Below are positions 1 to 64,000 of a DNA stretch of 64,000 bases, piece after piece. The notes under the pieces were generated by a model that did no database searches, had not been told where the DNA came from, and was given only the letters and a program-made list of their open reading frames with translations. The stretch comes from Devosia nitrariae (lineage in GTDB: Bacteria > Pseudomonadota > Alphaproteobacteria > Rhizobiales > Devosiaceae), in the NCBI RefSeq assembly GCF_030160115.1, contig NZ_BSNS01000020.1, positions 62,001 to 126,000 on the forward strand, written 5' to 3'. The translations under genes were made by a program, and so were the position numbers. How positions within the stretch are numbered: the first letter of the stretch is position 1; each line of letters opens with the position of its first letter.

Positions 1-22
1 TACCAGATGGGGTGGACAGTTT

Positions 23-48
23 GAGCGGACCCGTTGCCGGGTCCGCTC
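23..48. terminator. Hairpin downstream of the GH172/ABC operon
   Basis: A perfect 10-bp stem (GAGCGGACCC, bases 23-32, with GGGTCCGCTC, 39-48) encloses the loop GTTGCC. It lies just past the stop codon of the minus-strand solute-binding protein gene, where an operon terminator would be expected. Neither side has a clear T-run, so it may only stabilise the transcript end. Confidence 0.45.
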
Positions 49-59
49 GGGGAGGAACG

Positions 60-1991
60 CTAATCGGCCGCAGCCGGCTCCAGCTGGGCGTTGATGAACT
101 TGAAGTTCGACCACCACCACCAGGGGCCTTCATAGTAATTGTCGGCCGAAGGATAGTTGGTCCAGTAGGTCTCGTTGACCGGCACGAACTTGGAGGTGCC
201 GAACATCTCGATCACCGGCAGGCCCTCGACCAGTTCCTTGAGGATGTCGGTGCCCAGCGGCACGATCCGTTCGTCATCGGCCGGGATCGCGCGGAGCTCG
301 TCGATAAGGGCGGAGAGCTCCTCGTCGACATAGCGGCCTTGGTTGTGCGAGGCGGGGGTGCCGTTCTCGCGCACATAGTCCTTGTGCCAGGCCTCCATAC
401 GCACGAACAGATCCGGCGTGATGGCGCAGGACGAACCCCAATAGGAGCCGACCTCGTAGTTGCCGGTGTTCTCGGCGGTAAAGAACGCGCCCGCCTGCAT
501 CTGCTGCACGTTCGTCGGAATGCCGAACTGCGTCCATTCGTTGGCGACCGCAAAGGCCAGGCGCTGTGACTGCACCTCGAAATCGGCCGGAGCGAGGATG
601 GTGATGGTGAACGGCGTTCCGTCCGGCTTCTTCCACTGGCCGCCGTCATTGGTGAAGCCGGCATCCTGCAGGAGCTTGGTGGCCTGCTCGGGGTCGTGCT
701 TCCACCAGCCGACGCCGAGCAGCTCACGCAGCGCCTCCGGATCCTCCGGAATCCCCTCGACGCCTTCCGACCGCAGTTGCTCGCCGAGCCGGATCGCATA
801 GTCCGGATCGAACGGCTTGTAGCCATCTTCGAGCGTGAACTCGGCCAGCCACTGCGACATCGGCTGGTGGTAGGTGTCCATCAGGACGCTGGTCGGCGGA
901 ATGGCGAGCGGGGAGGCACGCATCATGCCCGAGAAGGTAGCGATGCTGGCCCGTTGCGCATTGATGGCAAGCGCCAGGCCCCAGCGGGTCTGCGGATCGT
1001 CATAGGGCGCGATCGAGGTGTTGAAATGGATGCCGCGCTCGCACGGGTCATCGAGATTGGCATAGGGGAAGTCGGTGAACCAGCCGCGCACCTTGTCGTT
1101 CTGATTTCTGAGGATGTCGAGGCTTTCCGGCGAGATGTCGGTGAGGATGTCGATGTCGTTGGAGGCCATCGCCAGCACCCGCCGCTCCTCGGTGCCGTAG
1201 CTGCGGAAGAGCACGTATTGCGGCTTCGGCTCGCCGATCATCTGGCCGACTTCGGTATTCTGCCAGTCCTCGCGTTTCTCCCACAGGAACCAGGTGCCGT
1301 TCGGATCGTGGTCCATGTACTTGTAGGCGCTGATCGTCACCGGCGGGAAGTTGGCGAAGGTCGCCGGGTCCTCGTTCTCCCAGATGTGCTTGGGCACTAC
1401 GTGGAAGGCGTTACCGTAGATAACCGACCCGAGGACGATCGAGAGGCGCGGTGTCGGGCGTGTGGTCTCGATCTCGACCGTATGGTCGTCGACCTTGGTC
1501 ACCGAAGCGATGGCGTCGATGAAGGCGGCGCTGTAGGCGAGCGCCGGCGTATCGCGGATCATCTCGGCGGTGAACACCACGTCGTCGGCGGTGAAGGGCT
1601 CACCGTCGCTCCAGGTCAGCCCCTCGCGCAGCGGAACGCGGAAGCGGGTGAAGTCTTCGTTGAGCGCCTCCGGCATCTCGGCGGCGAGCCCGGGTATCTG
1701 CGTACCGGCGGCCGTGTCGATGTCGTAGAGCTGCGAGAGGGCGAGCTGGTGCATGCCGTGGTTCACGGTCACACCCTGCTGGTACATGTTCATGTTGGTC
1801 GGGTTGCCGACGCGGGCATTGAGCATGTCGACGATCAGCGTTTCGGCCCGCGGCGTGCCGACGTCGGTCATCTCCTGGGCGAATGCTGCCGGGGCGTAGC
1901 CGGCAAGCATCGTGCCGCCAAGTGCGGCGGCCATGCCGAGCGCCAGCAGTGTGCCTCTGGCGCGCTTGTCGTTTCGGGGGTCTCTGGTCAC
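60..1991 (-). CDS. ABC transporter substrate-binding protein, family 5 (oligopeptide/oligosaccharide type)
   Basis: This is the periplasmic solute-binding component (SBP_bac_5 family) of the ABC importer encoded by the four preceding genes. The GTG start at 1991 is preferred because GAGGAGAAC lies directly before it; the in-frame ATG at 2048 would overlap the upstream gene. The 643-residue product begins with a charged segment, a hydrophobic stretch and a likely signal peptidase site near residue 38 (AFA-Q). The family motif GLTWSDGEPFTADDVVFT follows in the first third. The protein is longer than typical DppA (about 530), as is common for members that bind plant cell-wall oligosaccharides. 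It is the last gene of the operon. The GH172 enzyme in the same operon suggests a carbohydrate rather than a peptide ligand; that is inference. Confidence 0.88.
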   Translation of the reverse strand: MTRDPRNDKRARGTLLALGMAAALGGTMLAGYAPAAFAQEMTDVGTPRAETLIVDMLNARVGNPTNMNMYQQGVTVNHGMHQLALSQLYDIDTAAGTQIPGLAAEMPEALNEDFTRFRVPLREGLTWSDGEPFTADDVVFTAEMIRDTPALAYSAAFIDAIASVTKVDDHTVEIETTRPTPRLSIVLGSVIYGNAFHVVPKHIWENEDPATFANFPPVTISAYKYMDHDPNGTWFLWEKREDWQNTEVGQMIGEPKPQYVLFRSYGTEERRVLAMASNDIDILTDISPESLDILRNQNDKVRGWFTDFPYANLDDPCERGIHFNTSIAPYDDPQTRWGLALAINAQRASIATFSGMMRASPLAIPPTSVLMDTYHQPMSQWLAEFTLEDGYKPFDPDYAIRLGEQLRSEGVEGIPEDPEALRELLGVGWWKHDPEQATKLLQDAGFTNDGGQWKKPDGTPFTITILAPADFEVQSQRLAFAVANEWTQFGIPTNVQQMQAGAFFTAENTGNYEVGSYWGSSCAITPDLFVRMEAWHKDYVRENGTPASHNQGRYVDEELSALIDELRAIPADDERIVPLGTDILKELVEGLPVIEMFGTSKFVPVNETYWTNYPSADNYYEGPWWWWSNFKFINAQLEPAAAD

Positions 1992-2016
1992 GTTCTCCTC
2001 CTGGGTGACTGGAAAT

Positions 2017-2913
2017 TTAAGAGTGTTCCTGGTGGTGCTTGTCCGCACTCTTGCCGTCCCGCGTGCGCTCGTGGGCGTAGTGGCGGTCGATTTCGTCGAG
2101 CTCGGTCCAGCGCGCCCCGATGGTCGGGATCGCCGCCATCAGTTCGCGCGTATAGGCCTCGCTGGGATAGGCGAGGATGTCGCCCGGCGCGCCCTGCTCG
2201 ACCACGCGGCCGGCATTCATGATGGCGACGTGGTCCGAGAGGTAATAGGCGGTCGACAGGTCATGGGTGATGTAGATGAACGATACGCCCTTCTCCTCGA
2301 CGATCTGCCGGAAGAGATTGACGATCGACATCCGCAGCGACGCATCGACCATCGACACCGGCTCGTCGGCGACGATCAGCTTGGGGTTGGGGATGAGCGC
2401 TCGTGCGACGCTGATGCGCTGCAGCTCCCCGCCTGAGAACTGCCGGATGTATTTGCCCCTGATCCGCTCATAGCTGAGGCCGACCGAGCGCAGCGCGGCA
2501 TCGGCCGCCTCGACCGCCTCGGCCTCGGAGCGCGCAATCTTGAGGTTGAGCGCGGTGCGAATGAGGTAGGTCCCGATGGGCAGGTACGCGCTGAACGCCT
2601 CGAACGGGTTCTGGAAGATCGGTTGCACCAGCCGGCGGAACTCGAGGTTGTCGATCCGCTCCTTCGACGTGCCGGTCAGCGGCCGGCCCATCAGTCGGAT
2701 CGTACCATCCGTCGGCTCGACCAGGCGCAGGACCATGCGCGCTAGGGTCGTCTTGCCCGACCCGGACTCCCCGACGATCGAGAAGACCTTGGGCGTCTCC
2801 GGCAGCGTGAAGCTGACGTCGTCGACGGCGTAGAATGGCTTGCCGCCAAAGATCCCGCCCCGGCGGTAGATACGGCCGATCCGCTCGACCTCGAGGATGG
2901 GTGCGCCGCTCAT
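2017..2913 (-). CDS. ABC transporter ATP-binding protein (DppF/OppF-like)
   Basis: This is one of two nucleotide-binding subunits that energise the importer at the inner face of the membrane. In 298 residues it has Walker A GESGSGKTT (about 48-56), a Q-loop glutamine near 101, the ABC signature FSGGELQR (159-166), Walker B LIVADEP (179-185) and an H-loop YITHDLS. It starts 4 bases inside the previous ATPase gene, which suggests translational coupling. It is a little shorter than typical OppF (about 320-330) because the C-terminal region after the H-loop is short. Confidence 0.92.
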   Translation of the reverse strand: MSGAPILEVERIGRIYRRGGIFGGKPFYAVDDVSFTLPETPKVFSIVGESGSGKTTLARMVLRLVEPTDGTIRLMGRPLTGTSKERIDNLEFRRLVQPIFQNPFEAFSAYLPIGTYLIRTALNLKIARSEAEAVEAADAALRSVGLSYERIRGKYIRQFSGGELQRISVARALIPNPKLIVADEPVSMVDASLRMSIVNLFRQIVEEKGVSFIYITHDLSTAYYLSDHVAIMNAGRVVEQGAPGDILAYPSEAYTRELMAAIPTIGARWTELDEIDRHYAHERTRDGKSADKHHQEHS

Positions 2914-3722
2914 CGCCGCGCCTCCGCCCGGGTGCCATCGATCCGAGGCAGCGACGCGATGAGCGTCTGCGTGTACTCGTGCTGCGGATTGGCGAAGATC
3001 CCCGCCGTCGGCCCCGCCTCGACGATCTTGCCCTGGTACATCACCACCAGCCGGTCTGTGATCTGGTAATGGACGCCGAGGTCGTGCGAGACGAGGACAA
3101 GTGAGTTGCGCTGCCGGCGCTGGATTTCGACCATCATCAGGAGAATCTTTTTTTGAACCACCACGTCGAGCGCCGTGGTCGGTTCATCTGCCAGGATCAG
3201 CCGCGGATTGACGAACGCGGCGATGGCGACCAGCACCCGCTGGCGCATGCCGCCGGAAAGCTGGTGCGGAAATGCGTCGAGCACGCTCTCTTCGAGCCCG
3301 AAGCCTTCGAGGAACGTCGCGATCCGGCGCCGCAGCTCCGCCCGGTTGCCTTGCCGCTCACGCTTCGGCAACCCGTCGACCACCTGCTTTTCCACTTTCA
3401 TCAGCGGGTTGAGCACGCTCATCGAGCCTTGCGGGATATAGCTGATCTGGTCCCACCAGAGCTGTCCGAAGTCGTGACTCTCGGCTTCGGTCACGGCGCC
3501 GGTTCCGTTCCTGGCGAACCGCCCCGTTATGGTGCCCGATGCGATGCGGAGGCCCGTGGAGAAATCCCCGTAGATCGCGCGCATCAGCGTCGACTTACCC
3601 GATCCCGATTCCCCGGCGATGCCGAGGATCTCGTTGTCGTTGATGGTGAGGTTCACCCTATCCACCGCCTTGACGAAGGCGGTCGTGCCGTAGCCGACGG
3701 TGACGTTGTCGACCTTGATCAT
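2910..3722 (-). CDS. ABC transporter ATP-binding protein (DppD/OppD-like)
   Basis: This is the second nucleotide-binding subunit of the same importer. Visible motifs in 270 residues are Walker A GESGSGKST (38-46), the Q-loop in YIPQGSMSVLNP, the signature LSGGMRQR (155-162), Walker B LILADEPTTALD and the H-loop VLVSHDLGV. The gene overlaps both neighbours by 4 bases. The protein ends soon after the D-loop/H-loop region and is about 50 residues shorter than usual DppD, so the C-terminal oligopeptide/dipeptide transporter extension is reduced. Confidence 0.92.
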   Translation of the reverse strand: MIKVDNVTVGYGTTAFVKAVDRVNLTINDNEILGIAGESGSGKSTLMRAIYGDFSTGLRIASGTITGRFARNGTGAVTEAESHDFGQLWWDQISYIPQGSMSVLNPLMKVEKQVVDGLPKRERQGNRAELRRRIATFLEGFGLEESVLDAFPHQLSGGMRQRVLVAIAAFVNPRLILADEPTTALDVVVQKKILLMMVEIQRRQRNSLVLVSHDLGVHYQITDRLVVMYQGKIVEAGPTAGIFANPQHEYTQTLIASLPRIDGTRAEARR

Positions 3723-4564
3723 ACGCTCATCCTCCGGGCTGCCGACCGCATGGAAAGACCCGAGGAAACGAGGAAGAGGCCGATAAACATGAGGACGATG
3801 GCAAGCACCGGCGCCCCGACCCAGACATACCGCTCGGCGAGCAGCGCCTGGTAATTGATCGCCCAGTAGATCATCGTGCCGAGCGTCGCCTGCTGCGCAC
3901 TCGAGAGCCCGATGACGGCCAGCGCCGACTCCGTTGAGATGCCGACCAGCACCGTGTTGATGAAGTTGGCCGCCGACCAGCCTGCGATATAGGGGAAGAT
4001 GTGGCGCACGAGGATCCGTACGCTCGATTCCCCCGAGAACCAGGCGACGTTGACGAACTCGCGCTCGCGCATGGTGAGGGCCACGGCGCGCACCTGCCGG
4101 GCAGGATAGGGCCAGTTGAAGAGCACGAGCGCGACCCCGACGATCGGCAATGCCAGTTGCCCGCCGAAGAGCGCAGCCATGAGGATGAGGATCGGCAGGG
4201 ACGGAATGCAGAGCAGCGCATCCATCAGGAACGACAGAACCCGGTCGAGCCAGCCCCCGGCATAGCCGGCGGCAAGACCGAGAAAGACACCGATCAGCGT
4301 TGAGAAGAACGCGACGAGCAACCCCAGGATCAGCGAGTTCCTGAGCGCCCAGGTGAGGAGCCAGAAGACGTCCTGGCCAAGGCTCGTAGTGCCGAGCGGA
4401 TAGGTCCAGCTCGGATCCTGGTTGCGCGGCGTCGTGTACCAGACGAGGGGATCGGCCGGCGCGAACCAGGGCAGGATCGCTCCGACCAGGACGAAGAGCG
4501 CGACCAGGAACAGCCCAAGATAGAGCCGGAACGGTGCATTTTCGAAGAGTTTAAGGATCCGCAT
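3719..4564 (-). CDS. ABC transporter permease (DppC-like)
   Basis: This inner-membrane permease of 281 residues has an N-terminal membrane segment (about residues 14-34), a periplasmic stretch with the family motif TYPLGTTSLGQDV, and a binding-protein-dependent transport domain with several membrane helices. The cytoplasmic EAA-type loop that docks to the ATPases is visible around AREREFVNVAW-like residues in the second half. The ATG lies 6 bases after the stop of the dppB-like gene and its end overlaps the next ATPase gene by 4 bases, so it belongs to one operon. Confidence 0.9.
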   Translation of the reverse strand: MRILKLFENAPFRLYLGLFLVALFVLVGAILPWFAPADPLVWYTTPRNQDPSWTYPLGTTSLGQDVFWLLTWALRNSLILGLLVAFFSTLIGVFLGLAAGYAGGWLDRVLSFLMDALLCIPSLPILILMAALFGGQLALPIVGVALVLFNWPYPARQVRAVALTMREREFVNVAWFSGESSVRILVRHIFPYIAGWSAANFINTVLVGISTESALAVIGLSSAQQATLGTMIYWAINYQALLAERYVWVGAPVLAIVLMFIGLFLVSSGLSMRSAARRMSV

Positions 4565-4570
4565 GTCGTG

Positions 4571-5569
4571 TCACCGGTGCCGGATGCGCGGGTCGATCAG
4601 CGGATAGATGAGGTCGATGACCATGGTCGCCGTGGCGACCGCGATAACCGAGAGGCTGATCGTGCCCATCAGCAGGTTGAAGTCGCCCTGCAGCACGGCC
4701 GTGTAGATGAGGAGCCCGAGTCCCGGATAGTCGAAGAGGATCTCGGTGATCAGCGAGCCGTTGAACATCAGGCCGATCTGGAGCGCGAGAAAGGTGATCT
4801 GCGGCAGGATGGCGTTGGGCAAGACATAACGGGCGAGGATGCGGCCATCGCCAAGACCCTTGAGCCGCGCATAGCGCACGAACTCCTCTTCCTTGAGTGC
4901 CGTGGTCTGCGCCTTGACGCTGATCACCCACCAGCCGAACACTACGATGACGATGGAGGCGCCGGGCAGGAACGAGTTCCATAGGATCGAGGTGACGAGG
5001 TTCCAGCTCCACGGCGCGCCGCGGATGGTCGTCGTCAGGGGGAAGATCTGCCAGATGTAGGAAAAGAGGATCGAGAGGACGAGCGCGAGGATGTAGTAGG
5101 GGATCGGATAAAGGCAGATAGCCACCCCCTCCATCACCCGCGACGAGGAGCTCTCCGGCTTCCAGCCCGAGAGCAGCCCGACGAAATTGCCCAGCACCCA
5201 GGCGATCAACGTCGAGGTCAGGAGCAGCCCGAACGTCCAGGGCAGGGCGTTCATGATCAATTCCATCACCGGGGTCGGGTACATCGAGAGCGACGGCCCG
5301 AAATCGCCAGTGAGCAGGATGCGCTTGATGAACGCCCAGTACTGCTCGAGGAGCGAGCCGCTGAGCCCGAACGTGTCGGCGAGCGACTGTCGCAGCGCGT
5401 CGACCTGCGAGGCGTCCATATAGGCGCCTTGCGAAGCGACCTTGGCCAGCATCGCTTCGATCGGATCGGTCGGCCCGAGCCGCGGCACGAAGAACAAGAC
5501 CGTCAGCCCGAAGACGACGACAAGGGCGTAGACGACGAGCCGTCCGGCAATGTAGCGCAGCAACCGCAT
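4571..5569 (-). CDS. ABC transporter permease (DppB-like)
   Basis: This is the first permease of the importer, 332 residues. It starts at MRLLRYIAGRLVV, with AAGGA about 8 bases upstream; a longer open frame to 5692 has no family similarity and overlaps the GH172 gene. The N-terminal helix is followed by the family motif VFGLTVLFFVPRLGPTDPI, a large periplasmic region, and a membrane domain with the cytoplasmic EAA loop (EEEFVRYARLKGLG). It lies 31 bases after the GH172 stop codon. Confidence 0.9.
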   Translation of the reverse strand: MRLLRYIAGRLVVYALVVVFGLTVLFFVPRLGPTDPIEAMLAKVASQGAYMDASQVDALRQSLADTFGLSGSLLEQYWAFIKRILLTGDFGPSLSMYPTPVMELIMNALPWTFGLLLTSTLIAWVLGNFVGLLSGWKPESSSSRVMEGVAICLYPIPYYILALVLSILFSYIWQIFPLTTTIRGAPWSWNLVTSILWNSFLPGASIVIVVFGWWVISVKAQTTALKEEEFVRYARLKGLGDGRILARYVLPNAILPQITFLALQIGLMFNGSLITEILFDYPGLGLLIYTAVLQGDFNLLMGTISLSVIAVATATMVIDLIYPLIDPRIRHR

Positions 5570-5600
5570 CTTCTGGTCCTTCCGCTTGGCCTCCGTGCCC

Positions 5601-6716
5601 TCAGATGATCTCGAGGTAGTCGCGGTCGGGCAGCTGCGGGAACGGCGCGGTCGGCAGCGTCTGGTACCAGTAGGCGACCGAGGCGATGTCATCCTGCAGC
5701 GGCAGGTAGCGCCGGTTCTGCTTCTCCGTGCGCCAGCCGAGCGCCTGGATGGTTACCCGCAGGTCCTGGTCGAACCGGATCGGGTCCGGGATGTGCCAGC
5801 GATACATGCCGAACCGCTGCTGCGACTGATAGGTTCCATCCGGCCGCAACACCTGCGGCAGGCCGGCGTAAGGGGTGCTGAACTCTCGATAGGCGCTCGT
5901 CATGTTGGCGTCGACGACGCCTCCGTCGAAGTTATAGGCGCCGCAGAAATAGTCTTCCGTGCCGGTGCCGCAGATCGTCGGGAATTGCCCGTCGCCGTCC
6001 ATGAAGAATTTGATTTCGCCTTCGCCCCACCAGCCCGAATTGTTGACGCCCCAGGCCATGTAGGTGCCCACATACTGGCCCTGGCCTTTGACGCCATCGA
6101 GGATCGTGTAGTCCTCTTTGAAGGGCAGGGGGTTGGTGCGGCGGAACTGCGCGTGGAAATAAGCCGCGTCTTCCGGCACATCGTTGAGGGCGTAGTTGAT
6201 CTGGTAGTAGATGATGCCGCGATCGTCCGGATCCCGGTTCTCGATGGTCACCCGCGCGCTCTTGCGGAACGGCATCTGCCAGTAGCAATTGAACGCGCGC
6301 CCCGGATTGACGCAGACGGCGAGCGACGTCACTTGCGCAAACCGATTCCAGCCCGAGCAGAAGAAGTCGCCGACCGGCGCCTCGACCGACGGGTGTTCCT
6401 GGTCGTCCCAATAGATGCGCAGGATCAGGTCCCGCCAGCGCAGGTTCGCCGTGGTCAGCCAGATCTGCTGGATGGCGCCTGGTCCCTCGATATCGGCGAG
6501 CACCCGGGTTTCTCCCGGCTGGATCTCGATGGACGGGGAAACCTTCCAACCCTGGCCGAGCCCGCGCGCGCAACCGGCGCCGGTACCCTCGGTTGCCATG
6601 CCGCCCTTGCCCTTCTCGCCGGTGAAGTTTTCCGGCGAGATCGAGCGGGTTTTGGCATTCGACAGGCGGTAGATGTTGCCGAGGTTCACGTCGAGGCCGG
6701 AGAAGGGTGCGTTCAT
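5601..6716 (-). CDS. DUF2961 / GH172 family glycoside hydrolase, cytosolic
   Basis: A 371-residue protein of the DUF2961 family, now glycoside hydrolase family 172, whose characterised members act on fructofuranosides, difructose anhydrides or arabinofuranosides. Hallmarks are the N-terminal SRISPEN-like and TGEKGKGG motifs (about 24-39), the segment GEGEIKFFMDGD (231-242) and GTGTEDYF (250-257); conserved acidic residues in the last two are the likely catalytic pair, an inference from family alignments. No signal peptide is visible, so it should act in the cytoplasm on imported substrate. The ATG at 6716 is chosen because upstream residues are unlike the family. It is the first gene of the ABC operon and diverges from a LacI regulator. 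The exact sugar cannot be told from sequence. Confidence 0.85.
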   Translation of the reverse strand: MNAPFSGLDVNLGNIYRLSNAKTRSISPENFTGEKGKGGMATEGTGAGCARGLGQGWKVSPSIEIQPGETRVLADIEGPGAIQQIWLTTANLRWRDLILRIYWDDQEHPSVEAPVGDFFCSGWNRFAQVTSLAVCVNPGRAFNCYWQMPFRKSARVTIENRDPDDRGIIYYQINYALNDVPEDAAYFHAQFRRTNPLPFKEDYTILDGVKGQGQYVGTYMAWGVNNSGWWGEGEIKFFMDGDGQFPTICGTGTEDYFCGAYNFDGGVVDANMTSAYREFSTPYAGLPQVLRPDGTYQSQQRFGMYRWHIPDPIRFDQDLRVTIQALGWRTEKQNRRYLPLQDDIASVAYWYQTLPTAPFPQLPDRDYLEII

Positions 6717-6944
6717 GGGAAAACCTGTTCGGTTCAGGCGGCAGTGCATTGCCCGCCCGCGAAAGATGCGAATTGGATGAAGTTTGGAGTGGCGATCGGC
6801 GCGACCCGGTCGATAAAGGGGCGCTCTAGGGCCCGCGCTTAACGCGCTCTGAATGCAAGGCTCTCCTTTTTTTGCGAATCGACCGGCATGAATCCGGGCG
6901 CACTTCGAGTGCCCGTGGCCGTTCCGGCTCATCAGGCGAGACTC

Positions 6945-6972
6945 AACATAACAGGCAAATTCTCGTTTGCAA
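6945..6972 (-). promoter_or_regulatory. Candidate sigma70-type promoter of the GH172/ABC operon
   Basis: Read on the minus strand, TTGCAA (6972-6967) and TATGTT (6950-6945) are separated by 16 bases. The -35 hexamer is itself part of the operator array, and one operator copy (6955-6970) sits in the spacer. This geometry fits repression by a LacI-family protein. It is a prediction only. Confidence 0.45.
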
Positions 6973-7007
6973 ATGCATTTGCAAATCAATTTGCAAATCG
7001 ATTTTGC
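6955..7007. promoter_or_regulatory. Overlapping array of LacI/PurR-type operators
   Basis: Half-sites GCAAAT and ATTTGC overlap head to tail. Sites are GCAAATTCTCGTTTGC (6955-6970), GCAAATGCATTTGC (6969-6982), GCAAATCAATTTGC (6981-6994) and GCAAATCGATTTTGC (6993-7007). The centres of the last units are about 12 bp apart, and 6966-6985 forms a perfect 20-bp palindrome. The half-site GCAAA/TTTGC matches the PurR-type operator core, and the neighbouring LacI protein carries a PurR-like recognition helix (TTVSHVLN). Confidence 0.75.
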
Positions 7008-7092
7008 ACCCCGGGGTTAGCTGTGATACCCAACAATTGCCCGGTGGCGGAACAACGACGGCGGGCAGGTGGCCAATGTCAGCGGATGCGTA

Positions 7093-8097
7093 ATGACGAC
7101 CATTTCGAAAGTCGCCGAGCGGGCAGGGGTCTCGCGCACCACGGTATCGCACGTGCTCAATCACGCCGACCGCGTTTCGGTGCACCTGCGCGAGCGGGTG
7201 ATGCAGGCCGTCGAGGAACTCGGCTATGTGCCCAACCCGCAGGCCCAGAGCCTTCGGACTGGGCGCACCAATATCGTTGCGCTCCTCATTCCCGACATTC
7301 GCAACCCTTTCTATCCTGAGCTCGTCAAGACCGCCCAGTCCGACCTCGAGGCTGTCGGCCTCGACACCATGATCTTCAACTCGGATGTACCGGGGGGGCA
7401 CCCGCACGAGCACAACCGCCAGTACCTGCGCCAGATCCGCAACAAGAGGGTCGACGGCCTGATCGTCGGCGATTTCGCCCTGCACGGGATGCATGACGAG
7501 CTATTGAAGATCGACATGCCGGCGGTGTTCATCGGCCAGCTCAACAACCACGCCGTCGACAGCATCAAGGTGGACGACTATGGCGGGGGCTACGCCATGG
7601 GAAGCTACCTGGCGCAGAAGGGACACCGGCGCGTCGCCCATGTCACCGGGCCGACCTATTTCGCCGAGGCGATGGCCCGCGCCGACGGTTTCGAGCAGGG
7701 TCTTGCCGACCACGGAGCCGCCGCCGATCCGCACCTGCGCTACGAGGGAACCTACCTCGAGCCATCCGGGAGCGGAGCGGTGGAATGGCTGCTCGACAAT
7801 CATGCAGGACGCATGCCCTCGGCGATCTTTTTTGCCAACTACCTGATGGCCATCGCGGGCCTTGCTGCCCTCCACGACCGCGGTTTGCGCGTCCCCGACG
7901 ACATTGCTATTTGCGTTTTCGGCGATCAGCCGGCCATGCAGTATGTCCGGCCGCGCCTCACCCGCGTTGGCGTTGCCCCCTCCACGCTTGCCCACCGCGC
8001 CTGCGCCATGCTCCTGGAACGCCTGAGCGGCGGCTATGTCGGTGACCCTCGCGCCGAGGTTCTCTCAGGCACGTTGCAGCCATTCGAGAGCGCCTGA
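7093..8097 (+). CDS. LacI family transcriptional regulator
   Basis: This 334-residue repressor has an N-terminal LacI helix-turn-helix (ISKVAERAGVSRTTVSHVLN, residues 4-23), a hinge helix region with the NPQAQSLRTGRT motif, and a periplasmic-binding-protein-like sugar-sensing domain (VALLIPDIRNPFY onward). The start is MTTISKV at 7093, since family members begin right before the helix-turn-helix; no strong ribosome binding site is visible. It diverges from the GH172/ABC operon and lies 5' of the CUT1/mannosidase operon. The recognition helix resembles PurR (TTTVSHVIN), which suits the GCAAA/TTTGC array upstream, so control of the GH172 operon and itself is the best guess. Confidence 0.88.
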   Translation: MTTISKVAERAGVSRTTVSHVLNHADRVSVHLRERVMQAVEELGYVPNPQAQSLRTGRTNIVALLIPDIRNPFYPELVKTAQSDLEAVGLDTMIFNSDVPGGHPHEHNRQYLRQIRNKRVDGLIVGDFALHGMHDELLKIDMPAVFIGQLNNHAVDSIKVDDYGGGYAMGSYLAQKGHRRVAHVTGPTYFAEAMARADGFEQGLADHGAAADPHLRYEGTYLEPSGSGAVEWLLDNHAGRMPSAIFFANYLMAIAGLAALHDRGLRVPDDIAICVFGDQPAMQYVRPRLTRVGVAPSTLAHRACAMLLERLSGGYVGDPRAEVLSGTLQPFESA

Positions 8098-8143
8098 ATA
8101 CAGTCCCGGCCTCGATCTGATCCCACTATGGCGGGTCAGCACC

Positions 8144-8202
8144 TTGCAACGTTGCATTTTTTCTCTCGCTGCCGGCGGTCGAGGGTATTGCAACGTTGCA
8201 AT
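8144..8202. promoter_or_regulatory. Pair of LacI-type operators upstream of the sugar ABC operon
   Basis: TTGCAACGTTGCAT (8144-8157) and the perfect 16-bp palindrome ATTGCAACGTTGCAAT (8187-8202) have the central CG typical of LacI-family operators. Their centres are 44 bp apart, about four helical turns, so both could be bound on one DNA face. The half-site (TTGCAAC) differs from the GCAAAT array at 6955-7007. Which regulator binds is unknown: the adjacent LacI or one encoded elsewhere. Confidence 0.7.
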
Positions 8203-8288
8203 TTATCGGCTTAGCTGCTCCCCGCGTCGTGAGGGCGGCGCGTGCAATCGCCGCGCGGCAAGCGCGGTCGACCCTGAGGGAGAAATTC

Positions 8289-9614
8289 ATGATCGATCGG
8301 TATCTGTTGACCACCGTCACTGCGCTCTCGCTCGTCGCGGCGGCGAGCGTCCCGGCGCGCGCCGAGGTTTCCATCATGTACGCCGAGTGGCTGGCTTCGC
8401 TCGTCGAGCCGGGTATCGAGGATTTCGAGGCCGAAACCGGCGAGACGGTCAACGCCGTCAAACTGCCCGGCGCGGGCTACGACGAGCGTATCGCGCTCGA
8501 CCTCTCGGCCGGCACCGCCGCCGACGTCGTACAGATGGACAGCTTCATGGTGTCCGAACTCGCCTCCGCCGGCTATCTGCACCCGCTCGACGAGCAGGCG
8601 GCCGGCTGGGATCAATACCAGTATTACCTGCGGGGGCTGCTCGACGTCGCCTCCTATGAAGGTCAGGTCTATGCGCTGCCGACCGATACCGATGTGCGCA
8701 TGCTCTGGTACAACAAGGCCGTGTTCGAGCAGGCGGGAATCCCCGTGCCGTGGGAGCCCAAGACCTGGCAGGACATCATCGATACCGCCCAGACCATCAA
8801 GGACGAGACCGGCATAGACAATGCCTTCCTGTTGCCGGCCGGCACCAAGCAGAGCGAGGCGACCACAATGCAGGGCTTCTACATGGCCCTGCTCGGCGCC
8901 GACGTGCCCGAAGACGATCGCAACCGCTTGCGCAACTGGGAGGAGGGCAAGTGGATCGGCGATAGCCCGGCAATCCGGCGCACGCTCGAGCTCTATCACG
9001 ACGTCTATATCGAGCGCGAACTCGCCTCCGCCGACATCAACTATGCCGCCGATGTCGGCGCGGCCACGCGCGAGGCGTTCCTGGCCGGCGAGATTGGTAT
9101 TCTTGCCAGCGGCTCGTGGGAAAATGTCTGCATGTGGGACTGCAACGGCGACAATGTGCCGAGCCAGGAGGAACGCGACGAGATCATGGGCTGGACGCCC
9201 TGGCCCGGTTCGGGCGAGCCTGGCGCCAAGGCGACCACCAACATCTCTGGCGGCTGGACCATCGGCATCAAAGCCAATGCGGCCGACAAGGATCTCGCCC
9301 TGCAGCTGGTGACCACCATCTTCGATGCCGGCAACTTCGGCGAATGGACCGTAGCTAACCGCCGCATGGCCGTGCGCACGGACATCGCTGAATCCGAGGC
9401 CTATGCCTCAGACCCATATCTGGCCGAAGCCACCAAGCTCGCTGCCGATACCACCGGCCGTGACACCTATCCCGGCTACCAGGTCGTCTCCGCTTTCGTC
9501 CAGCAGATGACCGCCGACATCCTCGAAGGTCTCAGCGTCGAAGACGCCGTGGCCGAGTATCACGCCGCCCTCGTCGACGAGTTCGGCGAAGAGAACGTGA
9601 TCACTTACGAATGA
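8289..9614 (+). CDS. CUT1-type sugar ABC transporter substrate-binding protein
   Basis: This 441-residue periplasmic protein (extracellular solute-binding family 1) starts at MIDRYLLTT, with GAGGGAGAAA upstream, and carries a signal peptide cleaved near residue 25 (ARA-E). Family features are AGYDERIALDLSAGTAADVVQ, the YALPTDTDVRMLWYNK motif and a C-terminal region rich in aromatic contacts. Two cysteines four residues apart (NVCMWDCNGDN, around 280) may form a disulfide or bind calcium with the DCNGDN acidic cluster. It begins the operon behind two LacI operators. The downstream alpha-mannosidase and amino-sugar genes suggest a mannose- or hexosamine-containing ligand. Confidence 0.9.
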   Translation: MIDRYLLTTVTALSLVAAASVPARAEVSIMYAEWLASLVEPGIEDFEAETGETVNAVKLPGAGYDERIALDLSAGTAADVVQMDSFMVSELASAGYLHPLDEQAAGWDQYQYYLRGLLDVASYEGQVYALPTDTDVRMLWYNKAVFEQAGIPVPWEPKTWQDIIDTAQTIKDETGIDNAFLLPAGTKQSEATTMQGFYMALLGADVPEDDRNRLRNWEEGKWIGDSPAIRRTLELYHDVYIERELASADINYAADVGAATREAFLAGEIGILASGSWENVCMWDCNGDNVPSQEERDEIMGWTPWPGSGEPGAKATTNISGGWTIGIKANAADKDLALQLVTTIFDAGNFGEWTVANRRMAVRTDIAESEAYASDPYLAEATKLAADTTGRDTYPGYQVVSAFVQQMTADILEGLSVEDAVAEYHAALVDEFGEENVITYE

Positions 9615-9630
9615 CCTCCTGACCTCCCGA

Positions 9631-9676
9631 GGCGGCGGCGTTCTGGGCAGAACGCCCCGGCGCCGCCGCATTTTTT
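9631..9676 (+). terminator. Strong hairpin with T-run after the binding-protein gene
   Basis: An inner hairpin (GCGTTCT, GGGC loop, AGAACGC) is extended by GCGGCG paired with CGCCGC, and followed by six T (9671-9676). It lies 17 bases past the binding-protein stop and before the permeases. A partial terminator or RNA-stabilising structure here would give much more binding protein than permease, as known for malE-malF type operons. Confidence 0.7.
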
Positions 9677-9728
9677 CCTGATCCGCATGGAGGTCGCATG
9701 GTCTCGTATCGGTGTGAGCCCTTGAGAA

Positions 9729-9747
9729 GGACGAGCGAGGCTCGTCC
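9729..9747 (+). promoter_or_regulatory. Hairpin abutting the permease start codon
   Basis: GGACGAGC (9729-9736), loop GAG, GCTCGTCC (9740-9747) form a perfect 8-bp stem ending at the base before the ATG. It could mask initiation or bring the upstream GAGAAGG closer to the start codon in space, since the linear distance is too long for a normal ribosome binding site. Confidence 0.5.
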
Positions 9748-10653
9748 ATGCTGAAAACCTCCCCCATACTAAAAACCTCACCCATGCTCTCGTCGGGCCG
9801 CTGGTTGCTGCTGGCCGGCATGGTGCCGGCGCTCGTCCTCATCGCTGCGCTTCTCTATTTCACCTTCTGGGCCTTCAGCTTCAGCTTTACCGATCTCGAG
9901 CTGGTCGGGCGCAAGTCCGTCGAGTGGTCATGGGTCGGCCTTGACAACTACGAGCGTCTCTTTACCCGCCGCGGCTTCCTCGAGGCGCTGTGGACGACGG
10001 GCATCTTCGTCTTCTTCTCGGCAATCGTCGGTCAGAGCGTGATCGGTTTTGTGCTCGCCGCGGCGCTGCGCAACGACAATTCGGGCGTGCGGCCGGTCCT
10101 CGAGGTCGCCATCATGCTCGGTTGGCTCCTGCCCGACATCGTTGCTGCCTTCCTCTGGTCGGCAACGACCTCCGAGACTGGGCTTATCAACGCACTTATC
10201 GTCGTGCCCTTAGGATTCGAGCCGATCAACTTCATCAATTCCTATGCGCTACCGGTCGTCATAGTTGCCAATATCTGGAAAGGGACCGCCTGGTCCTATC
10301 TTCTATTCTCGGCCGCCCTCGATGCTGTCCCCCGCGAGGTGGTCGAGGCCGCCAAGGTCGATGGCGCGACGCCGCTTCAGCGCGTTTGGCGCGTCATCCT
10401 GCCGATGATCCGCCCGCACATCGCCACCAACCTCCTGTTCATCACCATCTGGACCTTCACCTATTTCCCGCTGATCTATGCCATGACCGGCGGTGGCCCG
10501 GGCCGTCAGACCACGGTGCTCGCCATCTTCCTCTACGACCAGAGCTTCTCAATCGGTAAGCTCGGCTATGGCAGCGCCATATCAGTTGCGATGCTCGCCA
10601 TCGTCGGCGTCCTCTCGCTCTTTTATCTGCGCATGCTCCGGGAGCCGAAGTGA
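9748..10653 (+). CDS. CUT1-type sugar ABC transporter permease (MalF/UgpA-like)
   Basis: A 301-residue inner-membrane permease with about six membrane segments and the EAA loop (EVVEAAKVDGATPLQRVWRVILP, split here as EVVEAAKVDGATP and QRVWRVILP) that docks the ATPase. The first 12 residues contain a tandem LKTSP repeat encoded by two near-identical 18-base units, so initiation at the ATG at 9784 is also possible. It follows the binding protein after a terminator-like hairpin and is coupled to the next permease by an overlapping stop/start. The CUT1 family imports di- and oligosaccharides. Confidence 0.88.
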   Translation: MLKTSPILKTSPMLSSGRWLLLAGMVPALVLIAALLYFTFWAFSFSFTDLELVGRKSVEWSWVGLDNYERLFTRRGFLEALWTTGIFVFFSAIVGQSVIGFVLAAALRNDNSGVRPVLEVAIMLGWLLPDIVAAFLWSATTSETGLINALIVVPLGFEPINFINSYALPVVIVANIWKGTAWSYLLFSAALDAVPREVVEAAKVDGATPLQRVWRVILPMIRPHIATNLLFITIWTFTYFPLIYAMTGGGPGRQTTVLAIFLYDQSFSIGKLGYGSAISVAMLAIVGVLSLFYLRMLREPK

Positions 10654-11468
10654 TGGGACCCAATGCCACTGCCTCGCGCGTCAACGCGCTGATGCTCGCC
10701 TTTGTGGCGATCATCTGGGTCAGCCCCTTCGCCTGGCTGATCCTCAACGCCTTCAATCCGGCCGCAACCGGCCGGCTTGTGCTGCCGCAGACGATCGGCC
10801 TCGATAATTTCGCCGATGCCCTTTCCGGCAATGCCGGCCGCCAGTTCATCAATTCCATCATTCTGGCCGCTGGCACGGCGACGCTGACGGTTGTCGTCGC
10901 CATAGCCGCCGCCTATCCCCTTTCGCGGCTGAACATTCCCGGGCGCAACGCGTTCCTGTGGTCGCTGGTGCTGTTGCGCATGCTGCCGGCGACCGGTGTC
11001 ATCGTGCCTCTCTATTTCACCGCCCGAAACACGGGCCTTCTGAATACCGGGGGCGTCATCGTCGCGCTCACCATTCTCAACCTGCCGTTCACCCTGCTGC
11101 TCATGAAGAACTTCTTCGACACGGTTCCCATAGAGTTGGAGGAGGCCGCGTTCGTTGAAGGTGCGTCCCTCTGGCAGATTATCCGGCGGATCGTCCTGCC
11201 GCTCTCGCGCGCCGGCATCGCAGTTGTCTGGTTCTTCTCCTTCACGGGAGCTTGGAATGAGTTCTTGCTGCCCTTAATCTTCGCGCGCACCGAGAGTGGC
11301 TTTCCCATGTCGGTCGGCCTCTACGCCGCCTTCGGTCAACAGGGAGCGATCCAGTACGGCTTCCTTGCAGCTTTTTCGATCGTTTACGCAGCGCCGGCGG
11401 TCGGCGTGTATTTCCTGTTGCGGCGAAACATGAACACGGGTTTCGCCGGTGTTGGAGTTAAAGGATGA
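10653..11468 (+). CDS. CUT1-type sugar ABC transporter permease (MalG/UgpE-like)
   Basis: A 271-residue permease with six predicted membrane segments and the EAA loop ELEEAAFVEGASLWQIIRRI. The ATG at 10653 shares its A with the stop codon of the previous permease, and the end overlaps the mannosidase gene by 4 bases. No ATP-binding subunit gene follows, so the complex probably borrows a shared MsmK/UgpC-type ATPase from elsewhere in the genome. Confidence 0.88.
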   Translation: MGPNATASRVNALMLAFVAIIWVSPFAWLILNAFNPAATGRLVLPQTIGLDNFADALSGNAGRQFINSIILAAGTATLTVVVAIAAAYPLSRLNIPGRNAFLWSLVLLRMLPATGVIVPLYFTARNTGLLNTGGVIVALTILNLPFTLLLMKNFFDTVPIELEEAAFVEGASLWQIIRRIVLPLSRAGIAVVWFFSFTGAWNEFLLPLIFARTESGFPMSVGLYAAFGQQGAIQYGFLAAFSIVYAAPAVGVYFLLRRNMNTGFAGVGVKG

Positions 11469-14400
11469 GTTTCGTGAATCCCCTTGCGCAGCGCCTCGGC
11501 CTTCTGACCGATGATACCAAGCAGGAAGGCAAGCTTGCCCGCCTCTGCGACGATCTCGCCCGCAAAATCCTGACCCCCGTGCCCGGGGAAGTCGCTTGGC
11601 GCTACAATGAGGACGTGGAGAACGCCGGTGAGGCGCTCGGCGCCGACTGGCGCGGCTGGCCGGAGTTCACCCAGCGTACCGTCTGGTCGAAGAAGCAGGG
11701 CCACACCTGGTTCGCTGCCGAGATCGAGGTGCCAGCGGAAGCCGCCGGCAAGACGTTCGTCCTGCGCTTCACTTCGCAATGGCAGAACCGTCCGGGTTCG
11801 ACCGATCCGCAGTGCCTGGCCTATCTCGACGGGCACATCGCCCAGGCGCTCGATGGCAATCACAACGAGCTTGTCATCGCTCGTGATGCCAAGGCAGGTG
11901 AGAAGCACACACTCCTCGTCAACGCCTTCACCTTCTTCGACCGCCCGCTCGCGGGCTTCCACGTCGAATACCTGGTGCGCAACGAGCAGGTCGAGCAGCT
12001 CTATTATGACCTGGTGACTCCATTCCAGGTCGCCACCTACCTGCCGCAGACCGACGCGCGCCGCCACGCCATCCTCAACCTCGTCGACAGGGCCCTGCGC
12101 GCTCTCGACCGACGCGGCGCGGTCACACCTGAATTGGAGGCTTCCCTCAGCGAAGCGGAAAAGATTGCCGCCGAAATCTATAAGCTCACCGATACCGAGG
12201 TGCAGCCGGTCATCACCGCCGTCGGCCACACCCATCTCGACGTCGGCTGGCTTTGGCGCGTCATGCACACCCGGGACAAGACTGGGCGTTCGTTCGCCAC
12301 GGTCCTCAATCTCATGTCCGAGTACCCTGGCTTTGTCTTCATGTACAACCAGTCGGTGCTGTTCAACTTCATCAAGACCGACTACCCCGAGATCTGGGAA
12401 GGGTTGAAGAAGAAGGTCAAATCCGGCCAGTTCGAGATCGAAGGGGCAATGTGGGTCGAGCCGGACGTCAACATCGTTTCGGGCGAATCCCTTGTCCGCC
12501 AGATCATGCGCGGCCGGCGCTTCCATATCGAGGAGTTCGGCGTCACGCCCAAATGCGTATGGCTTCCCGATACCTTCGGCTATTCGGCCAACTTGCCCCA
12601 GATCATGGAAAAGTCCGGGCTCGACTACTTCGTCACCTCCAAGCTCTCCTGGAACGATACCGACCGGCACCCTTACGATACGTTCTTCTGGCGCGGCATC
12701 GACGGCACCGTCACCAAGGCCCAGTTGATCACCGCCCAGAGGATGGAGAGTGATGCGATCTTCACCACCTACAACTCCGATCTTTCGGTCAGCGAGGTGA
12801 TGGGCGCCTGGAAGCGCTACGAGCCGAAGGCCGTCAGCGACGAGGTCCTCGTCTGCTATGGCTACGGCGACGGCGGCGGTGGCCCGACCCGCGCCATGAT
12901 CGAGCGCGGCCTGCGCCTCGAGCGCGGCATTCCCGGGGCCCCGAAAGTGCGGATGGAAGGCCTCGTTCCCTTCCTCGATCGTCTCGGTGAGCGCATGGAG
13001 GAGAACGCGAACCGCTTCCCCACCTGGAACGGCGAGCTCTACCTCCAGTATCATCGTGGCACGCTGACCTCGGTCGCCAAGAACAAGGCCAACAACCGCA
13101 AGGCCGAACGGCGCCTGCGTGAGCTCGAGTTCCTCTCCAGCATGGCCTTTTCCCAGGCCGGCCTCGCTTACCCGGCCGAAAAGCTCAACGAGTTCTGGGA
13201 GCTGGTGCTGATCAACCAGTTCCATGACATCCTGCCCGGCACCTCGATTCCCGAGGTCTATGCCGACTCCGATGCCGAATACGGCATGCTGTTCTCGACC
13301 CTCGACTCCGCCAACGGCCCATGGGTCACCGCCGCCCGGGCGGCCAGCAAGCCGGCTGCCGGCGAGCTGCGCCTCCTCAACTTCACCTCGCAGGACTGCT
13401 CGGGCGAGCTCGCCGCCCTTGAAGGCCCGGGTCTTGAGGGTAAAGCGCTTGCTCAGGCCGGAAAGACCGCGCCGCTGCAAAAGCTCGTTGGCGCCGCCGG
13501 TGAAACCCGCTACGCCGCCCCGGTAGCAACGCTTCCGGCATTGGGTTGGGCTGGCGCCGGTCTCTCTGCCGGCGGTGCGGCCCCGGCGACGAACCTGTCG
13601 GTCTCCAAGACCCATCTCGAGAACGCCCTCATCCGCGTCGGCTTTGACGACAAGGGCGAGATCACCTCCATTGTCGACAAGGCCAGCGGCCGCGAGTTGA
13701 TTGAGAACGGCAAGACCGCCAATCGCCTCGTTGCCTATGAGGACAAGTCGATGAACTGGGACGCCTGGGACATCGACTGGTATTTCGAGGAGCAGTCCTG
13801 GCCGCTCGCCGACGGGCAGACCAAAATCGAGGTGGTCGAAGAGGGACCGTATCGGGCCGCCATCCGCGTCGAGCGCAGCTACCAGAAATCCCGCTTCGTG
13901 CAGGTCATCTCGCTCGTTGACGGCGTCCGGCAGGTCGAGTTCGACACCTACATCGACTGGCACGAGCGCCAGACGGTGGTCAAAACGCTATTCCCCTTCG
14001 ACATGAACGTTTCGGAGATTCGTTCGGAGATCCAGTTCGGCCACGTCAAGCGCGCTACCCACCGCAACACCAGCTGGGACCGCGCCCGCTTCGAGGCCTC
14101 CATGCATCGCTGGGTCGATCTTTCCGAACCCGACTTCGGCGCCGCGCTGCTCAACGACTGCAAATATGCCTATGACGCCGTCGAGCAGCTCGTCCGACTG
14201 ACCCTGGTGCGCGGCTCGACCCACCCCAGCCCCGACGCCGACATCGGCGAGCATCGCCTGCGCTATGCGCTCTTCGTGCACGAAGGCCTTTCAGACCTCC
14301 ACGAAGTGCACCGCGCCGCCGAACGGTTCAATAACCCGGTCGCCGTCCTCGGCGACGTAGCAGGCGCCGGGCAGGGGGCCGATGCCACCTTCTCGTTCGC

Positions 14401-14653
14401 CAGCGTCGATGTGCCGACCGTCACCATCGAGACGGTCAAGAAGGCCGAAAAGAGCGATGCCCTGGTCCTGCGTGTCTTCGAGCACGCCAACCGTCGCGCC
14501 AACCCCACCATCCGTTTCGGCATGCCGGTGAAGTCCGCTCGGCTCGTCAATCTGATGGAGGAGGGCGGCACGCCGCTCGAGGTTGAGGACAACACTGTCC
14601 GCCTTGCCCTGCGGCCGTTCGAGATCGCAACTGTCATGGTCGAACTCGCCTGA
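11465..14653 (+). CDS. Alpha-mannosidase, glycoside hydrolase family 38
   Basis: This 1062-residue cytosolic enzyme hydrolyses terminal alpha-mannosides. The GH38 zinc and active-site motif HTHLDVGWLWR lies near residue 256, and the nucleophile aspartate is in WLPDTFGYSANLPQ near 369. The middle-domain segment EFWELVLINQFHDILPGTS and the C-terminal beta-rich region (ITSIVDKASGREL) are typical. The length matches the long bacterial/fungal vacuolar Ams1-like branch. No signal peptide is seen. It overlaps the permease by 4 bases and has GTTAAAGG upstream, so it is co-transcribed with the importer and should act on imported glycan. It may alternatively cleave a mannosyl conjugate other than an N-glycan. 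Confidence 0.93.
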   Translation: MSFVNPLAQRLGLLTDDTKQEGKLARLCDDLARKILTPVPGEVAWRYNEDVENAGEALGADWRGWPEFTQRTVWSKKQGHTWFAAEIEVPAEAAGKTFVLRFTSQWQNRPGSTDPQCLAYLDGHIAQALDGNHNELVIARDAKAGEKHTLLVNAFTFFDRPLAGFHVEYLVRNEQVEQLYYDLVTPFQVATYLPQTDARRHAILNLVDRALRALDRRGAVTPELEASLSEAEKIAAEIYKLTDTEVQPVITAVGHTHLDVGWLWRVMHTRDKTGRSFATVLNLMSEYPGFVFMYNQSVLFNFIKTDYPEIWEGLKKKVKSGQFEIEGAMWVEPDVNIVSGESLVRQIMRGRRFHIEEFGVTPKCVWLPDTFGYSANLPQIMEKSGLDYFVTSKLSWNDTDRHPYDTFFWRGIDGTVTKAQLITAQRMESDAIFTTYNSDLSVSEVMGAWKRYEPKAVSDEVLVCYGYGDGGGGPTRAMIERGLRLERGIPGAPKVRMEGLVPFLDRLGERMEENANRFPTWNGELYLQYHRGTLTSVAKNKANNRKAERRLRELEFLSSMAFSQAGLAYPAEKLNEFWELVLINQFHDILPGTSIPEVYADSDAEYGMLFSTLDSANGPWVTAARAASKPAAGELRLLNFTSQDCSGELAALEGPGLEGKALAQAGKTAPLQKLVGAAGETRYAAPVATLPALGWAGAGLSAGGAAPATNLSVSKTHLENALIRVGFDDKGEITSIVDKASGRELIENGKTANRLVAYEDKSMNWDAWDIDWYFEEQSWPLADGQTKIEVVEEGPYRAAIRVERSYQKSRFVQVISLVDGVRQVEFDTYIDWHERQTVVKTLFPFDMNVSEIRSEIQFGHVKRATHRNTSWDRARFEASMHRWVDLSEPDFGAALLNDCKYAYDAVEQLVRLTLVRGSTHPSPDADIGEHRLRYALFVHEGLSDLHEVHRAAERFNNPVAVLGDVAGAGQGADATFSFASVDVPTVTIETVKKAEKSDALVLRVFEHANRRANPTIRFGMPVKSARLVNLMEEGGTPLEVEDNTVRLALRPFEIATVMVELA

Positions 14654-14689
14654 CCGACCGTCGGTAGAATTGGCATCGCATATGGCCCG

Positions 14690-14893
14690 CCCCCTCTCCC
14701 CTTGAGGGAGAGGGACCGATTTTTCGCGTTCAGCGAAAATCAGGGTGAGGGGTTGCGATGCTGCAAAAAGCACAAGGTCGGGTGCGTTTTGCATCATCGC
14801 AAACCCCTCATCCGCCCTCTCGCCTGGGCGAAGCCGGAGCTTCGCTACGGCGTAGCCAGGGTCGGGCACCTTCTCCCTCAAGGGGAGAAGGGA
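14690..14893. repeat. Complex intergenic inverted-repeat element
   Basis: The outer arms carry CTCCCCTTGAGGGAGA near 14695-14712 and its exact reverse complement TCTCCCTCAAGGGGAG near 14873-14890. Inside, GAGGGGTTGCGATG pairs with CATCGCAAACCCCTC, and smaller hairpins (GATTTTTCGCGTTCAGCGAAAATC split as GATTTTTCGC and GCGAAAATC; CGAAGC with GCTTCG) nest further. Such CCCTC/GAGGG-armed elements are widespread intergenic repeats in Hyphomicrobiales. A related but different copy lies between pyrE and acpS. Confidence 0.75.
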
Positions 14894-15110
14894 ACACCGT
14901 GCCTGTGCCCGGCTCCGTGCCCCATGCGATGGCCCCTCGGACAGGCCGTTCGTTTTGCCGCATCGGTAGTTCGGCAATTTCGATAATGCCAAAAAAATAC
15001 CACTTGTTTCAGCCATGTGGACGATGGCAGCATGGCGAGGTCAAGAGCGGCCAAAGCCTTGCAGCAAATGCGTCTCGTGACCCCGGAGTCTTCGGCGGCG
15101 CAGGCCCGGG

Positions 15111-15139
15111 TTGAGAAAATGGTATCTTATTGGTATCAT
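15111..15139 (+). promoter_or_regulatory. Candidate gntR promoter overlapped by TGGTATC direct repeats
   Basis: TTGAGA (15111-15116) and TATCAT (15134-15139) are 17 bases apart. TGGTATC occurs at 15120-15126 and again at 15131-15137, one helical turn apart, covering the spacer and the -10 region. GntR/HutC-type regulators often bind TGGT-containing repeats, so autoregulation is plausible but unproven. Confidence 0.5.
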
Positions 15140-15235
15140 TGGCCGAGACTCGCCCTGCGTGATCCGGCGTCTTCCGGTATTGCAATGGCCGCGGTATTGA
15201 GGCATCGCCGGCCACGTGCCAGGCGGGGAGGATCG

Positions 15236-16024
15236 GTGGCGGAAGTTTCGGACAGTTTCTTCGGATCGGAACCGGTGATCGTGCCGACCGGCGGGCCGCT
15301 TTACCTCCAGCTCAAGCGTTGGATCGAGGGGGCGATCACCCGGGGCGATATCAAGCCTGGCGACGCGCTGCCGTCGGAGCGCGATCTGGCGATGCGGGTC
15401 GATGTGTCGCGCGTGACGGTGCGCAAGGCCGTCCAGCAACTTGTCAAGGACGGTATCGTCATTCAGCGCCACGGGTCGGGAACGTTCGTTGCACCCCGTA
15501 CGCCGCGCGTCGAGCAGTCGCTCTCCCAGCTCACCTCCTTTACCGAGGACATGGCGCGCCGCGGCATGTCGGTGCGCTCGCAATGGCTCGATCGTGGCGT
15601 CTACGTGCCTTCGCCTGAGGAGACCATTGTTCTCGGCCTTTCCTCGGGCGACCGGGTTTCACGCATCGCCCGCTTGCGGCTCACCGGCGAAACGCCGCTC
15701 GCCATCGAGCGGGCGACGCTTTCGACCGCCGTCCTGCCCGATCCGTCGGTGATCACCACCTCGCTCTACGCGCATCTGGAAAAGAGCGGCAATCGGCCAG
15801 TGCGCGCCATCCAGCGCATTCGCGCCGCCAATCTCGATGAGGCCGAGGCTCACTTGCTCGCGGTTCCTGCCGGGTCGGCCGGTCTCTATATCGAGCGTAT
15901 CTCTTATCTTGCCACCGGCAAGGTGGTTGAATTCACCCGCTCGGTCTATCGGGGCGACGCCTATGACTTCGTTGCCGAGCTGCGCATCGGCGATTCTTCA
16001 GCCCAAGGGAGCGGTCAGCTGTGA
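15236..16024 (+). CDS. GntR family regulator, HutC/UTRA subfamily
   Basis: A 262-residue regulator with an N-terminal GntR winged helix (PLYLQLKRWIEGAITRG, LPSERDLAMRVDVSRVTVRKA, about residues 20-85) and a C-terminal UTRA effector domain (from about 100). The GTG at 15236 is chosen because GGGGAGG lies 5 bases upstream. The family includes NagR/DasR, which sense GlcN6P or GlcNAc6P; the two following genes make and consume these compounds, so this protein very likely controls the amino-sugar genes. The stop overlaps the next start (GTGA). Confidence 0.9.
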   Translation: MAEVSDSFFGSEPVIVPTGGPLYLQLKRWIEGAITRGDIKPGDALPSERDLAMRVDVSRVTVRKAVQQLVKDGIVIQRHGSGTFVAPRTPRVEQSLSQLTSFTEDMARRGMSVRSQWLDRGVYVPSPEETIVLGLSSGDRVSRIARLRLTGETPLAIERATLSTAVLPDPSVITTSLYAHLEKSGNRPVRAIQRIRAANLDEAEAHLLAVPAGSAGLYIERISYLATGKVVEFTRSVYRGDAYDFVAELRIGDSSAQGSGQL

Positions 16025-17049
16025 TCAATCGGACCCATATGCGTCACGAGATCGAGGAAATCCCGCAGGTCGTGGCCGGTTTCCTCGAGGGGAGCGCAGA
16101 CGTCGTCGCCGAGGCCGCGGCGGTGCTGCGCGACCGGCAGCCGCCTGTGGTTGCGACCATCGCCCGCGGCTCTTCCGATCATGCCGCCTCGTATCTCAAA
16201 TACGCCATCGAGCTGACCCTCGGCATTCCAGTCGCCTCCATCGGCCCGTCGGTCGCCTCCATCTATGGAGCTCCGTTAAAACTCGACCGCGCCGTCGCCA
16301 TCGCCATTTCACAGTCGGGCAAAAGCCCCGATATCGTCGGCATGGCTCGCGCCGCGCGCGAAGGCGGCGCGACGACTATTGCCGTCACCAACACCGCCGG
16401 CTCCCCTTTGACGGAAGCGGTCGACTTTACCGTCGATCTTGAGGCCGGGGTCGAACAGAGCGTTGCTGCTACCAAGACCTTCGTTACCTCCGTCGTCGCC
16501 GGGCTCGCCATCCTCTCCCGATGGGCGGGCGACGAGGAGCTGATTGCGGCCGTCGCCGCATTGCCCGAAGCGTTCCAGCGGGCCGTCGCCTGCGATTGGT
16601 CCGAACTGATCGCGGCCCTCGATGGCCATGACGCGCTCTATGTCCTGGGGCGCGGCCCCGGCTGGGCCATCGCCAACGAAGCCGCGCTCAAGTTCAAGGA
16701 GACCTGCGGCATTCAGGGCGAAGCCTATAGCTCGGCCGAGGTCATGCATGGCCCGGTCTCCATCGTCACCCCGGGCTTTCCGGTGCTGGCGCTTGCCGCC
16801 CGCGACGCGGCCGAGTCCTCGGTGGCTGAAATGGCCCATGCCCTCGCCGGCAAGGGCGCCAAGGCGTTCCTCACCTCCGACCTGCCGGGTGCCGCCAGCC
16901 GGCTCCCCTTCGCCGCCACCGGCCATCCCATCACCGATCCTCTGGCGCTCATCGTCTCCTTCTACGGCTTCGTCGAAGCCCTGGCGCATCATCGCGGCCT
17001 CAACCCCGACGCGCCGCCCATGCTCAAGAAGGTGACGGAGACGGTATGA
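16021..17049 (+). CDS. SIS-domain amino-sugar phosphate deaminase (NagB-II/AgaS-like)
   Basis: A 342-residue protein with two sugar isomerase domains like the isomerase half of GlmS, but without its glutaminase domain. Visible motifs are ARGSSDHAASYLKY, SQSGKSPDIV (phosphosugar-binding serines), EQSVAATKTF and GRGPGWAIANEAALKFKE. Proteins of this architecture next to NagA are usually glucosamine-6-phosphate deaminases of the NagB-II type, turning GlcN6P into fructose-6-phosphate and ammonia. The GTG start overlaps the GntR stop and AGGGAG lies upstream; an ATG at 16039 is possible. A fructosamine deglycase role cannot be excluded. Confidence 0.85.
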   Translation: MINRTHMRHEIEEIPQVVAGFLEGSADVVAEAAAVLRDRQPPVVATIARGSSDHAASYLKYAIELTLGIPVASIGPSVASIYGAPLKLDRAVAIAISQSGKSPDIVGMARAAREGGATTIAVTNTAGSPLTEAVDFTVDLEAGVEQSVAATKTFVTSVVAGLAILSRWAGDEELIAAVAALPEAFQRAVACDWSELIAALDGHDALYVLGRGPGWAIANEAALKFKETCGIQGEAYSSAEVMHGPVSIVTPGFPVLALAARDAAESSVAEMAHALAGKGAKAFLTSDLPGAASRLPFAATGHPITDPLALIVSFYGFVEALAHHRGLNPDAPPMLKKVTETV

Positions 17050-18209
17050 CGCTGACCGCGTATGTTGCCGAGCGCATCTTCGACGGGCATGCTTGGCATG
17101 AGGGGTCGGCGCTTCTAACGGAGGCCAGCCTGGTCGCCGGTATCGTTCCTATCGAGGCGGTGCCGTCGGATGCTGCGCGCATCGATGTCGGCGGCGGCAT
17201 GCTTGTCCCCGGTTTTGTCGATCTGCAGGTCAATGGCGGGGGAGGGGTGCTGTTCAATAACGCCCCCACGCTCGAGGCCATCCGCACCATCTGCGCCGCG
17301 CACACCCAGTTCGGCACCACCGCGCTGCTGCCGACGCTCATAACCGACACCGTCGAGATCAACGAGCGCGCCATTGCAGCCGGAACCGCCGCGGTCGAGG
17401 CGCGTGTCCCCGGCTTCCTCGGCCTTCATCTCGAAGGTCCGCACCTGGCGCTCGCCCGCAAGGGCACCCATGACGGGTCGCTGATCCGACCGATGGATCA
17501 GTCGGACCTCACCCGCATCCTTGCGGCTCGAGACGCGCTACCCAATCTGCTGGTCACCGTCGCCACCGAGACGGTGACGGCTGAGCAGATCGCCGCCATG
17601 TCCGCCGCCGGCATTCTAATCAGCATCGGCCATTCCGATGCCAGCTACGCCGAGGCGACTGCCGCGTTTGCCGCCGGCGCCACCATGGCCACGCACCTCT
17701 TCAATGCCATGAGCCAGCTCGGTAACCGCGAACCGGGCGTCGTCGGCGCCGTGCTCGGCAATGACGCAGTCCATGCCGGGCTCATCGCCGACGGCATACA
17801 CGTGCATCCCGCTTCGATCGAAGTCGCGTTGCGCGCCAAGCGCGGACCCGGACGCATATTCCTCGTCACCGACGCCATGTCTCAGACCGGCACCGACATT
17901 AAGACGCTGACCCTCAACGGACGCACCATCACCCGCGCCGACGGCGCCTTGCGCCTCGCCGACGGCACGCTGGCCGGCGCCGATCTCGACATGGTCGACG
18001 CGGTCAGGTTCATGCATAAAACGATCGGCCTGCCGCTGGAGGAGGCCCTGCGCATGGCCAGCCTTTATCCCGCTGAAGCCATGGGGATCAGCAGCACTCA
18101 TGGCAGCCTGCGCGAAGGCTGCGTTGCGAGCCTCGTTCACCTGTCGCCGGACCTCGATGTCGAGGCGGTGTGGATCGAAGGCGAACGCAGATTCGCGAGG
18201 GGTCGGTGA
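17046..18209 (+). CDS. nagA: N-acetylglucosamine-6-phosphate deacetylase
   Basis: This 387-residue amidohydrolase removes acetate from GlcNAc-6-phosphate in the cytoplasm and hands GlcN6P to the preceding deaminase. Family motifs are VPGFVDLQVNGGGG near residue 55, HLEGPHLA with the metal-binding glutamate, GHSDASYAEA, THLFNAMS, and LVTDAMS with the catalytic aspartate. The ATG overlaps the preceding stop (ATGA), so the deaminase and NagA are translationally coupled. No GlcNAc kinase or PTS is nearby, so the phosphorylated substrate must be made by a gene elsewhere. Confidence 0.94.
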   Translation: MTLTAYVAERIFDGHAWHEGSALLTEASLVAGIVPIEAVPSDAARIDVGGGMLVPGFVDLQVNGGGGVLFNNAPTLEAIRTICAAHTQFGTTALLPTLITDTVEINERAIAAGTAAVEARVPGFLGLHLEGPHLALARKGTHDGSLIRPMDQSDLTRILAARDALPNLLVTVATETVTAEQIAAMSAAGILISIGHSDASYAEATAAFAAGATMATHLFNAMSQLGNREPGVVGAVLGNDAVHAGLIADGIHVHPASIEVALRAKRGPGRIFLVTDAMSQTGTDIKTLTLNGRTITRADGALRLADGTLAGADLDMVDAVRFMHKTIGLPLEEALRMASLYPAEAMGISSTHGSLREGCVASLVHLSPDLDVEAVWIEGERRFARGR

Positions 18210-18213
18210 GGGT

Positions 18214-18957
18214 CTACCCCCGCCCGATATAGGGCATCGTCGTTGCCATCACCGTCATGAACTGCACATTTGCCTCCAAGGGCAGCCCAGCCATGTGGAT
18301 CACGGCGTCGACCACGTGCCGCACGTCGAAAGTCGGCTCAGGCATGATGGTGCCGTTGGCCTGCAGCGTACCGGTGGTCATGATGCTGGTCATATCCGTG
18401 GCAACGTTCCCGATATCGATCTGCCCGCAGGCGATGTTATAGCCGCGTCCGTCGAGCGAGATGGCTTTGGTCAGCCCGGTGATCGCATGCTTGGACGCCG
18501 TATAGGGCGCTGCCCCCGGTCGCGGCACATAGGCTGAGATCGAGCCGTTGTTGATGATCCGCCCGCCTTGCGGGTGCTGGTCGCGCATGGTGCGGAAAGC
18601 CTCACGCGCCACGTAAAAGGCGCCATTGAGGTTGGTGTCGATCATCGACTGCCAGAGGGCGACATCCACGTCGCCGAACGAAGTCGCCGGCGCCGACCGT
18701 CCCGCGTTGTTGAACACCACATCGATGTGCCCGAACTGTTCGCGCACCTCTGAAAAGAAATGAGCGACTTCCGAAGGATCGGTCACGTCGCAGGTCTGGG
18801 CGAAGGCATTGCCAGCCGCCCGCGCCGTTTCGGCCAGCGCTTCCGTGCGCCGCCCGCAGATGGCGACGCGATAGCCCGCCTTGGCCAGCCCAATCGCCGT
18901 TGCCCGGCCGATTCCCGAGCTTCCCCCGGTCACCAGCGCGACCTTGCCTTGACCCAT
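18214..18957 (-). CDS. SDR family oxidoreductase
   Basis: A classical short-chain dehydrogenase/reductase of 247 residues, with the NAD(P)-binding TGGSSGIG near residue 11, NNAG in the middle, an active-site serine in NNGSISAY and the YTASK catalytic pair. The ATG at 18957 ([12 protein letters not shown]) is chosen because AAGGGA lies just upstream. The substrate cannot be deduced. It converges on nagA with only 4 bases between stop codons and has no operon partner. Confidence 0.88.
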
Positions 18958-19051
18958 GCTGCCGTCCCTTCTTGTCATGTCTGCAAGCCTTCCGCCAGAA
19001 ACTTCCCGCCGGCTCTCCGGCGGGCGACAGAACGCTGGTCTTCGTTTTAGT

Positions 19052-19594
19052 TCACACCGGCCCGAGCGGCCGGTGCGGTCCCTCCGGCAGTGAAATTTCG
19101 ATAGAATCGCCCGGTCGCACCCGACCTCCGTTCAGCACGATACCCATGACGCCCGCCTTGCGCACCAGCGCGCCGTCGGCGCGTTTCTCAACCATCTGCG
19201 CCAGGAGGCCCGACTGGAAGGCCTCGATCTGGGCGCAAGGATTGCGCAGCCCCGTCACCCTGACCACGGCCGACTCACCGATCCTGAGCTCGCTGTCCGC
19301 CGGCAGCGCCAGGAGGTTGATGCCGCGTGTCAGAATATTCTCACCAAGCTCGCCCGGCGCGACCCGATGCCCGAGCGGCGCGATGGCATCGAAGAGTTCA
19401 GCATGGATGAGGTGCACCTGTCGCAGGTTGGGTTGGGTTGGATCCTTGGCGACGCGCGAGCGGTGCTTGACCGTCACGCCGGCATGGGCATCGCCGGCAA
19501 CGCCGTGTCCGGCGATCAGTTCGATGAGCTCGGCAGGCAGCTTGGAGACCCCATGTTCTCCGGCACGACTGACAGATTCCACTCTGGCGGACAT
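19052..19594 (-). CDS. MOSC domain-containing protein
   Basis: A 180-residue single-domain MOSC protein, related to the C-terminal domain of molybdenum cofactor sulfurase. Visible family features are the N-terminal GVAGDAHAG motif, LIHAELFD, the APGELGENI motif and the conserved cysteine in [15 protein letters not shown] precedes the ATG. Family members are thought to handle activated sulfur or Moco-linked N-hydroxylated substrates (as YiiM does); the role here is not known. Confidence 0.85.
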
Positions 19595-19921
19595 TCAGGC
19601 TCCTTTATGGCAAAGGGAAGGACGGACGCGGCTGCAGCACCCGACGTTAAGGAGGTGTTTAGCCCCATTAACGCTTGGTTTCCAAGAGTGTGCTGAATCT
19701 GCAACAACGCGGGCGCAACCATGTCATGACTGTGGCAAAACGGGCCTTGTCACATTGCGTCGGGGGTCAGCTTGCGTAGAGTGGCGAATGCGAATCCATG
19801 CATGGGGTCGTTTGTCGGTCGCAACGCGACGGCAACACACTGCACCACAACAAGTGTGGTCGCGTTTCGACAAACCGCTGGGTAACCGGCACCAAGAATG
19901 ACTGACTTTGGAGGTCACTTA
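19595..19921. other. Upstream region of the porin gene
   Basis: This 327-base region between the divergent MOSC and porin genes contains no gene. A weak plus-strand promoter candidate is TTGCGT (19755-19760) with TAGAGT (19777-19782) 16 bases on. It would give a leader of about 130 bases containing the stem-loop entered next. GGAGGT lies a few bases before the porin ATG. Confidence 0.5.
19810..19875 (+). promoter_or_regulatory. Long stem-loop in the porin 5' leader
   Basis: Three stacked helices can form: GTTTGTCG (19810-19817) with CGACAAAC (19868-19875), AACGCGAC (19823-19830) with GTCGCGTT (19859-19866), and CACACT (19836-19841) with AGTGTG (19853-19858), closing an 11-base loop. That gives 22 base pairs in 66 bases, ending 46 bases before the start codon. 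It may control mRNA stability or bind a small RNA. Confidence 0.6.
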
Positions 19922-21343
19922 ATGAAACTCAAGAGCCTTTTCCTCGGTTCTGTCGCAGCCGCCGGTCTCTCGACCGCTGGCTTCGCTGCCGACCTGGGCG
20001 TGCTTACCTCGCTGGACGTCTGCGACGCACTCGGCCTGTCGGGCCTGACCATCTCGTCCGACACCAACTGCCTGCAGATCTCGGGTAGCGTCGACTACCG
20101 TCTGCGCTACGGCGATTTCCGCGCCGGCCTCGAGATGGCTGAAACCTATGACGGCATCATCGATCCGATTGGGCCGGACTCGGATCCGCTCGACGATGAT
20201 CTCGACCTCGATTGGGACAGCCGCGCTCGCGCCTATCTGACGGCGGTTGCCACTGCCGACAGCGACTTCGGTCCCGCTGCTGCGATCATCACCCTTCGTT
20301 CGATCGACGAGTGGCGCGTTCGCAACGAGGGCGTCGATGCCGAAGCCGGTGGCGATCACACCAATGGGGTGCAGATCCAGGAAGCCTATGTCCGCGTTGG
20401 CGACTCCACCGTTCTCATGGCCGGTAAGCGCAAGCGGGGCAAGGACGGCTCGATCGCCAATATGGACGACGATCAGCCCTACAGCTTCCTGTTCATGAGC
20501 GACAAGATCGACGGCGGTGGTGTTCTGATCGATGCCGACGATCGTCGGTTCGGCAGTCACGCCATCCAGATCGTCTCGGATCTTGGCAACGGCGTTTCGG
20601 TTGGTGTCGGTCTTGAAGACATCGACAGCGCAGATGCTGGCGATGAATCGAACAACAGCACCGATCGTCTCGGTGCCGAAGCCGGCACCCTCATCGGTGT
20701 CGTCTCTTACGCCAGCGAGTCGCTCACCGCTCACCTGACCGGTATTGCCTATGGCGTTCTCGACGGCGACGTCGACTCCTTCGCCGTCCACGCAGGCGTC
20801 ACCGGTACCTTCGATATCGTCAAGGTCCGCGCTGCTGTCGGTTACGACGACGACTTCAAGTACCTCGGCTACAGCGTGCTGCACGCACTTGCTTCGGCTG
20901 AAGCCACCTTCGACATGTTCACTGTCGCCCTGTCGGGTGAAGTGGCGAACTTCGACGACCAGACCGACTTCAGCATCGGCGGCAAGGTTTCGGCAACCGT
21001 CGTTGACGGCGTGTCGATCAACCTCGATGCGGCCTGGTTCCGTGACGACTTCAACTCCGAAACCGGTGGCGAGACCGACACCGTTCGCATCCGTCTCGGC
21101 GCTTCGGCTGCCGTTACCGAGACGATCACCCTCACCGCCGGTGTTGGCACCTACTTCGGTGACGGCGTGTTCGGCAATGGCGGTGCCGGTGCCTCTCCCC
21201 GCGACATCGACGAAAACCTCATCTTCGGTGATGTCGGTGTTGCTTGGGCTCCGGGCGGCGGCTTCACCTCCGCTGCCAAGGTCGAGTTCAACGACGAGGG
21301 CGGCTACCGCGGTGAATTCACCGCTGCCAAGTCCTTCCAGTAA
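19922..21343 (+). CDS. Outer membrane porin (porin_2 family)
   Basis: A 473-residue beta-barrel porin of the alphaproteobacterial porin_2 type. The ATG at 19922 follows GGAGGT and begins MKLKSLFLGSVAAAGLSTAG, a signal peptide cleaved near AGFAA-D (about 23). The sequence then has the family start with paired cysteines (DVCDALG and TNCLQISG), alternating polar/hydrophobic strands, acidic loops (DSDPLDDDLDLD) and a terminal aromatic-containing strand ending FQ. It is transcribed alone and closed by a strong terminator. Such porins are usually very abundant; the codons here are highly uniform, as expected. Confidence 0.9.
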   Translation: MKLKSLFLGSVAAAGLSTAGFAADLGVLTSLDVCDALGLSGLTISSDTNCLQISGSVDYRLRYGDFRAGLEMAETYDGIIDPIGPDSDPLDDDLDLDWDSRARAYLTAVATADSDFGPAAAIITLRSIDEWRVRNEGVDAEAGGDHTNGVQIQEAYVRVGDSTVLMAGKRKRGKDGSIANMDDDQPYSFLFMSDKIDGGGVLIDADDRRFGSHAIQIVSDLGNGVSVGVGLEDIDSADAGDESNNSTDRLGAEAGTLIGVVSYASESLTAHLTGIAYGVLDGDVDSFAVHAGVTGTFDIVKVRAAVGYDDDFKYLGYSVLHALASAEATFDMFTVALSGEVANFDDQTDFSIGGKVSATVVDGVSINLDAAWFRDDFNSETGGETDTVRIRLGASAAVTETITLTAGVGTYFGDGVFGNGGAGASPRDIDENLIFGDVGVAWAPGGGFTSAAKVEFNDEGGYRGEFTAAKSFQ

Positions 21344-21369
21344 GTTCTGGGTCGCTTAATGGCGAACGG

Positions 21370-21396
21370 AAAGGCCCGGCTTCTGCCGGGCCTTTC
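21370..21396 (+). terminator. Rho-independent terminator of the porin gene
   Basis: AAAGGCCCGGC, loop TTCT, GCCGGGCCTTT form an 11-bp perfect stem, followed by a T-rich tail (CTGCTTTCT). It begins 26 bases after the porin stop codon. Confidence 0.85.
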
Positions 21397-21502
21397 TGCT
21401 TTCTGAGGGAGGATCGGCGGTCCGGCGCCTCCGAACCTTGATTGGCCTGTTCAACGTGCCAAATGCCGGTTCCCATTGCCTGATTCGCTCTTTAGCGTGC
21501 GT

Positions 21503-21516
21503 CTGCATCGATGCAG
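21503..21516. promoter_or_regulatory. 14-bp palindrome upstream of the OmpA-like gene
   Basis: CTGCATCGATGCAG is a perfect palindrome about 77 bases before the start codon, in the only region able to hold the promoter of the next three genes. It is a candidate regulator-binding site; no regulator can be named. Confidence 0.3.
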
Positions 21517-21592
21517 CGTCGGATGGCGCCGTTGCATTTTCCTCCGGGTCACCGGAACTGGGACTATTGGGTATAGGGTTTTCGAAACTGCT

Positions 21593-23083
21593 ATGAAAAA
21601 GGTCGTCTGGTTGTGCATGGCGCCTATTCTTGCGTTGGTGGTACAGGTTCGCGCCGCCCCGTCGCAGACGTCAGAGGTTGATCTTCCGGTTGAGCAAATC
21701 CATGCAACCGATTCCGGCGTCTCGCTTTTGTCTTCCTCGCGCTCCGAACTCAGGACTGCCCAGGTTAATGCCGCACCGTCCCGGCGCACCGGCAGTTTCA
21801 TCGACGTGCCACCGCCCGCTGTCGCCGATTTCTGGCTGACGGCGCGCCGCACGCCGGAGGGCAGGGTGATCCTCGACGGCTATGTTCCGAGCCAATCGGC
21901 GCGCGACGCGCTAGCCGCCGATCCCGCCGTTGATCCGGCGAGCCTGGAATTGGCCGGCGGCGAGCCGGAGGGGTTTGCTGAAGCGCTCACTTTCGGCCTC
22001 GAACGTCTTGCCCGCATGAGCGAGGGTCGCTTCAGCCTGCGCAGCAACGTGCTCACCCTTGCCGGCACCGCCTCTACGCTTGAGGATCACGCGACGCTTT
22101 CTTACGCGGCCGGCGTCCCGGCCGGTTTCGTTCTGGCCCGCAACGAAATCCTGCCACCGTCTGTCCCGCCTGTCGCCGAAGGCGATGAGACGCCGGATGA
22201 GGTGGCCACCTCCACGGCTGAGCCGGCACCGGTTCCCGCTGGTGAGATCACCGCCGCACCGCCGCTTCCGGTGGCCGATCCCTATGTCTGGTCCGCCGAC
22301 AGGACCTCCGATGGCGTCGTCACTCTTGCCGGCCATGTGCCCGGTGAGCCGCTACGCCGGGTCCTGATGATCCGGGCAGGCGAGGGCGCCGTCGACACGA
22401 CCCAGTTCGCCGCCGGGGCGCCTGAAGGCTTCATTCTCGACACGCGAGCGGCCATGGACGCGCTCGCCGTTCTGGCCGAAGGCCGCGTCGCCTTCGACGG
22501 CGCACAGTGGTCCGTTTCCGGCACCTTTGCCGAGGATCGTGGCCGGGAAGCCCTTAACGCTGCTCTTTCCCGGGCGGCAACGGACGCTGCCGCCTGGTCG
22601 GTTGCCGTGGAGCGGGCGCAGCCTCCCGCAATGCCGGCCGACGGGCAGCAAATGGCGCTGGGGCAAAGCGCCCCTGACGCGTCCTCTCAGAACGCCGTAC
22701 CGGCTGAAGCTCTTGAGGAGTGCCGACTGCACCTGGCGTTATTCTCGGCGCAGAACGCTATTCTGTTCCGTTCCGGCTCGGCCGCCCTCGCCCCGACGTC
22801 GGAACCGGTCCTTGCCGAGCTGGCCGGCTACGTCGCCGCCTGCCCCGATCTGCCCGTCTACATCGAAGGCCACACCGACGCTGACGGCGCGGCTACGGCC
22901 AACCTGGCGCTTTCGGTGGCGCGGGCCGAGGCCGTCGTTACCGCACTTGTCGGCCTGGGCATCGCTCCCAACCGCCTCTATGCTGTCGGCTATGGCGAAA
23001 GTGCCCCCGTCGCACCCAATGATACGCCGCAGGGCAAGCAGCTTAACCGGCGCATAGTTGTCTCCCTCGATAGCCCCGAATAG
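21593..23083 (+). CDS. OmpA family protein with BON-like repeats
   Basis: A 496-residue envelope protein starting at MKKVVWLCM with an N-terminal signal or anchor segment. The middle contains two BON-like units (EGRVILDGYVPSQSARDAL and DGVVTLAGHVPGEPLRRVL) around a proline/alanine-rich linker. The C-terminus is an OmpA-like peptidoglycan-binding domain (LFRSGSAALAPTS, YIEGHTDADGAATANLALS, NRLYAVGYGES, NRRIVV). It is followed at once by a 36-residue membrane peptide and a 180-residue membrane protein, a layout like arfA-arfB-arfC of mycobacteria, where ArfA also joins BON and OmpA domains. Function is inferred only as cell-envelope attachment or transport. Confidence 0.8.
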   Translation: MKKVVWLCMAPILALVVQVRAAPSQTSEVDLPVEQIHATDSGVSLLSSSRSELRTAQVNAAPSRRTGSFIDVPPPAVADFWLTARRTPEGRVILDGYVPSQSARDALAADPAVDPASLELAGGEPEGFAEALTFGLERLARMSEGRFSLRSNVLTLAGTASTLEDHATLSYAAGVPAGFVLARNEILPPSVPPVAEGDETPDEVATSTAEPAPVPAGEITAAPPLPVADPYVWSADRTSDGVVTLAGHVPGEPLRRVLMIRAGEGAVDTTQFAAGAPEGFILDTRAAMDALAVLAEGRVAFDGAQWSVSGTFAEDRGREALNAALSRAATDAAAWSVAVERAQPPAMPADGQQMALGQSAPDASSQNAVPAEALEECRLHLALFSAQNAILFRSGSAALAPTSEPVLAELAGYVAACPDLPVYIEGHTDADGAATANLALSVARAEAVVTALVGLGIAPNRLYAVGYGESAPVAPNDTPQGKQLNRRIVVSLDSPE

Positions 23084-23094
23084 GAGTGGCTCCC

Positions 23095-23205
23095 ATGCAC
23101 GGCTTCGTCCAGTCGCTATCGGTGTCCTGGCCGTTCCTGCTGGCCGCGTTGCTGGTCGGCGTTGTCGCCGGCTGGCGCGCCCGTTCGAACTCGTCGACCC
23201 GGTGA
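23095..23205 (+). CDS. Small single-pass membrane protein (36 aa)
   Basis: ATG at 23095 follows AGGAGTGGC, 11 bases after the OmpA-like stop, and the reading frame ends 4 bases before the next gene. The peptide has one hydrophobic segment (WPFLLAALLVGVVAGW) and a basic tail (RARSNSSTR). The good ribosome binding site and tight packing between two envelope genes support it being real. No family is recognised; position and size recall ArfB of mycobacteria. Confidence 0.65.
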   Translation: MHGFVQSLSVSWPFLLAALLVGVVAGWRARSNSSTR

Positions 23206-23209
23206 GCCG

Positions 23210-23752
23210 ATGACCGGGCTGACCTACATCATCGAAACCGCGCTGCTGCTGCTCGTGGCATTCCTTCTCGGTTGCGGATTGGGTTATGCATTGCGCCGAT
23301 TCGCGCCCCAGCGCAGGGGCGCACGCGCTACGTCTTCCGTTCCGCCGGATTCGCCTGCTGAAGTTACTCCGCTGCAGACCGAATCTGCTCCGCCCGGATT
23401 GCCGGCAGAGCAGAAAGAGGCTGCGTCGGTGGACGCCACCTCCGCGCGCGCCCAACGCTCGCGTCCGCCGGCGGATCCGCGCCCTGCCGCCCTTGATACG
23501 CCCCGTGACGGCTTCAAGGACGACCTCAAGCAGATCAAGGGCATAGGCCCGCGCATAGAGGCTTCCCTCAACGAGCTCGGCATCTTCCACTTCAGCCAGA
23601 TCGCGCGATGGTCGAAGAAGAACGCCGCGTGGTTGGACGAGCACCTCGCTTTCAAGGGGCGCATCGAGCGGGAGAACTGGATCGAACAGGCCAAGGCGCT
23701 CTCAAAGGCGGCCACCCCCACTGCTCGAAAGCGCGACAGATCGAAGACTTAG
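23210..23752 (+). CDS. Membrane-anchored helix-hairpin-helix protein
   Basis: A 180-residue protein with an N-terminal membrane helix (IIETALLLLVAFLLGCGLGYAL, here residues 6-27), a low-complexity Ala/Pro/Arg linker (about 40-95) and a C-terminal helix-hairpin-helix-like domain (DDLKQIKGIGPRIEASLNEL, then IARWSKKNAAWLDEHL). This domain also occurs at the C-terminus of some alphaproteobacterial NuoE proteins and in predicted DNA-binding or scaffold proteins. The ATG lies 4 bases after the 36-aa gene. Its role is unknown; by position it could be the third member of an envelope complex. Confidence 0.75.
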   Translation: MTGLTYIIETALLLLVAFLLGCGLGYALRRFAPQRRGARATSSVPPDSPAEVTPLQTESAPPGLPAEQKEAASVDATSARAQRSRPPADPRPAALDTPRDGFKDDLKQIKGIGPRIEASLNELGIFHFSQIARWSKKNAAWLDEHLAFKGRIERENWIEQAKALSKAATPTARKRDRSKT

Positions 23753-23878
23753 AGTGTTTTCAGCAAAAAGCCTGTCCCGGACTTGATCCGGGATGGACAC
23801 CACTTTTGCGGTTCGAAAACGCGACAATACAAGGACTTAGAGCTCACGTTCCGATCCACTCGGAACGTGAGCTCTAGC
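23753..23878. repeat. Two-hairpin intergenic repeat, copy A
   Basis: The copy contains GCAAAA...TTTTGC, the shared linker GCGACAA followed by AAGGACTTAG, and a 3' hairpin with 17-bp perfect arms (23838-23854 and 23860-23876) around TCCAC. It also carries an extra palindrome, TCCCGGACTTGATCCGGGA (23775-23793), absent from copy C. The 3' hairpin may end the ompA-like operon transcript and that of the convergent hydrolase gene. Confidence 0.75.
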
Positions 23879-23906
23879 TCGCCGGCGAATGAGCGGGTTC
23901 ACCAGC

Positions 23907-24908
23907 TCACGCAGCCATTTCGTGCTCGCTTGCTTGTTTAGCAAAGTGCGCGATCTCGGCAACTTCGTCGGCCTCATCGAGCAGTGCCGGCGAGCCTTGT
24001 CCGACGATGGTCAGCGCGGGCGCATCCGGTCGCCGCCGCACCATCTCCTCGAAGGTTTCGCGGTGGAGCTGGTCGGTCAGTTGGGTGCGCAGCAGCATCA
24101 GCGGCACCGAGCCGAGCGCATCGAACAGCGGCCATTGCGCGGCGAGCACATCGTCGAGACTGAACGCGTCGAGAGCACGGATGAGGGCAGGGTCGTAGAG
24201 TGGCCGTGCCCGCCCGCGCCGGTCGAGCCAATGTGTGCGGAGCGCCAGTTGCTCGAGCCGATCGTCACCGGTGCCCGGATGGTCTCCCGCCAGCATCCGT
24301 CGCAAGCCGGCCATTACCTGCTTGCGCCCGCGCAGGCCGTCGATATAGCGCATATTGTTGCGCAGCCGCACGATACCGCGCGGGCTAGTCACAGGTCCCG
24401 CGTCGATCAGCACGCATCCGGACATCAGCCGCGGGTGTTGGGCGGCGAGCAGCATCAGCACCTGTCCGCCATACCCCTGACCCAGGAATACCGCGCGCTC
24501 GATGCCGAGCGCCATCGCGATCTGTGCGATCTCTTGTGCATCGCGAGGTGAGCCGTAGTCTGCCGAGCGCAGCCGGTGGCTGGATCGCCCGCGTCCCGGC
24601 AGGTCGATCAGCACGGCCGGGCACTCGCCGGCAAAGCGCCGCCAGAGCGGCAGGAAATCGGCAAAGTCGCTCATGTTGCGGTGGTAGCCAGCTACGCAGA
24701 CGAGCGGCACCCGCCCAGGCGCCAAGGCACCCGCCACATGCACGGCCGCCTGCAATCCGCCGTGCTCCAGCGTCACCATGGTAACCGGCAGGTCTGAGAA
24801 AGCAGGATGGTCTTCTGGTGGCTTGGGTTTGGCGAAGAGGCGCAAGGCTTGGTCTGCTTCCGTTCGGGCTTGGTTCCTGAAAATCGCAGACTTTTCTCGA
24901 AAGGTCAT
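23907..24908 (-). CDS. Alpha/beta hydrolase fold protein
   Basis: A 333-residue hydrolase with the oxyanion motif VCVAGYHRN, the strand-loop VLIDLPGRGRSS, the nucleophile elbow GQGYGG (serine replaced: the elbow reads G-Q-G-Y-G-G) and a late histidine region. The missing serine in the elbow is unusual and could mean altered or lost catalysis. I chose MTFREKSAIF at 24908; a longer frame from 24986 adds 26 residues without recognisable similarity, and neither start has a clear ribosome binding site. The substrate is unknown. Confidence 0.75.
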   Translation of the reverse strand: MTFREKSAIFRNQARTEADQALRLFAKPKPPEDHPAFSDLPVTMVTLEHGGLQAAVHVAGALAPGRVPLVCVAGYHRNMSDFADFLPLWRRFAGECPAVLIDLPGRGRSSHRLRSADYGSPRDAQEIAQIAMALGIERAVFLGQGYGGQVLMLLAAQHPRLMSGCVLIDAGPVTSPRGIVRLRNNMRYIDGLRGRKQVMAGLRRMLAGDHPGTGDDRLEQLALRTHWLDRRGRARPLYDPALIRALDAFSLDDVLAAQWPLFDALGSVPLMLLRTQLTDQLHRETFEEMVRRRPDAPALTIVGQGSPALLDEADEVAEIAHFAKQASEHEMAA

Positions 24909-25108
24909 GGGCAAAGAACGCAATGCGATGTGCAGGCGGGCATGGGGCACTGCGACGGCCACAAACTCGAGGCGCGAGTATGACATCGGTAGGTAGGAGC
25001 ATTAGTGGCCCACGATCACTTCCAGAAGAGAACAAGACTGGGCGCTAACTAGCAAAAGCCCCAAAAGACGAGAAGCGATCGGCCTGATTCCCATCACATC
25101 CCGTACGC

Positions 25109-27130
25109 TCAGGGAATTCTGCGCATCGCCTCCGCAAGCGCCAGGGCTTCGTCCCCCAGCCGAGCCCGATAGACGAGGTAGTTGCCCAGCACCCGCTGCA
25201 CGTATTTGCGCGTCTCCTGAAACGGGATGAGTTCTACCCAGATCACCGGGTCAACATTAGCTGCGCGCGGATCGCCGAAGGAGCTGATCCATTTGTTGGC
25301 ATTGCCTGGCCCAGCATTGTAGGCCGCCGCAGCTAACAGCAGCGAACCGTCGTAGCGCTCGAGTTGATCGGAGAGATAGGTCGAACCGAGCAAGACGTTG
25401 TAGGCGGCATCACGCGTCAGCCGCCCGCTCGAATAATCGAGGCCAACCTTGCGGGCGACGTCCCGCGCGGTGCCAGGCATCAGTTGCATAAGCCCGCGCG
25501 CGCCAGCATGCGAGATCGCGTCGAGCTGAAAAAGGCTCTCCTGCCGCGTCACGGCATAGACGGCCGCCTTGTCGGCCGCGAACCGCACATCCGCCGGCAG
25601 TCCGTCGCGCGGAAAGCTGAACGGGTCTAGGGCAAAGCCGCGCTTCTCGGCCTTTCCGGCTATGGCGATCGCGACCTGGTGCGCGCCGATCTCCTGGGCA
25701 AGCCGCGCCGCCAGAACCATCTGCGCGCCATCCGCAAGGTCCTCCGCCCATTGATCGAGCAGTAGGGCCGCCCACGCGTCCCGACCGTTGGCGGCAAGCA
25801 ACCTCACGGCCCGCACGATCTCCTCGCGCGCAAACGGGGGTTCTGCGTCTCCCAAAGCGGGCAGGGGACGTAGCGCCACATCGGCAAGCCCCAGTTCCCC
25901 CCGCGCCAACTGTCCATAGTAGACCGTGCTGTATTTCGCCGCGACTGCGTAGGCGGCGTCCGCCGCCCCAAAATCGCCGAGCGCGATATTGGCGCGCGCC
26001 AGCCAGAAGTGGGACTGGGTAATGGTATCGGGCAAGGTGGCGAGCGCCGCCATGGCCTCGAAATGCGCTTTGGCGGCCTGCGGGTTATCGAGGAAGCTGA
26101 GCGCAATCCAACCGGCGTGGAACTGTGCTTCGACCACGCGGCCCTCGGGGCCCTGCGAGTAGCCGGCCGCCGCGCGATAGGCGAGGTCAGGCCGGCTTTC
26201 GGCGAGCAGGGCCCGGGTGATCGTGCGCCGTTCGTACCACCATTCAGCCACCTCCGGCACGTCGCCTTCGGCCTTATCGAGCCAGTCGAGCGCCTGTTCG
26301 TGGAGCCCGGCGAGCCGCGCCCGCTGCACGCGCGTGAAGACGTAGAGGGGATGGTCGTGAAGCGAGGTGTCGACGGCATCGAGTAGCGCCTTGCCGTCGC
26401 TTTGCCGCCGCGACGTTGCCGCTCTGGCAATGACCAGCGACTTCTGCGCCGGTGTGAAATGTTCCATCAGCCGTTCGGCGCCGCGGACGCGGTCGTGCAT
26501 CATCAGCCGCACGGCCCGGTCCCAGTGATCCGCATCGGTCAGCATCGCAGCGAGCGTCTGGGAGACCTGTGCCTCCTGCTCGCTCGAAAGGAAGTTCTCG
26601 ACCCATATGGCCCGCGCCAGACGGCGCGACCGCTCCTGCTCCCCGACCGCGAGATAAGCTTGGGCGAGCGCGATCCGGCCGTCGATCGTCTCCGGCACCT
26701 GCCCGCCCAGGACGTCGATGATCGTGTCGGGCGTTGCGTCGCTCTCGATCAGCGACTGTTCGACCTGCGCGCGATAAAGGTTCTCGGGTGCGAAATCCGG
26801 CGCATCCGCCATAAACCGTGTGATGGACTGATGGTCGATCTCGCCGGGATAAACGCGGATCGCCGCCCACTGGATCGCCCGCCGCTCCACCGGATTCGCC
26901 AGTGCCTTGGCGCTTTGGTAAGCCTCGGCGGCCTTCCCATCCAGCAGCAGCTCCAGGGCGGCTCGAAACTGAGCGGAACCCCTCGGGTCGCTCTCACTTT
27001 CAGCGCTCGCATTGACCGAACTTGTCGTAAGCTGGTCTATCGCGTCATTGGCCAATGCACCGGGCGCCGGGGCAGGGCCCGCCGCGCCCATCAGAATTGC
27101 AACCAGGCCGACGATCAGCCTGCCTCTCAT
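25109..27130 (-). CDS. Soluble lytic murein transglycosylase
   Basis: A 673-residue periplasmic enzyme that cleaves the glycan chain of peptidoglycan. It has a signal peptide (MRGRLIVGLVAILMGAAG; cleavage near residue 27), a long superhelical alpha-rich region of TPR-like repeats (about 50-480), and a C-terminal SLT domain with the catalytic glutamate in RQESLF (near 530), GARGLMQLMPGTA, AYNAGPG and the terminal WVELIPFQETRKYVQRVL motif. AGGAAG precedes the ATG. It diverges from dapA and is not in an operon. The length agrees with Slt70-type enzymes. Confidence 0.92.
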   Translation of the reverse strand: MRGRLIVGLVAILMGAAGPAPAPGALANDAIDQLTTSSVNASAESESDPRGSAQFRAALELLLDGKAAEAYQSAKALANPVERRAIQWAAIRVYPGEIDHQSITRFMADAPDFAPENLYRAQVEQSLIESDATPDTIIDVLGGQVPETIDGRIALAQAYLAVGEQERSRRLARAIWVENFLSSEQEAQVSQTLAAMLTDADHWDRAVRLMMHDRVRGAERLMEHFTPAQKSLVIARAATSRRQSDGKALLDAVDTSLHDHPLYVFTRVQRARLAGLHEQALDWLDKAEGDVPEVAEWWYERRTITRALLAESRPDLAYRAAAGYSQGPEGRVVEAQFHAGWIALSFLDNPQAAKAHFEAMAALATLPDTITQSHFWLARANIALGDFGAADAAYAVAAKYSTVYYGQLARGELGLADVALRPLPALGDAEPPFAREEIVRAVRLLAANGRDAWAALLLDQWAEDLADGAQMVLAARLAQEIGAHQVAIAIAGKAEKRGFALDPFSFPRDGLPADVRFAADKAAVYAVTRQESLFQLDAISHAGARGLMQLMPGTARDVARKVGLDYSSGRLTRDAAYNVLLGSTYLSDQLERYDGSLLLAAAAYNAGPGNANKWISSFGDPRAANVDPVIWVELIPFQETRKYVQRVLGNYLVYRARLGDEALALAEAMRRIP

Positions 27131-27384
27131 GGCGTCTTCCTGTTGGTCCCCGATACCGATCCAACAAGGTGCCCCGTCCTTGCGGTTAACCGGACGTTAC
27201 CCGTTCGCGGTGAATAATTGGTTTCAGGACGTCGCGTGCTCCATTCCGAGAGACGCCTTCCGCGCTTGTGGTCGGCGGCGTCGCAAAGTATGGTGCCGCA
27301 CTTCTTCGCAGCCCTCAGCCGCCGACGACGTTGACACTCGCCGGCGGCTGAACTGTGGCACACAACAACAGGAATTCCATACCA

Positions 27385-28263
27385 ATGTTCAGAGGTTCGA
27401 TTACGGCGCTCTTGACCCCCTTTTCCAATGGGGCGGTCGACGAGAAAGCCTTTTCGGCCTTCGTCGATTGGCAGATCACCGAGGGCACGCACGGTCTGGT
27501 GCCGGTCGGCACCACGGGCGAAAGCCCCACCGTCAGTCACGATGAGCATCGGCGTGTCGTCGAGATCTGCGTAGAGGTGACGGCCGGGCGCGTGCCGGTC
27601 ATTGCCGGCGCCGGCTCCAACTCGACGACCGAGGCAGTCGAACTCGCGCGGTTTGCCGAGAAGGTGGGCGCCGATGCGGTGCTGTCCGTGGTGCCTTACT
27701 ACAACCGGCCCAACCAGGAAGGCCTCTTCCAGCATTTTTCGGCTGTCGCTTCGGCGGTCGGCATTCCGGTCTTTCTCTATTCGGTTCCGGGCCGCACCGT
27801 GGTCGACGTTTCCGTCGACACCATCGCGCGCCTGCGCGAGGCGCACGCCAATATCATTGGGGTCAAGGACGCCACGGCTGACATGGGTAAGGCGAGCATG
27901 ACGCGCACCACGCTCGGCGAGGATTTCATCCTGCTCTCGGGTGAGGACATGACCGCGCTGGGATTCAATGCCCATGGCGGGCAGGGGTGTATCTCGGTGA
28001 CTTCCAATATTGCCCCGCGCCTCTGCGCGCAGATGCAGAATGCCTGCCAGCAGGGCAACTACGCCGACGCACTCGCCGTACAGGACAAGCTCGTGCACCT
28101 GCACAAGAACCTCTTCCTTGAGCCAAACCCGACCGGCGTCAAATACGCCGCCGCCCGCCTCGGCCTCTGCCGCAACGAACTGCGCCTGCCGCTCGTTCCG
28201 ATATCGGAGCTGACCGAGGAAGCCATCGATGCGGCGATGGTCCATGCTGGGCTTCTCAACTAG
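27385..28263 (+). CDS. dapA: 4-hydroxy-tetrahydrodipicolinate synthase
   Basis: A 292-residue cytosolic enzyme that condenses pyruvate and aspartate semialdehyde in lysine and diaminopimelate synthesis. The ATG at 27385 ([13 protein letters not shown]) fits the family, with AGGAA upstream. Seen are GTTGESPT (substrate threonines), the tyrosine of YYNRPNQEG, the Schiff-base lysine in [10 protein letters not shown] and the [11 protein letters not shown] motif. The smpB gene follows after a repeat element, as in many alphaproteobacteria. Confidence 0.96.
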
Positions 28264-28369
28264 AGCGGGATGCGAAAAAGTGGGTGCCGGTTTTTCGCGA
28301 GCAATCCCGCGACAAAGAAAGGCTAGGCCGCAAGGCGATTTGATCCATTCAAATCGCCTTGCGGCCTAG
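28262..28369. repeat. Two-hairpin intergenic repeat, copy B
   Basis: The 5' part pairs GCGGGAT and GCGAAAAA with TTTTTCGC and ATCCCGC. The linker GCGACAAAGAAAGG follows. The 3' hairpin has perfect 21-bp arms (28323-28343 and 28349-28369) around TCCAT. It lies between dapA and smpB and ends only 8 bases before the smpB start codon. Confidence 0.8.
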
Positions 28370-28377
28370 GACGACAA

Positions 28378-28863
28378 ATGGCGACCGCTAACAAGGAAAA
28401 GCGGGGCTATGTCAGCCACGGGCTCGTCGCCGAGAACCGTCGCGCCCGCTTCGACTACGACATTACCGATACCCTGGAGGCCGGCATCGTCCTGACTGGT
28501 ACAGAGGTCAAGTCGCTGCGCCTCGGCAAGGCCCAGATCGCCGAGAGCTACGCTTCGCCCGAGCGCGGCGAGCTCTGGTGGATCAATGCGCATATCCCAG
28601 AATATCTGGAGGCCAACCGCTTCAACCATCAGGAGAAGCGCCCGCGCAAGCTCCTTATCTCCAAGAAGGAACTCTCGCGCCTCGACGCGGAAGTCTCCCG
28701 CGCCGGCAACACCATCGTGCCGTTGAAGCTCTATTTCAACGAGCACGGCAAGGCCAAGCTTCTGCTTGGTCTCGGCAGGGGCAAGAAGAGCTACGACAAG
28801 CGCGAGACCGAGAAGAGCCGCGACTGGAACCGGGAAAAGTCGCGGCTGCTCAAGCAGGGCTAA
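28378..28863 (+). CDS. smpB: SsrA-binding protein SmpB
   Basis: A 161-residue partner of tmRNA that helps rescue stalled ribosomes. Conserved features are [34 protein letters not shown], the [15 protein letters not shown] segment, and the basic tail ([18 protein letters not shown]). No ordinary ribosome binding site is visible because a 21-bp hairpin ends 8 bases before the ATG. It is flanked by two repeat copies. Confidence 0.96.
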
Positions 28864-28864
28864 G

Positions 28865-28971
28865 CGATTTCAGCAAAAGCGGGGTGCCACTCTTGCGGTT
28901 CGAAAACGCGACAATTCAATAACTTGGAGCTCCCGTTCCGGTTCAATCGGAACGGGAAAGGCTCCAGTCCT
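28865..28971. repeat. Two-hairpin intergenic repeat, copy C
   Basis: It shares with copy A the blocks TTTCAGCAAAA, CTTGCGGTTCGAAAACGCG and GCGACAAT, then has a 3' hairpin CCCGTTCCG / CGGAACGGG around GTTCAAT. It lies between convergent smpB and the uracil-DNA glycosylase gene, where the hairpin could end both transcripts. Confidence 0.75.
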
Positions 28972-28973
28972 GC

Positions 28974-29609
28974 TCAGGTCAGCGCCCGCTCTGCCGCCCG
29001 CCCGACCACGTCTTCGAACATCTCAGTCGTCAGCACTCCGGTATTCGTGTTGTAGCGGGAGCAGTGGTAGCTGTCGAAAATCGTCTGGCCGCCCGTTAGC
29101 CCGTGTTCGGCTCCGTGCGCAAAAGGATGAGCGGCGAGGCGTGCGCCGAGGGTCCTGAGCAGCGTTTCATGCGCGATCCGCCCCAGCGCCAGGTAAACGT
29201 TTGCCCGCCGTTCGGCCTGGAGCGCGCCGACCAGGAACTGGCGGCATGTCGTAATTTCGGCCGGCGTCGGCTTGTTCTGCGGCGGCACGCATCTGACCGC
29301 GTTGACGATCATCACTGGACCGAGAGTCAGCCCATCGTCCGGACGCTGACGGTATTCTCCCGTGGCCAATCCGAATTTCTTCAGCGTTGCATAAAGCAGG
29401 TCGCCGGCATAATCGCCGGTGAACGGCCTGCCGGTCCGGTTGGCGCCCTTGAGTCCTGGGGCCAACCCAACGATGACGAGCCGTGCCTGCTTTCCGCTCC
29501 AGACCGGCACCGGTCCATTGAAGAAATCGGGATAGAGCGCCCGGTTGGCCTCGCGGAACGCGGCAAGGCGCGGGCAGAGCGGGCAGTCGTGAGAAGGTTC
29601 GAGGTGCAA
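28974..29609 (-). CDS. Uracil-DNA glycosylase, family 5 (UdgB-like)
   Basis: A 211-residue base-excision repair enzyme. The N-terminal CPLCPRL pair and a later pair (RCVPPQNKPTPAEITTC) are the four cysteines of an iron-sulfur cluster, and GLAPGLKGANRTGRPFTGD is the family 4/5 motif A. GLAPG without an acidic residue points to family 5, which acts on uracil and other damaged bases. The only in-frame start after the upstream stop is TTG at 29609, and no clear ribosome binding site is seen there. Confidence 0.88.
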   Translation of the reverse strand: MHLEPSHDCPLCPRLAAFREANRALYPDFFNGPVPVWSGKQARLVIVGLAPGLKGANRTGRPFTGDYAGDLLYATLKKFGLATGEYRQRPDDGLTLGPVMIVNAVRCVPPQNKPTPAEITTCRQFLVGALQAERRANVYLALGRIAHETLLRTLGARLAAHPFAHGAEHGLTGGQTIFDSYHCSRYNTNTGVLTTEMFEDVVGRAAERALT

Positions 29610-29670
29610 GAAATCGGCTCAGGGCGGTTGGAGAGACGCGTTTTGTCGCGCTTGCTTGCCGAGCAGAGGG

Positions 29671-30240
29671 CTATTCGTCGCTCTCGACCGGGGTCGCCTC
29701 TCGCTGGGCCGCTGGTGGGCGGCCGACGGTCTTGGCCAACTCGCTGAGGTCGAGGAAGAAATCTGCCTGGCGCCGCAGGTCGTCGGCGATCATGGGTGTC
29801 TGCGTGGTGAGTGTCGAAACCACCGTCACCCGTTTGCCCTTGCGCTGCAACGCAGCGACGAGCGCGGTAAAGTCTCCGTCGCCGGAAAACAGAACCATGT
29901 GGTCGAAATACTGGGCCATCTCCAGGGCATCGACCGTCAGTTCGATGTCCATGTTGCCCTTGATCTTTCGCCGGCCGGCCGCGTCGGTGAATTCCTTGGC
30001 CGGCTTGGTCACGACTGTATACCCGTTATAGTCGAGCCAGTCGATCAGCGGTCGGATTGAGGAATATTCCTGGTCCTCGACCAGCGCCGTGTAGTAGTAG
30101 GCCCGCAGAAGATAAGCCTTGCTCTGGAACTCGGTTAGCAGCCGTCGATAGTCGATGTCGATGCCGATGGCTCTGGAGGCTGCGTAGAGGTTTGCGCCGT
30201 CTATGAACAGGACGGTTTTTTCGCGCGGGTCAATTGCCAA
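29671..30240 (-). CDS. NYN domain protein (LabA/DUF88 family)
   Basis: A 189-residue PIN-like NYN domain protein, predicted to be a metal-dependent RNase. Motifs are LFIDGANLYAASRAIG (first catalytic aspartate), NMDIELTVDALEMAQ and VLFSGDGDFTALVAAL with further acidic residues. I choose the TTG at 30240 because AGGAG lies 9 bases before it and the product then begins DPREK next to the conserved strand, as in related proteins; a longer ATG frame from 30363 adds 41 unlike residues. It diverges from rpoZ. Confidence 0.82.
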   Translation of the reverse strand: MAIDPREKTVLFIDGANLYAASRAIGIDIDYRRLLTEFQSKAYLLRAYYYTALVEDQEYSSIRPLIDWLDYNGYTVVTKPAKEFTDAAGRRKIKGNMDIELTVDALEMAQYFDHMVLFSGDGDFTALVAALQRKGKRVTVVSTLTTQTPMIADDLRRQADFFLDLSELAKTVGRPPAAQREATPVESDE

Positions 30241-30485
30241 CTGGGCGTTCTCCTCATCGGACCAGCCGGCCCGTGGGCTGACCCCTAGCAAATGTGCATG
30301 CGCCGGCAGGCTCTGGCAATCCGGGCATATCGGCTCCCCATCCGATAAATGCGCTATTCGCACGATTGCGCATTCCTGCGCAAGCGTCGCGCGATTTGGT
30401 GATGCAACTAGTGCGGGAAAACTTGTATCTGGCGGCTCGCTCGTGTATGGAGCGCGTTCATTCCCAAACTGGCATGGAGACGTCC

Positions 30486-30854
30486 GTGGCTCGCGTCACC
30501 GTTGAAGACTGCATTGAAAAGGTATCGAACCGGTTCGACCTCGTCCTCATGGCCGCGCATCGCGCGCGCATGATTTCCTCGGGTTCACAGATCACCGTGC
30601 CGCGCGACAACGACAAAAACCCGGTTGTGGCCCTGCGTGAGATCGGCGACGGCACCATTTCTCCCGATGACCTGCACGAGGATCTGATCCACTCGCTGCA
30701 GAAGTACGTCGAAGTGGATGAGCCCGAACAGCATGCCGCGCCCATGATCGAGAGCGCCGGTGACGACGACTCGATCGCTTTCGATACCATGAGCGAAGAA
30801 GAACTCCTGCGCTCCATCGAAAGTCTCGCCCCGCCCGAGCGCCGCGACGATTGA
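30486..30854 (+). CDS. rpoZ: DNA-directed RNA polymerase subunit omega
   Basis: The 122-residue omega subunit helps RNA polymerase assembly and ppGpp binding. It starts at GTG 30486 (MARVTVEDC), preceded by TGGAGA; longer upstream frames do not fit the family. The conserved core [23 protein letters not shown] and VVALREI is clear. It is followed by a terminator, a repeat copy and the ppGpp synthetase gene, the usual alphaproteobacterial order. Confidence 0.95.
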
Positions 30855-30883
30855 TCGGCGGTCGCTAAGGTCTATATATCGAG

Positions 30884-30913
30884 GGCGTCCGGCGGCCAGC
30901 CGGGCGCCTTTTT
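30884..30913 (+). terminator. Rho-independent terminator of rpoZ
   Basis: GGCGTCCGGC (30884-30893) pairs with GCCGGGCGCC (30899-30908), one mismatch, around GGCCA, followed by TTTTT and a second T-run. Confidence 0.8.
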
Positions 30914-30956
30914 CGTTTTTGCCCGATTGTTTGACAGTCACCGCCGGGGCATGATC

Positions 30957-31052
30957 TAGAGCAACGTGCGAAAAGGCGGACACCGGCTTTAGCAAGAAAC
31001 GTTGCGACAACAAGGTACTAGGGCCGACGCTCTGATCCCGTCAGAGCGCCGG
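30957..31052. repeat. Two-hairpin intergenic repeat, copy D
   Basis: A 5' hairpin (GCAACGT / ACGTTGC), the linker GCGACAACAAGG and a 3' hairpin (CGCTCTGA, loop TCCCG, TCAGAGCG, extended by three more pairs) match the architecture of copies A-C with a different stem sequence. It lies between rpoZ and rsh. Confidence 0.7.
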
Positions 31053-31091
31053 TGGCTCTGAATTTGCGCGGCAAGGGGCGCGCATCGACTC

Positions 31092-33353
31092 ATGATGCGT
31101 CAGTATGAACTCGTCGAGCGGGTAGCGGCTTACAACCCCAATGTCGACGAGCAGCTTTTAAACAAGGCCTATGTCTACGCCATGCAAAAGCATGGCTCGC
31201 AGAAGCGCGCCTCCGGTGATCCCTTTTTCAATCATCCGCTGGAGGTGGCCGCGATCCTCACCGACCTGAAGCTTGACGATGCGTCGATCGCCGTTGGGCT
31301 TCTCCACGACACCATCGAGGACACCGACGCCACCCGTGCCGAAATCGACCAGCTATTCGGTGCCGAGATCGGCGCCATCGTCGATGGCCTCACCAAGATC
31401 GAGCGCTTGAACCTCGTTTCCCGCGAGGAGGCTCAGGCCGAGAACCTGCGCAAGCTCCTGCTCGCCATCTCCGAGGATGTGCGCGTGCTCCTGGTCAAGC
31501 TCGCTGACCGGCTGCACAACATGCGGACCCTGCAATACATGCCCGTCGACAAGCGGGTGCGCATTGCGCAGGAGACCATGGATATTTATGCGCCGCTGGC
31601 CGGGCGCATGGGCATGCAGGACATGCGCTCCGAGCTCGAGGACATCTCCTTCCGCATCCTCCAGCCGGACCATTACGACGCCATCACCCGTCGGCTTGGC
31701 GAGATGCAGTCCGAGTACCGCGAGACCATCGCCACCATCAGTTCGGAATTGACCGAGAAGCTCAAGGCCGAGGGCATCGAGGCCAAGGTCAGCGCCCGGG
31801 TGAAGTCGCCGTTCTCGATCTTCAACAAGATCGAGCGCAAGCAGATCGCGCTCGAACAACTGTCCGACATGATCGGCTTCCGCGTCATCGTCGGCACGGT
31901 CGATCAGTGCTACCACACGCTCGGCATCGTCCACACCCATTGGAAGGTCGTGCCCGGCCGCTTCAAGGACTATATCTCCGTCCCCAAGCACAACGACTAC
32001 CGCTCGATCCACACCACCATCGTCGGTCCCGGCCGTCAGCGCGTCGAGCTGCAGATCCGCACCGAGGCGATGCATCAGGTCGCCGAGCTCGGCATTGCCG
32101 CCCATGCGCTCTACAAGGACGGCGTTTCGGCCGACATGGGCCGGCTCGAAAAGGAAAGCCAGGCCTATGCCTGGCTGCGCTCGACCATCGGCCACCTGAC
32201 GACCGGCGCCTCGGCCGAGGATTTCCTCGAATACACCAAGCTCGAGCTGTTTCAGGATCAGGTGTTCTGCTTTACCCCGCGCGGGCGCCTCATCGCGCTG
32301 CCGCGCGGCGCGACCCCCATCGATTTCGCCTATGCGCTCCATACCGATATCGGCGATACGTGCGTCGGCGCCAAGATCAACGGCGCCATCCTGCCGCTCG
32401 TCACGCAGCTGCGCTCGGGCGACGAAGTCGAGATCATCCGCGACCAGAACCACCTGCCGCCTGCCAACTGGATCGGCATTGCCGCCACAGGCAAAGCGCG
32501 CGCCGCCATCCGCCGCGCCGTGCGCCATGCGGCCGCCCAGCGCGCCTATGCGCTCGGCGAGCACGTGCTCTCGATGATGCTCGAGCGTGAAGGCGTGCTG
32601 CTCGAGGAGGCCGAAGGCAAGCAACTCGCAGAGCGCCTCGGCCACGCCAGTAAGCGCGATCTGTTGATCGCCGTCGGCGAGGGTAAGATCGGCAGCGAAT
32701 CCCTTGCCACCGAGCTCGCCGAGGTCAAGGGATTGAGGCGCCGGCGCAAGAAGATCGATCTGCCCGTCGCCGACAAGGCCGATGGCTGGTTCGCTCTGCG
32801 CGCGACCGACTGGTTCAAGTTCCGCGTGCCCGGCGGCCAAAAGGCGGGTCCACGCGCCAAGACCGCGCTCGCCAAGCTCGACTTTCATATCCCCCTCGAG
32901 GTTTCTCCCGAGGGCGTCGTGCCCGGCGACCGCCTGGTCGGCATCCTCGAGCCCGATCAGCCCATGCGCGTCTATCCGATCCATTCGGACGCACTGATCG
33001 CCATGCACAACAGCGACGTCGCCTGGGTCGATGTGCGTTGGGATATCGCCGGACGCGAGGACAAGCTCTACCCGACCGTCATCACTATGGAGTCGGTCAA
33101 TCGCCCGGGCTCGCTTGCCCAGATTTCCTCGGCCATCGCCGCGTGCGATGCCAACATCAATAATCTGGTGATGCGCATGGTCTCGCCGGACTTCCACCAG
33201 ATGATCTTCGAGATCGAGGTGCGCGACCTCGCCCAGTTGACCGATGTGCTCGCCACCTTGAAGCGCAGCCCCGGTCTCTCGGCCGTCCAGCGCGGCGGTC
33301 CGGCGGAAGCGGCCATGATCTCGACCCTGGAGTGGGACGGCACGACGCACTGA
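31092..33353 (+). CDS. rsh: Bifunctional (p)ppGpp synthetase/hydrolase
   Basis: The single long RelA/SpoT homologue (753 residues) typical of alphaproteobacteria makes and degrades (p)ppGpp. The HD hydrolase domain has FFNHPLEVAAIL and LLHDTIEDTD (about 45-80), the synthetase domain KDYISVPKHNDYRSIHT (about 295-312), the TGS domain CFTPRGRLIALPRGATPIDF (about 392-455), and a C-terminal ACT domain (residues 660-740). Both catalytic halves look intact. The start is MMRQYELVERV; the second ATG 3 bases on is equivalent. Confidence 0.96.
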   Translation: MMRQYELVERVAAYNPNVDEQLLNKAYVYAMQKHGSQKRASGDPFFNHPLEVAAILTDLKLDDASIAVGLLHDTIEDTDATRAEIDQLFGAEIGAIVDGLTKIERLNLVSREEAQAENLRKLLLAISEDVRVLLVKLADRLHNMRTLQYMPVDKRVRIAQETMDIYAPLAGRMGMQDMRSELEDISFRILQPDHYDAITRRLGEMQSEYRETIATISSELTEKLKAEGIEAKVSARVKSPFSIFNKIERKQIALEQLSDMIGFRVIVGTVDQCYHTLGIVHTHWKVVPGRFKDYISVPKHNDYRSIHTTIVGPGRQRVELQIRTEAMHQVAELGIAAHALYKDGVSADMGRLEKESQAYAWLRSTIGHLTTGASAEDFLEYTKLELFQDQVFCFTPRGRLIALPRGATPIDFAYALHTDIGDTCVGAKINGAILPLVTQLRSGDEVEIIRDQNHLPPANWIGIAATGKARAAIRRAVRHAAAQRAYALGEHVLSMMLEREGVLLEEAEGKQLAERLGHASKRDLLIAVGEGKIGSESLATELAEVKGLRRRRKKIDLPVADKADGWFALRATDWFKFRVPGGQKAGPRAKTALAKLDFHIPLEVSPEGVVPGDRLVGILEPDQPMRVYPIHSDALIAMHNSDVAWVDVRWDIAGREDKLYPTVITMESVNRPGSLAQISSAIAACDANINNLVMRMVSPDFHQMIFEIEVRDLAQLTDVLATLKRSPGLSAVQRGGPAEAAMISTLEWDGTTH

Positions 33354-33485
33354 CATCGCCCTGACGGTGAGGTGCCGCTTCGCGGCTTCGACCAACGAGG
33401 GCGTAGCGTCATGCTTCGCAGCCTCCCCCTTGTGGGCAGGGTGGCAGGGCGGTATTCGACGAGTAGATCAAAGTCGGAGCCCAGC

Positions 33486-34070
33486 ATGACCAGAGACGAA
33501 GTCCTCGCCGTCTTTAAATCCTGCGACGCCATCCTCGAGGGGCACTTCATCCTCTCTTCGGGCCTGCGCTCGCCCCTCTTTCTGCAAAAGACCCTGGTCT
33601 TCCGCCGCCCGGACAAGACCGAGATCCTCTGCAAGGCGCTCGCCGACAAGATTCGCGCTGAAGGTTTCGGCAGCGTTTCCCAAGTCGTCTCACCGGCCGT
33701 CGGCGGCATCATTCCCGGCTACGAGACCGCCCGGCACCTGGGATTGCCCGCCATCTACACTGAACGCGTCGATGGCCAGTTCCAGCTGCGCCGGAATTTC
33801 TGGATCGAACCGGGTGAGAAAGTGATTGTGGTCGAAGACATCGTCTCGACGGGCCTGTCGATCCGCGAGTGCATCGATTGTGTCAGGGCGTTGGGCGCCG
33901 ATGTCGTGGCTGCCGCCTGCATCATCGACCGCTCGGGCGGCCAAGCCGATCTCGGCGTGCCGCTCATCTCTCTCCTCGAATTCGAAGTCCCCGCCTACGC
34001 TCCCGATAACCTGCCGCCTGACCTTGCGGCCATACCGCCGGTCAAGCCCGGGAGCAGGGGACTGGCGTGA
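33486..34070 (+). CDS. pyrE: Orotate phosphoribosyltransferase
   Basis: A 194-residue enzyme that joins orotate to PRPP in pyrimidine synthesis. The PRPP-binding motif [14 protein letters not shown] lies near residue 115, with [15 protein letters not shown] at the N-terminus and [12 protein letters not shown] in the middle. The start is MTRDEVL at 33486 with GGAG upstream; the longer frame upstream reads through a partial repeat. It follows rsh and precedes acpS across a long inverted repeat. Confidence 0.95.
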
Positions 34071-34097
34071 TCCGGCTCGAAACCGGCACTGGGTTCA

Positions 34098-34212
34098 CCC
34101 CCCTCCCAACCTCCCCCACAAGGGGGGAGGTGCTGGGCCATTGGGCTTTGCGGAATCTTGCCGCAAGCACAATTCGACACCTCCCCCCTTGTGGGGGAGG
34201 TTGGGAGGGGGG
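34098..34212. repeat. Perfect 35-bp inverted repeat between pyrE and acpS
   Basis: Arms at 34098-34132 and 34178-34212 are exact reverse complements with a 45-base centre. Each arm has its own inner palindrome (CCTCCCCC...GGGGGGAGG around ACAA). The central part contains GCGGAATCTTGCCGC, a small hairpin. Half copies of the same theme occur near 33420-33450 (CCTCCCCCTTGTGGGCAGGG) and at 49573-49588. Confidence 0.85.
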
Positions 34213-34266
34213 GAGTCCTCCGGAAGCCGCAAGACATGCCCTTGTCCCGGTCATCGGAGCCTGCCC

Positions 34267-34686
34267 ATGATCATCGGCCTTGGTTCCGACCTCATCCAGA
34301 TTCACCGGGTCCAGCACGTTCTCGATCGCTACGGCGAGCGCTTTACCCTGCGCTGCTTTACCGAAATCGAGCGCAGGAAGTCCGATCGGCGCGCCGCCCG
34401 CGCCGCGTCCTACGCCAAACGTTTCGCGGCCAAGGAGGCCTGTTCGAAGGCTTTGGGCACCGGCCTTAATTTCGGCGTCTATTGGCGCGACATGGGCGTC
34501 GTCAACTTGCCTTCGGGCAAGCCAACCCTGCACCTGACCAATGGCGCGGCCCGAGCGCTCGCCCGCCTTGTTCCCGATGGCCACGAACCCCACATCCACC
34601 TGACCATCACCGACGATGCCGGCCTTGCTCAGGCCTTCGTCGTCATCGAGGCATTGCCGGTTGACCGGCTGAGCGCAAAGCCGTAA
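34267..34686 (+). CDS. acpS: Holo-[acyl-carrier-protein] synthase
   Basis: The 139-residue enzyme transfers phosphopantetheine to acyl carrier protein. [15 protein letters not shown] carries the metal-binding aspartate, FTEIERRK and [17 protein letters not shown] the catalytic glutamate and lysine. GGAG lies about 8 bases before the ATG at 34267. The position before lepB-rnc-era is the usual alphaproteobacterial order. Confidence 0.95.
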
Positions 34687-34753
34687 CGCTGCCGCCTCGG
34701 AGTGCGCCTTGAATGCCCGGTTTCGGGATGCGCTCCAATACCAAGGAACAACG

Positions 34754-35554
34754 ATGACTCAGCCCGATCAGAACACCGCCAACAAGCCGAAATCGGCCGC
34801 CGCCGAATGGTGGGATACGATCGTCGTTATCGTCGAGGCGCTTCTCATCGCCATCGTCATCCGCTCCTTCATATTCCAGCCGTTCTCCATCCCAACGGCG
34901 TCTATGCAGCAGACGCTGATGATCGGCGACTACTTCGTCGCCAACAAGTTCGTCTGGGGCTACGGCAAGCACTCCTTCTCGCTCGGCCGCTACGGCGATT
35001 TCACGCTTCTGGATTTCGAGCTGCCGATCTCCGGACGCATCCTCGGGCGCGAGCCCAACCGCGGCGACATCGCTGTATTCCGGCCCGTTCCCCAGAACAT
35101 CGAATACATCAAGCGCGTTGTCGGGCTCCCTGGCGACCGCATCCAGATGCGTCAGGGCCGGCTCTACATCAATGGTGAGATGGTCGAACGCGAGGAGATC
35201 GGGCGGACCCTCGATACCGACAGCGAAGGCGATAGCCGCGAGGTCATCGTCTACCGCGAGACGTTCCCGGAAGGCACCAGCCATACTATCCAGGAAATCT
35301 CCGACAACGCTCCGCTCGACAACACGCCCGAATATGTCGTGCCCGCCGGCCATTACTTCATGATGGGCGACAACCGCGACCGCTCCGCCGACAGCCGGGT
35401 GCTGGCTTCCGTTGGCTACGTGCCCGCCACCAATCTCATCGCCAAGGCCGAAGCGCGGTTCTTCTCCATCAAGGACAACATTCCGCCCTGGCAGATCTGG
35501 CAGTGGCCGGCCAATGTGCGCTGGGATCGGATGTTCGAATCCGTCAATCAATGA
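34754..35554 (+). CDS. lepB: Signal peptidase I
   Basis: A 266-residue inner-membrane protease that removes signal peptides from exported proteins. One N-terminal membrane helix (IVVIVEALLIAIVIRSFIF) is followed by the catalytic serine in PTASMQQTL and the catalytic lysine in YIKRVVGLPGD; the MMGDNRDRSADSR box is also present. The ATG at 34754 has AAGGA upstream. The stop overlaps the rnc start (ATGA). Confidence 0.95.
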   Translation: MTQPDQNTANKPKSAAAEWWDTIVVIVEALLIAIVIRSFIFQPFSIPTASMQQTLMIGDYFVANKFVWGYGKHSFSLGRYGDFTLLDFELPISGRILGREPNRGDIAVFRPVPQNIEYIKRVVGLPGDRIQMRQGRLYINGEMVEREEIGRTLDTDSEGDSREVIVYRETFPEGTSHTIQEISDNAPLDNTPEYVVPAGHYFMMGDNRDRSADSRVLASVGYVPATNLIAKAEARFFSIKDNIPPWQIWQWPANVRWDRMFESVNQ

Positions 35555-36267
35555 GTGCAATGAGCGGCAGGGCGCGTTCGCATGAAAGGCTCGAGGCCCG
35601 TCTCGGTTACCGCTTCGCCGATCGCGATCTCCTCGACCGCGCCCTGACCCATTCGAGTGCCGTCGCTCCCTCACGCCGCATCGAGCGCTCTTATCAGCGT
35701 CTCGAATTCCTCGGCGACCGGGTCCTCGGCCTCGTCATTGCAGACATGCTCTACCGCCGGTTCCCGAAATCCAACGAGGGTGCGTTGTCGCGTTCGCTCA
35801 ATACCCTCGTGCGCAAGGAGACCTGCGCCATCATCGCTCGCCAGCTCGATCTCGGTGCCGAGCTCAACCTCGGCGACAGCGAAGCGCGAACCGGCGGCGC
35901 CAGCAAGGAGGCGATCCTTGCCGACGTTACCGAGTCGGTGATCGGTGCCATCTATTGCGATGGCGGCCTCGGCAAGGCCTATGAGTTCGTCGAACGCGTG
36001 TTCTCCGACCACATCGGGGAGACGGGATTGACCCGCGCCGACGCCAAGACGACGCTCCAGGAATGGGCCCAGGCCCGCGGTCTCGAGCCGCCCGCCTACA
36101 TTGAGATGGAGCGAACCGGCCCCGATCACGCTCCCCAGTTCACCATCGCCGTCGCCGCGCCCGGGTACGAGCCGGTGACCGCCTCCGGCCCCTCCAAGAA
36201 GATCGCCGAGCACAAGGCGGCCGAGCGCTTCCTCGTCGCGCACAATGTGTGGAAGGAGACGCTGTGA
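35551..36267 (+). CDS. rnc: Ribonuclease III
   Basis: A 238-residue dsRNA endonuclease for rRNA and mRNA processing. The signature RLEFLGDRVLGLVIAD lies near residue 50, with further acidic residues in TESVIGAIYCDGG, and a C-terminal dsRNA-binding domain (KTTLQEWAQARG to KKIAEHKAAERFL). The ATG overlaps the lepB stop; an ATG 9 bases later is an alternative. The stop overlaps the era GTG start. Confidence 0.95.
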   Translation: MSAMSGRARSHERLEARLGYRFADRDLLDRALTHSSAVAPSRRIERSYQRLEFLGDRVLGLVIADMLYRRFPKSNEGALSRSLNTLVRKETCAIIARQLDLGAELNLGDSEARTGGASKEAILADVTESVIGAIYCDGGLGKAYEFVERVFSDHIGETGLTRADAKTTLQEWAQARGLEPPAYIEMERTGPDHAPQFTIAVAAPGYEPVTASGPSKKIAEHKAAERFLVAHNVWKETL

Positions 36268-37178
36268 GCGATATTTCCCAGCAAAGTTGCGGTTTCGTTG
36301 CCCTGGTCGGCGCTCCCAATGCCGGCAAGTCGACGCTGATGAACGCGCTCGTCGGCACCAAGGTGTCGATCGTCACCCACAAGGCGCAGACCACCCGTGC
36401 CCAGATCCGTGGTGTTGTCACAGAAGGTGAAGGGCAGGTCGTCTTCATCGATACCCCAGGCATCTTCGCGCCGAAGCGTCGGCTCGACCGCGCCATGGTC
36501 GAGGCCGCCTGGACCGGGGCAGGGGACTCCGACTTTGTCGCCTTTATCGTCGATGCTGAAAGGGGTTTGACCGGCGAAGTTGAATCTCTTCTCGAAGGGC
36601 TTCTGAACATCCGCCAGCCCAAGGTGCTGATCCTCAACAAGGTCGATCTCGTCAAGCGCGAGACGCTCCTGAAACTCTCCGAGACCATCAACGCACATCA
36701 GCGCTTCGAGACGACCTTCATGATCTCGGCACTGACGGGCAATGGCGTCGCCGATTTCCTCGCCTGGTGCTTCAAGCACATTCCTCCCGGACCCTGGATG
36801 TTCCCGGAAGACCAGTTGACCGACCTCACTCTCGCGCTGACGGCGGCCGAGGTGACGCGCGAAAAGCTGTTCCTGCGCATCCACGAGGAAATCCCCTACA
36901 ACGCCACCGTCGAGACCGAGAGCTTCGCTGTCCAGAAGGACGGCTCCTACAAGATCAACCTGGTCATCTACGTCACCCGCGACAGTCATAAGAAAATCGT
37001 GCTGGGCGCCGGAGGCCAGGCGATCAAGGCCATCGGTGCCGAGGCGCGCAAGGAGTTGATGGATATTTTCGAAGTGCCCGTCCACCTCTTCATCTTCGTC
37101 AAGGTGCGCCAGCGCTGGGGGGATGACCCCGAGCGCTATCGCGAGATGGGGCTGGAGTATCCCCACGGGAAGCGGTGA
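36264..37178 (+). CDS. era: GTPase Era
   Basis: A 304-residue GTPase that binds 16S rRNA during small-subunit maturation. G1 is GAPNAGKST, G3 DTPG, G4 NKVD, and the C-terminal KH domain carries VLGAGGQAIKAIGAEAR. The GTG at 36264 overlaps the rnc stop codon and AAGGAG sits just upstream within rnc, so lepB, rnc and era form a coupled chain. Confidence 0.95.
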   Translation: MSDISQQSCGFVALVGAPNAGKSTLMNALVGTKVSIVTHKAQTTRAQIRGVVTEGEGQVVFIDTPGIFAPKRRLDRAMVEAAWTGAGDSDFVAFIVDAERGLTGEVESLLEGLLNIRQPKVLILNKVDLVKRETLLKLSETINAHQRFETTFMISALTGNGVADFLAWCFKHIPPGPWMFPEDQLTDLTLALTAAEVTREKLFLRIHEEIPYNATVETESFAVQKDGSYKINLVIYVTRDSHKKIVLGAGGQAIKAIGAEARKELMDIFEVPVHLFIFVKVRQRWGDDPERYREMGLEYPHGKR

Positions 37179-37194
37179 CAGGTGACCTGCAGAG

Positions 37195-37590
37195 ATGCCG
37201 GCGATAGATCAGCTTCTTGAGCGGGCAGGAGAATGGGCGCGCGCCGTCAAGCGCGACGTGGTCGCCATCTGGCTCGCGGCTCGCGACGCCCGCACGCCGC
37301 TCCTCGCCAAGATTGTCGCAGCAGCCGTGGCCGCGTATGCGCTCTCGCCTGTCGATCTTATCCCCGATTTCATTCCGGTCCTCGGCTATCTCGACGATCT
37401 TCTCATCGTGCCGCTCGGCATCATGCTGGCCGTCAAGCTCGTGCCCCCCGATCTCATGTGCGAGTTCCGGCAGGTGGCTGCCGAGCGCTCCGGAAAGCCT
37501 GTCAGCCGCGCTGGTCTGATCATGATCGCCAGCCTCTGGCTCGCCGTGGCGCTCTTCATTGCGCTTCTGATCACACGGTGGATTTGGTAA
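37195..37590 (+). CDS. YkvA/DUF1232 family membrane protein
   Basis: A 131-residue protein with the DUF1232 core AYALSPVDLIPDFIPVLGYLDD in the middle (quoted here in part), flanked by membrane helices (AAAVAAYAL and WLAVALFIALLITRW). The family is common in bacteria and its function is not established. It starts 16 bases after era. Confidence 0.82.
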   Translation: MPAIDQLLERAGEWARAVKRDVVAIWLAARDARTPLLAKIVAAAVAAYALSPVDLIPDFIPVLGYLDDLLIVPLGIMLAVKLVPPDLMCEFRQVAAERSGKPVSRAGLIMIASLWLAVALFIALLITRWIW

Positions 37591-37637
37591 CTGGAGGAGC
37601 CGCGCCACAAGCACACTGCGCGGCACGGACAAAGAAC

Positions 37638-37679
37638 ATGGAATGGATCGGTGAAGGCCCGTTGATCGGTTTGCGCCGT
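37638..37679 (+). repeat. Duplicated recO 5' end, upstream copy
   Basis: Bases 37638-37679 match 38275-38316 with four mismatches; the first 22 bases, from the ATG, are identical. Similarity stops at base 42 and does not extend upstream of the ATG. Confidence 0.85.
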
Positions 37680-38270
37680 CTCGCTGCGGCGCTGATCGCC
37701 GCTGCGGCATGGGTGGGGATCGGTATCCACCTGGAGGCGCAGCTTTCCGCATCCAGCTCGCTCCCTGCCGCCGTCTGGGTTCTTGCCGGCTATTTCACCG
37801 TTCTCGCCAACCTCGTCGTGGCGCTGGTCTTCTCCACCATCGCTTTCGACTGGAACGCTTCGGCTCGCACTGTAGCGGGTGTGGCGCTCGCCATCGTCCT
37901 TGTCGGGGTAGTCTATGGCGTCCTGCTCCAGGGTCTGCGCGAGCTCACTGCCGGTGCGGCGCTCGCCAACATCCTCCTGCATCAGGTCACGCCGATCCTC
38001 GTTCCGCTCTACTGGCTGGCTTCCGTCCCTAAGGGGAATCTGCGGTGGCGCGAGCCGCTGCTTTGGGCTGCCTTTCCGCTCGCTTATTTCGCTTATGCGC
38101 TCCTCCGCGGAAGCGCCGAGGGGCACTTCGCATACCCTTTCATCGACCTTGCGGCCAAGGGCGCGCGTCAGGTCGCGATGAGCGTCGCCGTTATCGCCCT
38201 CTGCTTCCTCATTGCTGGCTGGGTGCTGGTTTGGCTGGACCACCGCCTCGCCGGCCACGGGCGGGGCTGA
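37638..38270 (+). CDS. Pr6Pr family membrane protein with a recO-derived start
   Basis: A 210-residue integral membrane protein with about six hydrophobic helices and the Pr6Pr-type layout (helices at LAGYFTVLANLVVALVF, ILLHQVTPILVPLYWL, VAVIALCFLIAGWVL). Function is unknown. The first 14 residues (MEWIGEGPLIGLRR) differ at only two positions from the recO N-terminus, and about 42 bases are 90% identical, so the translation start seems to be copied from recO. The membrane fold begins right after that copy. No good ribosome binding site is seen. Confidence 0.75.
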   Translation: MEWIGEGPLIGLRRLAAALIAAAAWVGIGIHLEAQLSASSSLPAAVWVLAGYFTVLANLVVALVFSTIAFDWNASARTVAGVALAIVLVGVVYGVLLQGLRELTAGAALANILLHQVTPILVPLYWLASVPKGNLRWREPLLWAAFPLAYFAYALLRGSAEGHFAYPFIDLAAKGARQVAMSVAVIALCFLIAGWVLVWLDHRLAGHGRG

Positions 38271-38274
38271 GCCA

Positions 38275-38982
38275 ATGGAATGGATCGGTGAAGGCCTGTT
38301 GATCGGCGTGCGCCGCCATGGCGAGACGAGCGTCATCGCCGAGGCGATGGTTGTCGGCCGCGGGCGCTGCCTCGGTCTTGTACGCGGTGGACGGTCGTCC
38401 AGGCTCGCCGCCACCCTCCAGCCCGGCAACACTGTCCAGCTCGTCTGGCGTGCCCGTCTCGAAGACCATCTCGGTACCTTCGCGATCGAGCTTCTTCAGG
38501 CCCGCGCCGCGGCGCTTATCGCCGATCGCACCAAGCTCTATCTGAGCCAGCTCCTCTGCGACCACTTGCGGCTCCTGCCCGAACGCGATCCGCACGACCG
38601 CCTGCTGGCCTTGGCCCTCGACCTTCTCGACAACGCCGTCGATGGCGCCGCGCTTGCCCGCTTCGAGCTCGTCCTCCTCGACGAGCTCGGCTTCGGCCTC
38701 GACCTTTCCAGTTGCGCGGCCACCGGCGTCACCGAGGACCTTGCCTACGTCTCGCCGCGCTCGGGCCGTGCTGTCTCCCGCGCGGCTGGCGAACCCTATA
38801 AGGACAAGCTCCTGCGTCTGCCGCGTTGCCTCACCGACCGTGGCAATGGCGGTCCCGAAGACCTCGCGGCCGCCTTCCGCCTGACCGGCTACTTCCTTGC
38901 CGAACACGTCTGGTTGCCGCGGCGGCTGCAGCCGGCGGCGACACGGGACAGGCTTGTGGACATGCTGACGCATCAGCCCTGA
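38275..38982 (+). CDS. recO: DNA repair protein RecO
   Basis: A 235-residue mediator that helps load RecA at gaps together with RecR. The N-terminal OB fold (EGLLIGVRRHGETSVIAEAM, then GRCLGLVRGGRSS) and the helical C-terminal region (FELVLLDELGFGLDLSSC) are present. It starts 4 bases after the membrane gene. RecO is normally directly downstream of era here, so the intervening genes look inserted. Confidence 0.94.
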   Translation: MEWIGEGLLIGVRRHGETSVIAEAMVVGRGRCLGLVRGGRSSRLAATLQPGNTVQLVWRARLEDHLGTFAIELLQARAAALIADRTKLYLSQLLCDHLRLLPERDPHDRLLALALDLLDNAVDGAALARFELVLLDELGFGLDLSSCAATGVTEDLAYVSPRSGRAVSRAAGEPYKDKLLRLPRCLTDRGNGGPEDLAAAFRLTGYFLAEHVWLPRRLQPAATRDRLVDMLTHQP

Positions 38983-39061
38983 ATAAGGCGCCAAAACCCT
39001 GCGCTCCCGCCCCCACCGCACTATACTCCGTTCCTGATTCGTCTTCTTTCGAGGCCCGCTT

Positions 39062-41311
39062 ATGTCCGATGCCGATACCCTTCCGCCCGATGGCGACGAC
39101 AAGCGCGTCGTCGATCTGAAGTCGGCGCTCGAGGAGCGGTATCTCTCCTATGCCCTCTCGACCATCACCCAGCGCGCGCTGCCCGATGCCCGGGACGGAT
39201 TAAAGCCGGTCCACCGCCGCATCATCCACGCCATGCGCCTGCTGCGCCTCGACCCGAGCCAGGGCTACAAGAAGTCCGCGCGCATCGTCGGCGACGTCAT
39301 CGGTAAGTTCCACCCCCACGGCGACCAGTCGATCTATGACGCGCTGGTGCGCCTCGCGCAGGATTTTGCCCAACGCTATCCCCTTGTCGACGGCCAGGGC
39401 AATTTCGGCAACATCGACGGCGATAGCCCAGCGGCCATGCGCTATACCGAAAGCCGCATGACCGAGGTTGCCACCCGTCTCCTTGAGGGCATGGCCGAGA
39501 ACGCGGTCGATTTCAAGCCGACCTATGACGGCGAGGACGAGGAGCCGATTGTCCTCCCCTCCAACTTCCCGAACCTTCTCGCCAACGGGTCGACCGGCAT
39601 CGCCGTGGGCATGGCGACTTCCATCCCTCCGCACAATGTCGCCGAGCTTTGCGATGCGGCGACCCACCTGATCATGCATCCGGAGGCAACTGCCGAGGAT
39701 ATGATCCGCTTCGTTCCTGGTCCTGATTTCCCGACAGGTGGCCTCCTCGTCGAATCCAAAGCCTCGATCGCCAATGCCTACGCCACCGGGCGAGGTGCCT
39801 TCCGCCTGCGCGCCAAATGGGCGGTCGAGGAGACGGGCAGGGGCGTATACGTGATCGTCGTCACCGAAATCCCCTATGGCGTCCAGAAGGCCAGGCTCGT
39901 CGAGAAGATCGCCGAGCTGCTGCTGGCAAAAAAGCTCCCGCTCCTCAAGGACGTGCGCGACGAGAGTGCCGATGACATCCGCCTGGTGCTCGAGCCGCGC
40001 GCCCGTACAGTCGATCCCGTCATCCTTATGGAGCAGCTGTTCAAGGTCTCCGATCTCGAGATCCGCTTCCCCTTGAACCTCAATGTGCTCGACAAGGGCG
40101 CCGTGCCCAAGGTCATGAGCCTCTCGCAGGTGCTGAAGGCCTGGCTCGAGCACAGGAAGGAAGTCCTCGTCCGCCGCTCGCAGCACCGTCTCGAGCAGAT
40201 CGAGCACCGCCTCGAGGTGCTCGCCGGCTACATCATCGCCTATCTCAACCTCGACGAGGTCATCCGCATCATCCGCGAGGAGGACGATGCCAAGGCGTCT
40301 CTCATTGCCGCCTTCGAGCTCACCGACGTTCAGGCCGAAGCCATCCTCAACATGCGCCTGCGTTCGCTGCGCAAGCTCGAGGAAATGGAACTGCGTCGCG
40401 AACATGAGGACCTGACCGTTGAGAAGGGGCATCTCGAAGCGCTGCTCGCCTCCGACAAGCGCCAGTGGGGTGCAATCACCACCGAGATCAGTGAGTTGAA
40501 GAAGGCCTACGGCAAGGATACGGCGCTCGGTGCGCGCCGCACCGAATTCGCCGAGGCGCCCGATGCCGATATGGCCGCCGTCGAGACCGCCTTCATCGAG
40601 CGTGAACCGATCACGGTGATCCTTTCCGAAAAGGGCTGGATCCGCGCGCTCAAGGGCCATACGGACGACATCGACGAGAAGGGCTTCAAGACTGGGGATC
40701 GCCTCAAACTCTCGGTCAAGGCCGAGACGACCGACAAGCTCCTGATGCTCACCACCGATGGCAAGGTGTTCACCCTTGCCGGCGACAAGTTGCCGGGTGG
40801 GCGCGGTCAGGGCGAGCCAGTGCGCCTGATGGTCGACATCGAGGAAGGCCGGGATATCGTCGATCTTTTCGTCTTCAGGCCCGGCGCCAAGCGCCTCGTC
40901 GCCTCCGCCGTCGGCAACGGCTTTGTCGTGACTGAGGACGACCTCGTTGCCAATACCCGCAAGGGCAGGCAGGTTCTCAATGTCTCCGGCACCGATGAGG
41001 CGAGGCTCATTGTTCGGGCCGACGGCGACCGTGTCGCGACGATCGGCCAGAACCGCAAGCTCCTCGTCTTCCCGCTCACTCAGGTGCCGGCCATGGCGCG
41101 CGGCAAGGGCGTGCGCCTGCAGCGCTACAAGGATGGCGGCATTTCCGACCTCAAGGTCTTCTATGCGGCCGACGGCCTCACCTGGAAGGATTCCTCCGGC
41201 CGCACCTTTGTCAAGCCGATGGAAGAACTGGCCGAATGGCTGGGAGACCGCGCCGCCGCCGGCCGCCAACCGCCCAACGGGTTCCCGAGGAACAACAGGT
41301 TCGTGGGGTAG
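39062..41311 (+). CDS. parC: DNA topoisomerase IV subunit A
   Basis: A 749-residue type II topoisomerase subunit that decatenates chromosomes with ParE. The breakage domain carries [17 protein letters not shown] and the active tyrosine in [10 protein letters not shown] (near residue 127); GrlA/ParC-type residues follow in a tower and coiled-coil domain, and the C-terminus (residues 500-749) is the degenerate beta-pinwheel. It stands after recO with its own short upstream region. Confidence 0.94.
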
Positions 41312-41319
41312 GGCTGCCC

Positions 41320-41351
41320 TCGACAATCCGGCGACGGAAAATTATCTATAA
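41320..41351 (+). promoter_or_regulatory. bioR promoter with BioR box
   Basis: TTATCTATAA (41342-41351) matches the BioR consensus TTATMKATAA exactly. TCGACA (41320-41325) and TATCTA (41343-41348) are 17 bases apart, so the box covers the -10. Transcription would start near 41355, the A of the ATG, implying a leaderless mRNA. Autorepression is the obvious reading. Confidence 0.75.
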
Positions 41352-41354
41352 ACG

Positions 41355-42026
41355 ATGGCCGCTCGTTCCTCCCGCGAAACTCTTGCCTTGCGCATCGCAC
41401 GCGTTCTTGCCGACCGGATCGTGGCTGGCGAGCTCGAGCCAGGTGAGCGCCTGCGCCAGGACCGGATTGCCGAGGAATTCGCGGCGAGCCACGTTCCGGT
41501 GCGTGAGGCGTTCCGGCGCCTCGAGGCCCAGGGCCTTGCCGTCAGCGAGCCGCGTCGCGGCGTTCGCGTCGCCTCCTTCGATCGGGCTGAAGTGGTGGAA
41601 GTGGCCGAAATGCGCGCCGCCTTGGAGGCGCTCGCGTTGCGGCACGCTGCGCCCCACCTGACGAGTGCCATCTTGGGCGCCGCCGAGGAAGCTATCCGCG
41701 CAGGCGACAGTTCCCGGGATGTGCGTGCCTGGGAGGAGGCCAACCGCACGTTCCACCGCACTCTTATCGCCCCGTGTGGCATGCCGCGCCTGCTGACGGC
41801 CATCGATGATCTCCACGCCGCCAGCGCCCGGTTCCTGTTTGTTGCCTGGCGCTCCGAGTGGGAAGCGCCGACCGACAAGGACCACCGCGCCATCCTCGCC
41901 GCATTGCGCAAGGGCGACGTCGAGACCGCCGCCGCCACGCTGGCTCGGCATGTGCGCTGGGTCGGCAAACGTCCGTTGCGGACGGCTTCGGGTGACACGC
42001 GCGAGGCCTTTGCCATCGTCGGCTGA
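41355..42026 (+). CDS. bioR: Biotin regulator BioR (GntR family, FCD domain)
   Basis: A 223-residue regulator with an N-terminal winged helix (LEPGERLRQDRIAEEFAASH, then VPVREAFRRLEAQGL, about residues 25-65) and a C-terminal helical FCD effector domain. BioR controls biotin synthesis and uptake in alphaproteobacteria via TTATMKATAA boxes; such boxes precede this gene and bioY. This context makes the assignment strong although GntR/FCD proteins alone are hard to name. Confidence 0.9.
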   Translation: MAARSSRETLALRIARVLADRIVAGELEPGERLRQDRIAEEFAASHVPVREAFRRLEAQGLAVSEPRRGVRVASFDRAEVVEVAEMRAALEALALRHAAPHLTSAILGAAEEAIRAGDSSRDVRAWEEANRTFHRTLIAPCGMPRLLTAIDDLHAASARFLFVAWRSEWEAPTDKDHRAILAALRKGDVETAAATLARHVRWVGKRPLRTASGDTREAFAIVG

Positions 42027-42117
42027 TCATAACAGCCTCTTCCGCAAACTATCGGGAGCCGTTGGCACCGGTGCGTTATAGCGCCTTGCATCGCCGCCGC
42101 GCCTATGTATCATCACA

Positions 42118-42147
42118 TTATAGATCAGGAATAAAAATTATAGATAA
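42118..42147 (+). promoter_or_regulatory. Two BioR boxes upstream of bioY
   Basis: TTATAGATAA (42138-42147) matches the BioR consensus, and TTATAGATCA (42118-42127) differs at one position. Their starts are 20 bases apart, two helical turns, so two dimers could bind side by side 24 bases before the bioY ATG. Confidence 0.85.
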
Positions 42148-42170
42148 TTTCGAAAGATGGAGATCCGATA

Positions 42171-42755
42171 ATGCAGGGACATGCCCAAACCGTTCCCCCC
42201 AGCCCCCTCGCTTTGCGTGACCGCCCGCTCGGTTGGCAAGCCGGAGCGGTGGTGCTCGGCACGGTGTTTCTCGCTTTGGCGTCCTATATCGAGGTGCCGA
42301 TGGTACCCGTGCCGATGACGATGCAGACCTTCGCCGTCACCACGCTCGGCGCACTCTATGGCTGGCGGCTCGGCGCTCTCGCTGTTGTCGCCTGGCTCGC
42401 CGAGGCCATGGCAGGCTTGCCCGTATTGTCGGGCGGAGCCGCCGGGCCTGCGCATTTCGTCGGCCCGACCGCCGGCTATCTCGCCTCGTTTCCGCTTGTG
42501 GCGGCGCTCGTCGGCTGGCTGGCCGAGCGTGGCTGGAACGGATCGCGTCCGCTTCTCGCGTTCTGCGCAGCAATCCTGGGCAATGCCTTCTGTCTGCTGG
42601 CCGGAGCCTCCTGGCTCGGCACCATGATCGGCCTCGAGGGTGCCGTCGCGTTCGGTGTGACACCCTTCCTGCTGGGCGCCATTCTGAAGTCGGCCCTGGC
42701 CGCGGCAGCGCTTGCCGCACTGCATCGCGGCATGAGCGCTCGCCTCCGCGCATGA
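42171..42755 (+). CDS. bioY: Biotin transporter BioY
   Basis: A 194-residue membrane protein, the substrate-binding (S) component of biotin ECF transporters. Six helices and the motifs VPMVPVPMTMQTFAV, GGAAGPAHFVGPTAGYL and GNAFCLLAGASWL are typical. No bioM or bioN energising genes are adjacent, so this is either a solitary BioY or shares an energising module. Its stop overlaps the next gene, and BioR boxes lie upstream. Confidence 0.94.
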   Translation: MQGHAQTVPPSPLALRDRPLGWQAGAVVLGTVFLALASYIEVPMVPVPMTMQTFAVTTLGALYGWRLGALAVVAWLAEAMAGLPVLSGGAAGPAHFVGPTAGYLASFPLVAALVGWLAERGWNGSRPLLAFCAAILGNAFCLLAGASWLGTMIGLEGAVAFGVTPFLLGAILKSALAAAALAALHRGMSARLRA

Positions 42756-43204
42756 TCGTTCGTCTGCGCCCGCACCACCTGTTGTGCGTGCTGACCTATG
42801 CCGGCAAAGGCTATGGTCCCGCCTTTACAGCCAACTACGATGGCGTCGTCCGCCTCTTGGCGGCGGGCGCCGACGTGGAGATCGTCTCTGGGCCGGACGA
42901 TATCTGCGTGCCCCTTCTCGCCGGAGCGGACCCGCATTGCCTTCGTGCGAGCGTCGACGAGCGCGATGCGTTGGCGGCCATCGGAGTTGGACAGGCGCTG
43001 GGCGTGTCGGTCGCGCCCGGTGCCCGCCTGCGCTTACCGGCGGAGACTGTCGACAAGTTGCGCCGGCGCTTCGCTGCCCGTGAGGTGCGGCAGGCATGCA
43101 CGGGATGCGAGTGGTCCGCGCTCTGCGACCGGATCGCGGCGGCGGGCTTTGCCGGCGTCGCGCTACCAGGGGCGCCCACCTGGAGAGGTTCGGGGAAAAG
43201 CTAG
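42752..43204 (+). CDS. DUF1284 domain-containing protein
   Basis: A 150-residue protein starting MIVRLRPHHLLCVLTYAGKG, the DUF1284 signature. Conserved cysteines (LLCVL, DDICVPL, DPHCLRAS and the late CTGCEWSALC) suggest metal or iron-sulfur binding; family function is unknown. The ATG overlaps the bioY stop, so it is translationally coupled to biotin uptake. Its TAG stop shares a CTAG palindrome with the stop of the convergent bpt gene. Confidence 0.85.
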   Translation: MIVRLRPHHLLCVLTYAGKGYGPAFTANYDGVVRLLAAGADVEIVSGPDDICVPLLAGADPHCLRASVDERDALAAIGVGQALGVSVAPGARLRLPAETVDKLRRRFAAREVRQACTGCEWSALCDRIAAAGFAGVALPGAPTWRGSGKS

Positions 43205-43935
43205 ACGTTCGCCAGCGGTATCCAGCCCAGTGGGCCATGCTGCACTTCGAGAGGCTTGAATTCGGCCTTGTAGGCCATTTTCGGCGAGTCCTTGACCCAA
43301 TAGCCGAGATAGACGTAGCTCAGGTTCGCCGAGAGCACCTGCCCGATATGGTCGAGGATGACGAAATTGCCGAGGCTGCGGCGCTGTTGATCGGGATCGA
43401 AGAAGCTGTAGACCATCGATAGCCCATCGGGCATCACGTCTGTCAGCGCCACCGCGATCAGTGGCTGGTCCGGATGGTCACGCAGCCGGTACTCGACCAG
43501 CACGGACTGCACCGGCGTGTCCTCGACCATGTACTCATAATCGAGGAAACCCATCTGCGTCATGCCGCCACCCGAATGGCGCGCGCTGAGATAGCGCTTG
43601 AAGAGGTCGAACTGCTCGGCTGTCGCCTGCGGCGGCCGCACCTCGACGGTAACGTCCGCATTGGTGCGCAGCACCCGCCGGAAGCGACCCGACGGCTGGA
43701 AATCCTGCGCCACGATCCGCACCGACTGGCAGGCCGAGCACCCCTCACAGGCCGGGCGGTAGATGAGGTTCTGGCTGCGGCGGAACCCGTTGTCTGAAAG
43801 GATGTGGTGGAGGCTCGCTGCGCGCCGTCCTGTCAGATGCGTAAAGAGCTTGCGCTCCTGCCGGCCGGGCAGATACGGGCACGGCATAGCGGCCGTCAGG
43901 AAGAGCTGGGTATTTTCGGGAGTATGTTCCGTCAT
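43201..43935 (-). CDS. bpt: Aspartate/glutamate leucyltransferase (arginyltransferase family)
   Basis: A 244-residue cytosolic enzyme of the N-end rule pathway that transfers leucine from tRNA to proteins with N-terminal Asp or Glu. Family motifs are CPYLPGRQERKLFTHL, the cysteine cluster YRPACEGCSACQSVRI near residue 60, GGGMTQMGFLDYEYM and YVYLGYWVKDSPKMAYKA. GAG precedes the ATG. Alphaproteobacterial members are often named arginyltransferases without proof. Confidence 0.93.
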   Translation of the reverse strand: MTEHTPENTQLFLTAAMPCPYLPGRQERKLFTHLTGRRAASLHHILSDNGFRRSQNLIYRPACEGCSACQSVRIVAQDFQPSGRFRRVLRTNADVTVEVRPPQATAEQFDLFKRYLSARHSGGGMTQMGFLDYEYMVEDTPVQSVLVEYRLRDHPDQPLIAVALTDVMPDGLSMVYSFFDPDQQRRSLGNFVILDHIGQVLSANLSYVYLGYWVKDSPKMAYKAEFKPLEVQHGPLGWIPLANV

Positions 43936-43993
43936 CTGGCGCTCTGTTCACCCGCGGAAAGCTTACTCTCCCGGAAACCGGCCCGCAACGACT

Positions 43994-44503
43994 TCAGTAC
44001 TGGGCAGAACGTTGCCTCTGCCAATGCCGCACCATAGGCGAGCGCCGCAGCATCAGCGTGCCGGTTATGAGGTCGTGGATCATCTGCCGGCGCGGGGTAA
44101 ACAGTACGAAGAGGAGCGATACCGGCCAGGAGATCCAGAAGGTGATATAGAAGACCAGCGCGTGCAGGAACGCCATGGGCCCATCGAGCGGCTGTCCGCG
44201 CGTCGGGGTCAGCACCAGATCCATCATGCGCATGCCGATCGTTGCGCGTGCGGGCGAGCCGAGCGTGAGCGCATAATAGAGGATGAGGGCGCCGGGGACG
44301 ACGATGAGGAGGCTCAGCCACGCGAGCCCGAACGTCAGAAACCCGGCGATGAATGCCACCAGCGCAAACGCGACCGTCAGCGTCCCTATGAAGACGAGGT
44401 CGATGAGGTAGGCGATCACCCGGCGCGTCAGCACCCCCTCGAACAGCTCGGGGGCGGTCTCCGGATCGGGCAGGTAGCGGCTGGCGGTCATATCATTGGT
44501 CAT
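43994..44503 (-). CDS. RDD family membrane protein
   Basis: A 169-residue RDD protein with three hydrophobic helices; RRVIAYLIDLVFIG carries the family Arg-Asp pattern. The C-terminal basic region (FTPRRQMIHDLITGTLMLRR) is typical. The ATG at 44503 is likely, a second at 44491 possible. Function unknown, perhaps ion or small-molecule transport. It lies 58 bases downstream of bpt-directed transcription's other side and behind hemB. Confidence 0.8.
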   Translation of the reverse strand: MTNDMTASRYLPDPETAPELFEGVLTRRVIAYLIDLVFIGTLTVAFALVAFIAGFLTFGLAWLSLLIVVPGALILYYALTLGSPARATIGMRMMDLVLTPTRGQPLDGPMAFLHALVFYITFWISWPVSLLFVLFTPRRQMIHDLITGTLMLRRSPMVRHWQRQRSAQY

Positions 44504-44571
44504 GGCCAGGATTTCGGTATGGCCAAGCCCCTGTGCAAGAACCCAGGGCACAAATTTGTGACTGCGAACAT

Positions 44572-45576
44572 TCAGAGCCGTCGCGCCACTTCCAGCGCAA
44601 AATAGGTGAGTACGCCGCTGCATCCCGCCCGCTTGAAGGCTTGCAGGCTCTCGAGGATCGCCGCATCCCGGTCGAGCGCGCCCGCGGCGGCCGCGAATTC
44701 GATCATCGCGAACTCGCCCGAGACTTGATAGGCATAGATCGGCACGTTGAAGGCATCCTTTGCCCGCCGCACGATGTCGAGATAGGGCAGGCCGGGCTTG
44801 ACCATAATCGAGTCCGCCCCTTCCTCCAGGTCCTGGGCGATCTCGCGCAACGCCTCGTCGGAATTGGCATAGTCCATCTGGTAGGTACGCTTGTCGCCCT
44901 TGAGGCGCTGGCCCGAGCCCACCGCCTCGCGGAACGGACCATAAAAGCATGAGGCGTATTTGGCTGCGTAGCTCATGATCTGCCGGTCCTCGAAACCCTC
45001 GGCATCGAGCATGGCTCGGATAGCGCCGACGCGGCCGTCCATCATGTCGGAGGGCGCGATGATGTCCGCCCCCGCGCGTGCCTGCACCAGCGCCGAGCGG
45101 ACCATCACCTCGACCGTCTCGTCGTTAAGGATCACGCCGTCCCGCACCAGCCCGTCCTGACCATCGCTGGAATATTCGTCGAGCGCTACATCGGCGATCA
45201 GCCCGATATCGGGCACCGCGTCCTTGATCGCCGAGAGCGCCCGGCACATCAGATTGTCCGGGTTGTAGGCTTCCTCGGCCCCCTCGCTGCGCAGGTGATC
45301 CGGTGTGTTGGGAAAGAGCGCCAGGGCCGGAATGCCAGCATCGCGCGCCTCCCTTGCAGCGGCAACGGCGAGGTCGACGCTCAGCCGCTCGACGCCGGGC
45401 ATGGTCTTGATCCGCGTCCTCTCATTCTCGCCTTCGATGATGAAGATGGGCCAGATGAGGTCGGCCGACGCCAGCGCCGTCTCACGCACCATCGCCCGGC
45501 TCCAGCCATGCGCACGGCCACGCCGCAGCCGCCGTCCGGCCAGGAACTCCATGTCGTGCTTCATCCATTGCCCCAT
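44572..45576 (-). CDS. hemB: Delta-aminolevulinic acid dehydratase
   Basis: A 334-residue enzyme joining two aminolevulinate molecules into porphobilinogen for heme. The two active-site lysines are in MSYAAKYASCFYGPF and IMVKPGLPYLDIV, the DEYSSDGQDG stretch replaces the zinc-cysteine cluster, which suggests a magnesium-dependent form. I choose the ATG at 45576 because GGAG lies 8 bases upstream; a GTG 9 bases earlier is possible. Confidence 0.95.
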   Translation of the reverse strand: MGQWMKHDMEFLAGRRLRRGRAHGWSRAMVRETALASADLIWPIFIIEGENERTRIKTMPGVERLSVDLAVAAAREARDAGIPALALFPNTPDHLRSEGAEEAYNPDNLMCRALSAIKDAVPDIGLIADVALDEYSSDGQDGLVRDGVILNDETVEVMVRSALVQARAGADIIAPSDMMDGRVGAIRAMLDAEGFEDRQIMSYAAKYASCFYGPFREAVGSGQRLKGDKRTYQMDYANSDEALREIAQDLEEGADSIMVKPGLPYLDIVRRAKDAFNVPIYAYQVSGEFAMIEFAAAAGALDRDAAILESLQAFKRAGCSGVLTYFALEVARRL

Positions 45577-45693
45577 GCCGCGCACTCCACTCGTCTTGAA
45601 CCCGAAGCCTGTCTAGCAGGGCAGGAGCGTCGGACAAAGCCCGCGGGATAGCGCGAGCTTGTCGCAGGCGCGCCGCCCGGCTAAACAGGCGCC

Positions 45694-46083
45694 ATGGAGT
45701 ACAACGCACCCTATATTGGCTACTACATCCGCGTCGTTGCCCTGATCAGCCTCGCCCTCGGCCTCAGCGATGCGGCCCGTCTCCTTGGAGTCAGCCTCGG
45801 CGCTGTCAGTCCCATTGCCACGATGGGTCTCGCCGGCTTCGTCTATCTCGGCATATTTTCGCTGGCACGCCTCTTTGCCGCCGTCGGCTTGTGGATCAAG
45901 GCGAGCTGGGGCGCGGTGCTGCTCGTCGGCGCCACTGGCGTCGAGCTCGGCCTTTATCTCATCGGCAATCCCGACATCGAAATGAGCGCCGTCGCCTTTG
46001 CCGTACGCCTGGTCCTCCTGGCCTCGATCATCATCATCTTCGTGCTCGGCATTCGTTTGCGTCGCGCCCAAGCCGGTGATTGA
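45694..46083 (+). CDS. DUF6163 family membrane protein
   Basis: A 129-residue protein with about four membrane helices (VVALISLALGLSDAARLLG onward). It resembles a small membrane family found next to LdtR-type regulators in Hyphomicrobiales. Function is unknown; the regulator gene follows in the same direction after 208 bases. Confidence 0.75.
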   Translation: MEYNAPYIGYYIRVVALISLALGLSDAARLLGVSLGAVSPIATMGLAGFVYLGIFSLARLFAAVGLWIKASWGAVLLVGATGVELGLYLIGNPDIEMSAVAFAVRLVLLASIIIIFVLGIRLRRAQAGD

Positions 46084-46128
46084 CGAGGTCGTTCAATCGG
46101 CTGCGCCGATCTGTTTACGCTCTGTTTA

Positions 46129-46156
46129 GGTTACAATTGTCTCACCCCTCGTAACC
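46129..46156. promoter_or_regulatory. Inverted repeat upstream of the ldtR-like gene
   Basis: GGTTAC (46129-46134) and GTAACC (46151-46156) are 16 bases apart in the 208-base region before the regulator gene. A nearby GTTTACGCTCTGTTTA direct repeat adds to the impression of a protein-binding region. It is only a candidate. Confidence 0.35.
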
Positions 46157-46291
46157 AATCGTAAAGCCAAATTCCCGAACTTTTTCAGTAAGATAGTTTT
46201 AAGTGTGCCGCTTAAGCCTACCTTATTCGGAACGGCGTAATTTGGCCCCATCGAGACGCGAACAATCGCGCAGAGTAACAGTGAGGCAAAA

Positions 46292-46801
46292 ATGGCAGCA
46301 AAATCCAACACCGCAGAGGTGACGGTCACGGAAGGCCAGGCGAGCCTGAAGCCGGCCTATCTTGAAGCTGTTTCCCGGGTCGAACGCCTGCACCGCCGGC
46401 TGCTCGATCTCATCAAGGACGAGTTCGATCGTATGGGCTGGGACGACATCAATCCCGTCCAGGCATTGTTGATGTTCAACATCGGCGATGCGGAGCTGAC
46501 CGCCGGCGAGTTGCGCTCGCGCGGTTACTACCTGGGCTCGAATGTTTCTTATAATCTTAAGAAGCTCGTCGAGACTGGCTATATCTATCAGGAGCGCTCG
46601 CGCACCGACCGCCGCTCGGTCCGCATCAAGCTTACTCCCAAGGGCGAGGAAGTCGCCGAGGTGATCGATGAGCTCTACGACCGGCACCTGAAATCCATCG
46701 ACAAGGTGGGTGGTCTCGGCGACGAAGAGTTCGAAGGCCTCAACAAGGCGCTCGCCCGCCTGGAGCGCTTTTGGGTCGACCAGATCCTCTATAAACTCTG
46801 A
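46292..46801 (+). CDS. ldtR: LdtR-like MarR family regulator
   Basis: A 169-residue winged-helix protein of the MarR fold. LRSRGYYLGSNVSYNLKKLVE is the recognition region and YIYQERSRTDRRSVRIKLT the wing (quoted parts only). It corresponds to LdtR, which in Liberibacter and Sinorhizobium controls an L,D-transpeptidase gene; that gene follows at 47105 here. GAGG precedes the ATG. A weak hairpin terminator follows. Confidence 0.85.
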   Translation: MAAKSNTAEVTVTEGQASLKPAYLEAVSRVERLHRRLLDLIKDEFDRMGWDDINPVQALLMFNIGDAELTAGELRSRGYYLGSNVSYNLKKLVETGYIYQERSRTDRRSVRIKLTPKGEEVAEVIDELYDRHLKSIDKVGGLGDEEFEGLNKALARLERFWVDQILYKL

Positions 46802-46826
46802 CCTCCTCCAAGGTCCCATGCCGCAC

Positions 46827-46850
46827 CGGCCCTTCCAGAAGGAGGGGCCG
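46827..46850 (+). terminator. Hairpin after the ldtR-like gene
   Basis: CGGCCCTTCC pairs with GGAGGGGCCG with one mismatch around AGAA. Only a weak T stretch follows, so termination may be partial. Confidence 0.45.
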
Positions 46851-46945
46851 TTAGCGTTTCCGGCGATCGGAGTGTGACGTGTCGGCCACAGTGGCCGCTG
46901 CCAATTCAGCCGGGCCGCCAGCTGTTCTTATTTGTGCCGCAAAAG

Positions 46946-46968
46946 CACGTATCAAGCTTGCACGTATG
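46946..46968 (+). promoter_or_regulatory. GCACGTAT direct repeats upstream of the transpeptidase
   Basis: GCACGTAT occurs at 46946-46953 and 46961-46968, 15 bases apart and about 137 bases before the start codon. They are candidate sites for the adjacent regulator. Confidence 0.4.
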
Positions 46969-47104
46969 TGGTTTGGAAACCAATTCCACGCATTTTGTAT
47001 CGTGTCCTTGCGGATGGTTCACAGCTGGTTGACCGGCGTTGTCGCGTCGGAATGCCGGTGGTACCCACTCTCGTTGAAGTTGAGCGGCAAATTCGGGTGA
47101 ATGC

Positions 47105-48355
47105 ATGCGGTTGAATAGACGTTCTCTGCTCCGGTCGATGGCTCTGGCCGGGGCCTCTGCAGTCCTGCCGCCGTCCATGGCGCGGGCCGAGTCCATCTGG
47201 GACATGTTCGCGCGCAACAGGGTGCTGCGCGAGGCGGACCCCGCCGGTGCTTCCGCGGCCGCCCAGGCTTTGATCGAGACCACCGAGCCGATTCTTTCTT
47301 ACGACACGGCCTATAATCTCCAGCTTGCCATCTCGCAGTACGAGCCGTTCGTCGCAGCCGGGGGCTGGGAGGATGTCCCGCGCGAGGTCTACGGCCTGCG
47401 TCTTGGAAACGACCGCGAAGGCGTCATCGCCTTGAAGCGCCGCCTGATGTCCTCCGGCGACATGCCCTTTGCCGAGCGCGTCGACAATATCGTCGACCAG
47501 GTCACGGACGCAGCCATCCGCACCTTCCAGGCCCGCCACGGCTTACGGCTGACCGGCGAGGTGGACGAGGCAACGTTCTATGCCATGGCGGTGCCGGCCT
47601 CCACCCGTCTTAACCAGCTATACCTCAACCTGCAGCGCGTCACCAACATGGCTCCGAACCTGTCGGAGCGCTATGTGGTGGTCAACATCCCTGCCGCCAC
47701 CATCGAGGCGGTCGAGGGCGGCTATGTGGTCCAGCGGCATACCGCTGTCGTCGGCCGGGTCGAGCGCGCGACCCCGATCCTGGCCAGCAAGGTCCACCAG
47801 ATCAACTTCAATCCCTACTGGCACGTCCCCAAGTCGATCATCCGCAATGACCTCATCAAGTACATGAATGAGGACCCGGAATATCTGACCAAGTTCCGCA
47901 TCCACATCTATGACGGCAAAGGCCAGGAGATTTCGCCGACCCAGATCAACTGGCAGACCGACGAGGCGGTGAACTATATGTTCCGCCAGGAGCCGGGCGC
48001 CGAGAACTCCATGGGGCACTGCAAGATCAACTTCCACAACCCCTACGACGTCTACTTGCACGACACGCCCACCAAGTCGCTGTTCGGCGAGAACGCGCGC
48101 TTCCACTCCTCTGGGTGCGTGCGCGTCGAGGGGGTCAATCAGCTCGTTACCTGGCTGCTGCGCGACAATGGCTGGGACCTGTCGCGGGTCGATTCCACTT
48201 TCGCATCCAATGAACGGATCGACGAAGCACTCAAGAACCCGGTGCCGATCCACACCACCTACATCACCGCCTGGGCCAACCGTCAGGGGACAGTCTCGTT
48301 CCGCGACGACGTCTACCAGTTCGACGCCCAGGGCAAAGTGGCGTTCGAGGCCTGA
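47105..48355 (+). CDS. L,D-transpeptidase (YkuD domain) with peptidoglycan-binding domain
   Basis: A 416-residue exported enzyme predicted to form 3-3 cross-links or attach proteins in peptidoglycan. The N-terminus (NRRSLLRSMALAGASAV) looks like a twin-arginine-style signal peptide. A peptidoglycan-binding domain (VIALKRRLMSSGDMP, ATFYAMAVPAS) lies around 100-170, then the YkuD domain with the catalytic cysteine in FHSSGCVRVEG near residue 338. It matches LdtP of the Liberibacter LdtR system. Confidence 0.9.
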   Translation: MRLNRRSLLRSMALAGASAVLPPSMARAESIWDMFARNRVLREADPAGASAAAQALIETTEPILSYDTAYNLQLAISQYEPFVAAGGWEDVPREVYGLRLGNDREGVIALKRRLMSSGDMPFAERVDNIVDQVTDAAIRTFQARHGLRLTGEVDEATFYAMAVPASTRLNQLYLNLQRVTNMAPNLSERYVVVNIPAATIEAVEGGYVVQRHTAVVGRVERATPILASKVHQINFNPYWHVPKSIIRNDLIKYMNEDPEYLTKFRIHIYDGKGQEISPTQINWQTDEAVNYMFRQEPGAENSMGHCKINFHNPYDVYLHDTPTKSLFGENARFHSSGCVRVEGVNQLVTWLLRDNGWDLSRVDSTFASNERIDEALKNPVPIHTTYITAWANRQGTVSFRDDVYQFDAQGKVAFEA

Positions 48356-48371
48356 TAGGATAGGAGCGGGC

Positions 48372-48569
48372 GTGGGCGAGGTCCTTTACGAGTTCGTCCA
48401 GATTGGCCAGCAGATGCGGGTGTCGGCCATCGACAGCGACACCAACATCGAAGTCGTTGTCATCGCGCCGCTTGCGGCGACCCGCTGGCAGATGCAGGCC
48501 ACCGCACTGGCCAAACTCAACAAGCGTCTTTCCGAAACGGCGGACGAACCGCCGCGTCGGCTGTTCTGA
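48372..48569 (+). CDS. DUF6898 family small protein (65 aa)
   Basis: GTG at 48372 is preceded by AGGAG at six bases. The 65-residue product (MGEVLYEFVQIGQQMRVSAI onward) matches a small alphaproteobacterial family (DUF6898) of unknown role, and ends directly before the next ATG. It is probably translated with the flanking genes. Confidence 0.75.
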   Translation: MGEVLYEFVQIGQQMRVSAIDSDTNIEVVVIAPLAATRWQMQATALAKLNKRLSETADEPPRRLF

Positions 48570-49100
48570 ATGCTGCGCCTCTACCTGCTGCGTCATGCCA
48601 AGTCCTCGTGGAAGGAAAAGGGCCTGGCAGATTTCGATCGTCCGCTCGCCCCGCGCGGCCGGCGCGCTGCTGAGGTGCTCGGTCAGGCGCTCCGCGCGCA
48701 CACCTGGCTGCCGCGTCGCATCATCTGCTCGAGCGCGGTGCGCACCCTTCAAACCCTCGATCTGATCCTGCCGACACTGGTCGATGCCGGGGCAACACCC
48801 GAGGTGCTGCGCAAGCGTCGTCTCTATGATCTCATGGAAGAGGACTACGTCGACCTCATTCGCGAGGAGGGCGGGGAGGTTGCCTCGCTCATGCTCGTTG
48901 GCCACAACAGCGCCGTCCAGTCGAGCGCCCTCGCCCTCTGCGGCATGGGCGACCCCGAGGCTCTCGCGGTCATGGAAGCGAGCTTTCCCACCGCCGCCCT
49001 TGCTGTCATCGACTTCAACGTGCGCCGATGGTCCGATATCGCCGAAGGCTCCGGCGCTCTCGCGAACTTCTGGATGCCGAGAGGCGGACTCGGCGGCTGA
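48570..49100 (+). CDS. SixA-like histidine phosphatase family protein
   Basis: A 176-residue phosphatase of the histidine-acid (phosphoglycerate mutase-like) superfamily. The catalytic RHAKSSW follows MLRLYLL at the start, and LTPRG-like LAPRGRRAAE and the second histidine in LVGHNSAVQ are present. SixA removes phosphate from His-containing phosphotransfer proteins; the substrate here is unknown. It starts at the base after the previous stop. Confidence 0.85.
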   Translation: MLRLYLLRHAKSSWKEKGLADFDRPLAPRGRRAAEVLGQALRAHTWLPRRIICSSAVRTLQTLDLILPTLVDAGATPEVLRKRRLYDLMEEDYVDLIREEGGEVASLMLVGHNSAVQSSALALCGMGDPEALAVMEASFPTAALAVIDFNVRRWSDIAEGSGALANFWMPRGGLGG

Positions 49101-49107
49101 CTGACTG

Positions 49108-49536
49108 CTAGGGAATGAGGTCCATGACTGCCCGACCGTTTGCCATGTCGACAGGCAGGGAGACGTGTTCGTGCGCAATCTGCCATCCGCGATCCGATCG
49201 TTGACAGCAGGAGGTCGTGCGCAACCAACGATCGACCTCAAGGCCGCTCTTCAAGGTTCCGCCGGCACGGATAAGCATGCTCGTGGCCGCGATGTCCCCG
49301 CTCGCTGAAATGCGCAGGTCGTGGATCTCCTGGCGGATGGCTCCCTGCCAGCCGCCGAACCAATGCAGGAATCGATCGCGCAACTGAGCAGAGCCGATGT
49401 ACTGGAGGGGAGGAACGACATCAAAATAGACGACGTCGGGCGAGTAGACCGACATCAGCCGCTCGATATCCTTTGCCCGCATGGCTTCCGATCGGCTGTC
49501 GAGCAGAGTTTCCACCTGGACTTCGGCCGAAACCAT
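49108..49536 (-). CDS. NTF2-like / SnoaL-type protein
   Basis: A 142-residue single-domain protein with the NTF2-like cone fold pattern (MRAKDIERLMSVYSPDVVYFD, here split as MRAKDIERLM and SVYSPDVVYFD), close to nuclear-transport-factor 2 family SnoaL-like proteins. Function cannot be told. It runs opposite to the preceding gene, with 7 bases between the stops. Confidence 0.75.
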   Translation of the reverse strand: MVSAEVQVETLLDSRSEAMRAKDIERLMSVYSPDVVYFDVVPPLQYIGSAQLRDRFLHWFGGWQGAIRQEIHDLRISASGDIAATSMLIRAGGTLKSGLEVDRWLRTTSCCQRSDRGWQIAHEHVSLPVDMANGRAVMDLIP

Positions 49537-49572
49537 TTACGCCCTCCCTTCAACACGCGCGCAACCCGTCCC

Positions 49573-49588
49573 CTCCCTTGTGAGGGAG
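49573..49588. repeat. Half copy of the CCCTC-type intergenic repeat
   Basis: CTCCCT, loop TGTG, AGGGAG forms one hairpin like the arms of the element at 14690-14893, without the distal arm. It lies between the NTF2-like and BA14K genes. Confidence 0.5.
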
Positions 49589-49637
49589 AGATCGGGCAGC
49601 GCAAGCGCTCAATATCGCGGCGCCGGGTTCGAGGTGC

Positions 49638-50090
49638 TCAAAGCCGGCAGCGGTGTCGATAGCCGTCATAGCCGAGGAACGTGTCGGTTTCCTCGTCATA
49701 CGAGCGATACCGCGAATAGCAGGCCGCCACATGCGCCTCGTAGCTGTTGTCGTAGCCGTAAGCGGGTGCATCGTCGAGGTAGATGACGCGGTCGTTGACC
49801 CGCGGCTGCGAAAGGGCGCTGCCGAGGATGGCGCCGAACGTCAGCCCGAAAATCCCCGCTGCGATGCCGTCGAGGTTGCTGCGCCGGCTCCGGTAGAACA
49901 CGCGGTAATCGTCGTCGTCCCATCTGTCACGGTTCCGGCAGTCACGATCGTCGTAGCGGTCGCAATAGATGCCGATCACCCGGTCGCGCTCGCCGTAGCC
50001 GAAGCTTTGTGCTTGAGCAGGGATGGCGCCGGTCACGCCGAGCATTGCGGCAAGGGCGATGACGCCCATTCTTGCAAAGCTCTTCTTCAT
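49638..50090 (-). CDS. BA14K family exported protein
   Basis: A 150-residue protein with a signal peptide ([19 protein letters not shown]; cleavage near AQA-Q, about 27), a charged Asp/Arg-rich middle, a glycine-rich hydrophobic segment ([19 protein letters not shown]) and the C-terminal BA14K motif ([20 protein letters not shown], residues in the last 30). BA14K proteins of Brucella are immunoreactive and lectin-like. Its role here is unknown. Confidence 0.82.
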
Positions 50091-50300
50091 GTCGATTCTC
50101 CTTCCGCCCCCCGGCTGGCCCTGTCGCTCGGCCGGCCTGTTGGCAAAATGCCGTCCGCGCGCGCAGGGTTGCCTTGGCTAGAAGAAAAACGTGGCCGCAA
50201 TTGGCCTGTCACGCTTGGACTGTTGGGCCCCTTTATGCTAGAGGCTGCGTCCGTATCGCCCCTCCAGCACCACATATTGGTTACCGCCCAGGAGTCGCCA

Positions 50301-51605
50301 ATGAGCGCTGCCGCCAGCCTTCCGCTCTTCCCGCATTTCTTCAGCGCCTCGCTCGCCGAGACCGATCCCGAGATTGCCGATGCGATCGGCAAGGAACTCG
50401 GTCGCCAGCAGCACGAGATCGAGCTGATCGCTTCGGAGAACATCGTATCCAGGGCCGTGCTGGAAGCGCAGGGTTCGGTGCTGACCAACAAATATGCCGA
50501 AGGCTATCCAGGCAAGCGCTACTATGGCGGCTGCCAGTTCGTCGACATCGCCGAGAATCTGGCCATCGAACGGGCCAAGGAGCTCTTCGGTGCGGGCTTT
50601 GCCAACGTGCAGCCTAACTCCGGCAGCCAGATGAACCAAGCCGTGTTCCTCGCCCTCTTGCAGCCGGGCGACACCTTCATGGGGCTGGACCTCAATTCGG
50701 GCGGTCACCTCACCCACGGCTCGCCGGTCAACATGAGCGGCAAGTGGTTCAAGGTCGTTTCCTATGGCGTACGCCAGGACGACCATCTCCTCGACATGGA
50801 GGAGGTGGCTCGCAAGGCCCGCGAGCACAAGCCCAAGCTTATCCTTGCCGGCGGCACCGCTTACTCGCGCATCTGGGACTGGCAGCGCTTTCGCGAGATC
50901 GCCGACGAGATCGGCGCCTATCTGATGGTTGACATGGCCCACATCGCGGGGCTCGTGGCTGGCGGCGTCCATCCCTCGCCGGTCCCGCACGCCCATGTGG
51001 TCACCACCACCACCCACAAGTCCCTGCGCGGTCCACGCGGCGGCATGATCCTCTCCAACGACGAGGACATTGCCAAGAAGATCAATTCCGCGGTCTTCCC
51101 CGGCCTCCAGGGCGGCCCGCTCATGCACGTGATCGCCGCCAAGGCCGTGGCCCTGAAGGAAGCACTGCAGCCCGAGTTCAAGGCCTATGCCCGTCAAGTG
51201 GTCGCCAACGCCCGCGCGCTCGCCGCCACCCTCATCGAGAACGGCCTCGATGTCGTTTCCGGCGGCACCGACAACCATCTGATGCTGGTTGACCTCCGGA
51301 AGAAGAACGCCACCGGCAAGCGTGCCGAGCAGGCGCTGGGCCGCGCCTGGATCACCTGCAACAAGAACGGCATTCCGTTTGATCCGGAAAAGCCCTTCGT
51401 CACCTCCGGCATCCGCCTCGGCACACCCGCCGGTACCACGCGCGGCTTCGGCGAGGCCGAATATCGCCAGATCGGTCAGATGATCGTCGAGGTGCTCGAT
51501 GGGCTGCGCGAGGTCAATGCCGACGAGAACAACGCCGCAGTCGAAGCGGCTGTGCGCGAGAAGGTGAAGGCGCTGACCGACCGTTTCCCGATCTACGCCC
51601 AGTAA
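50301..51605 (+). CDS. glyA: Serine hydroxymethyltransferase
   Basis: A 434-residue PLP enzyme that converts serine to glycine and charges tetrahydrofolate with a one-carbon unit. The ATG at 50301 follows AGGAG. Seen are [40 protein letters not shown], and the PLP lysine in [14 protein letters not shown]. It heads the glyA-nrdR-rib-nusB set. Confidence 0.96.
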
Positions 51606-51608
51606 GCC

Positions 51609-52088
51609 ATGCGCTGTCCCTATTGCGGCAACGACGACACCCAGGTCAAGGACAGCCGTCCGACCGAAGATTCCGGCGCCATCCGGCGCCGGCGCATCTG
51701 CAATGCCTGCGGCGGTCGCTTCACCACCTTCGAGCGGGTGCAGTTGCGTGACCTGACTGTTGTCAAGAAGTCCGGTCGCAAGGTCCCCTTCGACCGCGAA
51801 AAGCTTGCTCGCTCCGTCTATACGGCGCTGCGCAAGCGCTCGGTCGATCCTGAGCGGGTCGAGCGCATGATCTCCGGTATCGTGCGCCAGCTCGAAAGCC
51901 TCGGCGATGTCGAGGTCACCTCCGAGCAGATCGGCGAATTCGTCATGGAGGGATTGAAGAGCCTCGACGACGTCGCCTTCGTCCGCTTTGCCTCTGTTTA
52001 CCGCAACTTCGCCTCCGCCGACGACTTCCGCTCCTTCCTCTCCCAGCTCGCCAGCACCGACGAGGTCATGAGGATCGAGGACGAGTGA
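51609..52088 (+). CDS. nrdR: Transcriptional repressor NrdR
   Basis: The 159-residue repressor of ribonucleotide reductase genes has an N-terminal zinc ribbon (MRCPYCGN...[10 protein letters not shown]) and an ATP-cone domain ([15 protein letters not shown]). It starts 3 bases after glyA, and its stop overlaps the ribD start. Confidence 0.96.
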
Positions 52089-53188
52089 GCGCCGCCACGC
52101 CCGAGGACCTCCGCTGGCTCGATGCCGCCGCCCGCGCCGCCGAGCCTTTTCTTGGCACCACCGCCGATAACCCGACCGTTGCAGCCTTCGTGGTGGATCC
52201 ATCCGCAGGCATACTCGTCGGCCGCGCCGTGACGGCGAGGGGAGGGCGGCCCCATGCCGAGCCGCTGGCACTGGAATCTGCCGGCGCACGCGCCCGGGGC
52301 GCCACCCTCTACGTCACTCTCGAACCTTGCCACCACTGGGGTCGCACGCCACCCTGCGTAGATGCGGTGGTGCGCGCCGGCATTGCCCGCGTCGTTATCG
52401 GCATGCCCGATCCGGATCCGCGCACGCGCGGGGAAAGCATCAGGCGGCTGCATGCAAGTGGCATCGAGGTCGCCGTCATCGATCACGCGCCCTCGGTGCG
52501 GCTCAATGAGGGCCACACCGCCCGCCATGCCCTCGGTCGGCCGTTCGTTACGGCAAAGCTCGCCGTCTCCGCCGATGGCATGATCGGCCGGCGCGACGTG
52601 GCCAAGGTCGCCATTACCGGCGAGGACGCCCGTCGCTGGACGCATCTGCAGCGTGCCATGTCCAATGCCGTTCTCGTCGGCGGTGCCACCGCCGAGATCG
52701 ATGATCCGCAGTTGACCGTGCGGCTGCCGGGTCTGGAGCGGCGCACGCCGCTCCGCGTGATCCTTGCCGGCAATCGCGGCATCGACAAGCGCTCGAATCT
52801 GATTGGCGGCTTTTCCGGCCATCGTGTTGCTGTCATTGTCGAATCGGGCCGCGAGATGGCCGTGCCCGCCTCGGTCGAGGTCGTTCGTGTGCCCGGCGAA
52901 GACGGTCGCCCCGACCTCGCAGAAACCCTCCGGGCGCTCCATGCCAAGGGCATCGCTCGTCTCCTCGTCGAACCCGGTGCTACCCTTGCAGAAGCGCTTC
53001 TTGCCGACGATCTCGTCGACCGCTTTGAGTTGATCGAGGGCACCGTAACGGTCGGGCCCGACGGGGTTCCGGCAACCGGCAAGGGTACGATGGACGAACG
53101 TCTCGCCGCCGCGGGCTTCGGCGAAATCGACCGCCAGCGCCTGGGTGAAGATTTGCTGCGCACCTTCGAAAAAGTCGGGAAAGCCTGA
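52085..53188 (+). CDS. ribD: Bifunctional riboflavin deaminase/reductase
   Basis: A 367-residue protein that deaminates and then reduces the pyrimidine intermediate in riboflavin synthesis. The N-terminal deaminase has the zinc ligands in PHAEPLAL and [14 protein letters not shown]; the C-terminal reductase starts near residue 150 ([15 protein letters not shown]). The usual NPxVG motif reads [12 protein letters not shown] start overlaps the nrdR stop. Confidence 0.94.
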
Positions 53189-53190
53189 AG

Positions 53191-53808
53191 ATGTTCACTG
53201 GAATCGTCACCGATGTCGGCCACCTCGTAGAAGCCGAAGACCGCAACGATGGGCGCCTGCTACGCATTGCCTGCCGCTACGACGCCGATACCATCGACCT
53301 TGGCGCCTCGATCACCAATGACGGCATCTGCCTCACGGTCACCGGCAAGGGCAGGGACGGAGAGCAGAACTGGTTCGAGGTGTTCGCCGCGCTCGAGACT
53401 CTCGCGGTCACACATGTCGGCAGGTGGCGGCCTGGCCGCCGCATCAACCTCGAGCGGGCACTCAAAGTTGGCGACGAGCTCGGCGGCCACATCGTTTCCG
53501 GCCACATCGACGGCACGGCCGAGATCGTCGGAAAGGACGCGACAGGCGAGCAGATCACCCTGACCTTCAAAGTCCCGGCCGATCTCGCCCCGTTCATCGC
53601 CAAAAAAGGAAGCGTCGCCCTCAATGGGACGTCCCTGACCGTCAACGAGGTCGACGGGGATCGTTTCTCGGTTCACCTCATTCCCTATACGGTTGCAGTC
53701 ACCTCGTGGGGCGACTATGAGGTGGGCGATTTCGTCAACATCGAGGTTGATCCGATGGCGCGCTATGCCGCGCGTCTCATCGAGACACTCGGCGACTTTC
53801 GCAGTTAG
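53191..53808 (+). CDS. ribE: Riboflavin synthase, alpha chain
   Basis: The 205-residue enzyme dismutates two lumazines into riboflavin. It has two repeated lumazine-binding barrels: [12 protein letters not shown] and [14 protein letters not shown] in the first, [15 protein letters not shown] and [15 protein letters not shown] in the second. It begins 2 bases after ribD. Confidence 0.95.
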
Positions 53809-53818
53809 GATCGATACG

Positions 53819-54298
53819 ATGGCGTCCGCGGGCGGCACCTTTCCCATTGAACCGGGCTCCGCCCGGGGCCGGCAGTTCCTCATCGTCGAAGCGCGCTTCT
53901 ACAATGACATTGCCGATGAGCTCCTGCGCGGCGCCACTGCCGTCTTGGAGGATGCCGGTGCGACCTTCGATGTCGTCACCGTTCCCGGAGCCCTCGAAAT
54001 CCCCGCCACCATCGCCATGGCGCTCGATGGCCAGCCGGACGAGTATGACGGCTTCGTCGCCCTCGGCTGCGTCATCCGCGGCGAGACCACCCACTACGAG
54101 ATCGTCGCAGGCGAAAGCGCCCGCGCACTCATGCAGCTTTCCGTCGACGAGGCCATTGCACTCGGCAACGGCATCCTGACGGTCGAGAACGAAGCTCAGG
54201 CCTGGGCCCGCGCCCGCATCGCCGAGCAGGACAAGGGGGGCGGGGCCGCTCGCGCAGCCCTCGCCATGGCCGAGCTGCGCGCTCGCCTCGGAGCGTGA
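53819..54298 (+). CDS. ribH: 6,7-dimethyl-8-ribityllumazine synthase
   Basis: A 159-residue enzyme making lumazine from the RibD product and a C4 unit. [32 protein letters not shown] and [12 protein letters not shown] are the family blocks; the histidine in THYE is catalytic. AGGA precedes the ATG at 53819. The stop overlaps nusB. Confidence 0.95.
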
Positions 54299-54798
54299 GT
54301 CCCGTGTCCCCCAAAAACCCAGATCCCGCCAAGCGCGATCCCCTGACCATCCGTCCGGCCAATCAGCGCGGCGCGGCGCGCCTCGCCGCCGTCCAGGCGC
54401 TCTACCAGATGGATGTCGGTCGCATTACGCTGGAGGAGACACTGGCCCAGTTCGGCGCCTACCGCCTCGGCCGCGAGATCGAGGGCGAGCAGTATCTGCC
54501 CGCCGACGCCGACTTCTTCCGCCAGATCGTCAACGGCGTAGCGCGGCACCAGCTCGTTATCGATCCGACCGTCGACAAGGCACTGGCCGACGACTGGCCG
54601 GTCGAGCGCGTCGATGCCACTATCCGCGCCATCCTGCGCGCCGCCACCTTCGAGCTCACCCGCCGCAAGGACATTCCGGCCCGCGTCGTCATCACCGAAT
54701 ACGTGGACATCGCCAAGGCCTTCCACGACGACGATGCCGCCGCGCTCGTCAACGCCACGCTCGATGCCATAGCCCGGCGGGCAGGGGCCGAGCTTTAG
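54295..54798 (+). CDS. nusB: Transcription antitermination protein NusB
   Basis: A 167-residue RNA-binding antitermination factor (partner of NusE). [18 protein letters not shown] and [20 protein letters not shown] (quoted in part) with [18 protein letters not shown] at the end are typical. GTG start overlaps the ribH stop; a second GTG 9 bases on is possible. Confidence 0.94.
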
Positions 54799-54810
54799 CG
54801 GCAGGGCCAG

Positions 54811-56049
54811 ATGGACGACCAAAAAGCGGAGTCTCCAGCCGTGACTGATATCCTCTCCCGCAGCCGGTCCGTCCGCAACATTGCGCTTCTCTCGGTCGCG
54901 CAGGCACTCGGCGGGTCCAGCCAGGCCATCGTCATGTCCATCGCAGCATTGACCGCTGCGTCGATGGCGCCGAGCCGGGCGTTTGCCACGCTACCGGTGA
55001 CGGCAATGGTCATCGGCCTCGCCTTCGGTACTTCGCCGGCGACCTATCTCGTCCACCGTCTCGGCCGCACCCGCGGCTTCATGCTGGCCGGTATGCTCGC
55101 TATCCCGGCAGCGGTCCTCGCCGCATTCGCGGTCGTCATCCAGAATTTCTATCTCTTTTGCGCGGCGCTCTTCGTCATGGGCACCACCGCCGCTGCCTTC
55201 CAGCAGATCCGCTTCGCCGCCGCCGACAGTGTCGCCGAGGACATGAAAGGGCCGGCCATTTCCTGGGTCATGTTCGGCGGCGTCGCAGCCGGATTTCTGG
55301 GACCGCAACTGAGCAACATCTCGCGCGACTGGGTGCCGGGCGCGCCCTTTGCCGCCGGCTATCTCGTCATGGCCGGGCTCGCTCTTGTTTCCATCGGCGT
55401 CCTCAGTCAGACGCGGCTTGCGCCGACCCGTCAGCCGGGTGCCGCCGAGCCGGCGGGTCGGCCGCTCGCTGTGCTCCTGCGCACGTCCGCTATTGTCGTT
55501 CCGATAGTTGGCGCCGCCGTCAGCTACGCACTGATGACCCTGATCATGGTCGCGGCGCCCTTGGCCATGGTTTATGTCTGCGGCCATTCGCCGGATGCGG
55601 CAAGCGGGGCCATCCAGTGGCATATCGTTGCCATGTTCGCACCGAGCTTCATCACCGGATCGATCATCAAGCGCATCGGTGCGCACTTGACCGCCGCCAT
55701 CGGCCTCGCACTCATCATCGCCTGTGCGGTGACCACGCTCAACGGCATAACCGTCGCGCACTTCAACGCAGCCCTCATCCTGCTGGGCCTCGGCTGGAAT
55801 TTGGGCTTCATCGGCTCCACGGCCTTGTTGACTGGCGCCTATCGGCCGCAGGAGGCCGCCCGCGTGCAGGCAGTCAACGAGCAGGTGGTCTTCGGCACCA
55901 TGGCCGTCGCCTCCATCGGCTCAGGGCTGTTGCTCCAGCTCATCGGCTGGGAGGCGATCAACATCCTCGCCATTCCCGTGGCAGCCTTCGCCATCCTGTT
56001 GCTCGGCTGGGGCGATATCGCCCGCCGCCGCCTGCAGCCTGCTGAGTAG
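54811..56049 (+). CDS. MFS transporter
   Basis: A 412-residue permease with 12 predicted helices and the cytoplasmic loop pattern TYLVHRLGRTRGFMLAGML after the second or third helix. The central linker lies near residue 215 (TRLAPTRQPGAAEPAG split as TRLAPTRQPG). The substrate is unknown. It starts 12 bases after nusB and may be read through from the riboflavin operon, which leaves export or uptake of a flavin-related compound as a guess only. Confidence 0.8.
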   Translation: MDDQKAESPAVTDILSRSRSVRNIALLSVAQALGGSSQAIVMSIAALTAASMAPSRAFATLPVTAMVIGLAFGTSPATYLVHRLGRTRGFMLAGMLAIPAAVLAAFAVVIQNFYLFCAALFVMGTTAAAFQQIRFAAADSVAEDMKGPAISWVMFGGVAAGFLGPQLSNISRDWVPGAPFAAGYLVMAGLALVSIGVLSQTRLAPTRQPGAAEPAGRPLAVLLRTSAIVVPIVGAAVSYALMTLIMVAAPLAMVYVCGHSPDAASGAIQWHIVAMFAPSFITGSIIKRIGAHLTAAIGLALIIACAVTTLNGITVAHFNAALILLGLGWNLGFIGSTALLTGAYRPQEAARVQAVNEQVVFGTMAVASIGSGLLLQLIGWEAINILAIPVAAFAILLLGWGDIARRRLQPAE

Positions 56050-56171
56050 GGCACTAGCCGGTGACGCCAGGCGGTCGCTTGAAAGCATCAACCTGAGGGA
56101 AGGGGCGTTGAAGGCGCCCGAGCGACGCAAACGCCGCCGGTCAAAATCGGCACTACGCCTTCGATGGTCCG

Positions 56172-56624
56172 CTACAGTCCCACCGACGACAGCAGCGACT
56201 GGATGAACGTGCGATCTTCGCCGAACGAGGGCGTGCGGCGGGTCTCGACGTTGATCACGCGCCCTTCCTCGAGCCCGTAGACCGCCCGTTGCGCGACGCG
56301 GCCACGCTCGTCGAAATAGACCGCTAGCACGGTGCGCGATTGCACCATGTTGAGCCCAAACGCCGTGGTGTTGACCTTGGTCTCGACATAGTACCAGGCA
56401 GACTGTCCGCTGAACTGGTTGGTGAACTGCGGCGTACCCAGCACGATCCGTACCAGATCCTGGCTCTGGCCGGGTCGGATTTGCGCCAGCGCCGATTCGT
56501 CGATCTCATAGCCCTGGGTGCGCTGCGTCACCAGACTGTTGCTGGCCGAGCAGCCGGCGAGCGCGAGGACAATGGCGGCGGCGGCAATCGGCGCGAGACG
56601 CCTGGAAACGACGAACAACGGCAT
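56172..56624 (-). CDS. bamE: Outer membrane assembly lipoprotein BamE
   Basis: A 150-residue lipoprotein of the beta-barrel assembly complex. The ATG at 56624 has GGGGAA upstream, and the lipobox LALAGCSAS places the lipidated cysteine near residue 24. The OmlA/SmpA fold shows QIRPGQSQDLVRIVLGTPQ and WYYVETKV. It diverges from the bc1-chaperone gene. Confidence 0.9.
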   Translation of the reverse strand: MPLFVVSRRLAPIAAAAIVLALAGCSASNSLVTQRTQGYEIDESALAQIRPGQSQDLVRIVLGTPQFTNQFSGQSAWYYVETKVNTTAFGLNMVQSRTVLAVYFDERGRVAQRAVYGLEEGRVINVETRRTPSFGEDRTFIQSLLSSVGL

Positions 56625-56798
56625 GTATTTGACTTTCCCCAAGGCTCTCGACTATAGGCGTGGCGCAACGGCAGCGTTCCGTGTGGAACGGCTCCGGTCG
56701 CGGGCATGTGTAGCGGCCAGGACCTCCGATGGCAAGCTGGCCTCGGCCCGAAGGTGCGTCGATGCCGGCCCCACATCGCAACATGCTGAAATCAACCT

Positions 56799-57323
56799 AT
56801 GATCCTGTCGCTGTTCCGCAAAAGAACCGATACCGAGTCGGTTTACGCCGTCTATAGCGCCATTGTGGCGCAATCCCGGCAGGCGAGGTTCTATGCCGAG
56901 TGGTCGGTGCCCGACACCGTCACCGGGCGCTTCGACATGATCAGCCTGCATCTCGTCTTGCTCTTCCGTCGCCTGCGCGGCGACGATGCGGGACAGCGCG
57001 AGTTCGCCCAGGCGGTGTTCGACCTCTTCTTTAAGGATATGGACCGGTCCCTGCGCGAGATGGGCGTCACCGACATCGGCGTACCCAAGAAGATCCAGAA
57101 GATGGGCAATTTGTTCTTCGGGCTCCTCGCCGCCATCAATCAGGCCATGGACGCAGGCGATACCACGGCCCTCCGTGCCGTCCTCACCCGCAACATCTTC
57201 GATGACGTCGAGACCGAAGACGCCGCGCATCTTGCCGACTATCTCGTCAAAACGGACCGTGCGCTCGCCGCACAACCTGTCGAGGCCATCCGCTCCGGTG
57301 TCCTGACGTTCGAGGTGCCCTGA
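56799..57323 (+). CDS. Ubiquinol-cytochrome c chaperone family protein
   Basis: A 174-residue homologue of mitochondrial CBP3/UQCC1, which assists cytochrome b maturation. VYSAIVAQSRQARFYAEW, FDMISLHLVLLFRRLRG and GVTDIGVPKKIQKM fit the family. The end overlaps the DUF177 gene start by one base, the usual alphaproteobacterial arrangement. Confidence 0.88.
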   Translation: MILSLFRKRTDTESVYAVYSAIVAQSRQARFYAEWSVPDTVTGRFDMISLHLVLLFRRLRGDDAGQREFAQAVFDLFFKDMDRSLREMGVTDIGVPKKIQKMGNLFFGLLAAINQAMDAGDTTALRAVLTRNIFDDVETEDAAHLADYLVKTDRALAAQPVEAIRSGVLTFEVP

Positions 57324-57874
57324 TGAGCCGGCCGCTGAGCCCGCTGCTGCCTGACGCAGTTTTGCGCATCGACCAGATTCCCCCTGCCGGACGGACCTTG
57401 TCGGTCAAGGCCAACGATGAGGCCCTTGCGCGGCTGACCGAGCGGCTCAAGATCTCGGCCCTTGAACGTCTGACCGCCGAGATCAAGATTAGCCGCTTCC
57501 GGGGCGGCCTGCGCGCAGCCGGGCGGATCGAAGCGACAGTGGTGCAACCCTGTGTCGTCACCGCCGAGCGGGTAACCCAGGAGATCGACGAGCCAGTGGA
57601 CCGCGTTTTCCTGCCCACCTCACAGCGTGCGCGCGGCTCCGAGCCGGGCTCCGAGACGTTTGTCGACCTTGAGGGTGAAGATCCGCCCGACTACTTCGAC
57701 GGGCCTGAACTGGACCTGACAGAACTGCTGGTCGAAACACTGGCTCTCGCCATCGATCCTTATCCACGCGCGCCAGGTGCGAGCCTGGAATCGCTGGAGT
57801 TGGACCCTGACGATGCAGAGACTTCGCCCTTTGCGCGTCTGAAGGGCTTGAAGCCGCGATCGGGCGACGAGTAA
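57323..57874 (+). CDS. DUF177 (YceD-like) protein
   Basis: A 183-residue DUF177 protein, a family linked to 23S rRNA or ribosomal protein L32 synthesis in other bacteria. VQPCVVTAERVTQEID holds the single family cysteine, and the C-terminus has PFARLKGLK. The ATG overlaps the previous stop; plsX follows. Confidence 0.88.
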   Translation: MSRPLSPLLPDAVLRIDQIPPAGRTLSVKANDEALARLTERLKISALERLTAEIKISRFRGGLRAAGRIEATVVQPCVVTAERVTQEIDEPVDRVFLPTSQRARGSEPGSETFVDLEGEDPPDYFDGPELDLTELLVETLALAIDPYPRAPGASLESLELDPDDAETSPFARLKGLKPRSGDE

Positions 57875-58069
57875 CCGACCGACCGCGGGCGCGAGCGGCG
57901 GGACTTGCGCCAACCCGGCGATGAGTTATGTTCACCGCAGCGTTGCGCAGGGCCATCGGAATCTCGTTTTCGCCGCGTAACGCTAACCTCAAACGGAACC
58001 ACCGGCCATGCCAACGCCTTGTCCCATGTGGTTTCAACGCCCGAATCTCGGGTTCGATAACAGGCGCAA

Positions 58070-59137
58070 ATGACCGACAGAATTCGCATTTCGGTGGACG
58101 CCATGGGTGGCGACAATGGTCCCCGAATCGTCCTTCACGGCGCGCAGCTGGCGCTGCGGGAGCGCAAGAACACGAGCTACATCTTCCACGGCCGCCAGGA
58201 GGAGCTTGGCCCGCTTCTCGAGGAATTCGCCGAGCTCAAACCCGTTTCGACCATTCGCCACAGCGACAATGTCATTGCCATGGACGAAAAGCCGAGCCAG
58301 GCCTTGCGCAAGGGGCGGGGCAACTCCTCCATGTGGGCGGCGCTGCAGTCGGTCAAGGACGGCGAGGCGGACGTTTGCATCTCCGGGGGTAACACCGGCG
58401 CCCTGATGGCCATGGCCACCATGTGCCTGCGCCCGATCGAGGGCATTTCCCGCCCAGGTATCGCCGCTATCTGGCCGACTCTGCGGTCCGATATCATCGT
58501 GCTCGACGTTGGCGCCACCATCGGCGCGGACGCCCAGCAGCTTGTCGATTTCTCCATCCTGGGCGCCGCCCTGGCGCGCGCCCTTTTCGATGATGAGCAG
58601 CCTGTCGTCGGCCTCCTCAATGTCGGCACTGAGGAGGTAAAGGGCCTCGATTCGATCCGGGAGGCGGCTCGCCTGCTGTCCGTGGCTAGCGGCGCGGGCT
58701 TTCGCTACCACGGGTTCGTCGAGGGCGACGATATCGGCAAGGGCACCGTCGACGTCGTCGTGACCGAAGGGTTCGTCGGCAATATCGCCTTGAAGACCGC
58801 CGAGGGCACCGCCCGTCAGGTCGGCAGCTACGTGCGCAATGCGCTCAAGGCCAATTTCCTGTCCAGGGTCGGCGCGCTGCTCGCTGGCCAGGCGCTCGAT
58901 GCGCTCCGGCGCAAGCTCGATCCGCGCACCGTAAACGGCGGGGTTTTCCTCGGGCTCAACGGCATCGTCATCAAATCGCATGGCGGCACCGACGAAATCG
59001 GTTACAAGAGCGCCCTCGGCCTTGCCTACGAAATGGCGCGCAGCCGCCTCATCGACAAGATCGATGAGGGTCTACGCCAGTTTCCGGTCAAGCCTGCGAC
59101 GCCCGTAGAAAATCAACCGGAGGCAAAACCGGCGTGA
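58070..59137 (+). CDS. plsX: Phosphate acyltransferase PlsX
   Basis: A 355-residue enzyme turning acyl-ACP into acyl-phosphate for phospholipid synthesis. [14 protein letters not shown] at the start, [15 protein letters not shown], and [20 protein letters not shown] are signature blocks. The stop overlaps the fabH start. Confidence 0.96.
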
Positions 59138-60108
59138 AAACGCGTACTATAATCCGCGGTGTCGGCGGGTATCTTCCGGAGAAAGTCCTCACCAACGACG
59201 ACCTGGCCAGGATGGTCGACACCTCGGACGAGTGGATCGTCCAGCGTGTCGGCATTCGCGAGCGCCATATCGCGGCCGAAGGCGAGATGACCTCGGACCT
59301 TGCCGTCCATGCTGCGCGCGCCGCCATGGCCCAGGCCGGTGTCGGTCCCGAGGACATCGACCTGATCGTCGTGGCCACGACAACGCCCGACTATACCTTT
59401 CCGGCCGCCGCGGCCATGGTGCAGATGAAGCTCGGCATCCACCACGGCGCTGCCTTCGACATCCAGGCCGTGTGCTCGGGCTTTGTCTATGCCGTTGCCG
59501 TCGTCGATAGTTACCTGAAGAACGGTCTTGCCCGGCGCGCCCTCGTCATCGGTGCCGAAACCTTCTCGCGCCTTCTCGACTGGACCGACCGGTCGACTTG
59601 CGTACTGTTCGGCGACGGCGCCGGCGCCGCTGTCCTCGAGCGCGTCGAGATCGCCGACGGCGAGGCGGACCGGGGGGTTCTCTCCTCAGCCCTGCGCTCG
59701 GACGGCCACCACTGGGATAAGCTCTATGTCGACGGCGGCCCGTCTTCGACGGGTGTTGCCGGTCACGTTAAGATGCAGGGTCCCGAGGTCTTCCGCCACG
59801 CTGTCGGCAAGATCACCGACGTGGTGCAATCCTCGCTTGATCAGGCGGGCGTGACCGTCGACGACCTCGATTGGTTCGTGCCGCACCAAGCCAACAGGCG
59901 GATCATCGACGGCGCAGGAGTCAAGCTTGGCCTACCACCCGAGAAGGTTATCGTGACCGTCGACCGGCACGCCAACACCTCGGCCGCCTCCGTGCCTCTG
60001 GCGCTGAGTGTCGCCGTTGCCGATGGCCGCATCAAGCGCGGTGATCTGGTGATGCTCGAGGCCATGGGCGGAGGTTTCACCTGGGGCGCATCGCTCATCC
60101 GCTGGTGA
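59134..60108 (+). CDS. fabH: Beta-ketoacyl-ACP synthase III
   Basis: A 324-residue enzyme starting fatty acid synthesis from acetyl-CoA. The catalytic cysteine lies in [12 protein letters not shown], histidine in VPHQANRRI and asparagine in [13 protein letters not shown] start overlaps plsX (GTGA). Confidence 0.96.
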
Positions 60109-60330
60109 GCTTGTCCACCGGTTGATCCGGTGCGCTCGGTAAGGCCATCTCGCGCATTGACCTTAGCCGTTTCAAGGCGTTAGTCTCTCTACGGGTTGAG
60201 GAAACGCCAACAAGGTCCCGCCGTGCGGGCCTTAGCGACGTCGAGATCGTGCCGACAACAAAGATGGCCCGGCAGCCGATCCACGGTGCCGTGGACCGTG
60301 CATTGGCCTTGTGGCGAAGCGGGGGTGCGA

Positions 60331-60642
60331 ATGGCTCAGAAGACGGTGACTCGGGCGGATTTGGCCGAAGTCGTTTATGGCACGGTCGGCCTTTCCAGAA
60401 CCGAATCGGCGGAGCTCGTCGAGCGCGTGCTCGATCTCATCAGCGATGCTCTGGTGCGGGGGGAAAACGTCAAACTGTCGTCCTTCGGCTCCTTTCAAGT
60501 CCGCTCCAAGAACCAGCGGATCGGGCGGAATCCCAAGACTGGTGAGGAGGTTCCGATCCTCCCGCGTCAGGTCCTTGTGTTCAAACCCAGCAATGTGTTG
60601 AAATCCAAGATCAACAAATCTATGGTTCGCACTGGAAAATAA
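60331..60642 (+). CDS. ihfA: Integration host factor subunit alpha
   Basis: A 103-residue DNA-bending protein (HU/IHF family). [16 protein letters not shown] begins the alpha-type, and [20 protein letters not shown] and [18 protein letters not shown] are conserved. The ATG at 60331 is preceded by GGGGG; the longer frame upstream is not conserved-looking. A weak promoter (TTGACC, 60157, and TTAGTC, 60180) lies upstream. Confidence 0.95.
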
Positions 60643-60660
60643 AGCATTCTGGAGTGCGGT

Positions 60661-61116
60661 TTGGACAAGTCCCCCGACGCCTTCCGGACGATCTCCGAGG
60701 CCGCTGAAGAGCTTGACCTTCCCCAGCACGTGCTGCGTTTCTGGGAGACTCGCTTTTCGACGATCAAGCCGCTGAAGCGGGGCGGTGGGCGGCGCTACTA
60801 CCGCCCCGACGACGTGATGCTTTTGAAGGGTATCCGTCACCTGCTCTACGATCAGGGCTTCACTATCAAAGGCGTGCAGCGCATCCTCAAGGATCAGGGG
60901 CCGCGTTACGTCATCGCGGTCGGCGAAGGCAAGCCCGTCGAGGAACTCTTGCCCATGATCGAGCAGGCACAGGCAGTCGGCGACGAAGCCGAGCTCGAGG
61001 AGGCGCGCTTGACCGCCAGCGCCGGACTCGACACCGAAGCGCGCGACAAGCTCTCGGACGTCCTCAAGGAGCTCCTCGACTGCAAGCGCATCCTGGAGCG
61101 CGCCCGCGAAACATAA
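60661..61116 (+). CDS. MerR family transcriptional regulator
   Basis: A 151-residue regulator of the type always found after ihfA in alphaproteobacteria. The winged helix reads [20 protein letters not shown], then [14 protein letters not shown], followed by a coiled-coil dimerisation helix. It starts at TTG 60661, with GGAG six bases upstream. Its targets are unknown. Confidence 0.88.
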
Positions 61117-61141
61117 GAGCGGGATGCGAAAATCCCGCTCT
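61116..61141. terminator. Bidirectional hairpin between merR and the MFS gene
   Basis: AGAGCGGGAT and ATCCCGCTCT form a perfect 10-bp stem around GCGAAA, between two convergent genes. The left side AGAGCGGGATGCGAAAA is also the first 17 bases of repeat copy B (28262), so this is a truncated member of that repeat family. Confidence 0.7.
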
Positions 61142-61152
61142 AGCACATTTGC

Positions 61153-62718
61153 TTATTCGCCTGCCGGCACCGTGGCCGGAGTGCGCTCTGACGGCTTCTC
61201 GCCCGCCGGCTCTTTGTGACGTCCCTCGAGCTTGACGTTGGGCAACAGCAGTGCGCAGACGAATCCCACTGCAAAGAGCGCGGCCCCGAAATAAAACACG
61301 GTGCCGAACGCGGTGGTGAAAACCTCGACCACCTCGCTTGCCGCCGCCGAAGGCAGAGTGGCGATCGCCGCCGGCGTCATGTCCGTCATCGGTCCGGGCA
61401 TGGCTGCAAGTGTTGCGGCCGAGATCGTTTCCTGGCCGCGCATCAGCGCCGCGGTCAGTAATCCGCCATTGGCCGCAAGCCCGAGCGAGGCGCCGATCAT
61501 GCGGGCAAGCGTGATGGTGCCGGTCGCCGCCCCGACGTCGCGCATCGGCGCGGCCGCCTGCACTGCCGTCATCAGCGTCTGCATCTGCAGTCCGATAGCC
61601 GTTGAAAAGAAGAACATCAGAACGCCGATCACCCAGAGGGGGGTCGATGCATGGACCATGCTGAACCCGATCAGCACAACGGCACCGAGCGCCATCGAGG
61701 CAATGGGGAATACCTTGTAGCGTCCCGATCGCGAGACCAAATAGCCCGAGCCGATCGAGGCGATGAGCGAGCCGATCGAGGAGGGCAGGAAGAGGAGTCC
61801 GGCCAGTGCAGGCGGCAGCCCTGTCACGGTCTGCAGGAACAGCGCGAAATAGTTGAGCATGCCGAGCGTTGCGACGCCCGAGACCACCGAGATGATCAGC
61901 GCCAGAGAGATGCTGCGGTTGGCAAACAGATGCAGCGGCACCATTGGCTCGTCTGCCTTCCGTTCGACCATCACGAACCCGGTGAGCGCCGCGAGCACGA
62001 CAGCCGGCAGCAGATAACTCATGACGCCGCCATAACCGCCGCCGAGTGCCTCCTCGGCCCAGAACACCGTCGCCGTCACGGCGGCCGCCAGCAGGAATCC
62101 ACCCGGATAGTCGATGCTGGGTTTGCGCCCGGTGTCGAAATTGGGCATGGCCCAGATCAGAACGGCAATGACGCCGATGCCGATCGGCAGGTTGATCAGG
62201 AAAATGTATTCCCAACCGACAGTCTGGCTGATGACGCCGCCCGCCACCGGCCCAACAAGGCTTGCAACCGTGAACACGGCCGAGCTCATACCCTGGTACT
62301 TTGCCCGTTCGCGTGGCTCGAAGAGGTCGGCGAGGATGCCGAAGGCAGAGGTCATCAGTCCACCCCCGCCAAGGCCCTGCAACACGCGGGCGGCGATCAG
62401 GGACTCCATGGACCAGGCGAGGCCGCAGGCGAGCGAGCCCACGACGAAGAGGACGATGGCGACCATGAACACGCGTTTGCGCCCGAACAGGTCACCGAGC
62501 TTGCCGTAGAAGGGCGTCACCGCTGCCGTCGCCAGGAGATACGCGGCGCCCACCCAGCCGAAGAGCTCGAGCTTGCCGAGGTCGGCAGCGATGGTAGGCA
62601 ATGCCGTCGCCACGATCTGCGCATCGAGGACCCCCATGAAGAGGCCGACGAGCAGGGCGATGTAGATCGTCATTTTGCGGGAATGGGAAAGGCCTTGCGA
62701 GGCAACCATATCGGTCAT
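61153..62718 (-). CDS. DHA2 family MFS drug exporter (EmrB/QacA type)
   Basis: A 521-residue permease with 14 predicted helices. Family motifs are LDAQIVATALPTIAADLG near residue 32 (the antiporter-type D-x-x-I-V-x-x-A-L-P), GKLGDLFGRKRVF (motif A) and GPVAGGVISQTVGWEYIF (motif C). It probably exports hydrophobic drugs with proton exchange. It is controlled by the divergent MarR regulator. Confidence 0.9.
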   Translation of the reverse strand: MTDMVASQGLSHSRKMTIYIALLVGLFMGVLDAQIVATALPTIAADLGKLELFGWVGAAYLLATAAVTPFYGKLGDLFGRKRVFMVAIVLFVVGSLACGLAWSMESLIAARVLQGLGGGGLMTSAFGILADLFEPRERAKYQGMSSAVFTVASLVGPVAGGVISQTVGWEYIFLINLPIGIGVIAVLIWAMPNFDTGRKPSIDYPGGFLLAAAVTATVFWAEEALGGGYGGVMSYLLPAVVLAALTGFVMVERKADEPMVPLHLFANRSISLALIISVVSGVATLGMLNYFALFLQTVTGLPPALAGLLFLPSSIGSLIASIGSGYLVSRSGRYKVFPIASMALGAVVLIGFSMVHASTPLWVIGVLMFFFSTAIGLQMQTLMTAVQAAAPMRDVGAATGTITLARMIGASLGLAANGGLLTAALMRGQETISAATLAAMPGPMTDMTPAAIATLPSAAASEVVEVFTTAFGTVFYFGAALFAVGFVCALLLPNVKLEGRHKEPAGEKPSERTPATVPAGE

Positions 62719-62749
62719 GACAAACTCTTTAATGGATGGTCGCGCGAAA

Positions 62750-62785
62750 ATGTGCTAGAGGCAATTATATGTCAATAGCACATAT
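62750..62785. promoter_or_regulatory. MarR-type operator and promoter of the MFS gene
   Basis: ATATGT (62767-62772) and ACATAT (62780-62785) form an inverted repeat with 7 bases between, and ATGTGCTA (62750-62757) faces TAGCACAT (62776-62783). On the minus strand, TTGATA, 16 bases and TATAAT make a good promoter under the first repeat, so bound repressor would block it. Confidence 0.6.
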
Positions 62786-62847
62786 TATCAAACCTGCGCC
62801 TGCCTGGCTTTGAGCCGCTCCGCTTTGCAGCACGACAAAGAGTTGAT

Positions 62848-63453
62848 ATGAGCCGCTTCATGAGCAAGGACAACACCGCCAGGGAAAAAAAGCCGGACGA
62901 TCGGCTCCGGGACCACCATCTCCTGCAGCTCACCGATCACGGCATGTCGCGGCGGGCGGCCGAGGCCGTCGTCACCATCGACACGATCATGGGCAATATT
63001 CGCCGGTCCATGGCCCGGCGCGAGCTGATGCGGATGGCCATGCGCGACCTGGAGCTCGATCTGGATCCGGGTGTCTTCGACGTCATGTCGATCGTTGAAT
63101 CCTGCAGCGGCAGCGAGCATGAGGTGACGGTCGGTACCGTCGCCGAACGCCTCAATGTCGATCCCTCCCGCGCCAGCCGTATCGTTGCCGACGCGGTCGA
63201 GGCCGGCGTCGTCCGGCGCGTCGCCTCACAGGCCGATGCCCGACGCATCTGCCTCGAACTGACCGATGTTGGTCGCCGCCATGCTCTTGCGGTGCGCAAA
63301 TACAAGTGGCGCCGCTTCGCCGACGCCCTTGGCGATTGGCCTGAGGACGAGCTCGTCGAGTTCGCCCGACTCTTTGCCAAATTCAGCAGCTGGGTGGCGG
63401 ATGCCGACGCCAAGCATACGAAGGCCGTGGAAGCCGAGCGCGACAAGGACTAA
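62848..63453 (+). CDS. MarR family transcriptional regulator
   Basis: A 201-residue winged-helix protein with an N-terminal extension. The recognition helix region is TVAERLNVDPSRASRIVADA and the wing VVRRVASQADARRICLELT (quoted in parts). It diverges from the drug exporter gene with an operator-like repeat between, the classical MarR arrangement. AAAGAG precedes the ATG. Confidence 0.88.
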   Translation: MSRFMSKDNTAREKKPDDRLRDHHLLQLTDHGMSRRAAEAVVTIDTIMGNIRRSMARRELMRMAMRDLELDLDPGVFDVMSIVESCSGSEHEVTVGTVAERLNVDPSRASRIVADAVEAGVVRRVASQADARRICLELTDVGRRHALAVRKYKWRRFADALGDWPEDELVEFARLFAKFSSWVADADAKHTKAVEAERDKD

Positions 63454-63486
63454 GTGCGCGTCCTCGGGTTCGACGCTCGACTGCGC

Positions 63487-64000
63487 CTACCCGAACACCA
63501 CCGTCTTGTGCCCGTTGAGCATCACCCGGCTTTCAAGGTGGAGCTTGACGGCTCGTGCCAGCACCCGGCTCTCGATATCGCGTCCTGCCGCGATCAGGTC
63601 GTCCGGGCTCATCGAATGCGTCACCCGTGCCGTTTCCTGCTCGATGATCGGCCCCTCGTCGAGGGCGGCCGTCACGTAGTGTGCCGTCGCCCCGATGAGC
63701 TTGACCCCACGCTCGTGCGCCTGATGGTAGGGCTTGGCGCCCTTGAAGCTCGGCAGGAACGAGTGATGGATGTTGATTGCCTTGCCGAAGAGCCGGTTCG
63801 AGAGATTGTCGGAAAGCACCTGCATATAGCGCGCGAGCACCACCAGGTCCGCACCCGTCTCTTTGACCAGGTCGATGACCTTGCCTTCCTGCTCGGCCTT
63901 GTTGTCCTTGGTCACCGGCCAGAGGTGGAAGGGAATCTCCTCGGCTTTGGCGATCCGCTCGGCATCGGCGTGGTTGGAGATGATCGCGGCCACCTCTGCG
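63487..64000 (-). CDS. purU: Formyltetrahydrofolate deformylase, 3' part (partial)
   Basis: The last 171 codons of a gene that continues past the window end. The formyltransferase-type domain shows [20 protein letters not shown] with the catalytic asparagine and histidine, and [17 protein letters not shown] with the late aspartate. PurU hydrolyses 10-formyl-THF to formate and THF; the N-terminal ACT domain would lie outside the window. Confidence 0.93.

Follow-up and report, generated by a model that had tools for sequence, protein, structure and literature searches.

Microbacterium, Dysgonomonas and mycobacteria have been described as degraders of D-arabinan (PMC10509167, PMC10115798). The D-arabinan locus of Microbacterium arabinogalactanolyticum comprises EndoMA1/2, the GH172 enzyme ExoMA1 and the GH116 enzyme ExoMA2, and the accompanying model is one of import followed by cytosolic exo-cleavage (PMC10509167). 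This system resembles the locus of Devosia nitrariae considered here in possessing an ExoMA1-type GH172 that lacks a signal peptide, an ABC importer together with its binding protein, and a genomic GH116, but differs in its SBP_bac_8 binding protein and its GH183 endo-enzymes (PMC10509167), whereas in Devosia the importer is of the Opp type with a family 5 binding protein, the GH116 is unlinked and no GH183 endo-D-arabinanase (PF13810) was found in the genome. The D-arabinan PUL of Dysgonomonas gadei likewise employs GH172 exo-alpha-D-arabinofuranosidases (DgGH172a-c), but is a Bacteroidota PUL with GH183 (PMC10115798), and DgGH172c is distant from the Devosia enzyme (37% identity over 276 aligned positions). 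The alphaFFase1 operon of Bifidobacterium dentium shares the plan of a LacI regulator, a GH172 and an ABC importer, but differs in having a GH32 gene in the operon, Gly299 and Lys147 in the enzyme, and another class of substrate (PMC8605356).

Here, we analyse a window of 64,000 nucleotides of D. nitrariae DNA, in which an operon points to the use of D-arabinan by soil Alphaproteobacteria via a peptide-type importer, and which offers a regulon for which a candidate operator can be defined. The pairing of such an importer with GH172 was not seen in the papers found.

Organisation of the operon

The operon is encoded on the minus strand and begins with the GH172 gene (5601..6716; 371 aa; PF11175, E 7.8e-102), followed by those for permease B (4571..5569; BPD_transp_1, PF00528, E 2e-31 on a longer ORF), permease C (3719..4564; BPD_transp_1, PF00528, E 2e-19), the Opp/Dpp-type ATPases 1 (2910..3722; PF00005, E 3.1e-25; oligo_HPY above cut-off) and 2 (2017..2913; PF00005, E 1e-23; oligo_HPY below cut-off) and the family 5 binding protein (SBP_bac_5; 60..2048; PF00496, E 7.4e-48), such that in the Pfam scan a complete Opp/Dpp-type (family 5) importer, with two permeases, two ATPases and a binding protein, lies in one operon. 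The ATPase and binding-protein genes overlap, and the remaining gaps do not exceed 31 bases. The GH172 gene starts at the ATG at 6716, a 462-aa ORF from 6989 being an overlong call; permease B starts at the ATG (MRLLRY) inside its longer ORF, and this shorter form was used in the cross-genome comparison. The divergent LacI-family gene (7093..8097, plus strand; PF00356, E 2e-19; PF13377, E 5.9e-27) starts at the ATG at 7093, with an alternative GTG at 7069 possible. The six genes and the divergent regulator that an earlier note had described are all present among the ORFs and Pfam matches; the span which it gave, 60-7092, holds the operon genes, but ends where the LacI gene starts, that gene itself lying outside and extending to 8097. 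A scan of 6500-8400 for sigma-70 promoters and terminators found none, and the Rfam scan of 1-20000 gave no match.

The importer and its binding protein

Judged from its sequence, the binding protein is a member of the sugar-type subfamily of family 5. Its best solved match is the mannoside-binding protein 4pfu (E 1.2e-30 with the single sequence, 2.7e-47 with a profile), and the family 5 sugar-binding proteins 1zty (chitin-oligosaccharide) and 6epy (periplasmic, alpha-galactoside) are also among its structure matches, although its similarity to all three is low; we know of no binding protein of this group that is paired with GH172. The clusters in which its three closest relatives found are encoded contain GH140-like, GH39 and alpha-L-arabinofuranosidase-type genes, and the closest paralogue in the same genome is clustered with apiosidase-like genes. 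An AlphaFold model built from 19 sequences was too poor for a fold search (mean pLDDT 58.1). Judged by eye, the binding protein bears a Sec-type signal peptide ending in AFA-QE and the GH172 has none. Because of this difference and the glycosidase neighbours of the binding protein's relatives, together with the 4pfu match, the suggestion of the earlier note that a family 5 importer brings in a short furanoside for cleavage by GH172 in the cytosol gains support.

Specificity of the GH172 enzyme

The family profile covers the whole domain (PF11175, 340 bits, profile positions 1-235 of 235). Among solved proteins ExoMA1 (8ic8) is the closest, with E 8.1e-136 and 59.5% identity, whereas alphaFFase1, which acts on difructose anhydride, matches at E 3e-40, and in the tree the Devosia enzyme groups with ExoMA1 (support 0.89). 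In the alignment all five residues of the alphaFFase1 catalytic pocket (the catalytic pair Glu270 and Glu291, with Asp292, Trp267 and Tyr187), whose roles are taken from PMC8605356, are conserved. At the position of ExoMA1 Asn253, which blocks the C1 hydroxymethyl of fructose and where Gly admits fructose (PMC10509167), the Devosia enzyme has Asn and not the Gly299 of alphaFFase1; Asn occurs there in 91 of the 108 rows from the fetched loci, one of the 108 being a misread fragment. The equivalent of alphaFFase1 Lys147, a residue required for inulobiose and not for pNP-alpha-D-Araf (PMC8605356), is also Asn, in a column that adjoins a gap and is hence less surely aligned, so that the DFA I synthase/hydrolase signature of Gly299 and Lys147 is replaced by Asn and Asn. 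ExoMA1 Trp252 is replaced by Tyr, as in most GH172 rows read; since the W298A variant of alphaFFase1 retains 16.5% of its pNP-alpha-D-Araf activity (PMC8605356), the effect of this exchange is uncertain. The protein is most likely, on these comparisons, a cytosolic exo-alpha-D-arabinofuranosidase.

LacI and the putative operator array

The regulator has a helix-turn-helix and a sugar-binding domain, and is accompanied by a palindromic operator candidate: between the LacI and GH172 genes (6966..6997, no strand) lie three TTTGCAAA cores with 12-bp spacing, at 6966, 6978 and 6990. In the genome the 12-bp TTTGCAAA pair is unique at up to two mismatches and the 24-bp pair at up to one, and the array is kept in 17 of 18 loci whose GH172 is like that of D. 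nitrariae (type 1). We regard it as a putative LacI-bound operator. In one relative (G037, locus L049) an SBP1-MalFG-GH116 operon, itself preceded by a second array with one mismatch, lies next to the same operon with its LacI and array; in another (G001, L058) the array and a LacI of 69% identity stand opposite SBP1-MalFG-GH116-ATPase-GH183. The LacI before the GH116 importer operon in these two relatives is 69-70% identical to that of D. nitrariae. Elsewhere the array is absent (L044, LacI 66% identical) or degenerate (L035, 68%).

The GH183 of G001 matches the endo-alpha-D-arabinanase 8hhv (E 1.4e-41) and is the only one above the PF13810 cut-off among 151 genomes, while the GH116 of G001 is 78% identical to that of L049, which in turn matches the exo-beta-D-arabinofuranosidase 8ic6 (E 1.1e-112). 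D. nitrariae has an ExoMA2-like GH116 of its own (G000:C20:233459-234382) on the same contig, about 165 kb from the operon, with E 6.2e-119 to 8ic6 and with equivalents of Glu431, His446, Arg483 and Asp557 present by hand count (offset 4 on the alignment); its cluster is without the array and has a different LacI (30%). The Pfam scan for GH116 covered this copy and that of L049.

Conservation of the gene set

GH172 occurs in 28 of the 151 genomes searched, and the complete operon, its gene order conserved, in 17 of those 28, D. nitrariae included; in the 16 others LacI is divergent except in L049, where it has the same direction. A Variovorax MAG has the same gene set with a different LacI. 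The recurrence of GH172 with this importer is more than chance. Among 13 genomes with a strong GH116, 11 have GH172, compared with the overall 28 of 151, in a co-occurrence test that ignores kinship. The L-fucose isomerase family, considered as a D-arabinose step, was found in none of the 151 genomes. For an aldo-keto reductase encoded beside the Variovorax operon, D. nitrariae has a single full-length match (44%), discounted as too weak; this match lies two genes from an AraD1-family gene.

The neighbours of the wider GH172 clade were surveyed on the same strand, at up to two genes per side, with gaps of at most 400 bases and proteins of at most 900 aa. Of 109 neighbours found, 89 were scanned with Pfam and 20 omitted (15 short and five longer, the latter including two GH172 copies and the Variovorax permease). 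GH116 genes near GH172 in L133, L127 and L073 (cluster c16) fell outside these limits.

A proposed scavenging regulon for alpha-D-arabinofuranosides

We consider the operon to be, with a probability of about 0.6, a scavenging regulon for short alpha-D-arabinofuranosides, that is, for D-arabinan oligosaccharides. The source polymer would be D-arabinan of the kind found in mycobacterial arabinogalactan and lipoarabinomannan and, as the genome has no GH183 match, the strain would have to rely on oligosaccharides that other organisms release. Once captured in the periplasm by the family 5 binding protein, these would be imported through the Opp-type permeases and ATPases, and cytosolic GH172 would strip terminal alpha-D-arabinofuranosyl units by a retaining mechanism, with the unlinked GH116 taking off beta-D-arabinofuranosyl ends, whilst LacI, bound to the array, would repress transcription in both directions until a D-arabinose-related inducer is present. 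If so, the locus would provide a D-arabinofuranose sensor and a binding protein for D-arabinofuranosyl oligosaccharides, as well as a test of mycobacterial cell-wall sugar as a shared soil resource. The alpha-D-arabinofuranoside is favoured because of the closeness to ExoMA1, the Asn in place of Gly, the loss of Lys147 and the sharing of the array with GH116 and GH183 loci; of the substrates which the earlier note had left side by side, arabinofuranosides are thus retained and narrowed to the alpha-D form, with fructofuranosides and difructose anhydrides less favoured. The co-occurrence of GH172 with GH116 and the glycosidase clusters of the binding protein's relatives also speak for this reading. 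Points against it, besides the paralogous set discussed below, are the Tyr at the Trp252 position, the GH32 gene elsewhere in the genome, the absence of GH183 and of the L-fucose/D-arabinose isomerase family, the heterogeneous neighbours of the wider clade, the Parabacteroides GH172 next to GH140, the missing or degenerate array in L044 and L035, and the GH116 cluster of D. nitrariae, which has no array and a different LacI.

Alternative readings

An unlikely alternative is that the substrate of GH172 is some other furanoside, such as an apiofuranoside or a glycoside of plant or microbial origin that is common in soil and in water, the D-arabinan link being confined to relatives. The clade (66-78% identity, record titles spanning more than 10 phyla) is indeed wider than the obvious users of D-arabinan and has no widely shared neighbour, no Pfam family recurring more than twice among the 89; the Tyr at Trp252, a 60% identical Parabacteroides GH172 adjoining GH140 and the apiosidase-like genes beside the binding-protein paralogue point the same way. 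Against this stand the array and orthologous LacI common to GH116 and GH183 loci, and an L-fucose/D-arabinose isomerase beside two distant members of the clade (2 of the 89 neighbours).

Another alternative is the import of difructose anhydrides or other alpha-fructofuranosides, to be opened by GH172 and finished by a GH32 encoded elsewhere, which we likewise hold to be improbable. It would parallel the B. dentium operon (LacI, GH32, DUF2961 and ABC genes; PMC8605356), ExoMA1 retains weak alpha-D-Fruf activity (PMC10509167), and D. nitrariae has one true GH32 elsewhere, on contig C7 (E 1.9e-71). The main counter-evidence to the D-arabinan reading is a paralogous LacI-Opp-GH172 set in the genus: its GH172 type adjoins GH32 in five of five genomes by coordinates (in G009 as a fragment) and has the same Asn in all four relatives read (L054-L057). 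Asn versus Gly was accordingly rejected as a separator of the GH32-linked paralogues, and the presence of Asn is not by itself enough to exclude a role in fructan use. This alternative is, however, opposed by the far greater closeness to ExoMA1 than to alphaFFase1, by the Asn and Asn at the signature positions, by the ties of the array to GH116 and GH183 instead, and by coordinates in 20 genomes, where no GH32 lies beside type-1 GH172 (one contig, in G081, being only 7.5 kb).

That the importer carries peptides or nickel, its linkage to GH172 being incidental, is very improbable: many family 5 binding proteins and Opp ATPases do serve such import, and the NCBIfam near matches are largely of these kinds, but among the matches listed (for each ATPase 25 of more than 180 rows) every subunit stays below the cut-offs of the peptide and nickel equivalogs, the top row of the binding protein scoring 54 of 650 bits; moreover, the best solved match binds a mannoside, the three closest relatives found sit in glycosidase clusters and 17 genomes retain the importer together with GH172.

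The adjoining mannosidase genes

Downstream of LacI, on the plus strand (8283..14653), lie genes for an SBP_bac_1 protein, MalF- and MalG-type permeases (named from ORFs) and a GH38 alpha-mannosidase. This set may share the LacI transcript, its membership of the regulon being uncertain. As a quite doubtful extension of the D-arabinan reading, the two gene sets could form a two-importer system for the mannose-capped D-arabinan of mycobacterial lipoarabinomannan, in which the Opp importer and GH172 would deal with alpha-D-arabinofuranosyl chains, a CUT1-type importer and cytosolic GH38 with alpha-mannose caps and the unlinked GH116 with beta-D-arabinofuranosyl ends, the organism living on fragments from other degraders. 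The neighbouring set is lineage-specific, the same SBP_bac_1 protein (90%) occurring among the relatives' loci in L034 only.

Operon anatomy and conservation

The GH172-LacI locus with an oligopeptide-type (Opp) importer that the earlier note had described is real and conserved, and its substrate can now be narrowed: judged from sequence comparison, the locus is probably a regulon for scavenging D-arabinofuranosyl oligosaccharides, a new combination of known parts. The genome of Devosia nitrariae (G000) comprises 5.54 Mb, with the window at C20:62001-126000, and the window's minus strand carries the GH172 gene (5601-6716), the genes for permeases B and C and two ATPases, and that for the family 5 solute-binding protein (SBP5; 60-2048), all overlapping or at most 31 bases apart, as in a single transcript, with LacI diverging from 7093. 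The gene anatomy had been read correctly, apart from ORF starts that had to be shortened.

PF11175 is present in 28 of 151 genomes (our own and 150 relatives), but a class-wide sample of 385 yielded just 7, our own among them. Comparison of the loci of all 28 revealed the complete GH172-permease-permease-ATPase-ATPase-SBP5 set in 17, our own counted, the copy in G039 having broken frames; one further locus (G081) is truncated by a contig end. In G080 and G085 GH172 adjoins MalFG-type permeases instead of Opp, and in G019, G026 and G124 neither an Opp- nor a Mal-type set adjoins it, the first two having another ABC ATPase upstream. A second, paralogous type occurs in G009, G025 and G033 (SBP5, permeases and ATPases 28-40% identical, GH172 62-63%); G066 carries both types, and G051 has type 1, that of the window, together with a type-2-like GH172 next to GH32, whose contig of 3.6 kb shows no importer. 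The GH172 of G001 is distant and G041 gave only fragmentary matches. LacI belongs to the unit because it is kept beside the operon, whereas the SBP1-MalFG-GH38 set beyond it recurs only in locus L034 (a single gene, 90% identical, at the start of a contig). The same operon in a Variovorax MAG (L094) has importer genes and SBP at 52-65%, GH172 at 70% and LacI at 30%.

The GH172 enzyme and its GH32-linked paralogues

The solved protein nearest to the window GH172 is the exo-alpha-D-arabinofuranosidase ExoMA1 (8ic8; E 8.1e-136, 207/348 identities), compared with E 3e-40 for the difructose-anhydride enzyme alphaFFase1. In a FastTree tree of 101 sequences, for which we placed the root on the distant members with solved structures, ExoMA1 groups with 95 of the fetched GH172s (support 0.89), and outside this group fall alphaFFase1, DgGH172c, BACUNI_00161 and the fetched L058 and L109 sequences. 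Our residue numbering agrees with the papers (ExoMA1 Asn253; alphaFFase1 Glu270, Glu291 and others). According to PMC10509167, Asn253 of ExoMA1 blocks fructose and alphaFFase1 has Gly299 there; the window enzyme has Asn at this position, preceded by Tyr at that of alphaFFase1 Trp298 and ExoMA1 Trp252. Tyr-Asn occurs in 88 and Asn in 91 of 108 GH172 rows, drawn mostly from the 80 best matches and so describing relatives rather than the family.

Counting against the D-arabinofuranose reading, GH172 of the second type has GH32 next to it in 5/5 genomes (by coordinates; in G009 the match is a fragment) and keeps the Asn in all four sequences read, so this residue is not decisive. Close relatives probably use fructans, and a paralogous LacI-SBP5-Opp-GH172 operon of the same genus (L054-L057, n=4), with its own related TTTGCAAA-type array and, in L056 and L057, a GH32 gene after GH172, is a probable alpha-fructoside system. 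Also on the side of the counter-evidence, neighbours in the wider GH172 clade are heterogeneous, Bradyrhizobium loci sharing theirs among themselves and a Parabacteroides GH172 adjoining GH140, and no D-arabinose isomerase family member was seen in the 151 genomes.

A putative operator array and homologues of D-arabinan enzymes

The gap separating LacI from GH172 contains three exact TTTGCAAA cores at a spacing of 12 bases (6966, 6978 and 6990), which are putative LacI operators. Allowing two mismatches, the 12-bp pair has no site in the genome outside this gap (two overlapping sites within it; none for the reversed-pattern control), and the exact 24-bp pair is likewise confined to it; at two mismatches the 24-bp pair finds two further sites (control, one). 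Scored as two cores 12 or 24 apart with at most one mismatch, the array is present in 17 of 18 type-1 loci (the exception being L035) and in L033 and L058; it was not found in L044 or in 17 other stretches scanned (L002, L162, L051-L053, L062, L094, L163-L172).

G037 (L049) has two arrays, one ahead of GH172-Opp and the other, which contains one mismatch, ahead of SBP1-MalFG-GH116; in G001 (L058) the array separates LacI from SBP1-MalFG-GH116-ATPase-GH183, GH172 lying behind LacI. The LacIs of G037 and G001, 70% and 69% identical to that of the window, group with type-1 LacIs (0.99), separate from GH32-linked LacIs at 52%. The G001 GH183 matches the endo-alpha-D-arabinanase 8hhv (E 1.4e-41) and, judged by eye, likely has a signal peptide; the GH172 of G001 is matched best by 4kq7 and by 8ah3 from D. 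gadei.

Our own genome has a GH116 gene (C20:233459-234382), clustered with a separate LacI and a MalK-type ATPase, the intervening permeases and SBP being assigned by position only; no array was found in this cluster, a further point against the D-arabinan reading, and no GH183 in the genome. The best match of this GH116 is the D-arabinan exo-enzyme ExoMA2 (8ic6, E 6.2e-119), followed by beta-glucosidases from 5.5e-20, and by hand count on the alignment it keeps ExoMA2 Glu431, His446, Arg483 and Asp557, the residues named in PMC10509167. GH172 occurs in 11 of 13 strong-GH116 genomes against 28 of 151 overall (Fisher p 8e-8), and type-1 GH172 in 8 of the 13 (p 2e-5), in 6 of 9 within an approximate genus set (p 0.003) and in 6 of 18 strong-GH32 genomes (p 0.017; genus set p 0.33), these p values, which ignore kinship, being a guide only. 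The sets were hand-made, and the weak-GH116 genomes G009, G021, G062 and G099 were dropped.

Importer and ligand

Among solved proteins, a mannoside binder and two related chains match the window SBP best. Three further SBPs, at 39% and 38% in our own genome and 36% in G277, came out of a class-wide search (385 genomes, E <=1e-120, with three candidates in each genome scored): one is clustered with two apiosidase-like genes, with an FGGY kinase and transketolase parts nearby, another with GH39, and another with an alpha-L-arabinofuranosidase C-terminal-domain protein. Because these relatives sit in glycosidase-type clusters, the ligand of the window SBP is likely a sugar. At L192 (G000:C7:515500-535400) in our own genome, a sugar-type family 5 SBP other than that of the window lies with a DeoR regulator and a pair of DUF5060/apiosidase-like enzymes, with transketolase halves and an FGGY kinase on the opposite strand.

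In the literature on GH172, DUF2961 and D-arabinan, including passages of PMC10509167, PMC10115798, PMC8605356 and PMC8812541, we found no description of an Opp-type importer paired with GH172, nor any literature on D-arabinan with Devosia or D-arabinofuranosidase with oligopeptide, subscription journals being mostly outside this scope. A survey of 471 regions had already recorded that ABC transporters and binding proteins are encoded close to DUF2961 genes (PMC8812541).

Neighbouring genes and distant GH172 loci

Downstream of LacI, 8283-14653 encodes SBP_bac_1, two permeases and a GH38 nearest to Ams1-type alpha-mannosidase (7vqo, E 1.1e-145), a lineage-specific set possibly in the same regulon as the GH172 operon. 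Consecutive genes at 15017-18209, read from ORF translations only, encode a GntR-like regulator, a SIS-domain protein and a NagA-like deacetylase, an apparent amino-sugar operon. On the strand of the SBP gene and about 440 bp beyond its end, a further gene (L002:13947-15620, on G000:C20) encodes an MGH1-like glycoside hydrolase domain (PF22422), with a homologue, among the loci compared, only in L034.

The GH172 search gave at least 589 matching stretches; in those fetched as L061-L140, GH172 is 66-78% identical (best segment; L061 and L066 excepted), the record titles name Armatimonadetes, Chloroflexi, Planctomycetota, Acidobacteriota and others, and widely shared neighbours are absent. Of 61 plasmid records with a match, 42 are from Klebsiella; on the K. 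pneumoniae plasmid NZ_CP070108.1 (L185) a GH172 at 41.6% lies with an oligosaccharide MFS transporter and a LacI between IS elements.
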